Both the position numbers and the translations under genes were made by a program. From assembly GCA_034687125.1 (NCBI GenBank), contig JAQGBZ010000040.1, positions 124,001-188,000 of the forward strand: DNA of 64,000 nt. The letters are read 5' to 3'. Below are positions 1 to 64,000 of the stretch, piece by piece (the stretch's first letter is position 1; each line of letters starts with the position of its first letter). The notes beneath the pieces were generated by a model. That model searched no databases and was not told the DNA's origin. It was given only the letters and a program-made list of their open reading frames with translations. Source of the stretch: Neelides folsomi. Its lineage: Eukaryota; Arthropoda; Collembola; Neelipleona; Neelidae.

Positions 1-142
1 GCAGTTTTGAGTAACCCTATCAATGTTGTGGTCTATGGAAGGGAAATCCCATTAAATTATTAAAATTTATAAAACCCTTACTTTAACATCAAAGGAGTTT
101 TATAAAGTTATTAAAAGTTAATGATTAAATTAAGAAATTGAC

Positions 143-330
143 CTCATCGGTATCAGTTCCAAAAAGGTATAAGAGAAGGTCGAAGGGAATTGCCGCCACC
201 ATGTCAATGATGAACCAACCACGGAAGTAATGCACAGCAATTCTTCCAGGATTTGACACGACTTCGTCATTTGCGTTCACATACGTCGTACGAAAGTTGA
301 TTAAAATATCAACAATGAACATCACGTCGA
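143..330 (-). CDS. sei: ERG channel exon: S2 (end), S2-S3 loop and S3
   Basis: This exon of 188 bases adds two bases to the split valine codon from the S1 exon, then 62 codons. It encodes the end of S2 ([16 protein letters not shown]), the S2-S3 loop ([18 protein letters not shown]) and S3 ([20 protein letters not shown]). These are near-identical to human KCNH2. Acceptor: AAATAG at 331-332. Donor: GAG|GTCAAT at 142-137, a weak consensus, but it sits where KCNH2 exon 6 ends (after the acidic GSEE-type segment, phase 0). The acidic and aromatic residues of S2 and S3 that couple to the voltage sensor are present. The next exon (S4 onward) is outside the window. Confidence 0.93.
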
Positions 331-400
331 CTATTTAGAAAAAAATGAGAAATTAGTAAAAATACGAAAACTTATATTTACAATACTTAACTTATACTTA

Positions 401-475
401 TACAGGGTGAGTCAAAAGTTGCTTTTTTAAATAGATAATCACATAAAAAAGAAAGAAATTTTGACACACCCTATA
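401..475. mobile_element. Tiny mariner-like inverted-repeat element
   Basis: The left end TACAGGGTGAGTCAAAA (401-417) and the reverse complement of the right end (TATAGGGTGTGTCAAAA, from 459-475) match at 15 of 17 positions. They enclose only about 40 AT-rich bases. CAGGGTG.GTCAAAA is the typical shape of Tc1/mariner termini, with TA at each edge. It has no coding capacity. It is either a miniature non-autonomous element or an internally deleted remnant. Confidence 0.6.
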
Positions 476-1093
476 TATAGTATATCTGTAGAACTTCTTT
501 CCCAATAAAAATAAATGCACGAGTGATAAACAATCCGTTAGCTGGATTAAAGCCACTAAAAAATGTAGGATTGCGGGGAAAGTATTAAATTATTTATTTT
601 CATTGTGCGAATCTTCCTATTCAACAAATTGACAGTAATGGGATTCATAAACATAAATGGCCCCATGAAAATTAGACATCATTTCTCAAATAAAGTCAAT
701 CAATGTCTGTTGCAGCAGAATGCACACCAAGGTTTGCTCATAGGAACAAAAATTTTGCAGCAAAGTGAAAGGTCGTAGTAGGATGAACCTTACGACTAAC
801 TTTGAGATTTACCACGAGTGGAATCCACGTGGCGAGCATAGTAAAAACGGGCTGCTATATTTAATGATAAGTTATACAATAGGTGAAGGGTCACGGGCGG
901 AGAAACAAAACTTGAAGTTCTAAGGAGTAATGAATGAAAGTTTGAAAGCTTATTATGACTTTTTCTCATGCGAACTGCTGGTGGGGGAAAATCCATCCAT
1001 GTGCTTCAATCCTAAGTATCTCAGACTTTCCGAGAGTAAGCTAAACATTAAGGAAATTTCTCTCTTTGGGCTTAATTTTTGAAGGGGGATTAC

Positions 1094-1251
1094 ATAAGTG
1101 GAAATATATAAAAGGGAAATAACACATAATGGAACACATAATGGAAATATCTATAAATGAGAAATATCACAAGTGGAAATATCCAAGAAATATCCAAATG
1201 TGAATATAAGGGAAATATGACCTAATGGAATTATTTATAAATGGGAATTAC
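1094..1251. repeat. Degenerate tandem repeat, GTGGAAATAT-type
   Basis: Roughly ten imperfect copies of a 10-15 base unit of the form (A)AATGGAAATATA / AAGTGGAAATAT follow one another just downstream of the S1 exon donor, inside the intron. Spacing drifts, so this is an old or slippage-prone simple repeat. No function is evident. Confidence 0.6.
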
Positions 1252-1300
1252 TGTATGTATAATGTATTACATATAGGAAAAATGTGAATTTTAGTATTAC

Positions 1301-1544
1301 CGATAAAATCGACAACAACGATTGGGTCCTCGCTATATGTCTTGGGTTTGTTCTTGGCAAAGTCAGGTTCATTAAGAAGGAAGGCGGCGACATAAGGCGT
1401 GAAAATCGCAGTGTACATCACAAGTAGGAGAATCAGCCAGTCCCAGACCGCCTTGAACGGAGAGTAGTGCAGAATGGTCCATTTATGAATGCGAGGAGAT
1501 TGGAGACGATATTCGGGAAGAACGTCAGCTCCCAACGACAAGAC
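1301..1544 (-). CDS. sei: ERG channel exon: pre-S1 linker, S1 and start of S2
   Basis: This 244-base exon has 81 codons plus one base. It starts with [15 protein letters not shown], the block directly before S1 in all ERG channels. It continues through [19 protein letters not shown]1 ([19 protein letters not shown]), the S1-S2 loop and the start of S2 (IVVVDFI). The acceptor (GAGCAG, AG at 1546-1545) is phase 0 and equals the start of KCNH2 exon 6 (c.1129). The donor is G|GTAATAC at 1300. This acceptor is the joining point for every upstream alternative exon in the gene (25156-25224, 21999-22961, about 8591-8920, 2136-2828). It therefore separates the constant channel core from the variable N terminus. 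Confidence 0.96.
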
Positions 1545-2135
1545 CTGCTCGGCACAACACCAATCATGAGTGAAATTTAATTAGGAAAAGGGCTATGGCA
1601 TAATGGCCAATTTCTTGTATGTACAGAGAATCCTTCAGAGTCTTTTCAATTCGGTCAAAGGCGAATCAATTAAGGAGAAGTGAGTCAGACTTAAGGGTAT
1701 TAAATGCAACTATGTAACATACATAGTCTATAAGTAGGAGTACAGTATTACAACCATACTGTATATACATAACACCATATTATATATTTGTACATATACA
1801 GATACATACAGTAGTATTTGTAGTAATAAGTATAGACGAACTTTAAGGTCCGTTAAATAAAATTAAGTTTTACTTCTACAAGTCTCCATACACTTTCAAA
1901 CTTTCAATTCTACAGATAACGTACAGATGTATGGTACATAGGAATTTAGGAATAGAAAGTCGAATTGAGTTTATTTACACTATATAGGTATAGGTATCGT
2001 AAAGTGTAATCGACTTGTAGTAGTTTTAAATTTTTAAATGGAAATAAATAAATAATAAGGTGGCCGTGGACGAGCAGCGACAATTTGTAATTTGAATGTC
2101 GTTAGTCTTGTGATGGAACTATCAAGACCTTGTAC
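1545..2135 (-). other. ERG intron between the 2.1 kb N-terminal exon and S1 exon (591 bp)
   Basis: AT-rich and full of TATAC/TACAT simple sequence. No coding sequence is seen. It is the shortest route from any alternative N-terminal exon to the S1 exon. Confidence 0.75.
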
Positions 2136-2828
2136 CTGAACTGCTGCGGACTTGGCCGTGACCATGTCAGCTTCCGCATCCTTTTCCTCAATCCATTTTT
2201 TCCTATGGGATTTCCTCTCACTCACGCTGCTCCCACAGTTGCTACTCGCTTCACTTCTCAACGGCCCTATCTCGTCAAACTCCCTTCTAGCCGAAGACGC
2301 TGGGAGCGGCCAAGAGAACTTTCCCTTAAAATGGCTCAAACTACTCCTTTTCCGGCCACCTTTGGGAACCACGCTACTCGCCTCGATTGGCGGAGGGGGA
2401 TGGTCGACAAGGGAAGTCTTCAGAGCTTTGAGTATAGGCACTTCCTCGTTGTTCACAACAACAGTGGTGACCGGCTGGGGCGGATCGGCGGCCGGGAAGT
2501 TAATCAACGCCTTGCCGCCGTCGTAGTGAACCGATGGCGTTGTCGCAGGTGTCATGGCGAGAATCGTCGAGGGAGTGGAAGGACTTATCAACTGCGGCGT
2601 CCAACGAGATTTATTGGTGCCGGCGGAGCTGGAGAGCCTCCGTGAGGTTCTCGGATGATTCTCCAAACTGGGCCTCCGTTGGGAGACGATCGGCGTGAGG
2701 AGAGACCCAACCTCCCCCTCTTCCCCCTCCGTCCCACGGTCAAAATCCTCATCGACAGTCCAAAGGGAGGGGATATTCATCTGAGAGGAGCATCTTCTTT
2801 CGAAGAACATGGCAGCCGAATTGTACAT
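2136..2828 (-). CDS. sei: Alternative N-terminal exon of ERG (231 aa, PAS-less)
   Basis: A minus-strand open frame runs from ATG at 2828-2826 (AAGTATG, purine at -3) for 231 codons. It ends at donor CAG|GTACAAG (2136/2135), phase 0, ready to join the S1 exon 591 bases away. The encoded segment is low-complexity and polar: a Glu/Gly run (TEGEEGEVG), Ser/Thr/Pro stretches (SPSTPSTILAMTPATTP, PPPPIEAS) and several basic phospho-consensus sites (RRPS, RRLS, RKRSS). The last residues before the junction are AAVQ, the same final Gln as EKVAQ and NDDGQ of the other exons. The frame is open back to 2843 with TGA upstream. A possible internal acceptor (CTCCTCTCAG before ATGAATATC, near 2782) would make it a cassette exon instead. 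I do not recognise the sequence in other channels. GC and codon use are well above the flanking DNA, which supports real coding. Confidence 0.72.
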
Positions 2829-5800
2829 ACTTCCCACTTTCAAACCATTTCAAAAGGCTCGTATAAGGGTACTTATTCTTCCTTTGATTTCAATTTTACA
2901 AGTCTCTAAGACATCTAAGAGATCTAATATGTATTGCTTATTCCTCTTGACTTCCTACCTGCTACCTTAACCCTATACATATTATGTATGGTGTGTATGT
3001 AATATGGACCTTTAGATCTCGATGAATGCCCCACTCAAACAAATTGAAATGTGGGTCTTTTTCAAGACATTATATTTCCTGTATTTCGTTATATGGAAAA
3101 TTATTTTATTACATCAGTATGAAATTATTGCAGTGTTGTAAAAGGATCTTTTTTATTATTTTTTGGGAAAGGGAAAAGCTCAACAAGAAATTCAAATAAG
3201 GAATGACATCGAATTCTTGACTAAATCAAATGAAGTAAACGAGTCGAACTAAATTCCTTGCACGCTTCTCAATTGAACCTTGTAAGATTCCTCAGATAAA
3301 AAAGTATTCCAAAGTTAAGTGTTTCCTACATGAATACTAAAGCCAAACAGCGTGCAAAATTTTTAAACCAATTTTCATATACATAATATGTTTTATCCAA
3401 AATGGAAAAAAGCAGTTTAATCTAATGTTGTTTTATTTGAGTTTATAAACTGTTTTACTTGCATAGGAAATAAATTGTTTCACTTACATTGGGGAAAAAT
3501 AGGCGGAATTAATTTGAAATGTTTTTTTCATTGCATTTTAGTATTTCATATTAATTCCAGGAATTCTGTTTAAAACTGTTCTTTGTATGTATTTATGTAT
3601 TTAGATAAGAAAGTTGTATAAGCGCTAGCAATTTTTATTACAAACCCAAGGACGAGACAAAGTTGAAACTAATTCTGTTTCTCATAAAAAATCCAAACAA
3701 AAGAAATGGAAGAAATCTATAAGAGTGTGAGATTAAGAAAGTGGCATGAATATTTAATCAATAAGAGACGATGTATTTGGCTATTCCGCTTTCCATTCTT
3801 TCTCCCAGGATAAGATAATTAAAAAAATGTTCCTTTTTGCAATATCCCCATTTTCCCTATACAGATTTCAATTAATATATATATATGTCTACAAATACAT
3901 GTATGTATCTACATAATTGTGTATGAGTAAATATTTTACATACCTTTTCCTAGTAAATTTTAATAGCTCAGGATTGGGAATTTTATAAGAGTAAGTGAGA
4001 TAAGAAATCAAAGTGTTAACTGTGTAGCAATGTCAATCATCATCCAAACCCCCACAAAATGATTTAATTGCTATACTGCTTTTATGTCTGAAAATCAGAA
4101 TGATCGACCTACGGTTCGCAGAAAGATTAGCCAAAATTAAAGCTATTATCCACGGATAGATCTTTTAAGAGATGGGCCATTTAGATTGACTATGTACGAC
4201 TTTGTATGAGTTATATACTCTCGGAAAATAATTATTGACCCCGCCTCTTCGATTATCCACATGCAAAATGAGTCATTAAGTAATAAACTAGAAGGAAACA
4301 GAAACAATCAAAGCTTGACTTCACTATGTAAAATCCTATCCTATTATTTGTATTCCTATGTATGTGAAAATTGTGAAAATCGTTCCAAACCACAGGGTTG
4401 GGAAATTGTGGTAGAAACCTGCGAATCTCAAATTAATAACTCTTGGAACTTATGGGTAGAAATAGAAATATTTTACAAGTGAAGAGTCCCTTGCCAAAAT
4501 TCCCCTAATTTATGTACCTGGCTCGTTATTGGTAACCCATATATGAATTAAATGTCGGGAGACGAGAAGACATAAATACCAAAATACGAACATAAATAAC
4601 GGCGTGAATGTTCAACACTAAAGTTCTCAAGTCAGGTACTCCATTTTAACCACGCTTTCACTCGTGTGTGTGCTTATTTCACTAATTACAATAGTTGAAT
4701 CCGAGGGCGGGTAGAAGCACGAAAAGATTTCAATTTTTCCAATTCCAATTTCCCTCTTTTCCCCATTTCCCTCCCTTAGGGAAATGAGAGAGAAGAAAAG
4801 GGGCGCGAGGATTAATAATAATAAAGTAGGTGTTAAATATTTCTTCGCATGCCCATCCTCGGAAATGAACCGTCTTGAATCTCTTGAAAGGAGCACAAGC
4901 ACAAATATAGGAAAAAACTCAGAACTGACTTTCTCTCCTCGATCACTCGACCTCCTGAGTCGGAATGAATCTTTTCTGGCATGGGAATCCCGTTTTGAGT
5001 ATAACTATTGAGGAACGGGAGGAACGAGAGGAACTGGAGAGAGGGAGAGATGATGATGAGAGGCTGTGATTCCCAGGAATGGTCGCGAGACTCGAAGGTA
5101 AAGAGAGTTCCTCTCCGAACCACACCTGAGTGATGCGGGAACGGATTAAGCAGACTGCGGCCGAATCCCACAGCCACCCCGAAACTCACCCACACAAGTC
5201 AGGTTGAGTCGGGAGGGAATTCAGGCCCAGCCATCCTACAATTCCGGATTGACGACGATGAGCTCTTTCAGCCTGCGGTCAGGATTTTTTACTTATCTCA
5301 CGACTCTGACCCCACCCAGGTGGATAATAACATTGTAGATTGGAAAACCCACGAAAGCTTGATTAGGCACACGCACCCTCCGCTCGCCCAATCCGGGTGG
5401 TTCCAGCTCTGCATTGGGCCACTTCCCTTATCCAAATGAGGATCAAACGAGAAAGTCAGAGAAAGAAGTATTGGCTAATAAAAGATATCTCAGAGTCCTC
5501 ATGGTCCAAGTCAAGAATAAAGGAAGTGTCAACCTTCCACTTTTAAGACCCTCACCAATCCATAAACAATCCTCACCTTCAAGGGCTTCAAGACTTCAAT
5601 CTTTAATAATCCTCTTTTATGTTTTATTCACTCTTTTCCTCACTTTCCTCATCTGCAGTGGACAAAGTCAGGAAAGCTTTCCCATTCTTAAGAAAACCTT
5701 CCAATAAACTTGGTCAGAGATCTTGACAAGGTAAGTGGCTCTGGTTAAAAGTGAATCAGAATAAAAAAGAACAAAGGAGTTTTTCATCCTCCAGATCCTC

Positions 5801-8575
5801 CTTCATTTTGAATAAGAGGGGAGAATGAGGCGAGACGAAGAACATTACTCTTTGCCAACAATAAAATCTGTATGTATAAAATCTGTATACTTAGGTCGGT
5901 ATACTTACGGTAAGTGAGGAAAAAGTAAGTAAGGAAAAAGAGGCGACGAAAAGATGCTGATCTTATCAATTCTCTTTCCTCATTCAACCATCAATAACTG
6001 CACATCAATGTAAATCTGCCCATCGGAGAGGATTTTGAAAAACGGACAAAGATCTTTCTCTGTCGTTACACCTTGTAAATCCTATAAAAAGAGGATGATA
6101 AAGTGAAGAGGTCAAATTTGTCATTGAGAGTTCTTTTGTGTGAAATCTGCAAGTCTAAACACATCTTGTTTCGAAAGGCTATTAGGGAAAGGAGAAAAGA
6201 ACATTTTTTATTGAAGGAGTTTTTTATCCAAATGAATGTACTAACAATAAGTATATGGTACTGTACTGTGCTGTATATGGTACAAGTGTATAAAGTATCT
6301 GTATAAAAAAGAGAAGGAGAAACACTTTAATAATTAACATATTGCTTTAAAGGTGAAAGTAAGATAAATTAAAGTTGTTACATATGTATATTTAAAACTA
6401 TTACTTCCTACATTATTTATTTGATATCAGTACAAAGAGAGGGAGATTGACAAATTACTGAACCAATGCTCATTTGATACTCCGAATCAGTTCAAACCCA
6501 CTCTATTAAAGCTTGAGAACTTTATGGTTATTGTCATTTCATTGAGAAACCATTAGGTTTGGAGTCCGAGTCTCCTAATGGTCCTTCTTCCTTCCTTTAA
6601 ACCTCATTCAGATGGATCCTTAGAATGGATGAACCCTTTGAGACAGAAAGATCGATGTGCATCGATCAAGTAGCCCGCTCTATTCTCATGTCCAGTTACG
6701 ACCTACCATACAAGCTAATAAAATTCTTCAATAAGTAGTCAGGAATGTTCCATGGGAGAAAATACACAGAGTTGAGCCCTTGATACAATTCCTCGGATTG
6801 GTCATGAATCCTTGGTGAGACACGATTCTTTTCCTTGCCCCATCCCAAAGCACTAAACATCTATCTCGACATGCCAAAAACCCTCGCCAAATTCTGTCTT
6901 CGTGCCACTAAAGAGGGAAGACAAGCTTACAAAGAGCAATTCGTTTTACACACTAAAACTATTTCTCACCTTCTCGTTTAATTAAATTGAAAATTAAACT
7001 CCTACTTCTGCCAAATTGAAATTAAACACATTTTTTAAACGACGGTTCTCAATTAAATATTGGCCATTTAAAATTTTGTATTTGAAGTTTGTAATTTATC
7101 ATAATATGTTATTTACACAATAAATACTATGTATAATTGTATTTACACACTTTCATATATAATAATAATATCATTGCTAATCTCAATATCGCACCCGGAT
7201 TAGTAATTAGGGCTTGTGGGAGCGGAACTTGCATTTAATTGACTTAATTATGTATTTGCAACAAACAATACCGGTAATTAAAATAATATATAATGCTAAA
7301 TCGATTAGATTTAAATTACTCATATTTACGATGCGATATGAGATTTATTTCATTTATTTTAATATAACTTTTAGCGATTTCACATCCTTGCATTTTGCAT
7401 CACATTGCATTGCATAAAGAATTAATGTTCATTCATTTTACTCAATTTCTAACTATGTATAAGCATTTTATAGTTAGTTCTTTTTGCTCGATTTTAAATT
7501 TTCTTTGGATAAGTTTGCTTATCGTTAGATTAGCTAAAAAGTAAGGTGGGATATATCAGTAATAAAGTCAATGCAAATAATGCTCAGGGAGTTTTGAAAA
7601 GATGAAAACTAATAATTTGACCCTTGGCATTTCGTTTATTATTCTTTTCCTAGCAAAACTCGGTTCGTCAATTTAATGTAATCACAAGCCTTTTGCTAAT
7701 GGGCAAAACTTTCTGACTCATCCATCCCCTTCATTCTTTGATCAATTTCCTATTCCCGTTTCATTTTTTTTAACCTATTAATTTTCATCTTCTCCACACA
7801 ATCCTACAAATCGTGAGAGTACAAACTCTACCCTATATCCTATACGTAAGTAAAATATGTATGGTATATTGTGAATAGTAAATACAAATACAGATACAAT
7901 ATACCTATATTTACCTTATAAATACTGTATAAGTATTACGTATACCAATATTATGTATATTTTTAGTTTATAAGATTTTAAATGTATTTTTTCTGAATAG
8001 TATTGACAGAATACATAAGTATATTATATTTATAAGTACGTGATACTCCATATATTTATTATATGTAAAAATATGTTTTATTATTTATATACAAAAGCTT
8101 ACGGATGATATTCTTCCCCGTATAAAGTTAAACATCCATGGAAGAATGTATCTCATCATCAATTCACATGAAGTCTTGTAATTTGGCGATCACGAAATGT
8201 CCTCATTAATAATCCCTCTCTTGAAGTCTCAGTTTCTCAAATACTCTAAAAGTGAAAGTCGTAATAGCTATGTAGCTCTTATAAATAAAATAAATATAAC
8301 ACCCCGTATCAGTAATTGCTCTTTTAAAAACCTTATAAATATTATTGTTGTAGAATACCGTATTGTGTACTCACAGAAATGTCTTCTAAACAAAGTATTG
8401 TGAAAATTGTGATATAACGTCATAAGGGACAAAGGTTGAATAATGGATCCAAAAAAGGTCTAGACATTATTTTACGAATTTACTATAATTCGCTCAGCGA
8501 ATAATAGGACTTTCCTCATTTGCCCTAATGTGCTTATGGGAACTTAACGAGCGTGAATAATGAAAAGAAAAGAAC
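2829..8575. other. Intronic DNA between alternative N-terminal exons
   Basis: Mostly AT-rich sequence with no gene I can support. A GC-richer patch at about 4900-5450 stands out. It lies upstream, in transcript sense, of the 2136-2828 exon, so it may be its promoter and leader exon. That is inference only. The small open frames in this patch do not read as conserved protein. Confidence 0.5.
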
Positions 8576-8590
8576 CTCTTTCCCAATGAC

Positions 8591-8920
8591 CTTCTTAATT
8601 CCTGGTGGGGCTCCATTCACTTCATTCTCAATCTTCAATGACTCGGCGTCAAAACTGATGGTGACTCCGCTCCATTTAAATTTTTCTCGTCTCGTTTCCG
8701 ACCTCGTCGTTCCATTTGTCCCCGAGTCGGTCGAGAGTGGTTGTTGTTCTCTGCTCTTCCTTGCTAGTAAAGGAGTAGCCGCAAGGCTCATTTGGTAACT
8801 TCCCTTTGATTGCTGTGAGTCTGAGGATGGGCCTCTTAACGGCGTTGCTCCTCGACCCAGACCACCACAACTCTTCTGTCGTTGTAACACCTTGGAGCAT
8901 TTGACTGATACCGATGCCAT
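8591..8920 (-). CDS. sei: Candidate third alternative N-terminal exon of ERG (about 110 aa)
   Basis: The minus-strand frame opens at ATG 8920-8918 (MASVSVKCSKVLQ) and reads SCGGLGRGATPLRGPSSDS, MSLAATPLLARKSREQ, RSETRREKFKWSGVTISFD and NGAPPGIKK. GC content is well above the surroundings and the composition matches the other two N-terminal exons (Ser, Pro, basic). Two possible donors keep phase 0 with the S1 exon: AAGAAG|GTCATT at 8591/8590 (110 codons) and AAAGAG|GTTCTT at 8576/8575 (115 codons). The second would end in GKE before VLSLG. Neither ends in Gln and both donors are weak, so the exon boundaries and its membership of this transcript are uncertain. No other gene nearby would use it. 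Confidence 0.5.
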
Positions 8921-11430
8921 TGTATGATCGTTGCTGATGCAATTGATGCAATCGATGCAACTGACTCCTGTCACGATTAATCTCACTTCTACCAAATTGA
9001 CTCCGTAAATGGAAGAGATCCGAGTCAAATGGACGTCCGGAGTGTATTTGTCACCCGTGGAAAAAAATAGTAGACAAAAGTGGGGGAAGATTGACGACGA
9101 TGGGTCAAGCTGAACTGGACAGCGGATGTGATTTGGTAAATGTCTTAATGGAGAGGATTTATCACTTTTTTAATGAGAACCGACCAACCAATTTGAAGAC
9201 AATTTCTCACTTTCTCCTCAATGTTCGACAAAGTGCCATTTGTCATTTGACAAATCCGACACTCCAGCTCTGTGGGTTATTTAACACACGGCAATAAATA
9301 AATTACAGATAAATTCTGTATATCCACAAGTTCCAACTACGTGGAGAAAATATATACTTCACACTTCAGATCTTATCTGGCTAATGGGTCGAATAAGTTC
9401 AGTAATGTATTTTGGAAATTGTAAAATCAGAGCGGAAAATGTCCAATTTTCCCTCAACCCACAAGTCGCAATGTCAGACAATGTACTGGTTTTGATGTGG
9501 AAAAGAGAACTAAAGGTTTGCTCGTTGAAAACCGTTCTTTTATCTATTTGCTTTTGGACAGGAGGAAGAAGAAAGGAGAAATGCATTGGGCGAAGGATGG
9601 AGAAATGAGTCAAAATTTGGTTTTTCCTTCATTCTTACACACTCGCCCGGTAGACTTCATAGACATGTCTCTTTGAGTTTATTTGTCAACTCTCGGCCTT
9701 TGTATTAACCATAAGAGAAGTCCGCTGAAACCTGGGGAGGAATCCGCTATATGTTGACATACAGTATATGACATATCAATATATAAAGTCTTATATGGTA
9801 TTGGCCGTATTGGTATGTATGGGCGGAATTCCCTCGATGGTTTACATGACTCTCAACACGTTTTCCCGAGCACCAATATGCGTGACTGAAACGATGAAAC
9901 AGACGAACAGCTGGAGTTGTGAAGAAACAAACACGACACCTTCCTTTCTCTTTTCGATCATCTTCCCATTAAAGAAGAGGAAATTTCTCAAAGTCTGAAC
10001 ATTTTTATAGAGATTCAATTTTCACAAATTACCAATTCATTGCCAAAATTTAATAGGAGATATAATGGGAGATTTAATAGTAGATCAACCCATACTATTT
10101 AAATTGAGCAATTTAAATGAATCTTCAAATGACAAATGTCAATTCAAGTTTTGTTCCCAATCTCACGAGAGGATCTCAAGAAATTAAAGTCTTTTGGGAA
10201 CTTATTCCTTCCACTTTCTTTGCACATGTTTTTAATATATTATTCACGTGGAGGGGAGTCAACATTATTAAATAGAACGGATCTATGGTGTACACCAAGG
10301 GTGCATGCTTAATTCGACTAATGGGCTATGAATGTTTAATTAAAGTCCAGAGCAAACGCCAGTCCTCGCCAACTCACTCGAGTGTTATCATCATCAAACA
10401 ACTCAACACTTTCACAGTGAATCAGAGGAAAATGTAATTAACACTCATTTCACATTGGCACGGACACAAGTATAGGAATTAGGAGACAAAAATTCTTTAA
10501 TTGCAACTTTATTCGCACACCAAACCTTCTTTTTTTATTATTGAACAAATTGGGTTTCACTGCAGACTAAGCATGGAGAATTCCTCGAGAGACTTTTCAA
10601 TCAATTTAAAGGAGCCGACCATTAGAAAATTAACTTCAGTTTCTCACAGTTTTCTTCTAAGGAATATTTAATTACTTTGCTTCACTCTCTCCGCTTTTAC
10701 TCGTTTTACCAACGAGGTGAATTTAAGAAATGGGGGAGAAATTCTTACTGAGCCAAAAGGGGCCATACATAATTAAATAATGATTCACTGGAACTTATTT
10801 CATTGTTATCTATCTTTATTGTGCTCGAGTAATCTCCCACTCGTAGAAGACTTGCCCCCAGGAAAAGAATTCTCAAGTGAGAAAATCTCAGATTTCTTAT
10901 TAATGGACCAGAAAAGTGCTTGGAGCTAAAGTTTAGCTTTTGAATGCTCCTGGCTAAATCCTATATCTATTTAATATCGCACAGATATAAGTAGTAAGAG
11001 TATTAAATGAAAGACCCGGGCATTGGAGCCAAGATGGTTAATATTAATAAACCTAATCTGGTTTAACTTGAGTCTTTGTAAGAGTGGTCATGTGGTGTCT
11101 AATGGGACCCTAATGAGGTGGGATGAGCAAGGAGGGTGTTGGGGAGAATTCTCCAAACGTGGCTGCCCTCAACCGTTGAGGAGATGAGAACTGAGCCAAC
11201 TCTGCCTTGGTCCATCAATACTCTGACTGCGGCAGAACAGGAAATCGAGCGCGAAGGCTCCTTTAAGAAGAGAGTCGGCTCCTTTCACCACTTCCACACT
11301 TTCCCTCCCTCCCCCATTTGCATGACAAACGTCTGTGTGTGTGTTGTGTGTTTTCGAACCTCTTTCTCTAAATGTGGACTCAAAACCGACCGCTATTTTA
11401 TAGATCGTACAATACACCTATCAAACTCTA

Positions 11431-11512
11431 ACCATATTCTTGCCATACTAGCCATACTGCCATACTTGCCATTTCCATACTCGCCATACTTGTCATACTC
11501 TTACGATACTCC
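11431..11512. repeat. CCATACT-type tandem repeat
   Basis: About seven imperfect copies of a 9-10 base unit (T/C)TTGCCATACT follow in tandem, with single-base drift (GCCATACTA, GCCATACTG, CGCCATACT, TGTCATACT). It is an intronic minisatellite of unknown role. Confidence 0.75.
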
Positions 11513-14500
11513 TTCCTTTTATGGTATTAAACGAGCAAGAGCTAGGCGCGAGTTTGATTGTATTTATTTAGAATCACTTTATAGTGTAGCTTCATTATGC
11601 TTACCCTTATAAATTCTATATGCTTACAAATGAGATATATCATGAGTTCATGAGTAAATACCAACTTACATAATATAAGGTATGTCAATATGTAAGTATA
11701 TCAATTTATCAATCAGAATATGGTAAGGTAAATGTTAGTCCTTAGGGTACAATATAAATAAAAATTTGTGTGAAATAAGAAATGCAAATGAAATGAGAAA
11801 AGTAAATACAGTATATCTACCTACTTCAGTAACGACGCAAAACATCTACATCTGTATCTTTTATACATTATGTATAGTATGCTAGCGATAAATAGTAGGA
11901 ATACATATATAGAGTACTTAGGTATGGATTAAATACATGTTTGAATTTGCTAACATTTGCATGATACACATTCACATATGGTATATGTACTTAATGGACG
12001 TGTGTAATTACAAGAATAATTTGACATTTTATGTACTGTTCATCCTTTTAGAATAATAATGCCATGATAGTTATCATATACATACTTTAAAAGAAACATG
12101 GTGGTATAATACTATAAACGTATAAGGTATATTCAGGAGGATGTGTTATGCGAATATTCGATCTATGCTGCGATTTTTTTCTTTTGAATGTGAGATAATA
12201 ATGGAGAGAGGTACTTGTAGAAAAAACTGGAGTCATAAGATATATTCATTTGTATGTTAGAATGCTTTTGAAGCATCAATATATTTACGTCTAGAGCTAT
12301 AATGAAGGTATTCTATTCTGAAGTATAAAACCCAATTTGGGTCTTTACCTTTCTCCAAAGAGCAGGAGCGCTATTGGAGCTATTGTATTCTAATGGAGGC
12401 TCATATTCAACCATTATAAATGGTACATTGGAAATATTAGCATTGCATCCGCTTTTTGTTTAGCTTGGCTCAAAGTTCTACTTTTTACTCATTCACTTAC
12501 CGGAGCTCCATTGCGGAGGAAGAAGAATGGAAAGTTGATAATAATACTTCTCCTTCCCCCCAATCATCCCCATCGAACCCTCTAAATCCCATTAATGCGC
12601 TCAAATTCACATGCTCCCGTATTTAGCAAAGGAATGTCTTGGGAATGCGGGGAATCTTTGGGAGCTTTTAGGGAGACCGAAACATACTTTCTCTCTTCAC
12701 CTTATCAAAAAGTATTTTGGTTCCCTTTAGGAAAAGTTTCCAATGACCTTTAGTTCAATCTAAAATAAAAGTCGAGTGGAGGGGTACTAAACGATATTGA
12801 TGACGGGGGATTTGGTTATCCTCTCCCAGACGTCTCCTACATACAAAGGGTGGGATTGGGTCCAAAAGAGCTTCATGCAATAATGGGGGTGAAGAGGAAT
12901 TGTGCTCCCGTCTATTGACTCTTTATTGACAAATTGGATCGGGAAAGTTGAATGCGAATCAGGCTACGTAAGCGGATTCTAAGAAAAATAACCGAATTTC
13001 TAAGACCTTCTTTTTTTAAAAAAAATGGTGGAAAAAAAGTAAAGTAGTTGAGTCTATCGAGGAAGAGATAAATCATTGAAGACATTGAAGAGTGCGAGTA
13101 CCTTTCCATGAATTAATTTAAATCATGAAGGAGGAGAAAATTCACGTCCTAAAAGCATTTTTATACTCAATTCAATATTCTTACTTTTTCTATCCCATCC
13201 CATATATTTACTATATAGTAGAGTACAGTACCATTATCCATACAGTATAATGAATATACTGATATATGAGTATATGAAGAAAGAGAACCAGTTTTTCAGT
13301 TGAAGAGAGTTGAAGAGGAAATGAAAGCTTATTGGACAGTGTCAGACAGCTCCAGAATTCCTGATTTGGCCTCAGACGTGAAAAGACGAAAGCGGGGAAT
13401 GACAATTGAAAAGCCATGTAATGAAAACAGGAAAATTTCTACAGATACCGAATATATATTTTATATATCTGAATACCAGAAAGGGGGTTGGAAATGGTTG
13501 GATAAATAAAGAGGCGAAAAAGAAGGATCTACATGGAATTGTCTATGAACATTAATCAAACTCTGCGGGGTCTGGATGAGTTGAATGTTAAAAGAAGTGA
13601 TAGAACTTTTGGTGACGCAGGAGGAGGTAGACGTAGACAAGAGATTACAACGACCGATAGATTACAAATCCTTGATTTAACTTTAATCGCCTCATCAATT
13701 TTTCATCAGAAAAGAGAGGAAAATTCACGGTTGGGCTTAAGATCCACTTTATCTGCCAAATATTTTTATCATTTTCTCATCCTTTTTCTTCAAGCATTCT
13801 GATCCTTTTACTAATACCATACATATTTCATACATGTATAATCCATACATGCATATTTCATACGTAAACCATCCTTTGGATAAAATCCTCCCCTAAGTTG
13901 GGAATCTTTATAAACAAATAAATTTGAGGGTTTTGGAGCACAATTTCGGCTCGCCGCCAACACGAGAACAAATGCGAGATCATTTGAATAATCAGATTAA
14001 CCTAAGCAATAAATAGTAAATAGACCCACCACCCGCTAATTCCTAATTCCGCCTTCACTGCTCAGTTCACTCAATGGGCCCTCATCTAATCCCCTGATCC
14101 AGACCATCTTGCCCTAACGATTCCCCTATTACGCTTAAATGTCTATACTTTAAACCCAAATCATTTGCTTTTATATTTATTTCATACCACTTTACTTTAT
14201 ACTTTAAAACTCATTGTCTCAAATCGTTATACATGTCATGTATCTAATTCATATTTATGATAGAAGTACTATATAAATATTACAAGACTGTCGACTGTAA
14301 GAATACAAGACTGTAAGAATACCATATATCGGTATTGCAGTATTACAGAATTACATATATCTTACAGTTCTTTATAAAAAATTCAAAGCACATTGTTAAA
14401 CATGGAGAATAATGATAATTTGTTCAGCTTAATTTCAACATAATCATGATTAATATAATGTTTCAACATTCAAAAAGCTATATAATTATTCTTATACAAC

Positions 14501-16999
14501 AACCGCGACATATTGTATTCGGTTTCAGATTATAATTAGAAAAACATGAAAATCCAAATTATTCCATGTTAAATCAAGTATGTAATACGGTACAATGTAA
14601 ATCTCAAATTACATAAAATTATTTTTGCACTAATAGAAAATTCCATTATTAAGCACATTCTACTATAAGTGTAGTAAAGTATTTATTTATGTACTATAGT
14701 TAAGTATGTATTTTTTATATCTTGAGTTCCAGCCGTTCGATATATTCGAATAATGTTAAAAGAAGAATTTAATCAAGTGTGATCCCATCAGGGAATTAAA
14801 CTTTGGTCATAAAATATCGAATTACTTCTACTAAATATGCTAATTTATGGTTAGTGATAATCAGTGAGAGGATTGGATAATTAATTGTATTGGGTCTTTA
14901 AAGACACGTCTGTTCATAAATAATTAACTAGGAGAAATAATTAACTAGGAGAAAGTTTGAGAAAATTGGAAGTTCTTTTCTGTCCATTCCAAATAATTCG
15001 AACAAGAGAATTCCTCTTGAGGTTGAAGAGACCATCCAAGGGCGAGCCAAGACGATACAAAATTAAGAAATGGGTCTGCCAAATGGCCCACATATTTCTC
15101 CTTTATGGACATGGAATAGAAAGAGCGAAAAAGGAATTTGTGGCCATTCTTTTGGCACCGACCACGCAACCTTTCGGCCCACCTAAGAAGTCCGCTCCAA
15201 ACAAACCCCGATTTTACTCGATGAAACTTGTGAACTTATTCTTTCCCTGGTTTCAGGGAAAGGAGTTCACTAGGGATTTAGGAATGAAGGAAGGAGGAAA
15301 ACATTTTCTTTTTCTGCATTCATTCCGCCATGGATTCTGTAAGATGGCTAGGAAGGAATTCCTGAATCGCTTCCATAAGAAAACCAAATCTTCTTCCTAA
15401 CATTAACATCTGTCCTAAGGGCCAGCTTTTCATTTTAATTTCTTAGCAAACTGTTTTATACGTTGCATATAAGTAAGTATAGTACTTATTACTTTTATAT
15501 ATAGTAATAATGTATTCACTAGAAGATGTTAACAAAAGTTTAATAAAATAAGCTCATTTTCTCAAAGCTGCTTTCTCTTTAATTATCTTATATTTTAACT
15601 CTACGAATATTAAGCCTTTCTGCCTCATTCATGTAGATTAAATTAGTTTAAGTCATAAATGAGAGTTTTAATGTTTCAACATTCACTAATTCTTGCAACA
15701 CCTTATTAATATTTTCAATCAATATTTCTCATAATACTTATTATTTATTATTGAACTTTTTGTAAATATTGCAACTAAAATTAATTTTCATAATATTTCA
15801 CATAACATTAAAGCTATGTAAATATTTATATATATTACGTATTATGTACTTTACTTATATGGTGTTATACTAATGTACAGTATGTGTACAAATTAAATAT
15901 GGTTCTTAATTTGATATGATTATTTAAAAATTAAAAATGTTTAATTGGGATTCATTTTTAGAGCTTGTGCTTAATTTAATGTGAATGGTAAAATTATTCC
16001 AAAAGGTCTGTCATGTGACGAGCCAAATCATTAATTCCCATCTTTCTCAAGTTAACTTTTCAAGAGAACTAGTAAAATTAATTAAAGAAGATGGATTTGG
16101 GAAATTATATGAATTATTCATGTCATGAGATTCACTGTCCCACACCTGTACAGTATATCATCGGGAGTGAGTTCTCGAGGTAAATTCCATGTATTAAATA
16201 TGTAAGCTTAGTTTGGATAAATGAGCAAAGTAGGAAGGGAAGTTGAGAGGATGACTGACATTTCCATTTGGTTCTTATCTTCACTGGAGGAGTCTCCTCC
16301 TTATTTCCTTTACTTGTTGACTCTCCGATGTCTTATTTGCCAAAAAACACTGAAATAGAAATAGACACCTGTCTTGGGCTCCTTCTCCAGCATATTTTTA
16401 TTCCGTTCTCCCTCGCGGGTAATTACCGGAAAATTTCCTCACGAGAATTTAATCTTATCTCATTTTCTCCAGAGGAAACTCATTTCCAACCCGCATGTTC
16501 ATTATGAGATAAAATCCCTTAAATTTCCAAGATCAACATAAGAATGAATTGCTCGCGTCTTTCTTACCGTTTCAACTTTCTCGCTTGCAATGGACTTTGG
16601 AGGTCTAAATTCTTCAGCTTCGATGATCACGTCCGGATTTACCTTCCAAACCGCGAAGGAATCTCTCATATGTCGGAGAGAGTTCCTTAAAGGCATAGCC
16701 CCTGGTGACATTTTGGATTTGAATTCAAGGATTGTAAATCCTCAGGAAGTCCATTCAATTTCCCATAGGGTTTCCCAAACAAAGGAAATCTTCTCTGAGC
16801 TCCATTAGCGAGTATTTAAAAAGTTCCCCACTTTCATTTTATTTATTTATGAACAGTTCCAGGGCAAGGATTAAGAAGGCAGCGATGTAATATATAAAGT
16901 TCCTTCGTCCCAATTGGCTGAGTAAATAGAATAAAAAAGAATTTGTTCAGCCTTCAGGGAACGAGTATCAAATCCACTATGGGGGAAATTACGTTCAAT

Positions 17000-17650
17000 G
17001 CAGTTGAGGTGGAGCGGATTGTTGAAAAATGTATTAGGAGTGTAGAAGGAATATATAGAATGGATTGTTTAGATCCACAGAATGAACTTTTTCATCGCTC
17101 CGGCTTGTTCAACTTCTGAGTTCCCCAGAATGAAGATGAACTTATTAAGGGAAGTACCGGTGGGTTTATGAAGAAATGACTCACAGTTACCGTCCAAACT
17201 CCTCTGTTCCCTTTCCGCTTAGATATTTCATGAGGAAGAGATAAAAGGAGTTTTCGGAGCTCCGCTCCTCGTGAAACTAAGCCGAGAGTCTTTGTTCTTG
17301 GAAGAAGGATCCGGGTGGCTAACGAGCAGCGACCCACTCGTGGAACGGGAGGTTCTTCAGCTCCGACTCCCCTGAATCACTCACGGGATGGGAATAGGCA
17401 GAGACGGTGAGAAAACACTCTCCCCAGTCCCAACATCCCAAATGGTCCACCCGTCTCATCTCATCCCAGATCCCATCCTTGGTTGAAAAGAGAGCAGAGC
17501 AAGCAGCAAGTCCTCGCATAAACTCCCTTCTCATCCCATCTCAGTCTCCATACAGATTCGATCCGACCTCGCGCAGCCTCACACCCCCTTAAACCCAATT
17601 GTGCAAAAAGACCGCCGCCACTCACTTCACAAATTGACCTCATGTAAATG
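17000..17650. promoter_or_regulatory. GC-rich patch, candidate internal promoter/leader region
   Basis: This stretch is markedly richer in G+C and CpG than the 10 kb on either side. It has open frames on both strands that do not resemble known proteins. On the minus strand CATCCC|GTGAGTGAT (donor GT at about 17396-17395) is a good splice donor. That would suit a non-coding leader exon splicing to one of the downstream N-terminal exons (8591-8920 or 2136-2828). This is inference from composition and one splice-like motif. Confidence 0.3.
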
Positions 17651-19194
17651 ACAATATTTTCACTTCCACCTCCCTCAAATAGATTAAATTATATTTACAT
17701 ACGAGAAACTCGATAAACATTCAAGATTTACACGCGAGGTCTGTGAATCGACAAAGAGACAAACTGCAGTGCGTAAAAGACAACTTCGTGCTAACGACTT
17801 TTGCGAACCTTAATACTAAAATATTCTCTTTGCCTTCCTTTACAATATTGAAAATGTTCAGTAAAGATTTTTCATTATTTCCTTCCACTCATAGTCAACC
17901 AATAAGTCTTGAATTTTGGAAGTCTAAAAAAAATTTCTGAAATTGTCTGTCTAACATCATTATACATTAATACAAATATTGCTATATTTTTAGCGTTTTA
18001 AAGTATGAATAGATCAGGGCTTTGTAATTGAGTTTTATAAGTTATTCATATCGTTTTATAAGTTCCAAGTCTGCATTGAATGTTCCAACCATTGTCGAAA
18101 TTTCGTATTTGAGGGTAGGAATAAAAAAGGGAAAGTTTTCGGGTTTTCAATCTCTTTTCCCCCGTTTCCAATTTATTCATGCATTCTTCAAGACGTATCC
18201 TTAAATGGAATATAAAAGTAGCAAAGACCGAAATGCAATCTGTAGATTCCCCTTCAATAATAAACATGAACATAATAAAATCATTCCAAGGAACCAAGTT
18301 GACTCGTGATATGGATGGTTTGCTTCATCCTTTCCGGCATCATGCATTTGTCTCTATTTCATATGTATGAGAATTCGCTTCCCTCTGTGACCTTTCCAAC
18401 CTAAAAAGTCTCACAATTGAAAATAGAATGAGTCTGCGTCTATATATTTCTTCTCTATTTTCAAATATGCATGAAATGATATTTCTCAAACTCCCACGTT
18501 AAATATACTATATACTCTTGCCATATACCAATAGTATATAAATAAATATCTGGACACTCATATATAACATATAGTGACCCTTGAATCTATTTTATATAAT
18601 CCGATAAGTATTTTATTGAGAGATATAAAATGGAAAAATTATGCTGTAATTCTCACAATGAACGCTGATGGGAATCCAACGAGTCCCGAAGGCGGCTATT
18701 GAAAAGAATTGACTTATCCTTGTAATTTGTTACCTCGACCGTTTCACGTCGGTTAAGGTAAAGGAAAGATTGATAGGTGAGTCTCATATGTAGAATAGAA
18801 TCAATAATCGTTCCTCGACCATAAAAGTAACATCTCTCTCACAGTTTATTGAGAGCATAAGGATCTCCAAGCTGAAAGGTTCATCAAGCGTTCAGTGAGG
18901 CTGAACTAATGTTAGTTCGAGGGCTTGGTTTGAAAGTGATGATTCAATCATCATTAAACCGTGGGAGATGGAACATTAGGAGGAGTATGAGACTTCCCAG
19001 GTCTCACTCTAAAACCCTAAAATACCCGATTCCTCTCCGTCCATCAATCCCGGCTTGAACCAACTTCACAAGTTTACTTATAACCCTCAAAGACTTCAAA
19101 CACGATGTATATGGTTGAAGTAAACTAGACAAATAACCTTTATCAAAATCCTAGGGACAAAATGTAACTCAACCCAATTGTAACATACAGACTT

Positions 19195-19251
19195 AAATAT
19201 CCCTCAGTAAATATCCCTCAGACTAAAATATCCCTCTAAATATCCCTCATT
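19195..19251. repeat. AAATATCCCTC tandem repeat (4 copies)
   Basis: Four copies of AAATATCCCTC(A) with 2-5 base spacers occur in intronic DNA. It is a short minisatellite. Confidence 0.85.
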
Positions 19252-21998
19252 GTCATATAATATATTTCATAAATTTCATTATATTAAATATAAAGATAAT
19301 TTGAACTAGTTTTACAGCACTGACAGTGACAGACATATGATATGTATTTTTTAGCCATGTAATAACATTATCTTCAAAATATTGTAATTCGCAATTTTAG
19401 GTTTATTTGGATAACTTGCGTTATTTTGTGATATTAGTAGTAGCTATAATTAATAAATGTGTGTCACTGAGATAAAAAGAAATCAAGGAATTAAAGCGAG
19501 ATATTAAAGAAAGGTTTGTTCCGGAAGGACTATAATTCTCCCTTTCCTTCACCTTTCGAACAATAACCATTATTTATGCCTCTTTACCACTCCTTTCCAT
19601 ACATTTTAACTAGGGCGGGTTTCATTATGGAAAAGTAGGCCTTTTCGGGCTTAAGCTTTTCCATTGTCGATTCTCCCATTCATCTTAAGGAAAGAAAGTG
19701 CGAGCGAAATATTACGTTGAGGAAAATGACAAAAAAATTCGCGCCAAGCTATCAATGTGCAAATTCGACCTTGGGTTTCATTCCCTTTTCCTTTAATTAT
19801 TATTTGGAATATGATATTTGAAATATCAGATAGATACTGTGAGATACTGTGTATTAGTGTGTATAGCGTATGTAAATCTATAATATAACAGTCAAGTTTC
19901 TTAAAATGTTCCCTCAACATCCACACCATTACCATAAACATGAAAGGAAACTAATGGATCACGCCAATAATCCATTTGTGAGCTCAAGAAAATGAGGAAT
20001 AAAAACAAAGTTTATCACGGTTCTGCAGTAGGGCGAAATGGCTGGCAGATGAAAGGCCTAACCTTCCTCACGCTCCGCCAAAGAAAAACCAGAGTTGTTT
20101 TTTAATGAAAAAGAGTCTTGAAAATTAGTTTGTCAAGAGACATAGAGCCAAGTAGCTAATAAGAGCTACAACACGAAATCTTTAAAAAATATATATCTTA
20201 AAGTCTTAACTTAAAGGCTTGGAATTAATACCATGCAAAGTATTTCCTTTTTAAATGAGAAAAGACTCTGGGTCATAAATAAGGAAAAATGAATGGCCGT
20301 TATCTGGGACTTTTTGGATTATAAGCTTTTTTAATAGACCCAACACATGTTGTTTTCTTTCACATTTGAAAAGTTCTTTTCGCAATTCTTATCCTTATAT
20401 TCTATTTTCTCCTCATGACAGCTCATTTTAAGACAGACCAATAAATACTTAACTGCCACTTCCAAGTCTTCCAAAAGACAAAATGGAAGTTTGGCAAGTG
20501 AGTTGTATTCATATTTAGAGTTCAGCGAATCCATATAAATACAAACATGCCAACACATTCCAAATGTAATATACATAAATATACTGTACATATCCATATC
20601 TTACATTGGGGAAAAGAAAATAATATGCAGAGCAAATAATATAGCGATTCCTGAGGGGAAGTTTAAAAGTTTTAGAAAGGAGGAGTTCCCATAAATTCAC
20701 ACGTGTCCAAAATCTTATAGCTTTTCTTCAGAATATCCCAAAGCTAAAAAATTCAAAACTTGGAGATTCTTTATAAAAATGCTTTTTTGAATTGATATAC
20801 TCTAAAATACATACAGATAGTTTTCGAATAGGTCTCGAATACAGATAGTTTTTAGTTAAGATTTTACTGCTTTTACCTATCTGCTTTGTAAGGTGCGAAA
20901 CTTACATAAAATAAGGGAACTTTACATAGGAATCTTACATAGGTCTAAAGAGATTTGAAAGTGAAAACAGAAGTTTTAAAACTAATATTACATCGTTTAT
21001 CTCTGTATGTACATTAAGTATGTACGAGATTTAGAAGAAGAAAAAGTTTGGAATTGCGCAAATACCTTCCATGCTGATGAACTGACTATCTCTTTTGTAT
21101 TTCAAACGAGCTTATCCGAAAAACCATTCATTCACGTTACAATAGCCCTGCTGTGAGTAACGTCTTTTTGGCGAGGATTGAGCGGAAGTAAAAGATCCTT
21201 TCATTCTATTCTTATTCCTCTTCCTCCTTTCTCGTCCTCCCCCTTGTTTTACTTCAAATTATAACAAGGAAGAATCAGTTTGGATTAAATCCAATAAAAA
21301 CAACAGAGAAAGTCAGTTTTCTCTGTCTTTCCTTTGTTAGTTAAAACTTTAACTTTAAATTGTTACTTATTTATTTATCTTTTACTTATTTTAATTTTTA
21401 ATATATTTGTGATTGATAGTTGGGCATTTTTTAATTTATTAAAGTGTTTTTAGGACAGATTTTTTAGTATTTAATGTTATAGTTGTATCAATAGCTGTAT
21501 CAATACTGTTGTAAATATGGTATCGGTATATTTAATATTTAAGCGAGTTATTTTCTATTCACTTTGTAAACAATTTTCTTCAAAGTTCAATCACTTAAAG
21601 TGAGACAAAAGAAATTCTTTATAAGGTTAGGAAATTGGATCAATTGAAAAAGTATGTAATACTAAAAGCATATAGTAGAAAACACAAAGTGTGTTTTAAA
21701 GTTATTCACCTACTTTTCTCCTTTACTCTAAATTGCTTTCATTTCCAATTTGCTAACAACACCTTAAAATCCAACGAAAATAGATTTATTTATAAAACGT
21801 GTGTGAGGGAACAATTTTACGTATTAACTCTAAATGTTTTGCGTATCAACTCTAAATGATTTTTATAAATTATACTAACATTAATAACCAATTAGATTAA
21901 TAAATGAATGTATTATGGACACCTTAAATCTTCTAATATAAAAATGATAAAAACTTTAAAATATAAAATTAAAAATTTTTAATAAACGATTTCTATAC

Positions 21999-22961
21999 CT
22001 GCCCATCATCATTTTGTGTCTTGGCAGGAGTTTCGAGAACAAGTTGGTCAATGTCATCAATATTTTCACAAAGAAAGGAATTTCTTGGAGTCAACGATGC
22101 CAATACTTTTTTACTTTCTTCGCTTAAATTCTGAAGCGTCGCAAGAGGAAGATTTGATTCTCGACTACTCGATTTCCTCAATCCTTTACTATGAAGACTA
22201 TTACTTTCGCTCCCCACAGGTCTTGAACTATGCGGAGCAAAAATTTCAAAATCCACACTAACTGGCCGCGGAGGAGAATTTAGGAAATAAAAGGCATTGA
22301 AAGCCTCCTTAGCCAGCGACTTCCTCCTTGACCTTTCAAAGTTCGAAGGACTCAGATGGCGAGCACTTGTTTCCAACACGTTTTGATAACAAACTTCAGG
22401 TTCGGCCGGTATCGGATGATGCTCAATATATTGTCTCTGAATAGGGCTAATGGGGAGTATTTCCTTTAGAATTTTTTTCCCCGGAGAAACAATCACACTT
22501 TCTTCGTCTTCCTCTCTCAGCTCCTCAGTTTGTCTAGTTGGTATTGGAAGCGAGAGGGTTTTCTTGTACTGTCCAAACAAACTATTCTGAATGGCGGCAT
22601 TCCTTGACCTACCTCGTGGACTTGGGATTTTATTCCCAGCCTGTGGCCCACTTGAACCAATTCCCTTCCGCGGTACAAAGGCCGAAAATCGGGGAGAAAG
22701 GTATGAATTGTAGGTCGGTGGCGATATGAGGCTCACACCTTCTGAGCGGGTTGGAAGAGGGCTTAAGCCCTCATCTGCGGAAAAGTAAACGCTTGAAACA
22801 GAGACTTGATCTCCAGATGCTGCAGACCCAATAATGTTCCCTTGCATGTCCCGGAACCCGGGAGATTCTTCCTCAACACACCCACCCAGTTCGCGGATCA
22901 AGCGAGTGGAAAGTGGAACATGGGCGATAAAGTTGTCAGCCTTGTGAAAACCGTCAACACA
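21999..22961 (-). CDS. sei: Alternative N-terminal exon of ERG (283-321 aa, PAS-less)
   Basis: This is the longest open frame in the window. It ends at donor CAG|GTATAG (21999/21998) after NDDGQ, phase 0, so it joins VLSLGADV of the S1 exon in frame. There are two readings of the 5' end. A strong pyrimidine-rich acceptor (ACTTTCTCCCAG) at 22963-22962 gives a 963-base exon of 321 codons starting CVDGFHKADNFIAHVPL; phase 0 makes it a possible cassette after EKVAQ. Or it is a first exon, with the first in-frame ATG at 22847-22845 (MQGNIIGSAASGDQ, 283 codons) and a leader upstream. The residues are polar with many SP motifs (ISPPTYNS, IPSPRGRSR, ISPIQRQ) and basic kinase sites (RRKS, RKSSSRES). 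No PAS or other domain is recognisable. Coding is supported by length, GC and frame; the identity of the sequence is unknown. Confidence 0.8.
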
Positions 22962-23520
22962 CTGGGAGAAAGTTTGAGGGATGGAAATAAGGAGTAATGG
23001 GGGGACATAACAACCGACGGCACATTCGTCCTCACTGCCGTCAAAACTTGAAATGAAAAGAGTTACTACACGTCTTTCGTTTCTCAAGAGCGGAATTGGC
23101 GTATTTTAAATAACGAGTTCGGTTCTCCCTCCCTTGCGTATTGGGCTGGTATGACGGAGTGACCTAGAATTTCCTTAAGTAGCCAACGTGTGACAAAGGA
23201 GAGCTCTCACCACCCAACACACCGCAGAATAAACTAACTACCGACTGAGCTCACACTGCGCCTATGAGAACTTTACCCGGATCCTTCCTTGGAGTAAAAA
23301 AACACCTGTTTATGTATTAAAAGAGGGGGGCTCAGGCGGCGGTTATGACCATAGGCTTTTCCCTCACAGTCCCCCCGCTCTGCGCTCCTGACAGCAGATA
23401 CCAGCCGGTGAAATGAACTTCTTAGACATGCAAACATAGGAACCTTCCAAAGGTGTAATTTGAAGTCGATTTCTGCATCTCCGCGTTCCCTTCATCCGCT
23501 GCGCAAAATAAAAGGATGAG
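22962..23520 (-). promoter_or_regulatory. Candidate internal promoter for the 22 kb ERG exon
   Basis: A GC-rich stretch lies directly upstream, on the minus strand, of the 963-base alternative exon. It carries a TCAGTC motif (23248-23243) matching the arthropod initiator consensus TCA(G/T)T(C/T). I see no TATA box about 30 bases before it. If transcription starts here, short upstream open frames beginning at minus-strand ATGs near 23007 and 22921 would precede the main ATG at 22847. This is inference: composition plus one short motif. Confidence 0.35.
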
Positions 23521-25155
23521 CTTTCTAATTTCCTCGTTCCTTTTACTCAACGCCGTTTCCTTCCCTTATTTCAATCCATTTCGCACCTTACACTGCCCAT
23601 CTTTTTTCATAACTACCATACACCTGTTTTTAATATTCTACTGGCTCTACGTTTTATTATATCAATATCGTTATGATCTCGTTCGGATTATACTGATATG
23701 GTTATATGTATGTGTGTATATCTGTACTTTACATGTTGTATCTTTATACATACACATTACATATTATATCTCTAGTAGTGTAGCATTAACAAAATTTTAA
23801 TTATGTTAATTGCTTTAAAACCTTTGGGAGAAACGTGAACGTTTTATTATCTTGATATTAAATGGATTTTAATCTGGTTCATGGAAGTATTACAAAATAA
23901 GTTAAAGTTAAATGTCATAATTTCCAATAAGTCAAAATTCAGTTTGCAGATCATTAATTTGAATTATATTTTAATCCATTTTATACTTTCTTTTGCCTTC
24001 TTTAGCCTTTGAGCTACAAATGCCATTTCTAATGAGCAATTTCAACTTAACGACTGCCATATTGAAAGAATAAATTCTTTAAATGTTACTTCTCATAAAG
24101 ATCCACATAATTATTTTAGTGCTAATTGCATTTACGATTTTCCATTTAACATGTGTATTTATGTTCATGGCATTATGCCATAACTTAAATCTTTGTTGCT
24201 GCTAAACTCATATTCCATTTGTAATTTAATTATTTAAATTCATCATAATTCGTATTGATTCTGCTGAAATCGGAAGATTTATTCGAAACACTTTGATCAA
24301 TTTTATTTTAATTTTCTTTCGAATACTAACAATTAATTCATCAATATTAAATGATTCAGAATTCAGAGTTGCATCAATTGCTAAACAAAACATATGCAAA
24401 ATGTTCTAAGAGTGAAAATGAAAACTATTGAATAAAAAATAATACTTACAAATACTTTACATTTATAGGGTAGTATTTTTAAGCATAAAGAAATATACAC
24501 ACATTGTAAAAATGTAAACGTAAATTTTAATACAGAATTTATAACTATGTGTTATTCTAGGTACATGTATTCATTTATTGTATGTAAGATATAAACCCCC
24601 TTTTGTTTGATATCCTCATTAAAAATAAATTTATTTTTGCGATGCAAGCCCTTTCCTAAAAACAATGAATAACTCAGCTCCAGAAGATACATGTATTATC
24701 CATACATAAATAAGGATGAAATATGAGGTATACTGTATGATACATATAGAAGTTTATAAGCTTAATGAACTTTGTATATGAGATTACCAGTAGGATATAT
24801 GTAAGTTCATTAAAGCTTGAAACTCTATTACTATTTAGTTAAATTATCCCAACTCACTCTCTTTATTGTGACTCTGAAGTTTTCCCAACTTTCCGACTCA
24901 TTTCTAAAGAGAACAAAGTTGAAGGTGAAGAATGTGGAATTTGAAGTTATTCACATTCCCCATTCGCACTTCTCTTATCAACAAAGCCCCGTTGTACGAG
25001 AACTCTCTCGTTCTCGTATAAAATTCTCGTTCTCGTATAACGTTTAGGTTTAAGTTAGAGCGAGGGCGAAGACCGACGCCGCAGTCCTTTTTTCCATCCA
25101 TGAACTAATTGGAAGGAATTTTGGTATGAAAGAACATAGGCAAAGGATGGCGTAC
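23521..25155. other. ERG intronic DNA
   Basis: AT-rich, no coding sequence seen. Near 25004-25040 a 17-base unit containing CTCGTTCTCGTATAA is directly repeated, a small duplication about 115 bases downstream (minus sense) of the 69-base exon. Confidence 0.6.
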
Positions 25156-25224
25156 CTGAGCCACTTTCTCCCCAACTTTCACTCCTTGCAGAAACTTCCC
25201 AGAACCGTTTTCTTGAATCGACAT
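25156..25224 (-). CDS. sei: ERG 69-base exon before the S1 exon (linker end)
   Basis: Exactly 23 codons lie between acceptor TTTCCAG (AG at 25226-25225) and donor CAG|GTACGC (25156/25155), phase 0 at both ends. It encodes MSIQENGSG followed by KFLQGVKVGEKVAQ. The ending corresponds to HERG APKIKERTHNVTEKVTQ just before VLSLGADV, and the donor matches the end of KCNH2 exon 5. The exon begins with an ATG codon, but this is an internal exon: the upstream linker exon ends in phase 0 and joins it only 265 bases away. Skipping it would keep frame. Confidence 0.88.
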
Positions 25225-25489
25225 CTGGAAATTACAATTAACTACGTGCATATAGAGGAATATAAACACTAATGATAATTACACTGGCAAAATCTCCATT
25301 ATTTGCCATTCACTAACTTATATGTTACATACAAGTAGTACCATACAAGTAGACTATTTAAATATAAGACTAATTAACTAATTGTGCATGACAGAAAATA
25401 GTCAAAAAGCTAATTAATAAATTCTAGAAATTCTGGATAACTAGATTCTAGGTATTTTAAAGGTATTTAATTAAAGTAGGAAATCTGAC

Positions 25490-25665
25490 CTTGTATCGTG
25501 AAACGCCTTCCTGGTGAGTCAAATTACTCAAAGAAGGAGATTTTTTCTCACGGCTTCGGTCTTTGTAATGTTCAACAAGGGAGATTCGATGACGGGCAAG
25601 ATCGGAGTCGGAATTGGAGACATTTGGAAATCCCTTTTTTCCAACACCGCCGTCACACTTCTTGG
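25490..25665 (-). CDS. sei: ERG linker exon with SDSDLARHR motif
   Basis: This exon of 176 bases runs from acceptor TCTAACAG (AG at 25667-25666) to donor AAG|GTCAGA (25490/25489). It enters in phase 1 and leaves in phase 0. It encodes KKCDGGVGKKGFPNVSNSD, SDLARHRISLVEHY and RSREKKSPSLSNLTHQ. NSDSDLARHRISL corresponds to the vertebrate ERG block STSDSDLVRYRTIS in the linker between PAS and S1, which fixes the frame and identity. The rest is polar and diverged. It joins the 69-base exon downstream through a 265-base intron. Confidence 0.87.
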
Positions 25666-28333
25666 CTGTTAGATAAGAATATGATCCCAGTTCAATACTA
25701 ACTGACCCCATTTTTAAATCACAAATTAAAGGTGGTGGTTCAATGGGCAGCTTTTGATATTTTCTAATTACTTGCAATTGAGAATTTTTATTTAAAGCTA
25801 TTAAAATAACAAACTTTTGTTAATATAATAAGAGATCAAACTTTAAATATAAATAGCTTGTGTAAAAAAATTCACTTAAATCTAGTATTATTGAAACTAA
25901 AATCATATTTAATTTTTTTTAAAAAAACTTGTTCGAGTTAGTAAAACAGTTAAGATTATGAATACTGATATATTAAATCTTAATCTCTTGACTTAATCTG
26001 TTAACTTTGATAAAGACATTTATCCAAAAATTAAATATTTATTGTAGCTTGATTTAAAGTGCAAAGTTGTTAGTAATTTCTACTACTATAATTAACTAAA
26101 AAGTAATATTTTCTTATAGTGAAGTATATTAATTATTGAGACAGTTCACTGATACAATAATACACTGAATTGGTAAATATCTTTAATATTGTAAAGTGAA
26201 TTATTTGTTGTTGATATAAGGAGATGAAAATTGGTTTCCCGCTTGAGCCCAAAGACCCTTGAGAATTTTTTTCTGAAGCCTTGGGGCACTTCATCCTTCT
26301 TCCCAGAATCCCTTGGAAGCTTGGAACATAGGGTCAGAAAAGGAATACAGGGCAGGGGTACGGATAGTAAACAAGTCCTACCCTTACATTAGTGCTTTAA
26401 ATTACATATAGCACTCAATTTCAGCGTGTTACTTATGTACATATTAATACATAATGTTAAATACATATGATGTGTCTAGTGCGAATATGATTCATACGAG
26501 TTTGTATAAATAATTAATAATTCTCCCATGCTGATTTCATTATACTTATATACCATAATGTATCTCCCTTCTTTAAACTTAACTATGCTTAATTTTAATA
26601 TTAAAAAAATGAGACTTAACCAATCTCAAGTTTTAATATTTGTAATAAATTATTTATTTATTATTACCTAGTATTTGTTTTTATTTATACACAAAAATAT
26701 GAAAACACGTTCAAAAAGTTTACCAAAAATCATATTTACCTAGTTGGATGGATAGATCCATAAAGTTTAGATCCATAGTTTTTAATCCATAGGCAAAAGT
26801 GCAATGCAAATAACAATGAACTCACAGGAATTGGGGAAAGCATGAATGGTAGTGTTGTAATGTATTTGTTTGCATTATGCATGTAAAAATGAAATGACAT
26901 TAAATTAGCCAAAATAAAAATTTTCAAATTGGCCAAATTTTAGCGAATAAATATAAAATTGTGCATTAGGCAATTGTTTTATTCATAAATGAGCTTAAAG
27001 TTTAACTGTTAAGCTAATTTGAAAAACCAGAATTAGTTAGAAATAAAAATTAAGTTAATCCATAAAGAATTGGTAAAGCGTTTTTAAAGTGGTATAGGTA
27101 TAACGATTCAAGAAATTATTGGAATAATTGTCAAATTGATACAGATATTTACTTGAAGCATAATTAATTTAAATACCTTTTAGATAAATGTTGTCGAGCG
27201 TATGAGGTCGAACTAAAAGGGGACCATTTATTGGTTTCCAATCCAAATTTGTAGCCGACACTGAGAGATTAGATTTTCATTTTTTGAAACAACCCAATGC
27301 ATGACATCACATTTAGAGAAGGGAAGAGAGAGAGAACATAGAAAAAGAAATTAAAATTCATAGCAAAAATACCCAATACACACATCACGATACATTGAAC
27401 ATTGAAAAGAACATTGAATAGAGTATTCCATGATCTCAGCATAAACCATTGAAATTACAATTTCATTGTCATTAGTTTACACATTTAACAATAATGCGCC
27501 AATGAATCAAATTAAAGCATTTAAATTAAAAGGATTTTATGACTTGAATATTTAATCATCTTAAGTAACGTTTAGATTATTTCTGATAACAACTAGTTAA
27601 TTCCTCGAGAAATAATTTCTTTTTATTCTTTTCGAACGAATTGCAAATAAATGTCGTTCTTAAGCCTCAATACTCTAGAAACCGATACTTCGATGAATTA
27701 CACCTAATGTAACATATTTAAAGATTCAAAATGAAATCAAATAATTAAAATAAACAAATAATTTCAAATTATAAAAAAAGAATAATCTTGCTCTTTATCG
27801 TTTCTAAAGAAATTGTTGAATTTTGACAATTTTAAATATTTCAATAATTGACAAGTCACATGTCACTATTACAACTAATTACAAGACCAATAATTGACTC
27901 AAATAGTTAACGTTAATATTTAATTAACACGGACTTTAATCTAAAAATTAAATGGGAAATGGGATATAAAATTTGATTTCCCTTTAAATGTATATATAAA
28001 CTTATATGAATAGAGCGATATATTCTGAGATATAGGAGGTAGAAGTTTTAAAAATCAACAACTTTGCGACGGTTTAAAAGAGTTTTGGAGAACTTTTGAT
28101 TAATACTAATTCGGAAAGTACTTCAATCATCAAAATCTGAACAACTTATGTATTTGAAGTTTTATAAAATATTGAGCCAGAAATTTATTGCAGGAGCTGG
28201 AATCAATTACCTTTTGGATTATTGATACTTAACTATATTTTGTTAAATAATATTTTAATTTATAAAATAAGATTATTATTAAATAATAATAGGAATTATG
28301 ATGGATATTTTATTTAAATTAAAAGTTACTTAC
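25666..28333. other. ERG intron (2.67 kb)
   Basis: Strongly AT-rich. No coding sequence, transposon ends or RNA gene recognised. Confidence 0.6.
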
Positions 28334-28533
28334 AATGTGTTGGATTGGGATATGAAATAGAAGTCAGAGGTTGGACCACTTGTGTACAGACTGAGCCAAT
28401 TCTATCGAGCGAAGAGGTCGTCCGAATTTGAGCTACAGATTGGGCCGCGACATTGGATGGAGTCGTTTGAACCGGTGGTGGAACCGATCTCGATTTCGCC
28501 TCACTTGTCTGTCGGATGACAAGCATTTCCAAA
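28334..28533 (-). CDS. sei: ERG linker exon, 5' end uncertain
   Basis: The donor CATT|GTAAGT (28334/28333) is strong and leaves in phase 1, matching the next exon (T+CC gives Ser). The minus-strand frame reads SLEMLVIRQTSEAKSRSV, PPPVQTTPSNVAAQSVAQI, SSLDRIGSVC and SISYPNPTH, which fits the Ser/Pro-rich PAS-S1 linker of ERG channels. The 5' end is unclear. The preceding exon leaves in phase 2, so only AG positions followed by one base then a codon fit: AAAG at 28535-28534 (used here), AAG at 28505-28504, or AAAG at 28607-28606. None has a good pyrimidine tract. Alternatively the frame is open to ATG 28619-28617 (MAWQRIKHVLTASN), so this could also serve as a first exon. Confidence 0.68.
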
Positions 28534-28619
28534 CTTTTATTTAAATCCGTATTTTCAATTGTTTCTCCGTAAAAGTTATTGGAAGCTGTTAAAACATGCT
28601 TTATTCTTTGCCAAGCCAT

Positions 28620-31017
28620 GATGATTAATTTTATTATTATTAAAACAAACTACAAACAATTTAAAGTTTTTTCAAAAACTTGAAAGTTATTTTAAAAACT
28701 TGAATTCTCCAATATTTAACACTCACAAATCACTAGTTAAATCTAATTGTATATTTAATACGTACACATTCACACTTAAACTTCAAGTTTTAAAGTTTTG
28801 ATAGGAAAATCTGATTTGAATTTCTAGTGTATTTTAGTTAGGGGTTTACTACTCAATTTTGTGTGCGCGTGGTATTGTATATTAATTCTGTTGGAAAGTA
28901 CGTGCATAACTTTTATAACATTTATAACTCTTTAGCACACTTTTGGATTAACTTACTTCGGCGACAATATTAAATGTAGATTCGGCAGGATGAGAATTGT
29001 CAGGGCTGAAGGGCCCTCTGAGCCCTTTGGAATGTATCGGCTTCTCACTACTCCTGCAATGCAGAAACAACACTGTTTTTTAATCAACTTCACACCCATG
29101 TCTTCCCCCTTCCCGAACAATTGTGTACGTGAAGACCGAATGTTGTATGACTTCTATGTAATAACGTGGGACGTGAATTGGAAGCTGAGTCAGTTAAAAT
29201 CTCAGAAAGTCTTACGCATTCTCAGAAAGTCTTCAGGACCGACGCTTGAAATGGTCAGCGATGAAGAGTTTACGATAAGAGTCGTTGATTTTAATATCCT
29301 ACTTCAAATTGGACCAAAACCGAAGCCTGGAGAAATATCATGAGATCCTATCTCTTGTATAACTTATAATCCTCAATATTTTCGAGGAAGGAAAATGTTT
29401 TTTAGTTCTTGCGGTCATATAGGGTCATTTGCCATTATAGCCATAGGGTCATTATAGCCATTTCAAATCCCAGTTTTCCAATGGTTCAGTTCCCATACAG
29501 CGGGGGGTATAAATACAATATAAGTTAATCGGGAGTTTGCATGAAAAGGGTTTGATCAAAATTGAAGCAAAATAAAAATTCATTTCATGTGATTATTTTC
29601 AAATGCTTTTTTTACAAAATTACTTTTTAAATCAACTCATTTAATCTGAATGAAAAACTCTTTCATTAATACTTTTAATGCCCCCATGATTATTACTATT
29701 ACATAATACTTTCAAAATTATTGGTTATTTATACGATCATAAAATAATATCATATTATGTGCAATACAATAATATAATACAGATAAATATAAATGACTTG
29801 CAATTTAAATGGGGTTTATATTATTTTGACATTAGAATAAATTACATTGACATTAAAAAATAAATAAATTTAACATATAAAACTGTATATTGACATATGT
29901 AATAAATAACTTTATAATTTTTAAGTAGGTACATTTAAGATCATTTTTATTGATTTCCATATGCGTACATTAAAAAGAAAAATATTTTGGGGCAATAATG
30001 TACAATATAGTTGCTCAATCTATGAATATTTATTAGAATATATATTGATTTTCAAAATTATTGACAGATTGAGCTTCTATATTGTTCTCTGATACCCCAA
30101 AATTAATAAATTGAAGATAAATCAGAAAATAAAGACGCGCATTCAAAACATAATAAACTTGTAAGTATAAGCTTGACTATTTTAAACAAAAATTTTCGAA
30201 TTACTGATAAATTGAATATTTCGGCCGTTCATGTTTTGAGATATAGATAACAAAATAACAATGATATAACCACACTTAAAGTATTTTATCAACTGTAGTG
30301 ATAAAATCTGACAGATATTTGTAAAAAAAAGTATCGCAAAGCTGGCCGATAATACGATTGTATCATATAAAAAAACCGACATATCAGAAAATATTTTATA
30401 ACAATATATTATTTTAGGGCATTGGTCAAAATACAGAGCGAATATATTCAATCGAATGGTTGAGTTAATAAATAAAGTGAATTGCGATAGATAGCTGAGA
30501 TCATTTTTATTTCCTATACATAAGTCAAAAGGTCAGAGTACATTTGATGCATTTTGTAAATAAGTAGCGTAAGGATGGATATGGCCTTTTAGTCTCGGCA
30601 GAATAAAGAAGTTTAATGTACTTGAGAACCCAAAAGTCCATTATGTTTTCTCCTATCAATTCAGTCATCCCATAATCCACGACTTTCGCTCCGAGAAGAG
30701 AAACAGAACTCGCATTTAGCTTTCATGTCTTTTCCCATACACCCTGGGGATTCCAATGAAAGGATTTGTTCTAAAGATTCCCCCCCGAAAAAATTCTTTC
30801 TTCCAAAATTCTTCTGATGTTTCATTTAAAAGATATAACAATTGTTTTATTTTATAATATACATACACTAAACCTAAATAAAATAGTAAATGAATTTTAT
30901 GCAATAAGAAAAAATAATTTGTAAAAGTGTACCATTGAGGAATATTTAATTTTGTATATTGTATTATATTGTACATTTAGTACGTACTTATATTAAATGT
31001 ATTAAAAAATGTCTTAC
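28620..31017. other. ERG intron, with a higher-GC patch at 28980-29345
   Basis: Mostly AT-rich. The patch at 28980-29345 carries a 117-codon plus-strand open frame (28990-29343) and a short direct repeat of CTCAGAAAGTCTT. I do not recognise the peptide. Its position just upstream of the 28.3 kb exon, in minus sense, would also suit a promoter or leader for an isoform beginning MAWQRI. Neither reading is established. Confidence 0.45.
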
Positions 31018-31387
31018 GCTTCCGGAAAGTTGGTTCTAGTTTGTTGGAGGAAATCGTCTTCCATTTGATTTCTCTTGTGACACTCGTCAGTCTCACTCCA
31101 TTTCCTTGATTTGTGAACGAGTGGAGGTTCCTTGGAGGATTCGTCTTTTCTCTGCTTCAAGAGAATCCCTTCCGGATCGGACATGGAATGATGGTGATGT
31201 TTATCATGAGTTGGAAACCTGGGCACGACGATCTCAATGGTGTCAGACGAAGGAAGCGGCCGCGAAGAAGTTTTGGCTTGCTGTGGCCCTGTACTTGTTG
31301 GTGATGTCCCGCCATGCTTGGATTTGACAGAAGATCCTCTCGTTTTACGCCTCAATGACTGACGAACTGTCTGTTTGGCTCTGTCGA
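31018..31387 (-). CDS. sei: ERG linker exon after the PAS domain
   Basis: This exon of 370 bases enters in phase 1 and leaves in phase 2 at GAAGC|GTAAGA (31018/31017). It begins F-DRAKQTVRQSLRRKTRG, matching the KCNH2 exon 4 start GRAKTFRLK, which supports the unusual acceptor ATTAAAAG (AG at 31389-31388). It then encodes a basic, Ser/Pro-rich linker (RGSSVKSKHGGTSPTS, a cluster of four His in DKHHHHSMSDPEG, LLKQRKDESSKEPPLVH, QMEDDFLQQTRTNFPE). The linker in HERG is also long, poorly conserved and cytoplasmic. A second possible acceptor 36 bases inside (GACAG before TTCGTCAG) would also keep frame but would lose the conserved RAK. Confidence 0.85.
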
Positions 31388-33467
31388 CTTTTAATAGAAT
31401 TCTTCCTTTAAAAACTTGTCATTGCATAAGGTACATAAATATTTAAAGCCTTTTCCCTTTTCCCTTTTTCCTAGCTACATGGAATGCGTTCTTAAATAAA
31501 TATTGGTTTATTACAGAGTTAATATTTAATATTCTTATTATACTTTGAGTTAAATAAAGATTGACATTTAAAAGCAAATTAAATTATAAATGTAAAATCC
31601 CATTTTAATAAACAATGATCCATTTAACAAATTGCGAATTTATTTGAATACAAATATTCGCAAATTATGCACAATACGTAATGATATGTAAGTGTACAAT
31701 CTTTTACAATATACGTTTATAAAGATATACAAATTTAATATATGAATATATCTGTATTAAATATATCTTACATACCTACATGTAATAGGTATGTGTGTAT
31801 TATACATGTACAGATATGGACTCTGATGGGGTAAACTAACTTATTTCGGAAATTTCGGATCGTTTCTAATGATATTACAAATTTTTTTAAAATATATTTT
31901 GTAATTATAATGATACGCAAAGTTTTATTTCAAATATGGGGCATAATTAGAAAACGTAAACTATAGGATATAACTAGTGCAATTCTAACTTTGTTCATAT
32001 CTCTATCCTAAACTTGTTTTACGAAACAATATTCTTATTTTCTCTTTTGCATTTAATGCATTTACACTTACACTAAATAATTAATTTAAATTATAATTAA
32101 AAATCTAGTATTTTACATTCAGATTATTATATTTAAGTTCTGTATAAGTATTTATTAATAATGGATAAGGTTGAGTTGTTACTCATTACTTATTTGAAGA
32201 AATTCTCGGCGTTAATTCTACATGAAAAGCAAGGATTTTGGGCTAATTTGGATTCCCAACTTCAAGAGAATTTCAACAATTAAATACCTATATACTTATG
32301 CAATACAAACTTAATTATTTAATACAAACAAACTTACATAATTTATCAAGTTGATAATTATACTGGTATAATTATTTAATTATTACACTATTAAAATTGA
32401 TGTAATCATTAGGTAACATAAAAAATGAAATATTATTTTAAGTGAAATTAAAATTCTGCTTTAGAAACGATCAAAATCGAATTAATTTACAAAATAGGTT
32501 AGTTTTACCCCATCAGAATCCATATGTACTACCACCGCCAACTAGATGGCAGGCTAGTTTGTTTTCTTTGTCTCTTTTTACTATGCCTTCTCAAACAAAC
32601 ATATGCTAATGGACAAGATTTTCGCCCAAAAATTCAGCTAGATGCTGTTAGTTACTCTCCCAGCCACGGATCTAGGCAGACAAAAAATTTCCTAAATTGC
32701 CATCAAGTAGCTGTTTTTTAAAGCTACATGGCAATTCACTTTAAAAAAACTTACATGTTACCCTATTTTCTCACATTAAAATAAGTAAAATGCATTATAT
32801 TTCAATAGATTTATCTTGTTTTCATGCATTTATAATATGTTCATGATAGGGACGTTCAACGAGGACGATTTGTGAAATATTCCGTCCATTCTCCTATCAT
32901 TTACATGTTTAGTTATTTCAAACAAAGCTGGGTAACTTGCAGCATCTAACGGAATTTATGGGCGAATTTCTGGAAGGCTATTCCCATAAGCAATTTCAGA
33001 ATTGAAATGGCAGAGTAAAAGAGAGCCAGAGATTATTTCTAAGACGTCGGCGGTGGTACTACGTATAGTAAAAGCATGTGGTTATGTGTTCCAACTTTTC
33101 GGCCTGCTGTTATTTAATAAATAAGTTGGATTCAAAGAATTCAAACACATGGAACTAAAGTTACCTATATATATTTAGATGGTACGTATACAATAGTACA
33201 TGTATTTATATGTATAGTGATATGTTGTATGTATACAAATGTAATTGGTAAGTGGGTGAAATTAAAGCATTTTCACTTTCTCCTTCACAGCCGATTCGTC
33301 GATCCGAATGTAACAAAATAACTTAGATTCAGTGATAAATGAACCGAAGTTGGTAGTAAAATGATAAGATTGTGACTGGGGCTAGTTTATGGAAACACTC
33401 TCTCTAATTGAATTTTGGTGTGTGGAAATGAAGTATGAGGTTTGAGGTGAAATGAGAAGGGACTTAC
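31388..33467. other. ERG intron carrying an inverted-repeat transposon
   Basis: This 2.08 kb intron contains the 706-bp element at 31817-32522. The rest is AT-rich without coding sequence. Confidence 0.7.
31817..32522. mobile_element. 706-bp non-autonomous element with long terminal inverted repeats
   Basis: The left end, TGGACTCTGATGGGGTAAA followed by CTAACTTATTT, and the reverse complement of the right end, TGGATTCTGATGGGGTAAA then ACTAACCTATTT, are near-identical. Similarity continues inward to GATCGTTTCTAA(T/A)G, giving terminal inverted repeats of roughly 60 bases with a few mismatches and small indels. TA flanks both ends (31815-31816 and 32523-32524), the target duplication of Tc1/mariner elements. 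The interior is AT-rich with no transposase-like frame. It is best read as a MITE-like, non-autonomous DNA transposon inside an ERG intron. The family is not recognised. Confidence 0.8.
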
Positions 33468-33617
33468 ATCTACTCATGAGGTGGTTAGTAGCATCTGGAG
33501 GACTCGATTCGTCTTGGCTACTTGCACTCAAATCTTCGAAATTCAGGATGTAGAGGCAGATGTCTCCGTTCTCGTCCCGAATCGGAGCAACGAGTTGACT
33601 ACAAAAGAACCGACTTC
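33468..33617 (-). CDS. sei: ERG exon: end of PAS domain
   Basis: This exon of 150 bases enters and leaves in phase 1, between acceptor TTGATAG (AG at 33619-33618) and donor AGAT|GTAAGT (33468/33467). It encodes GSRFFCSQLVAPIRDENGD and ICLYILNFEDL, the last beta strands of the PAS fold (HERG GSCFLCLVDVVPVKNEDGA / VIMFILNFE). A polar tail SASSQDESSPPDATNH follows. Both boundaries are in the same place and phase as KCNH2 exon 3. The PAS domain of ERG1a packs against the C-terminal CNBHD and slows deactivation. Confidence 0.93.
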
Positions 33618-36600
33618 CTATCAAACCCAAACAAAACAAAACGTTAAAGGCTACACAGTTACACAACTATTATCATCATAGACCAAACAATTCCTTCATC
33701 ACATTTACTACAGATACTTTTGGCACATTGCTATCATTTTCATATTAACAGGCTAAAATGTTTAATTAAAATTTAATTACATATTGTAAGCCATTCTGTA
33801 TAATGCTAAAGTGTAGTTTAAACATTTCTCTTAAAATAACTAAAATTTCATGATATTAAATATTTTAATATTTTTCATTATTTGATGAAATTTAATTAAA
33901 ATGTAAATTAAAGCTAATTGGGTGAAAATATTGAAGAGTGGTTGAGCAGAGCGGCCGTCTATTTTTAATTAAAAGTAATTAAAGTGTGAATTCCATAAAA
34001 ATTTGAGCAGTTTACTGGATTTACATCACATATAGGAAATGTGAGGTGGGGGCTTAAAATTGTAATTTACGGCAGCCCTCAAGAGGATTTTAATAGTTAA
34101 TAGGAAGTCATATGAGAGGGGAAGACAAAGAGAGAAGAAGGTTTATTAAAAGGTTGAGAATGAAAGCTTGAGATTCTAAATTATGGCTTTTACTGAACAA
34201 GATATTGATTGGATGGGGGAAATAAGGGGAAATTCCTTTCGGAATTTACTTTGGTCCTTTCGTTGAGGGGAGCAGAGGAAGTCATCATCCTCGTCGTCTC
34301 CCGTTGAGAGAACAGAACAAGACGTGCCTGAATTCCAAATTCCTTCTAGTGAGATCCTGCCTTGGGCCCATCAACTCCTTCAAAGAAAGTAGGCGAGACA
34401 AGAGGAATTGACTCTCATGATCGCCAAAAACTTTTTTTCCCAACCTCCACACATCATCCCTGTTCTCATTCAGAATCCATCATTGAACTCTCCACTTCAC
34501 CACAAGAATCAATCTATTTCAATGCAAACCCCTAGCAGTAAGAATAATATAATCTTTCCTGCCTGGGGAATTGAGAGAGAGAGAGAATGCCAATATGAGA
34601 ATCGAGTCAAGTGATTCAGATCAAAGAACAAACAATCTGAATTGGACACCGATCAAACAAACCAGCTTACCCGCTTTATAAAACTCACTCACAGGAAAGA
34701 TTCTTTTTACAAAATGGCTCCATTCTTTAATCCTTTCGCCGATGTGTTCAAAAGTGCAAATCGGTTGTGTTAAAATACCCAGACAGAAATTTATTCACAA
34801 TGCAAATGATCAGTTAAATTAAAATCATTTTGTTCAAATTCCTCTATTAAAATTCCAATCTTGTAATTCTACTTCTATTTAATTCTTTGCTTATACAGAC
34901 TTTTACTAATACTTACTATACTTATTAACTAACTTTTAATTAATATTTATAATAAAGTGAGCAAAAAGTAGAGAATCTTTTGATTAATTATTACTTTAAT
35001 TAGTTAGTACTTTACTTGGATTCATTGGAAGAAAATGTTCTTGATATTGGTATATCAGTATGTATGTTAAATAAGGAGAGAAAACGGAAGGGCAAAGATT
35101 ATTTTGAATTCCATTTTGGCATAAACAAATTGTGTTTATAAAAGTTAATTAATGGTATATAAGAAAATGGGCAAAGATATGATAGGATGAGATAAAATGA
35201 CTTTCTCCTTGGTTAAAGTTAGAAAGGGAAATCCCAAGTGAAAGGAAAAGACAAGTTCCTGCTGGGACGACTTTGAATTATGAATCATCAGCTAGTAATA
35301 TCTAACTAACTAAAACTACACAAATCTTATTATTACATTCACTCTTATTAGCACTTTACCATTTTGAATTTTCAAGTTTGAGCTTCAAAAGATTTCCAAA
35401 TACTTAAATCAAATTTTACATGTACGAGACATGCATATTTATATTTAAACGCTGAAAATGGATAAATATTAATTATATTAAATTATACTGTTGAATAAAC
35501 CCCTAAACTCTTAACTAACTTAAATTCTTTTTTATCTTAATATGTATTCTGTAGTCTGTAGTCTGTAATAACTAAATACCTAAAAAGTATGTATTAGTAT
35601 TAGATTTATAAGAATTTTCGCTCAAATAAAATGCGGAATTTGGAATATTATTTGAAAAACATAAGGTTTGTTGGAGGTGTTAAAGAAATAGTTTGCGTGA
35701 TGGAATTTGCGATAATAAATAAATAGGTGAACAAAACAAATAATTTCCTTAATAATCTCACTTTCTATTATACAAGGGTTGAGTTGTGAGTTTGTAAGGA
35801 AATTGGAAAGATATTAAAAAATGTAAACCAATGATGGAAATATTAATGATAAAACATTGAAATGATGTGGGAAGGAATAGTGAAATAAACCGAGTAATTC
35901 TCGTCCTATTAAGAATTCAATTTTATGCGAGTTGTATGATAAATACGTTTGAATTATGTATGAATGAATACATGGTTTAAATGGGGATTAGCTCCCATTT
36001 CCATCCTCATCTGCCCATCGTTTCGCGATTTTAACTCCGAATTATGGAGATATTATGAGTAGGCTCTCGGGAATCCAATGGGTTTGTCAGACTTGGCTTT
36101 TATAAGATTCATAGCCAATTTGGTAACTTTCACTTGTATATCAAATATATATGAACTACCTTACTTACCTACGTTATATATGTACATAAATATATTATTA
36201 TGCACTATTAGGATATTACTCTTAGAATATTTTCCTACGAATTCAAGAGTATCACGCTCTCATTGTCAGAGTTTTGTAATCCAATTCCCAACTTTTTCTT
36301 TTTCCTTGATGGTTTTCTCATCGTTTTCCCTCCCTTTTCATAATGAGTTCTTTGATGTGAGATTCATGGTCCAATGAAATTCTTTTCACATGCAGGGAAA
36401 GGAAATTGCTGACTGACGACGCGTTCGGGCTTCATGAACCATTTTCCCTTCATTCACGCCCAACATAGGCCTTATTTAGAAATGAAAATGTATTCCAAGG
36501 CGCCTCTATCACCCGTTTAATTATAGGTAACCTTTTTTACATTCTGAGCTTGCAGCGTTTGACGTAAATGTTCCATCCTTTGACTTTAAAAGTTGACCAA

Positions 36601-39600
36601 TGAAGATAGCTCCAACTCAATTTTAACCTTATTTCACTTTACAGATGACGGAAAATGACGTTAAACGAAACGCGACCAAGTCGATTTCCCAAATATATAA
36701 TATTACCTGATCTGATTGATTATTGTTTACTCAAAACGTCACAACTAACAAGGTTTTTAAAATTGGGAAAATAGCAAATATTATATTTATTGGATAGATT
36801 TGACCAGTAAACAGTTTTCCAATGAAACTTCACAAAAAATATATCTGTAGAAATTAATCCTACAATAAATTAATCTTGGAGTTTTCTACAAATTAAAGTT
36901 CATTTATCCTTTTATCAATATTATTTCATACAAGAAAATCAAATATTTGGTTTCATGATAAGAATCATATTGATTTCATATAGTGCTTTTCACTACATAC
37001 TAACAGTGTATTTAATATATTTCTTATATGGTTTGTCTTATATTACTTAAAAATTACTAAAAATTACAAATTTTAAGTATGCATGTAGTATTTGTGAATG
37101 GAAATAATAGGTAAATATTGAAATTGAAGGTAAATTTTGGGTATTTTTCGTGATCGAGAACAAAAGAATTTATGAATGGTTTGGATATCGTGTCATGAAG
37201 ACAAAAAACATTGAGATAATTAGAAGGTTGGCTAATTTAACTTCTGTTTATGTGACGTCAATTACTTGAAGTATAACTTTGTCAGTTTTCACTGTTAGTG
37301 AAATATTTAGAATTTTTTCACATATCTGTATAAATATTTTTTGTTTGCTACTGTAATGAGTATAGGCCTACATGTCAATGTATGCAATTACTGTATTGTT
37401 TTGTTGTGCCTTATGTAAATGTATGTCAGTAATGAAAGTAATAATTATACACTGTTAAGTATTCTTTTACGTAACTAATATATCTAGCATCGTACATAAA
37501 GTTAATGACTATAATGACCTATAAACAAATTAGCTAATGACCTTTAAATATGTCTAGCGTAGTATTTGTTATTGATACTCCAAATAGCGGCCTGGTTAAA
37601 TAGAGCTTGATGTTTTGTCAACACGTGAAATGTCATATTTTATAGGGGTTATTTAAATACCCTCGGCTTTTCACAATGACAATTCTTTTTTCATCTCCAA
37701 CTTGAAGAGAATCAGGAGGAAAGGGAATGAAGAAAATGTTTAAAGTTCAAAGAATAAAATAGCCATGATTTCCCACAGGTGCTTTATTTGTGGACAAATC
37801 ATCTTATCAACCTACTCACATTTAAGAGGCTTTAAAGAAATTGCACATTAGAGACTCTGTTAATGTTAAAAGAGCAAGATTATGTACACAAAAATATTAT
37901 TGTTTGTCAATCATCGACTTCAGCCTTTAAGCTATGAATATAAGTAAAGAAGAACTACATTTGGCTTTTCATCGCTCTCAATCTTTTTGAGTTATTTAAA
38001 AGTTCATGCGATCCTTCACATGGAATATCATATCTTAAAATAATCTAAATTGGCAAAAAATACGAAATCACTAAAACAAATTTTTATCTAACTTACAACA
38101 CAACCCACTTTACCTTTTAGTTAATTTTGTTTAGAAAATTACTTATTTACACTTTATTATAAAAAGAGAATAATTTTCCAAAGAATAACATTGTTCTAAG
38201 TATTATAAAAATTTAAAAGTTTAAAAAATTTAAAAAATTTAAAAAATTATAATCGAAAAAACTTTATTCTAAAGGATTATACATTGATATTTTGAATTGA
38301 AAATAATTGAAATACATATTGGTTTTATTATTATTATTCAATTTATGGAAACTGATATATAATAATAAGTAAGCCAAATGTTGAATTGAAACACATTGTA
38401 TAGAAATTTTCTTCGTAATGCAATTAGCATTATAACTGTATTTATATAGTACATCACTTTTAGTCAATTTAAAAATTTATGTGATGGTTTTAATCAAAAA
38501 ATTTTTTTTATCAGTACCAATCAAGTCAATTGATGCCGGGGGAAGTTTAGCGAAAAGTTTTGGATGAGGTACATGGCCAATTTGGAGTTCCCATTGAGGC
38601 GCCTTTGAATGGATTCAGTTTATTCGGATCTAGCCTGAGATACCGGGAGCAGTGCCTGTATAATAAGGGTAGGAGATTGGATCAGAGTTCGTTCCGTGAC
38701 AATGTGGATGTGTGACTTGAAAAAAGGATGTCGTAGGCAAATTGGAGTGAAGCCAGTGGAGCTCATCGTCTCCTCACTGAAGAAGCCACTCTGCCTCGGA
38801 GCTAGACTCATTTTACATCTACTCAAATCTTCTCCTTCATCTCGTTTTGCGACGCTTCGTACGAGCCAAACGGCCGTCGATGAATATGAGACAATACGCT
38901 GAAATACATATAAAATTCCACAGGGTTCCAGTATGTACTCGTACTCATACATGCTTCTGTATGGGATGTATTAAAGTAATGTGGAGGACATATGTAGACA
39001 TATGTAGTTCTGTGGAAAGCTAAACCATCTGTTTGTTCTTAACTCTACAATCAGGGAGCATAAACACATTTTGGCAAGAAAAAGGCGAAGCTCTTTCCCA
39101 CAAAATGGAATTAAGTGGATGAACTCAATGAGTTTGCTTTAACTGCTTTCACCTTTCAAATTCATTGGACTCGGAATCCCAAGATTTTACCTTCGGTTTA
39201 AATTATCCAATTCGCAAAATAGGATAGAATGAGATCATTGAGAAGATCCAAACCCGTCTTGGAGGATTAAACCCAATGGAATGGAATTTCCACTAAACGT
39301 GGAAATAAAAGAAATGCGGTCGTAAAACAAAGACATCACATGACCACGGCATTCTGCGGAGAATGATACATGGTTTCAGGTATCAGGGCGCATTGATGCA
39401 TCCCAAACCATTTATCTTCCCCTTCTTTCCCTCTATGTGTTTTAAAATAGTGTGGAGGTTTCAACAACCATGTTAAACTGTTAAACACAAGACTGGTATT
39501 TTTGAAGAAAAATGTTTGTTTTTAGCATAATTGTTTTTATATTCAGAGTGACATAATACATGGACCATTTGTTTCAGACTATTTATTTTTTCTGTTTATT

Positions 39601-42600
39601 TAACATTGAAACTATTTAAATCTAAAAGGCAATTAAGACTCAAATAATCATATGATTTTAAGATTACTTGGACCATTTCTTTATTTTATTTCTAGTAGAT
39701 TTTTATATACACTTGAATTTTTTCCTTGTTATTTCTATTTAGAATAAATACTAAAAAGTATGTATAGGTATAATAAATAACATTATGCTATTTGTAATAT
39801 GGATGTTTGAAATCAAGTTATATCTTTGTTGTAATAAATATTCATATGTGGTTAGTGGTTATACAGATATGGATGTATTATCTGACTGTATGTATTATAT
39901 TTTCTTATATTTATAATTTATTTTGTGCAATGAAGCTTAGTTAGTTCGCGTATGACCGACGAGGTTGAACTAAAAGTTTTGAGAGCCTTTTCTCGTTTAT
40001 ACCTCGTTTCTCTTTTCTCATTTTTTCTTAAGACTTTATAGCTCTTTCTAAATTTCTTTACTTCATTGTTGGTTTTTCTTAGCTTTTCTAAATTGAATCT
40101 TCTATCTTAATCTCAAATCCTCTCGGGACCCAGATGAATCTTCCACATATTTCGGGTTCACAATTATCCGCGGTTATAGAAAAAAGTGTTTTGAAAAGGA
40201 ATACCCCTGAGTTTCCTGATTTGTGAATAATGTATGTGTTCGTGAGTGGTACTACGAGGACGAAAAGTATAATGATATGACCAAAGTTTTAACAACTAAA
40301 CCAACTGCTCCAACTCATTTATCTTCTTGACTTTGGTTCTTCCGCAGGAGCTCATAGCTTCAGATTGGAGTCTCGTATATCTAATTAACTTCACCTCATC
40401 CTTTTCTTCCGTAGAAATATTATTCTATCAACGTTCATGTTTATTTTCATTATTTTCATTATTCTTATGATGAATTTCCCCTTCTTTATACGCTTTAAAC
40501 ATGCAGTTGTATCTCAACATTAAACATTATTCTATTGAGCAAACAATGTTTGAATTATTTTAACCAAAATTATATAAATGCTCTTTGCCATTTAAACGCA
40601 CACCTTTGCATTTAGCCAAATTAAGAATAAATCTTTTGAAACTTTATATTTCTATCATGTGCCATTTTAAACAACGTGTCTACAGTTATTAAGTTTCATA
40701 TGTGAAACTGAGTTTTATTATAATCAGATAAAGTTCAACATCATTAATAATGATAAAGTCGTAAATGATTCATCATTATTCTTTCTAACAATAATCAATA
40801 ATAGTCTAATGAACTACATAGGTATATGGTAGGTATTTGCCATTTTGCCATAAATGAACTTGATCCTAACGATTTTAATTAGACATGCAAAACTATACCA
40901 GTTACTTCCGATACTGATTATCAATGTATAGAATTTTGCTTTTATGATGCCTATTAAATTTGGCCCAATTATAATATCAGTTTAACATATACTGACAATT
41001 AGATGAATCATGGTTTGATGTTACTAATAATTTTAAAAATACTTTCTAAATAATCTTTAAATTGGGTAATATTTTCCTAGAACAAATTCAAATACGGGAT
41101 ATAAAATTGTATAGACAAATAAAATAAAGACTGAATAAAATTATTGTAAAGTATATGAAAAATGGAGTGAGTTTACTTTCATTGAAATTCTATTCTCAGA
41201 CCTTTCAATATTAAGACAATTCTGAGAATTTTTTAATTCAGATATAAATATCAATTACTGTTATAGTAAGCTCAGGCATTTTTAATATAAAGTACCCAGC
41301 ACGCGAGTACGTGCATTATGATCATTCATGCATTACTTCTCTCAAGTGCGACGGAAATTTCTCCTACGACGATTGAATATAAATTGGCCTATAACAATTT
41401 GTGACTTTCCTTTAGTTGGCTAAAGTAGTTAAACAGTTATAATTTTTATCGTGGATTAATACTTTTCACATTTCACGTTCTGATCATTATTTGAAAGAGT
41501 ATTTGGAAAATACGAGTACTCGTATTTAAAATATTTAAAAGTTCAAAGTCGAATATTAATTTTTAGTATAAATGGATTATTAATATTAAACTATAATTAT
41601 TATGTAGAATTTATGCATTCCAATTTTCCAATATTAGAAAATGGAAAATGTTGGGGGAGTTTGTTTATTGAAATTTCTGCATGAGTAAACTCATTGTTTT
41701 CCGTATCAATAAATGAGTAAATGAGTGAGTTCTCATCTCCCTATAAAATATGATTTAAAGTTTTGTTCTCACATAACTTTGAGCCAGCATGAAACTTATT
41801 GACTTCGTAGTTTTGTACTTTCTAAAGGAAATTTAATAAACCCTCCGCCTCGAGATGAACTACGTAGTTTCCTGAACTTGATGAAGTTTCTTTTTTGTGT
41901 ATCTCACAAGTTGACAATTCAAAGTCTATTCAGACATTCAAATTACCGATTCCGCCTTTTTCACCAAGAATTTTAAAGGAAATGATATTTATAATAGAAT
42001 ACGTTTAAAAAGATTTCATTCTTACTATAAAACCCAATTTCAATTTCATACTACATAAGATACATAATAAATATATTGATATTATAAGTACAGGTATGCA
42101 TATTTTATTAAATGTAATTAAATAACATTAGCTTAAATTTTTTTACAATCTTTGTAATAAAAATCTTTAACAAATGAAACTCATGGGAAGCATAGATTGC
42201 TAAATATCCGCATTATTAACGGCTCCTTTCTTTTGAGAATGAAAAGAGCCATTGATTAAATGAATTCGAAAGGGCGGAATTGGAAAGAACTCTCTGATTT
42301 TTGCCAATTCTCCACACAAAAGAGAAGAAAACGGTTTCAACAAATCTTCCGTTCTTATCAACCTTCACCAATCTTCCTCATTCTTATCTTAAATGACTTT
42401 CTACTCCCAAATGTGGGTGTTATGTGGCATTCTAAAAACCGTAAAATACATCATTGATAAGTATTTGGTCAATTATTGATTAAATCCAATTTACCATCAT
42501 TAACCACTTAATACCTACTATGGTAAGTAGGAGTTCCTTAATATCACATTTAAAGCCTTTTAATCCTTAATTTAATTAAGGTCGAAATACAAATTGTGCA

Positions 42601-42964
42601 TTTCAATTTGTAATTGAAACCCACAAAGATGAATATTTATTCCTAATTGGGTACTTCACTTTAAGTAAAAAAATCTTTTTGAACTTTTTGAATCTCAATA
42701 CTTTATAAGTAAAAGACTTATAACTTTTAACTTAACTTATAACTGCAAAAGAGATTGAGTAAATAGGGAATCTCATAAATGTCAAATATGAAATATAATG
42801 ATAACATGCGTACTGATATATGAATGAGTATATTAGACATCTAGTTTTATGTATTAAGTTACAATCCCAACAAAGGGAAGGGATGTTTATTGGAGCCATA
42901 CTTTGATAGTTATGGGAAATATGTATGTTATATGAAATGTGTCGTTATTGGTATTTCTGTGTAC
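33618..42964. other. ERG intron splitting the PAS domain (9.35 kb)
   Basis: This long AT-rich intron separates two PAS exons. It contains simple repeats, including (TTTAAAAAA) near 38215-38250. The open frame at 38620-38952 (minus) sits in a small GC-richer patch and could be an unrecognised cassette, but I see no matching splice pair. No transposon ends or RNA genes are recognised. Confidence 0.55.
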
Positions 42965-43189
42965 CGTCTTTTTTATAGTAGAGGATCTCCATGTGTTTTT
43001 CCTCTTCGCCAAGAAGGCTCTGGTGAATTTGAGCCACAACGGTTTGTGATGTGAGTGGGCCGTGTAGGAAGCTGCAAACGGATGGCTTCTGCATTACTTC
43101 AGCACGGCTGAATCCGCTCAGCTTACTGAAGTTGTCACTGCAGTAAATAATCGCCGCTGATTGTGCATTGCTTAGGATGTAGTTGATTT
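42965..43189 (-). CDS. sei: ERG exon: PAS domain core
   Basis: This exon of 225 bases adds AA to the last base of exon 1 (Lys), then 74 codons plus one base. It encodes INYILSNAQSAAIIYCSDNF, SKLSGFSRAEVMQKPSVCSF and LHGPLTSQTVVAQIHQSLL, ending GEEEKHMEILYYKKD. These align with HERG ANARVENCAVIYCNDGF, ELCGYSRAEVMQRPCTCDF and LHGPRTQRRAAAQIAQALL. It is two residues shorter than HERG, in the N-A-R-V-E-N-C-A turn. Acceptor TTATCCAG (AG at 43191-43190); donor GACG|GTACAC (42965/42964), phase 1, as in KCNH2 exon 2. Confidence 0.96.
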
Positions 43190-46100
43190 CTGGATAAATA
43201 CAAGGAAAGATCAAATTACATCGATGCCATTATTAACAAAAGTATTAATTACGGTCTAGACTCACGTCCTTAACTATCTATTTATTCTCATCATGTCACA
43301 CTTATAAATGTGAGACATTGTTTGTTACAAATTGAGTTAATCAACTATCGAATCCTAATATATACCATATACAATTACTGGCATATATCATACTGATACA
43401 CTGTATGTATTATTTATTATGTATATATGGTATATTTGTATGGGAGAAAGTCTCTTAACTCAAACTTTTTTCTTTCAATAAGTTGAGAATAATACGAAGC
43501 AGTAGAAAAATTTGATTAAGGTTTATTTACATTTGAAAGCATTCCTACTACTTTCCACGTGTTATGGGAAAAACATCCAGTATTTTCATATTATTATCTA
43601 ACATTCACGAACGGCCAACATATAAGTATTATAAGCAAGTGGATGTTATGTATAGTATTCATAAGATTGGCATTTCTTTAACACAATTTCTCTGCCCAAG
43701 AAAAGCCTTTCACATTAGAGGGGATTCCGCACCACTTTCTGGTTCGCATAGTTCTCCTTTAAAAGTTTAGGAGTAGAAATCGAAATCCCGATTTTACTTT
43801 TCTATCAATATGGATAAAAAAAATACCGTAGATTTCTCTCCATTTCGTTTTTCAAATTTGAAACTCTTCCGTTACTCAATGTATACTCTAAAATGTGTAT
43901 AAATATTACACATGATAGCATGGGTCTGTAAACCAGAATACTGATTACGATTGCAACAATTCCGCAGTTCACAAGGATAAAAAGTCAGCAGAATTTGTAT
44001 TCATAAATATTGAATCTCCTTCCTTTTCGACAATATACTCTTCAACGTGCGTCATGGGGCTGATTTGAGTACAAATGACTTCTGGGTATAAAATATTTTT
44101 ATAGAGAGTGGTAAAGCACTTCCTAAAAGGTTCCTTTCATTTTACGATTTAAGGCCTTATAGTCGCCATATAATAAAATTCCTTTGAGGTAATACGTTAA
44201 TAATCATAATTTAATACACACCATCTTACCAATGTTTATATCTTAATTAGAAAAACTATATTAACTATATTTTAATATATCTGTCTCATAACTCTCATAC
44301 CTTGCAATTATACATAAAATATATGATATGTTATGTATTAGTATATTGAAAATAATGCAATTTGTAGTTATGTTTTATGAACGTCTTTATTAATTTATAT
44401 CTCTACAAAACCATTTTATCAAAATTACGACTATTGGATTATTTTCATTTTACGATAGATATGACATAAATATAAAACAACGTTATACATATCTGTATTT
44501 TATATTAAATAACGTGATTTACTTTAATCAAAGTTTACTCATTTTATTATTATTTCATTAATGTAATTAATTATTAGTTTTATTAGAATTACTACAGGAA
44601 AAGAAATAGCGGTGATTGGAGGAAAAAGGTTCAACCAAGCGTGTCCGTGTAGCAATTTGTATGATTTTGTATGTGTAGCATGGCATAAATTTTCTCGTTT
44701 GATCTTTCACGCTGCTTTACAACACAAACAGAACGTTGACAAACTGGGAAACAAGAGGAATTATTAATGAAAGTGAAGGCGACAGTTGACGCACCTCGTT
44801 TCATCAAAATTCATTTGTGTAAAGAATTTTAACCTTAAAAGCTTTCCCATCTTTCCCTCAGCGGATCAACCAATGTGAGCGAAAGCTGAGTGAAGAGAAC
44901 AAGACTAATGCAGCTAAACTTACTCGCCCATCAACTACCATAGGTAATCTTTTAGTTTTACATTCTATTAACTTCATTTTTAGCCAAAATCACTTAGCTT
45001 CCTTTCCCATAATGAAATTTTTTAAGCTTAAATGATGAATGACGTACACCATTTTTTTAAAGTGGTTTACCACATGGTTATATGTTTACATAAGAATTTA
45101 CTTATTAGTTTTCTAGCTCAAAATGAAAATACTATCCAACACATTCTTCTATTATAAACATTAATTATCTATCATTAAAAAATTTAAGTAATTGATATTA
45201 ATGTTTATTTAATAGATATTAAAATGTTTGTTTATGGATTTTTCAATCAAATCATAATTTGACAGTAATTTCTTATTTATGAAACTCCGAACAGCAAATA
45301 ATTTAAAATTCAAATATTTAACATATTTACATATATTTATACAGAAATATTTCTAGCGATGTTATTAATATGAAAAATAATGTTTTATTTTAATTATTAA
45401 ATACAAAAGATGTTTTCTTACACTTTCACTGGAGTAAATCGGAGTCAAGGACTAAAGTTTAACTAAAACTTTTCCTTTGTTTGTTTTAAGGAAAGAAGTA
45501 AACTTTGATGAAAAAAATTAAAAAATTAATTCAAGTTTTCCTTATTTATTCAAGTGTTTTAATAAGGGAAAAATCGTTAAAATAAAGAAATCATGAAGAT
45601 CAAAAGAAAGAAACTCACAAGAGGCCCAAAGGAAAAAGGAAAAGTGTAGTACAGAGTGAGACTTTTATTTAGATTCTCCTTTGTTCTCTTTTTATCTCTC
45701 CATCTAATTGTGATCAATTAGAATTAACAAGATAAGGAAGCAATTAATCTCATTTAAGACAAATTGAGCAAAAAACTAATCTTTTATTCCTATAATTAAT
45801 GAGATTTTTATTGGTCACTTAAATAAGAAGTTAAAATGGGTGGGCTGAGCGAGTTGGATTAAATTGGATAAAAGGAGTCAAATTCTTAACTTTCTCTTTT
45901 TCCCCTTTGACTCGCCCTGAGTTTCTTTTTACCATCCAGAAAAGATCTGGAGCTGACAATGAGTTTTTTATATTCGCTTTAACCACTTTGTTAATGTCAA
46001 GTTTCTTATACAAATGAGATAAACTACATATAAAGTTATACCTGGATACATCACTGTATATCGATGTACATCGATGTGTGGGATAAACGCATTTTCTCCC

Positions 46101-46612
46101 ACACTTAACATCCAAATAAAAAAATGTCTCACCATCTTACCAATAAATACATCTACTACATACTACTACTTACTATTGTAGTACATAACTATACATGTTC
46201 TGTATACTATATTTATTGTTCCTTAAACTTTATTTATTACATCTATCCGTTTTTTTACATCTTCAACTTCAATATAAATTATTATTTAAGACAATTCCTT
46301 GCCCTTTGATTGGCCTTGATAGTGAATTTATAGCATGGGTAGTTTCATTGTTGGTTCATTCCTACTTCATAAAATAGTACAAGGATTAAATACCGGTCAT
46401 AAATTTTGTATCAAGTAAAATAGAATATTTAACTAGCGTATAATAGCATAGTAAGCCTCGAGCTAGAATGAATGCAGTCTGGGAGGATTCTCTTTACAGA
46501 GTATAAGTAAGTACATTAAGGTTTGAATGCACTCTCGCTTCATTTCAATTAAAACAAGAGATAAAGAGCAATGAAACTCGGAATCCCCGAGCATGGAATT
46601 TCAGGAACTTAC
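43190..46612. other. ERG intron 1 (3.4 kb)
   Basis: AT-rich with no coding sequence recognised. It lies between the PAS-cap exon and the PAS core exon, the same place and phase (1) as KCNH2 intron 1. Confidence 0.7.
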
Positions 46613-46688
46613 TCTGGCTGTCGAATTTTCGTATTACGGACTCAATGAGCGAGTGCTGGGGAGCAACATGACCTTTGCGAATAGGCAT
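46613..46688 (-). CDS. sei: ERG exon 1: start codon and PAS cap
   Basis: ATG at 46688-46686 (GGAAAATGC, A at -3) opens MPIRKGHVAPQHSLIESV followed by IRKFDSQ. This is the PAS-cap segment of ERG1a channels (HERG MPVRRGHVAPQNTFLDTI). It ends at donor CAGA|GTAAGT (46613/46612) after 76 bases, exactly the length and phase of KCNH2 coding exon 1. The flexible cap inserts near the gating machinery and controls slow deactivation in HERG; its basic residues (Arg4, Lys5 here) are kept. It is too short to appear as an open frame on its own. Confidence 0.95.
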
Positions 46689-49600
46689 TTTCCTCAGTTT
46701 CTCGTTCCGAGCTGTGTCCGGGTCTTTCTTTTATTCACTTATGAAGGGGAGGAACGAAGTCGTTGTTGAGGGGAGGCTCGATGAAATTTGGGACCAAAGG
46801 GCTGAGCTCGCACCAACCGCTACAACTTTCCCTAAGGCCCGAACAGTCGAAGAACATCATATTGAGCCAAATTTATATAACACCGATGCAGAACTTCCTT
46901 TTGAGCCCCGAGAGTCAATTGTCTCTTTTTTGACCATAATAAGGAATCCGCAGACCCGTGAAGGTTGTCGCAAGAACCCCAATTGTCTCTAGAGGTAGGA
47001 TCTGTAATATTGCTTATTACCACAGCATTCATCGATCCTCAGGTCAAAATGAGTAAAATCACATCCACTATATACGAGAATTACTATAAATACAAAGATC
47101 CTTATTAGCACATGGTTTACAAATTATTAGTTCATTCTTAGAATTTTTTTTCTTATTCTTAGTATTTCCACAAAGTTCAGTTTTTTGATTTTTTGATATC
47201 ACTCCCTTCACACCTTGTAGACGTAATAAACCTCACATTATAGGACCACCCGGTATGGTCATAATTTGTCGGTCGAGGGGAATTGTGGGATGATGTTGGG
47301 AGGAATAGTGTATAATAATGATATGGTCTTGGACTCTTGAGTTTTACGGGGTATATATTTCAGTCCCGGATTGAGTTCTTGGATTTACCCCCATTGGGAA
47401 GTCACTCGGGGAAAATTGTGGTGAGGGCCCTGAGGAGAATGAAGAGATTCTTCGCCTTGCTTCTTCCTGTATTCCTTCCTTTCTTATTTCCATGTAAGAT
47501 TGAGGTAGAGCCAGCGCAGAGCCCCCAGCTTCTTCCCAACAACACTGAACCAATCTTGTAGTCTGAGCTGGTGTTAATAACGACTTGGGAATGCATCATC
47601 ATAATTATGAGCGCTATTAGGAAGAAGCCGAGCTTTCAAAAATGACTAACTTCACTATTGTCTGTTCCTTCACCTGATGTAATAATACCAAGTAGAAGTA
47701 TATTACATGTAGACTCATCATTCCACATCAATCGTCATCTGTATTAGAAAGCTAATTTCTAAATAGCTCGTCTTTATTTTTAGAGATATGGGGGCTCAAA
47801 ATGGGAGCTGTTGCTATTTCGTCTCATTTTATCCTTCCAAAACTCTCGTCAAGAAATTCAAAGAACCTCCGCATTTCTCGCCTTCATTTCCCAGCTTTGT
47901 TCAGTCGAGGGCGAATTGAGGGAACGTCACTTGGATGAGAAGAATGGACGAGAAAAAGGGAACCATGGGAAGAAAACGGCGAGGAAGGAACTTGGAGTGA
48001 GAGAATATCAACCGTGAGTTCCGTCTTGTTACAAGTCACATTTTCTTAAAGTTAGAGTCTCTTGATCCCGGCTCCATTTCATTAATCTTTGAGGGTGAGG
48101 GAGAAGAAGTTGCGGCTGAGTCGGGCAAGAAGCAACAGACCTCGGCAACCCGCGACTCTGAGACTTAAAACTTCACATCGAGATATGAGGTAGGAAGGAA
48201 TGGAACTCGATCAGAAAAATAGCATGAGGCCATTCCCTCTTGTGAACATTGCTACGCTCCGAACCTCATCTCTTTATAGTCCCGCCTCGGACTTCTCCCG
48301 AGCCAAGTTGGATATGAGAAAGCATTTTTAAATCACTTCTATCCGACTCCCACAATATGTACAATATGTAGTCAGCCCTTTGGTTCTATTTATTTCATGA
48401 CGACTGGGGTGAGATGGTTTTAGATTCTATCAACTTATTTTTTATTTACATTTCCAGGTCTCCGGCGTTTACCGCCCAAGAAAAAAAAGATATCACAATG
48501 GATAGATGAGAAAAAGTATTTTTCGGCTACATAAAACAAAAGAATGACCAAACCCACCGTCTACCGGCTCCATAAATAAGGCAATACATTCTAATTGTAA
48601 AGGTTAATTTGGTTGAGATCTGGAAGTGATTGAGAAGAATCACTTTCCAAAGGTTCCAAAGGTTTAATTCCGCTCCTGCACGCCCTCAATTCATCTCTTG
48701 ATGTAATTGAGGGTGGTCAATATTTAATCCGCTCTCTAATCTCGCCCTAATTCAATAGAACAGGAAATTGTTTAAATGGGAAATGAAGAACAAGGGTTCT
48801 TTATTCGGTTCAAGTTTGGTGGACTCAAGACGCCCGAGGAATCCCAAACAACATTCTTTTCTTATTCAGATGAACAGGCACTTGGAGAACTCTGAGAAAT
48901 TAGATTGAAAAACTTGGTATAATTTTTCTTCTTTTTTCAAAACCGACCTGCGTTTGCGAATCTTCCTAATAGATCCAATCTATTCAATTTTTAAATGCAC
49001 TTCCAGGATTTGCACGGGAAAATGAAATGAGGAATTGATGTTTTCTGGGGCTCTAAGTAAGTACAATCAACGTGGTGACGCGAAGAGAGAAATGGAACGT
49101 GATGTGTCCCGGCCAGATCCCCGAGCATTACTGACTCAGCTACTCCACGGTGGTTTATTCCGTTCCGGGAACGAGGAGCAGGCGGAATCTAATATAGGTA
49201 GACACGAAAGGAGAGAGACACGGGCTTCTTCCGAGTTCAACCTCACCCCGAACGGGAGTGAGGGAGCAAATCCGGAGCCAACCTCCTCCCTTATAACGTT
49301 CCATCTCCTTCGAGTAGTAAAGGCACTTTGCGTAAAAGAACCCGAGGATGTGGGAGAAGCCCGAAACCTCCCCCTCGGCTCTTTACCCAAAGAATGAGTA
49401 AATGACCCTCTTTCCTCACACTTTCCTCTTCCAAACAGATGAGAAAGACGTGTGTCGCACCTCCTCCGCAATTCCAAACTTTATGCTCCAGCTCCACCAC
49501 ACACGGCGGAAAAGACAAAGCCCCAACAGACTTCTCATTGCTCCTCAGACACCTTCATCTCGAACAAAAATCTCATCATAATACAAGAAAAATCTCAACC

Positions 49601-50927
49601 ATTCAAAGTCCTCTTTCTCTTTATTGTCTCTCGCTCTCTCTCCACAATTTCACTTTCTTTTATCTTGATTTGAGAAACTAAAAATCCAACTACCACTATA
49701 TCCCATATATACTATATATTATTCCATATAAAAAAACCCTTCTTTACATTTACTAATACTATGCATAAAATGCTATGTAAGTATGTAACTACATATGGTG
49801 CATATATACTCTATATTTTTTACTATACATAATTATACTTCTTGTATACCATACTTACTTATTATGCTACATACTGTATGTTACTTATTGTAGTACCATA
49901 TGTATAAGTATGGTGCTTGTATTAGCGGATACATTTCTATTTTATGTTTGTATATAAAATGGTCCTTATTCAACATGCATTCAAGTTGTCATTATAACTT
50001 TTTATAACACTTCCGTAATCGTAATCTTTAAACTTATGTACCATTGGCACTTTGCATAATATGTGCTTTCATTCAACACATGCACAGATACATGAACCGT
50101 GGTAGTGTCAGTTGAGTATTAGTGTGTTTGGAACATAAATTTACTTGATTTCCTTATCTTACATATTGCTTCTACTACAGAGAATATATTATACCAATAT
50201 ACCATACAATGTATATTACAAAAAGGTATATGTATTTATGTATGGTAAATATATCAAATATTAATTTATCGTACTATAAGCTTTGGACTCCGAGACTCCC
50301 TCACCTACTTTTTAAACCTTATTTTTTTCTTAAATGCATTTGTGTACTTTAGAGCTCACTCATCTAGGACATGCACATCAAATGCAACAAAGTTTGATAA
50401 AGACATTATAAATAAACTTGAGTTTAGCTATTCTTAACACATGATATCTTTTTACTATACATACCGATATATTACTAATAATCATAAGTTTGTTTGCAAT
50501 CTATGCTAATTTAATTTAATCTTTATTAACCTAAAATATCTGATGTACGAGGGATTTTATGAAATGAAATGATAAAAGGAAATTAATATTGACCTTGAAT
50601 AATATTTTTATTTATCATAATATTGGAATAAATGAATAATATATTTGTATTATGAAATGGCACAATAGAAAATGTTTGACACTTACACACATAAATATTT
50701 TCAGACAAGTATGAAGTAAATACATAATAATGAGTATAATAATATAATAAGTAAATGTATTGTGATTATCTTCAAGCGTACCCTGCATATATCAATTTTA
50801 CTTCAACTCTTTGAATCGCGCAACAATGTCTCTGAGCTACAGCGTATTCTGGATTCATTCGTATCGTACATCAATAATAAATACATTTTTAGTTAGTTTT
50901 CTTTTGTAAGCAATTGAGATTGAGCGT
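46689..50927. other. Intergenic region, probable ERG main promoter
   Basis: 4.2 kb with no gene I can support. GC-richer patches at about 46690-47000, 47340-47560, 47810-48300 and 49035-49560 lie upstream, in transcript sense, of ERG exon 1. They are candidates for the promoter and non-coding leader exons of the PAS-containing isoform. Open frames on both strands at 49035-49480 overlap each other and match nothing I know. The right end (about 50500-50927) should be the 3' untranslated region of the two-helix protein. An AATAAA reads on the minus strand near 50608-50613. Confidence 0.45.
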
Positions 50928-51172
50928 CTATGAGGACGGAGTCGAAGTTGGTCCAATGGAGAACACAGGCCTTTTCTTGGTCATGTACGTGTTGACATAA
51001 ACAATTCCAAGGATGAGAATGCAGGTGAGCAAGAACCAAAATCCAAAGGGACGGAATGAGCAAGTGAAGAGTGCAATGATTGCGCCAGCCTGGATTGCCA
51101 AGACTAGAAGACTCATGTACAAAAACAATGGGAGCATCCGGGCAGCTCGCTTCTGAATTACTTCGCTCATCT
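50928..51172 (-). CDS. Two-helix membrane protein, 3' terminal coding exon
   Basis: The minus-strand frame begins directly after a splice acceptor (TTTTCCAG, AG at 51174-51173 by the ATG) with MSEVIQKRAARMLPLFLY and ends at a stop at 50928-50930. It encodes 80 residues: a short basic N-terminal segment (QKRAAR), two hydrophobic helices (MLPLFLYMSLLVLAIQAGAI and FGFWFLLTCILILGIVYV) joined by a short FTCSFRP turn, and a basic tail (MTKKRPV) with TSTPSS at the end. ATG sits exactly at the acceptor, so either this is the initiator after a non-coding leader exon or coding continues from the upstream exon near 51320-51490. I do not recognise the family. Hydrophobicity and codon pattern support real coding. 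The gene is divergent to the FERM gene about 1.1 kb away. Confidence 0.62.
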
Positions 51173-51319
51173 GGAAAACAAAATAATATTAAAATTGTGG
51201 AATTATTGATCAGAGAAAAATAATGGAATCGTGTTCTATGGAAGGAGATAGGACCAAGGACACCGCTCCATTACGGATTCTATATTGGGAGGTTGAGAAG
51301 GACATTTTACCTGATTGAG

Positions 51320-51486
51320 GAGACAGGTCCCGGCTTGAAGTCTCTGAATTAGCGTCGTGGTCCATAGTGCCCACCTGGCAAAAGACTTCGACTGTCGACA
51401 CAAATGAGCAGAAACGGGTGCCATGACGGGCGAAGAGCTCAACCTTTCCGGAATCATATCTAATCTCCGAAGAGGAAGATCTTCCT
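51320..51486 (-). CDS. Probable upstream exon of the two-helix protein, frame unresolved
   Basis: The minus-strand sequence here is GC-rich and open in two frames. Donor CAATCAG|GTAAAA (51312/51311 region) joins one frame in phase 0 to the terminal exon (...AGTCLLNQ then MSEVIQ). An earlier donor TGCCAG|GTGGGC (near 51375) joins the other frame (...STVEVFCQ then MSEVIQ). A third reading, MDHDANSETSSRDLSPQS to the first donor, would put the terminal exon in a different frame. The boundaries given are approximate. It could also be entirely 5' untranslated. Confidence 0.3.
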
Positions 51487-51681
51487 CACACAAATGAGCT
51501 CCAGGTTATATATCCACTTCTGTATGCACATGTACAGTTCATGACAATGTAGTGGTTGAACAATTTCGGAGAATGACAAGTAAACCCAGAGCATCTCTCG
51601 CCACCAGCACGAACTTCGATTCTCTTTGGTTGTTTCGACGAAGGTTCCGATGGCATTGGTAGTCTCGAGTTTCTTGGGCAA

Positions 51682-52303
51682 AGAACGAGTATTTATATTC
51701 CGATGCCCCTAATCCTTAATCCTCTGCCTCGAGCTTTCCTATCTCTTTGCATGTCATATAATACACATATGTACAATACGTACATAGAATACATACAAGT
51801 ACACAGAACAGTATATTGGATAGGATAGGGGATTTATATTGGTTAGGATAGGATAGGGGAGTTGGATGGGTCGAAAGAGGTATGAGGGAATTACAGGTAG
51901 GAGTCGATTTGAAAGGAAGGTGAGTCGGGAGAATCAAGCATTGAATGTGTTGGAAGTTGGGGATTTGAGGGAGGCTGGAGAGGGTCAGATTCAGAGCCCC
52001 GAGGAAAGTTCTGTACGCTGAAGGTTTGAACGAGGGGGATTCATGTCATTCAGTTGTGAGCATTCTTGTGGCTCACTACACAGAGCACCTGTACGCTTAA
52101 GTTACCTGAGCTCCCATAACTTCTCTGCCCCCTTCCTCGCTTCCCTCTCATTAATATATCGATTTTTGAGCTACAATATCGGCAATTCGACCCCAATTCC
52201 CACCTCAGGCTCTGCTGACTAATTCCGTCCTCAGTGAGTCCGTTCGTTCCAACAACTCCACAAGACCTGTTCCATATGCAAGGTGAATTAAAGACAGTGC
52301 AAA
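51682..52303. promoter_or_regulatory. Divergent intergenic region / shared promoter candidate
   Basis: This region lies between the start of the minus-strand two-helix gene and the plus-strand FERM gene. It contains a duplicated GGATAGGATAGGGGA motif (51818-51832 and 51846-51860) and a GC-richer stretch from about 51960 to 52300 leading into the FERM start codon. A bidirectional promoter is plausible from geometry alone. No core promoter element is clear. Confidence 0.4.
51818..51860. repeat. Duplicated GGATAGGATAGGGGA
   Basis: Two exact copies of a 15-base motif lie 28 bases apart in the divergent intergenic region. Each copy is itself a GGATA repeat. It could be slippage or paired binding sites. 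Confidence 0.7.
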
Positions 52304-52489
52304 ATGCTGAGGTTCCTAAGCCGGAGGAATAAAGGGAGAAACGCCCAACCAACAAATCTCCAAAAAGTTCAACCTCAACAGCCGTCCTCGACGCCGCAGC
52401 GATTTCAATTGCCGACGAAGCCGAATAAAAATTGCATTCTTTGTAAAGTCATCGTCTTGGATGGAACTGATTTGTCCATTGAAGTCCCT
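52304..52489 (+). CDS. yrt: FERM protein (Yurt/EPB41L5 family) exon 1
   Basis: ATG at 52304 (A at -3, in-frame TAA 15 bases upstream) opens MLRFLSRRNKGRNAQP, a Gln/Pro-rich stretch, then CILCKVIVLDGTDLSIEVP, ending at donor CCT|GTAAGA (52489/52490), phase 0. EPB41L5 begins MLSFFRR and has CRVSLLDGTDVSVDLP at the start of its FERM domain, so both the basic N terminus and the first F1 strand match this subfamily better than EPB41L4 or band 4.1. Yurt / EPB41L5 is a cortical adaptor on lateral membranes. It binds Crumbs, restrains apical membrane growth and supports epithelial junctions. Only 96 residues of it are in the window. Confidence 0.88.
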
Positions 52490-54778
52490 GTAAGAATTTT
52501 TTGTATTTTATTAGCTCATTTCCGCTTAGGGTTATCTTATTTAGTATAGTACTGTTATATTCGCATAGTTCAACAAAGCTGCCAACAATGGGTATAATAG
52601 ACAACGTGTATGTATAAAGTTTGTAGATATTACTGATTACAATTTTAACCCCTTTTACCATATATGTAACTATATACTACAGAGATACCCAAAACTCACA
52701 CACTTGTTCAAATGTAACGTTAAACTGTAAAGTAGTTTAAAATTTCCATTTGTATATTCCATTTATTATTTTTCCTTCTAAATTGTATTTTGTATTTATT
52801 CAATGAAGCTTCCCAACCAAATGAACAATGAAAAAATACCAATGGTACTTTCAATCTAATTCTAGTTTACTTTTATTATTCAACGGTAGAATAGATTAAT
52901 CATATTTAATAACATGTTAAATATGTTTCTTGTTTGGGATTAACCAAAGATCCGAATCATTTAGCCTTCAATTGTGCTTTGAAAGCAAAGACAACAAACA
53001 ATATAACACAGAATAATACTCGTAGTTAAATAGAAACTCCTATATCACATCAATCTATGGTGGAATTTGACATTGAGGTATAAGGCCTTATAATTCGAAT
53101 TATATTCGTCGTCGTCTTTCCTTAGCGCCAGCTCCTATGGAATGAATGTCTTTGAGTGTTGAATTGTTGAAGGGATTGATAGATGTTAGTCACTCAGAAT
53201 ATAAAAGCGGCATGCCAAGAAGTCTTGTTCTTTCTGTTCCTTGTTTATTACTCACTCTTAAGAGCACTTGCTCACTCCTGAATTTAGAAATACCTTCGCA
53301 TATATTAAATGCATATCTCTACTTTTAATATAAAATATATATGTATCTATCCTGCTTAATGTTAGTTAAATAGTTATACTATTATGTACATTCTGTAGTT
53401 AGTAAAACCGTTGTTATTAAACACCCAATATATTTAAATGTTGTAATTCGATTCTGTTCAACACCCCAGGTTTGGTTGTATAGTAATTCAAGAAAAGGTT
53501 CCATTGTTCAATACTAAATAACTTTGTTAGAAAAGGGAAGAAACAAAGAAGAGTTTTCTATCAGTTGTAATGAAATGCGAGAGATAAATTCATGACTTCA
53601 TGAAAATGGAAATGTTTATAGATTGCTTAAGGCTTAAAGGCCCGACACCTGATTAACTCTTGTGTCTCTGCCCCTGTAGGATCAAATACCACAATGCATC
53701 TACCACAATGTATTTAGTTATTATAATCCCTTTAGTATTGTTTCTCTCGGCTTTACAATAGTATTGGGATTGCAGCTTTAGTATTGGTAGTGAGCTTTAG
53801 TATTAAATAGTTTATTCAAAGAGATTCAGTTTAGTATTTGAAAGTGAAATAGACTTTGACCATATTAAATCTCGCGGTTCGAATGGTTGAGGCTATCCTG
53901 TGGTTGAGTCAAGGCCGGGTTCAATTATATGTTTTGAACCAAGGGAGAACCGGCGAGAACGTTACCGACGACGACAGCCTGCCCAACCTCCCATTCGATT
54001 TCAATCCATAGATCAATTGAACAAAAGAGAAGGAAAGGATTGAAAATCTTTTCAAGTGGTCTTTTTTTTACTTCTCTTCACTTAGCACTAAGGACTCGAA
54101 TATCATATATATATTTATATATCATCTTCCCGACTCTACCGAATATACAAAAATGCATATTGTAGTAAGTATACCGGGTATACCCTTAAAGCCCCTTTGT
54201 TGAGTTCTTTAAGTCTCTTTTCATTACACTTTTACTTCTCACAACATTGGCATTAGAATTATACAGAGTGAGTCTGGAACTACATTCATTTTTTTATTTC
54301 CTCTTCACTGAGCTTAGACGTAACTCGGGAGAAGGTCTCAATAGGTGTAGGATGCACTCGTATAAAATGGGCCCTGATGCGAGGCATTTAAGAGCTTCAC
54401 GTTTTATTTCACTTTCTACCACACCTCTCCAGTGTTTTTTGATCCATCCAAAAGAACCCATTACGCATTTTAAGATCCTGCAACCAGAGAGCGGACCGAT
54501 TTTCTTTTATGGGGCTTGTACAGGTGAGAAGAGTCGTCGAAAAACATGGAAATCCCACGTTGGGTCTTCCATACCTTTAGAGACGTTAGAATTTAGAGAA
54601 AGATCAAGATGAGTTTGGCAGGCAGGAGCCGAGTCGGTGGAGATCATCAATTGTTCTTTGTTCTCCAGGTCTATTTATTTATTTAAGACTCAGCTGACAG
54701 ACGAATCCCCCTCTGTCTCTGCTGGATGAAGGTGCAAGTTTAAATCTGAATTCACTTTTTTCAAATAGCCCTTTAATA

Positions 54779-54862
54779 CCATACACAATAATACACATAC
54801 ACATACCAGTTGGTACAAGACATACACAATAATACACAATAATACACATACATACATATAGG
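54779..54862. repeat. ATACACA-type microsatellite
   Basis: Interrupted tandem copies of AATACACA and CATACACATA occur in FERM intron 1, probably slippage-derived. Confidence 0.75.
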
Positions 54863-55823
54863 TACTTTTAAACACAGTATGTATACCTAAGTGTAGAGTA
54901 TATTTACTTACTCTATTCAATCACTATGATCTTGAATAGAAATAAAGAAATATAGAGATAAAATATATTTTTTATATGATTTATATATCAGATGTGAGCA
55001 GCATCCTTCCGAGACCCGTAAGGACCGTATTCAATTATATGCATTTGTATATGAATTTATGAATACACCTTCATCTCCTCTTTTTTCTCATTCGTAGTGG
55101 GGGAGCTTTTGTGTTTGAATCTATGTGTTTAGTTACTAGCGTAGATTTTATTTGGTAGAAAGTCAGTGTTGGAATCTAATCTTGGTCCTATTGAGAAGTG
55201 AAACTCAAATAAAAGGAAGAAGGGTTCATGTGAGGGATTGTGCAACCTTGAACTTCATTCATCTTCGCTACGGTCGCTTGTCGCTCAAGCCAAGAAAAGA
55301 TAAAAACTCATTTACTCTTTTTCACTCAACAATTGCCCATTATCCAGACACTTTTGGTCGTCGCTTTAAACACTTAAATCCCCTGTCTGGTTATGCAACC
55401 ATCAGGGAATTCCTATTTAATGTTCAAGTGAGCCGTTAAATTTTAATTTTTTTCCTTCAGAACATGGCTATTCCGCTATTGAAAAAGCTATTTAAAAATG
55501 ACATTACAAAAATGGCATTAATACAGGGAGTTTCAGCTTCCTTAAATTTGTCACAACTTTTCCTTGTTTTTGTTAGGTGTATTTTTACACCTGTTTCTTA
55601 TATCCTTTTTTACTTTGGATAATTTTTAAAAATAGTTAAGTGAATTAATTATTGTTCTTGGTTTTCAATTGCCAATTAAGTATCTGTATAAGTATATTAC
55701 ATACAAACACTTATTTCCGTTTTAAACCTTTACAAAAATTAAATTGGTTCTCGGTCTATAAATGTCTAAATTAATTGCCAAATTTGAATTTCATGTTAGC
55801 TAGATAAGCATATTTTAAAAATA

Positions 55824-56390
55824 CGGGGAGGGCCATAAGTATCTTTCTTTTTTTAATGGGCAACCATTTTATTGTGATTAAAGATAAAAATCTTTAAACA
55901 TCGGCGATTTATGTTAAATGTATCCATCTACAATGAAGCAAACTAAAAACTGATATGGTCAAAGCGTAAATAAACGACAGCTACTTTTGTTTGAGAAAGC
56001 GCGAACTTTGGAACGCAATGGATAGGACGGTGCTCGATGAGGCGCTTTTCAATGGCCTCGACGCTCTCCAGATCTCACTCCCTTGGACTTATTTTTATGG
56101 GGTTTAGTCAAAAGCAAGGTTTACGCCAAGATTCCATCAACACTTGATGAAATCAGGCTGGAATAGTCCAAGCGTTTGCAGAAGCTCAGGTTGCTTATGT
56201 GCAAACGTGGATGTGAAGCTGTCGTTTGTTTGCGTTTGCAACGCTGCCTCGAAGCTGATGGAGCTCAAAATAATGTTACTGAATATATTATATAATATAT
56301 AAGCATTACCAGTGCCAAATCTTAGAAAAATTGGTTAAAGATTAAAAGAGATACGAACCGATTAAAAAAAGATACTTATGGCCCTCCCTG
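55824..56390 (+). mobile_element. 567-bp deleted Tc1/mariner element
   Basis: Terminal inverted repeats are CGGGGAGGGCCATAAGTATC at the left and, reverse-complemented, CAGGGAGGGCCATAAGTATC at the right. Both are followed by a T-rich TTTTTTTAAT and both are flanked by TA, the mariner target duplication. Inside, a plus-strand remnant at 56054-56275 reads WPRRSPDLTPLDLFLWG then LVKSKVYAKIPSTLDEI, the block around the third catalytic Asp of a DDE transposase. It is broken by a stop soon after (TAG at 56164). The N-terminal DNA-binding region and the first two catalytic acids are missing, so this is a dead, internally deleted copy that could only move with help. Confidence 0.88.
56054..56275 (+). 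pseudogene. Tc1/mariner transposase remnant (C-terminal part)
   Basis: A plus-strand fragment within the 567-bp element. SPDLTPLD carries the conserved Asp that ends the DDE/D triad, and the downstream WG..KSKVY block is typical of the superfamily. A TAG interrupts the frame after DEIRLE. Homology-like residues (CEAVVCLRLQRCLEADGAQ) continue to about 56275. It has no start and no N-terminal half. Confidence 0.85.
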
Positions 56391-59300
56391 TACAACCTCC
56401 TTTAGAAAAACGTATTCAACGTACTTTATTTTATGTTAGAATTAATTGACTAGGTAAAAGCTTAAGTGATATTACCTGTAGATTGTGATAATCCAATATT
56501 ACCATCAAGTGGAATTCTCTGATTGATTTATTGTGATATATGTTGATAGCTCCAAATGAAGAGAAATCCAATATTACGTGCTAAAATCTTGTCGAGGAAA
56601 AAGTACACGATTACATTTCACCTTAACTAATATACATGTACCTGTAGTTGATAAATGGATTGATAGATTGGAGCTAAATATTATTACATAATATTTTTAA
56701 TATGAATGTTTTCTTTAAAGGGTGATAGCACCAATCTGTATTACCGAATGATGAGTATTGTTCATCTTTAATGGTTGAGCAATCAAGGGTAGAAAACCGT
56801 TCATTCTTCTTCTCTTCATTTGTCGCAAAGTTCTAAAAACATCCTTCGGTTCAATTGTGTTGTGAATCTTGTAAAGATTCAGTAGATTAAATCATTCAAC
56901 TTAAATGCTACTCCATTTTGTTGACTAATGAAAATCTGTTGGCGTTGGCCAATTTAACTCACTGACTCCAATAATCCCATGCAGAACATTGATCAATTAA
57001 AGTATGGAGATTTAACTTTTCATCCTAATCATCTGTTTCTTCTACAGTAATTAGACTAGGTTGTGCGATTTGTTCGCTTCATGCAGCGTTGGTTGCAATT
57101 TAACTATAAATTATTTCTTACGCTCTTGGCCTCTTGGATTGAAAAATTGAAAAGTTGAAAACTGAGAGAGAATATTTAATGTTAGTGAGAGATTGAAGAT
57201 AATTGAAAATCTGATACATATTATTGATAATTAAAATTATCTACAGAAAGCTCTCCGCCTTTGTGATCCCATTAAGAATTCCTCCTTCAGTAATATTCAA
57301 TTTCCAACATCGCATCGCATCTGTCGAAGGTTTGAAAACAATTACGTTGCTTGGTCTGGCCTAGTTGAGGTCTGGGCGGAGACTCGGAACCAAATCCTGA
57401 AATGAATTTAATTTCATGCACAATGTATTTGTGAAGAATGTAATAAGAGCCGACGGAGAGAGAAAATGGAAATCGGCTTTATAATACCGCGTGTAATTCA
57501 TTGAAGTTCCTCATCTTTCATCAAGACTTCATTTCCTCCAATTCATCCACGCACTCTTCAATCCATTTCATCTCCCCCATGAGGCATCACGACACGAGAG
57601 GAAATCTGCAAGATATTTCTTGAGCTTTCTCAAAGGGCCAAGAATTCTCTCTGCACCTCATTTTACACTTTCGAGATTCACAAAGGCTCTTCGGTTCATT
57701 AGGGAGGAATTGAGAAATAAAACCAATTATATTTTATGGCGATGAGCATAAACCCATTATTCTGATTAGATTTATTAAGGACCCAACACGAAAAAAATAT
57801 TTATTAAACTTGTAGAAATGAATAGAAGTTATAAGAATTCCTCTATGTCTTTTACGACAACATTTTTCATTGTTCTTGGTTTATTTTTCATAAAGTAGAA
57901 AAAAACTATTTTGCTTCATGTACTACATACCTATACGATTTTCGTACACCTGTAGTAATAATAATATTGTATAGACCATTATAAGAAATGTGCGGTACTT
58001 TTTGGTATATAACTTAACATATTAAGTATATTAGTAAATGCATTAGCTGTAGCTGTAAGAGCTAAATCACAAAAGTGCGTTGTAAGTTAAAGGATTTGTC
58101 TTCATAGTTAAAACAAAATGGATATCTTTTTAGCATGTAAAGGGTGCTAGGCAGGTCGTTATTATATTTACAACAATGTTATTCAAAATCCCGTTAATCT
58201 TCCGGTATTAAAAGTTTGACTACCCCAGGTGAGAATAGCACACATGTAAAAGCATACGCTTGTTTCTACACTCACATGTGTCTTTCAAATTTATTATTTT
58301 TTCACTTCATCTTGTTCTTCAAGTCCTTCCTTAAATATATTTTTCTTGAAAGGACTTGACAAGATCTTTTGAAAATTTGGTAATATTGATAGACAAATTA
58401 TTGTAATTTTAAGCCTAAGGGCTTGTAAAATTAAAACACCCATTACTCATTAACAATTCAATGAGGAAAACAACAAAAGTAAATTATTCAAATGAATTTT
58501 AACCGTTTTCACGTAGAGCTAAAATTGTCTGACTCATACCCATCACTATTTATTTGCGCATTCGTTGAAGTTTATTTTTTCTCTCTCGGCATTCTGTTTC
58601 ATGTTCAACTGTCGATGGATTTATCTTTTATATTAGAACCTTGCAAAAATTGCATTTTTGTTAAAATCTGTTAATTATATTACAATAGCTATACTTCTTA
58701 CTGTTAGGTATAGATATATGTAAATAACTTGGTATTTTATCTACTGCTTTTATATGGGGATAGTTAAATGAATAATGAATAGTGGGAGTAAATATCCGCC
58801 ATTTTAGATTGAAAAACCTTGCGCGAAGTTTGTATCGTGGAAATATTTACAGGAACTTATTTACCTAATGAAAGAGTCCAAGAGTGTTATTAATGTGAAT
58901 GAATGTGATGGCAAGTTGTGATGCAACTTTGCATGTGGAAGGATGCGCAAATTGGACTTGGTACTCATTTTCATTAATATGCATGCGAATTCACGAATGA
59001 GCGATTTCCGTGAGAGCCGTTTTCATTGAAAGCTTTATAATTTTATTTACGTGAAGATAACTCTCTATAATAATCACTTTATATAAGTAATGGAATTGAT
59101 ATCTTCAACAATTCACAATTTTTAACTAGATTTGTTAAAATGAGTAAATATTTATTTCAATGATAATGCTATAAATCTTAAATGTTAAAGCTTCCTTAAT
59201 AAACTTAAAGTTAACACAGTTCGTGATGGATGAGCCATAATTCATCTTTACATATAAAATATAGGTCTGTATGATATAATATAAGTTGAATTTTTATATT

Positions 59301-59802
59301 AAATAACATGAGATAATAAAATGATATAAAGTACAAGTACCAACTTTACGCACTAAATCATCTTCCCAAACTAGTAGTTAAATTCCTTGAATCAATAATA
59401 AAAATAATGATCCACGATCCACGACCATGATTTATATTGTAAACTATTGAGGATTTTTAAACTCTGCCATTTCCCATCAAGTTTAAAAAGCTTCCGTCGG
59501 ATTCATTTGTTTGCTTACGGTTTCACTAATTGTTTTATTACGGGAATCAATCGAGTTTGAATGGTTCGCCCAAGTCTCTTGCAAATTGTATCTGTAATTA
59601 CCTTCGGTGGATTAGAAAGGAATTTGATGGCCTTTTGTTGAACTTAGCAATAATGGTATAATAATTATGGGAAGTAAATTATCCTTAAGTGTGGTTTGAC
59701 TCAGGGGGGTTCCTGTTACATTGCGATTAAGAGCATGTGTCACAAGGACATGAACCTTCTTCACTAAATTCCAATTACAATCATTCTTCTCTCTTTTTAC
59801 AG

Positions 59803-59907
59803 AAAAAAGCACTTGGGAGTGAATTATACGAGCAAGTTTTCTATTCCTTGGACCTGATCGAGAAGGACTACTTTGGGCTCCAGTTCACCGATGCTAATCA
59901 TGTTCAG
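59803..59907 (+). CDS. yrt: FERM protein exon 2 (F1 lobe)
   Basis: Thirty-five codons lie between acceptor CTTTTTACAG (59801-59802) and donor CAG|GTCAGT (59907/59908), phase 0 both ends. It encodes KKALGSELYEQVFYSLDLIE and KDYFGLQFTDANHVQ, the classic F1 ubiquitin-like lobe of FERM proteins (EPB41L5 [20 protein letters not shown] / SDYFGLRFMD). It continues exon 1 directly after IEVP, as in the family (VDLP|KKAKG). Confidence 0.94.
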
Positions 59908-60141
59908 GTCAGTGAGGCTTCCACTATCTTTCTCCATACGATCTATTGGGGAATATTCATTCATTTCTCTCTTTTATCAAATCTACATCATTTTCTTGTT
60001 TTTTCTTCATTTCTTGTTTCTCTCCAATGAATCTCGTGTTCTCATACATTATAACTTTTCGAGTAATTATGGTCTCCCTTCATGTAATCGTCTAATAACT
60101 TTGATTTTCTGCCTGATACGATGTGTTGATTTCCCTTCTAG
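59908..60141 (+). other. FERM gene intron 2 (234 bp)
   Basis: Short phase-0 intron, GTCAGT to CCCTTCTAG. The plus-strand open frames across it are read-through of exon 2 and not genes. Confidence 0.9.
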
Positions 60142-60184
60142 CACTGGTTGGACGCCACGAAGCCGATCAAGAAGCAAGTTAAAA
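60142..60184 (+). CDS. yrt: FERM protein exon 3 (F1-F2 junction)
   Basis: This 43-base exon encodes HWLDATKPIKKQVK plus one base, between acceptor CTTCTAG (60140-60141) and donor AAAA|GTAAGT (60184/60185). EPB41L5 has HWLDGTKSIKKQVK at the same place. The following codon (Ile/Ala of IGPPY) is split, so the next exon should enter in phase 1. That exon (the RVKFYSSEP block of the F2 lobe) is not seen before the right edge. Confidence 0.93.
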
Positions 60185-63100
60185 GTAAGTACTTTACTCC
60201 TTTGGAGCAAATTCATATTTGTGCAAAAATGGGAGAGCATAAAGGTTTACGCGCTCGTTTGTTTGACGATTTTTTTTGATGGGTAAATTAAAAGTATTTC
60301 GCGTTACATTTATTGTTAGTTTATAAAAAGAGAATATTATTTGAAATTAATTAGCATGTATTAAAATATTATAGATATACTATTATTTAGTGATATCTCC
60401 TTTGTTAATCAGTTCCCTAACCGTTTTACGCATTGATAACGGTTAGACAAGTTTCTGGGGTTATTTTATTCCACAGTTCTTGGAGAATATTCTTCAAATC
60501 TTCAATATTCGTAGGGTTTTGTTTTCTCACCGGTCTACTAGAAAGTTGAATACTATTTTTACTTTAAAAATTACATTTTAATTTGTCATTTTTGTAACGA
60601 CGTTACATAACTCATTTTGAATATCTTTGACACTTTTATCTTCTAAATATTTTAATCTTATTACATTAACTATCTCTGGTGGTGTATCTTTTTCTTTCTC
60701 AATATTATTGTAAAAAAAGAAATCATTGGTGAGAAAAAAAATGATGAGATAAAATAAGGAAAGTTGTCAAACCAGGGAGCGCCCAAACCTTTATGCTCTT
60801 GGATAGTACATTTATATTTTATTTATATTTATTTAAAAATATTAGTTGTGGAAAAGATAGTTGTGTTTATTTATCGGTTTTCTTCTTTACTTAAAAGGTT
60901 AAGATTTCTTATCATCGGTAAGAATGAACTTTTAATCGGAAAATAAATAGACATTTTACACATGTGTAGGAGTGCATTAAAGAATTCTAGGTTAGTTACA
61001 AAACAAATGTAGGTAATATTCTTTCCATGATTCACTGCCCACGTTCGTATTTAAGTAGATCTTTAGGTCTACGTAAATAGTCATGAACAAATATCACTAC
61101 ATACATACTTAGATATTCCTATCTCATGCTTAAAATAATCTTTATTCAGATAAAGAATACAAAGGTGGGTAAGTAGGTAACAGTTCCGTAGCACATCCGT
61201 TCTTATATTACTTCTATATTACATTCATACACATTATAAAAAATACTTGTGGGTAAATATGGACATACATTACATTAAAAATTCATTTGTACATTAAAAA
61301 TTCATAGATCCTTTTAGTGCATGAAATTAAAAAAAAGATTTGTCCTTGCTTAAAATGACTAGACAAATAAGTTATACTCAAATAAATCCTCATTTAATTA
61401 AATGAATATTATGGTTTGACTATGGCTGTCAAGAACAAGATTTTTGAATTAAAAATTGGGCAACTCATTAAAACGTGTTCTAAAAGCTTTGGCTAAATAT
61501 ACAAGGATGTATAAATATTTTTTTGCTGATGAGTCGGGAGAGAAAGGAAGAAGATGACATCATGATGTTAATGATAAATACAAAAATGCAATTGGCAATT
61601 GGATACTAATGCCACTAATGCGAATAATATTCGCAAACATGATGTAATACTAAACCAACGAAGCTGAAAACTTCATATAAAGTCATTAAGGTTTACGATA
61701 TAAAGGAGATTTGATTATAATTCTAATATATGTAATTATGACCTATCGAACTGATATTATTCATTTTCTTTAATTTGGATTTTGAAATCGAATCGGTTTA
61801 TAAATTAAGTAAAATACGTTTCCATTTCATTTAAAGAGACATTGAAAATTGTAATAATACAAAATTGTAATAATATAGAAAGTTAAACGTTAAAAGCGAA
61901 TTAAAATTCGAGGAAAAAGAAAAGTAGAGCAGTCGAAATCGAAACTCAATAAATCATAAATATTAAAATTTATTATTAAAATTAAGCTTGTGACATTTTG
62001 AACAGATATGAATCACTCTATATTCTATTGATAAAACAATTTTATGACTTATCTCTCCATTGTCCAAATTGCCAATGTTTACTGAATTCATACTAACTTT
62101 AAGTATGATATGGTTAATATAAAAAGTGTAAAATTGGATTCATGTCAAAAATATTCCGCATATTATTTATTATCACCCAACTTGATAAAAAGGCGATAAA
62201 AGGAGGTAATAACAATATTAAAGGCGAGAATTTGCCAACATATAAGGTCGTCATTCAAAATAGTAATAAATTGTGCCAACTCGACACCAAATTATGTAAA
62301 CGTCGCAAAATATGAAAAATAAACATTAAATGGTAAATGGATGGGAGAACATTTATGGTGAACACTTTATACTTGACTTTAATACACTGAAAAAGATACG
62401 GAATGTCAAGTGAGCCTAAAGGATGGTTCTTGACTTCATAAATCCCTGTCTTGTAATGGATGTCAAGCTTTTTGCTTCGACCATCACTGTTGAACTCGCA
62501 ATGTTACCATAAAAAGGAATATGGCGAACTAACGATAAATTGTAATGAAGTCTCGGACTCCTATTTATACCATGTACAGATATTATATAAAATTACCATT
62601 GAGCCTTATATAGCATTGGTTAAATTCAATGATGGAATTAAATAAATTGTCCATGCTTTAACCATGAATTACAAAATCTTTATAAAAGGTATCATTAAAC
62701 ATTATTTTAAATTCAAAATATTCTCATATTTATTAATAATATTCTTATATATTTTATATTAAAATATAAATAATTAAATTTATACACTCACCTAGATACA
62801 TTTTATGGATGTAAACTTCCATATTTAATTATGTACGATGTGGTACGATGTATTTACGAAGATGGTATGTTGAAAATATATTTCCAAAATCAATTAATCA
62901 TTTCTCCTTATTTGGTTCACTTTCAATTGACCTCCTGACACTTGAAGTGACCTTTCGATTTCGATCGAAACATTAGAGAGTAAATTCCACCGTACGGGTC
63001 TTCAAAAGAAGACGGTCGAGTTTTAATCATTTACTGGATCTCTCATAAGTAGGTATAAGAATGTTAGTGAGACTGACGACCTTACGACGACTAGACATGC

Positions 63101-64000
63101 GAGAAAAAATTTCTCAAGGATTTCAAAAATGCTAATCGAATTCTCAGAACCTTCTTCTTGTATTCTTCATCAGATTTACTTCTTATTTATCATGCGGTTG
63201 TGATGCAATAAATGATATTATTTTAATGAATAGAAACGACTCTTATTTTTCTCTCCTACAAAAGAGGAAAACTTCGAGCTTGTACCATTTTACGACTTTT
63301 ATGTCCTTGTAAATTGTGAAAGATTCTATGTATAACAATGCATAATCATTTCACAATCACAACCACTTAACTTTATAATTCTATAAATAAGATTTGCGCT
63401 TAGACTCCGAGCTTCAATTTTTATTAACGATCCAATTTAAATTAAATCGTAATCGTAATGTTTAAAGTGCTCAATTGCTCTTTAATAAAAAATAATACAA
63501 CTAACTAACTATAATCGTAAGTCTGTATCTAATACTATCTAATACGTAATTTAAAGTGCATTGGATTGCAAAGCTCATAATAAAATTATTTTAATACTTA
63601 AGGCATAGTTTAAAGCTAAAATCCCAAAGTGGATTCAATGCATATTATGTTTTATAACAAGTAATAGGACAATAGATAATCAATTCTCCACATTTTAAAA
63701 AAATGTGCAATTATCTCTATTAAGCTTTATAAGCCTTATAAGGTATCAAGATTCGAACAATGATTACAAGGAAATTTATTAACAGTTTTTAAGAGATTCA
63801 AACTTACTGTACTCTGAGTTTTTAATGGAATTTATGAATCTGTAAAACGAATAATAGTTTTTGTACATTTATCGATATGAAATTTACAATATGAAGTTTA
63901 TATTATAAAGTTAGGTTTCAATATTAGCAAATTTTTAATTTTCTCTAGAAGTATGTTCTTTGGAATAAAATATGGTTTTACATAATGGTATGCCTTTGGA
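60185..64000. other. FERM gene intron 3, continuing past the edge
   Basis: At least 3.8 kb of AT-rich DNA with no FERM F2 coding block recognised, so the intron runs off the window. It contains the Tc1 remnant at 60392-60540. Nothing else beyond simple repeats. Confidence 0.65.
60392..60540 (-). pseudogene. Degraded Tc1-like transposase fragment
   Basis: On the minus strand the sequence reads NIEDLKNILQELWNKITPE then TCLTVINA, stop, and after a frame change LINKGDI. This is the C-terminal segment of Tc1-type transposases (DLK..L...WN.I....C..L......R...VI..KG). It holds two in-frame stops and at least one frameshift and has no flanking inverted repeats that I can see. It is an old fossil inserted opposite to the FERM gene. 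Confidence 0.7.

Follow-up and report, generated by a model that had tools for sequence, protein, structure and literature searches.

Alternative first exons are reported for the nematode ERG gene unc-103. In mammals, the PAS-less N terminus of ERG1b is described as the product of one exon that lies within the intron preceding the residue-377 exon and is joined to VLSLGADV (PMC9428852, PMC9113952); exon 1b of KCNH2 is given as one exon whose separate start site lies in intron 5 (PMC9113952), and residue 377 as the point at which hERG1a and hERG1b diverge (PMC9428852). According to PMC7515569, the PAS domain sets the slow deactivation of hERG, PAS deletion speeds deactivation at least fivefold, and ERG1a and ERG1b form heteromers. 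The ERG channels of fly and worm (seizure and unc-103) are stated to have lost the eag domain (PMC9989356).

Here we analysed an ERG (Kv11/KCNH) gene on the minus strand, the 5′ part of which lies within a 64,000-nt stretch (the window; contig C40:124001–188000) of a genome searched as 75.1 Mb in 840 contigs. The gene was located exon by exon by tblastn with a typed human hERG1a protein as query, which placed PAS exons at 46.7, 43.2 and 33.6 kb, the S1 exon at 1544 and the S2–CNBHD exons in the next 3.3 kb downstream of the S1 exon, partly outside the window. A reading of the sequence alone had called this an ERG gene, and the searches bear this out: by phmmer, the S1 exon matched hERG at E = 5e-33 (versus 2e-14 for the best EAG chain), and tblastn returned CNBHD-region exons 66–84% identical to hERG (ending ITFNLRD) and a pore exon with the GFG selectivity filter (SVGFGNVSPNT). 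Both an N-terminal PAS/eag domain and a C-terminal CNBHD are encoded and, judged by sequence similarity, the S1–S6 core is closest to hERG, which places the gene among the ERG channels. Genome searches with the PAS region and the S1 region each recovered this gene and the same weaker relative on contig C17 (38% identity and 42%, respectively), and thus no second ERG gene was found in the 75-Mb genome. The host had been called an arthropod, correctly, and mitochondrial gene order narrows it further to a pancrustacean: contig C742 (15,157 bp, COX1-bearing) resembles a whole mitochondrial genome, tRNA-Leu(UUR) lies between its COX1 and COX2, and the genes identified there follow what we take to be the pancrustacean ground-plan order. 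tRNA-Asn was not found on this contig, and ATP8, ND4L and ND5 were not seen with a length cut-off in force and the contig ends not spanned.

The exons of the PAS-bearing isoform and the S1 exon are as follows (a slash marks the splice site; splice scores are from a 50:50 mix of a trained model and generic frequencies set from general knowledge).

46613–46688, minus strand: PAS exon 1 (MPIRKGHVAPQH...), matched to hERG by tblastn; donor A/GTAAGT.
42965–43189, minus strand: PAS exon 2, matched to the hERG PAS by phmmer (E = 1.5e-23); donor ACG/GTACAC.
33468–33617, minus strand: PAS exon 3, matched to hERG by tblastn; acceptor score 8.51.
31018–31405, minus strand: linker exon (DRAKQTVRQSL, resembling hERG GRAKTFRLKL by eye); phase 2 out.
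28957–29053, minus strand: predicted linker exon, phase 2 in and 0 out; acceptor 8.05, donor 8.25; the better of two in-phase candidates in a scan of 31.0–28.56 kb at the thresholds used.
28334–28508, minus strand: linker exon, phase 0 in and 1 out; acceptor 8.73; chain open.
25490–25797, minus strand: linker exon (NSDSDLARHR, resembling hERG NSTSDSDLVRYR); phase 1 in and 0 out.
25156–25224, minus strand: last linker exon (MSIQENGSGKFLQGVKVGEKVAQ); phase 0 in and out.
1301–1544, minus strand: S1 exon, the common 3′ partner, matched to hERG by phmmer; phase-0 acceptor GAGCAG/GTCTTG before VLSLGADV.

The PAS-bearing front end that had been proposed is present: PAS exons 1–3, intact and matched to hERG, are open throughout when joined (the exon 2–exon 3 join reads KDGSRFF, with no stop), and PAS loss is therefore not arthropod-wide. 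The chain from the 31-kb exon to the S1 exon (through 31018, 29053–28957, 28508–28334, 25797–25490 and 25224–25156) is also open. Between PAS exon 3 and the 31-kb exon, the strong donor at 33467 leaves a T that makes a stop with the acceptor at 31405, and the alternative acceptor at 31387 scores poorly. The exon at 25156–25224, earlier taken for one of several N termini, is actually the last canonical linker exon (EKVAQ corresponds to hERG EKVTQ), although it begins with ATG.

Residue 1 of the S1 exon is hERG1a residue 377, so that the junction does fall at the hERG1a/1b divergence point, as the sequence-only reading had it, and the 23.6-kb intron ahead of it (25155–1545) is the counterpart of the exon-1b intron. 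The S1-exon acceptor ranks in the top 0.9% of AGs (the S1 exon itself being in the splice-model training set). The following features lie in this intron.

22962–23599, minus strand: GC-rich block continuous with 22.0, a possible leader or promoter; GC change point at 23599.
21999–22961, minus strand: candidate alternative exon (22.0); phase-0 donor CAG/GTATAG, possible phase-0 acceptor at 22961.
8591–8920, minus strand: weak candidate (8.6; 110 aa) with ATG at 8920, within a 211-codon ORF; donor AAG/GTCATT.
2136–2828, minus strand: candidate alternative first exon (2.1; 231 aa) with ATG at 2828; phase-0 donor CAG/GTACAA.

As had been claimed, 25156–25224, 22.0 and 2.1 are open on the minus strand, end at phase-0 CAG/GT donors and join the phase-0 acceptor (base 1544) without a stop, and the fourth candidate is also in phase 0, both as 8591–8920 (AAG/GTCATT) and as 8576–8920 (GAG/GTTCTT). 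As with mammalian exon 1b, 22.0 and 2.1 lie in the intron that immediately precedes the residue-377 exon and would join VLSLGADV in phase 0. On balance, we think it probable that a single ERG gene here has alternative 5′ ends, 22.0 and 2.1 serving as alternative first exons of PAS-less subunits.

Exons 22.0 and 2.1 behave as coding DNA, in agreement with the earlier description of two long coding-like exons in the intron. The three longest ORFs of the window are all on the gene strand and all in this intron (21996–23105, 370 codons; 2037–2849, 271 codons; 8537–9169, 211 codons), each with a phase-0 donor. In 200 simulations of a locally composition-matched window, the longest ORF reached at least 370, 271 and 211 codons in 0, 3 and 21 cases, respectively, and in none did the second-longest ORF reach 271 codons or the third-longest 211. 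Against an open-frame null, the codon-position composition of 22.0 and of 2.1 was equalled in 0 of 2,000 simulations each (p = 0.0005); seven hand-picked GC-rich control blocks of the window all gave p = 0.11–0.88, and p fell below 0.05 for 31 of the 39 known conserved spans. Across the 154 kb examined, 16 ORFs reached 150 codons or more; 22.0 was the longest of them, and both 22.0 and 2.1 were among the eight with the lowest p attainable in that analysis (0.002). Antisense ORFs of periodic DNA share the periodicity (for example, 2106–2642 on the plus strand), so periodicity alone does not name the strand. Codon-usage and phased-dinucleotide models, for which 39 conserved spans of kinases and ion channels served as the training set (with conserved ERG exons added in some runs), did not single out the candidate frames (best p = 0.03 for 2.1, 0.12 for 22.0 and 0.84 for 8.6); the same models fail for the linker exons of the gene itself, and we therefore relied on model-free periodicity.

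The number of PAS-less N termini had been put at two or three; 22.0 and 2.1 account for two, and the third, 8.6, carries no periodicity (p = 0.42), so that the number is better read as two. The test overlooks some real exons (p = 0.39 for the known 31-kb linker exon; p not below 0.05 in 8 of the 39 known spans), and the absence of a signal is therefore no refutation of 8.6. The phase-0 donors, taken alone, are not beyond chance—adequate, not distinctive (score 5.42, top 7.2% of GTs, for 22.0; 6.49, top 4.1%, for 2.1). When intron ORFs of 80 codons or more were compared, 7 of 22 plus-strand controls had a donor that equalled or exceeded the 22.0 donor in some phase, and 4 of 22 had one in phase 0; on the gene strand, 6 of 15 ORFs had one in phase 0, a number that counts the three candidates.

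The exon limits proposed for 22.0 stand in part: the open frame and phase-0 donor were confirmed, and the limit at 22961 depends on an assumed acceptor; the earliest in-frame ATG is at 22847 (283 aa). The 3′ GC edge of 22.0, at 21998, is exactly the donor; composition change-point analysis found no clear GC edge near 22961 and so does not suggest an intron ending there. Neither part of the adjoining block (22962–23599) is periodic (p = 0.47 and 0.49), the 38 codons that run from 22961 to the first ATG are mildly coding-like (G 0.42 at position 1; p = 0.07), and the first 94 codons of 22.0 show no periodicity (p = 0.38). A stronger phase-1 donor (GAG/GTAGGT) lies inside the ORF at 22612, and the 205 codons past it are strongly periodic (p = 0.0005), which makes it unlikely to be the sole end of the exon. 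The frame of 2.1 is closed by an in-frame TGA (2852–2850) 21 nt upstream of its ATG; its 5′ GC edge, at 2819 (support 2839–2771), is near the ATG, and its 3′ GC edge, at 2059, extends the block 77 nt beyond the donor. The best phase-0 acceptors near the start of 2.1 are at 2780 (4.74, top 8.8% of AGs) and 2747 (4.21). Out-of-frame ATGs precede the starts of 22.0 (23025, 23008 and 22921) and 2.1 (2848), and upstream of both starts there are isolated initiator-like hexamers only. In favour of alternative first exons we counted the ORF ranking and strand, periodicity, GC edges, open fusions, the 377 junction, the stop upstream of 2.1, the missing GC edge at 22961 and the single genome match of each candidate, and against them the ordinary donors, the GC overrun of 2.1, the 2780 acceptor, the aperiodic start of 22.0, the 22612 donor, the upstream ATGs, the codon models that did not single out the frames and the strand-blindness of periodicity.

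First-exon status is the likeliest for both. It is rather unlikely that 22.0, 2.1 or both are in-frame cassettes between the EKVAQ exon (25156) and the S1 exon that would lengthen the N-linker of PAS-bearing mRNAs. The 25156 donor and the acceptors at 22961 (5.67, top 5.9% of AGs) and 2780 are all in phase 0, both acceptors outscore that of the canonical 25.2 exon (3.91), and the 38 codons below 22961 are coding-like in comparison with the stretch above it (p = 0.07 versus p = 0.47); however, the GC-rich block runs on to 23599 across 22961, the 5′ GC edge of 2.1 fits ATG 2828 as well as it fits 2780, and the exon described in the literature at this junction is a first exon. Less probable still is that 22.0 and 2.1 are coding or once-coding DNA of other origin (a nested gene or a decaying insert) that is not spliced to ERG. 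Such an origin would be consistent with the ordinary donors and with the searches, in which the 22.0, 2.1 and 8.6 proteins matched no Pfam family at E up to 5 and PDB sequences gave no match for 22.0 and chance-level matches only for 2.1 (best E = 0.11), but gene strand, phase 0 and position all agree, the ORFs are intact, and each candidate (8.6 included) matches one genome place only, so that at that sensitivity they are not dispersed repeats. Viral contigs scanned with 22.0 and the S1 exon yielded no relatives. Chance open frames in GC-rich intron patches would suit the aperiodic 8.6, with its ORF length reached in 21 of 200 simulations, but are very improbable for 22.0 and 2.1, given the rarity of their ORF lengths (0 and 3 of 200), their periodicity (p = 0.0005) and the aperiodicity of all seven GC-rich controls.

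With 22.0 and 2.1 as alternative first exons, the distal start (46688) would give the PAS-bearing subunit, and two putative intronic starts (one in or upstream of 22.0, the other upstream of 2.1) would give transcripts in which the first coding exon is spliced from its phase-0 CAG/GT donor straight onto the S1 exon, at the position of hERG residue 377. The predicted products would lack PAS and carry unrelated N termini, rich in serine and proline, of some 283 and 231 residues. If they behave as hERG1b does, their mixing with PAS-bearing subunits may speed deactivation, and separate promoters may allow the current to be tuned tissue by tissue. The likeness to ERG1b is one of position and phase, the sequence comparison of the candidates having been made with hERG1a only. 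As in mammals, where one gene yields co-assembling PAS-bearing and PAS-less subunits, a single gene would make both kinds here, with putative co-assembly; in contrast to the one mammalian exon, there are two candidates here, with putative promoters and transcripts, and whereas the mammalian 1b-specific part is a short 36 aa, the candidate parts are 283 and 231 aa and rich in serine and proline. Among the literature matches listed (titles and starts of abstracts, from a collection without most subscription papers), no such arthropod ERG gene is described.

Fly and worm ERG resemble the proposed PAS-less subunits in having no PAS/eag domain, for the loss of which Martinson et al. (2014) is said to be the original source, whereas the pancrustacean gene keeps PAS and would make both kinds. 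A gene with PAS exons and PAS-less candidates would be an intermediate state toward fly ERG. More tentatively, pancrustacean ERG may have its own enlarged 1a/1b switch, in which two or more PAS-less N termini and a PAS-bearing one meet at the intron that vertebrates use, and may be a living intermediate, fly PAS loss having come about through a dropped distal start while intronic starts sustained the channel. Mammals dilute the PAS effect with a PAS-less isoform, and the candidate arthropod counterpart has long unrelated N termini; if the model is true, PAS dilution from the same intron in arthropods would suggest that the switch is ancient or has been invented repeatedly, and the route of PAS loss in flies would become testable.

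The 22.0, 2.1 and 8.6 proteins are serine-rich, and 22.0 and 2.1 are also proline-rich. By the charge–hydropathy rule, 22.0 and 2.1 fall slightly on the folded side, and we therefore do not claim disorder for them; 8.6 and the gene's own linker fall on the disordered side. The new N termini have no significant similarity to the hERG1a linker and give no clear signal against each other, the lowest p values among nine pairs compared in two ways being approximately 0.01–0.02 (22.0 versus the gene's own linker) and 0.03 (2.1 versus 8.6, local). Basophilic kinase motifs number five in 2.1 against 0.7 expected (p of approximately 0.001 in one of 12 such tests), an excess that is suggestive only.

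In the PAS isoform of the ERG potassium-channel gene, the third PAS exon and the linker exon at 31 kb (31018-31405, minus strand) are bounded by the following sites:

33467-33473, minus strand: strong donor of PAS exon 3, GAT|GTAAGT
31405, minus strand: acceptor of the 31-kb exon

Joining these sites leaves the donor's T to form a TGA stop at the junction, so that the join would require either a weak donor farther upstream or an additional small exon between the two (for example, 32586-32533). A 135-codon plus-strand ORF (28936-29343) lies antisense to a predicted linker exon (28957-29053).

Two features accompany 22.0, the candidate alternative exon at 21999-22961 (minus strand):

22962-23599: non-periodic GC-rich block upstream of 22.0
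22613-22774: 162-nt stretch within the 22.0 ORF, framed by a phase-1 acceptor and a phase-1 donor

The block, possibly a leader or promoter, contains one initiator-like TCAGTC (23248) and several out-of-frame ATGs. Both sites framing the 162-nt stretch are strong under the splice model (acceptor 22774, 8.48; donor 22612, 9.23), and the stretch may be a symmetric sub-exon. In 2.1, the candidate alternative first exon at 2136-2828 (minus strand), the ORF extends 33 codons 3′ of the donor (2037-2135) and the GC-rich block 77 nt.

Elsewhere on the contig, the strongly periodic 315-codon ORF L017 (C40:225528-226472, plus strand) reads by eye like a sugar/organic-ion transporter. Contig C742 (G000; L053, L054; 15,157 bp) appears to be a complete mitochondrial genome whose genes follow the pancrustacean order.
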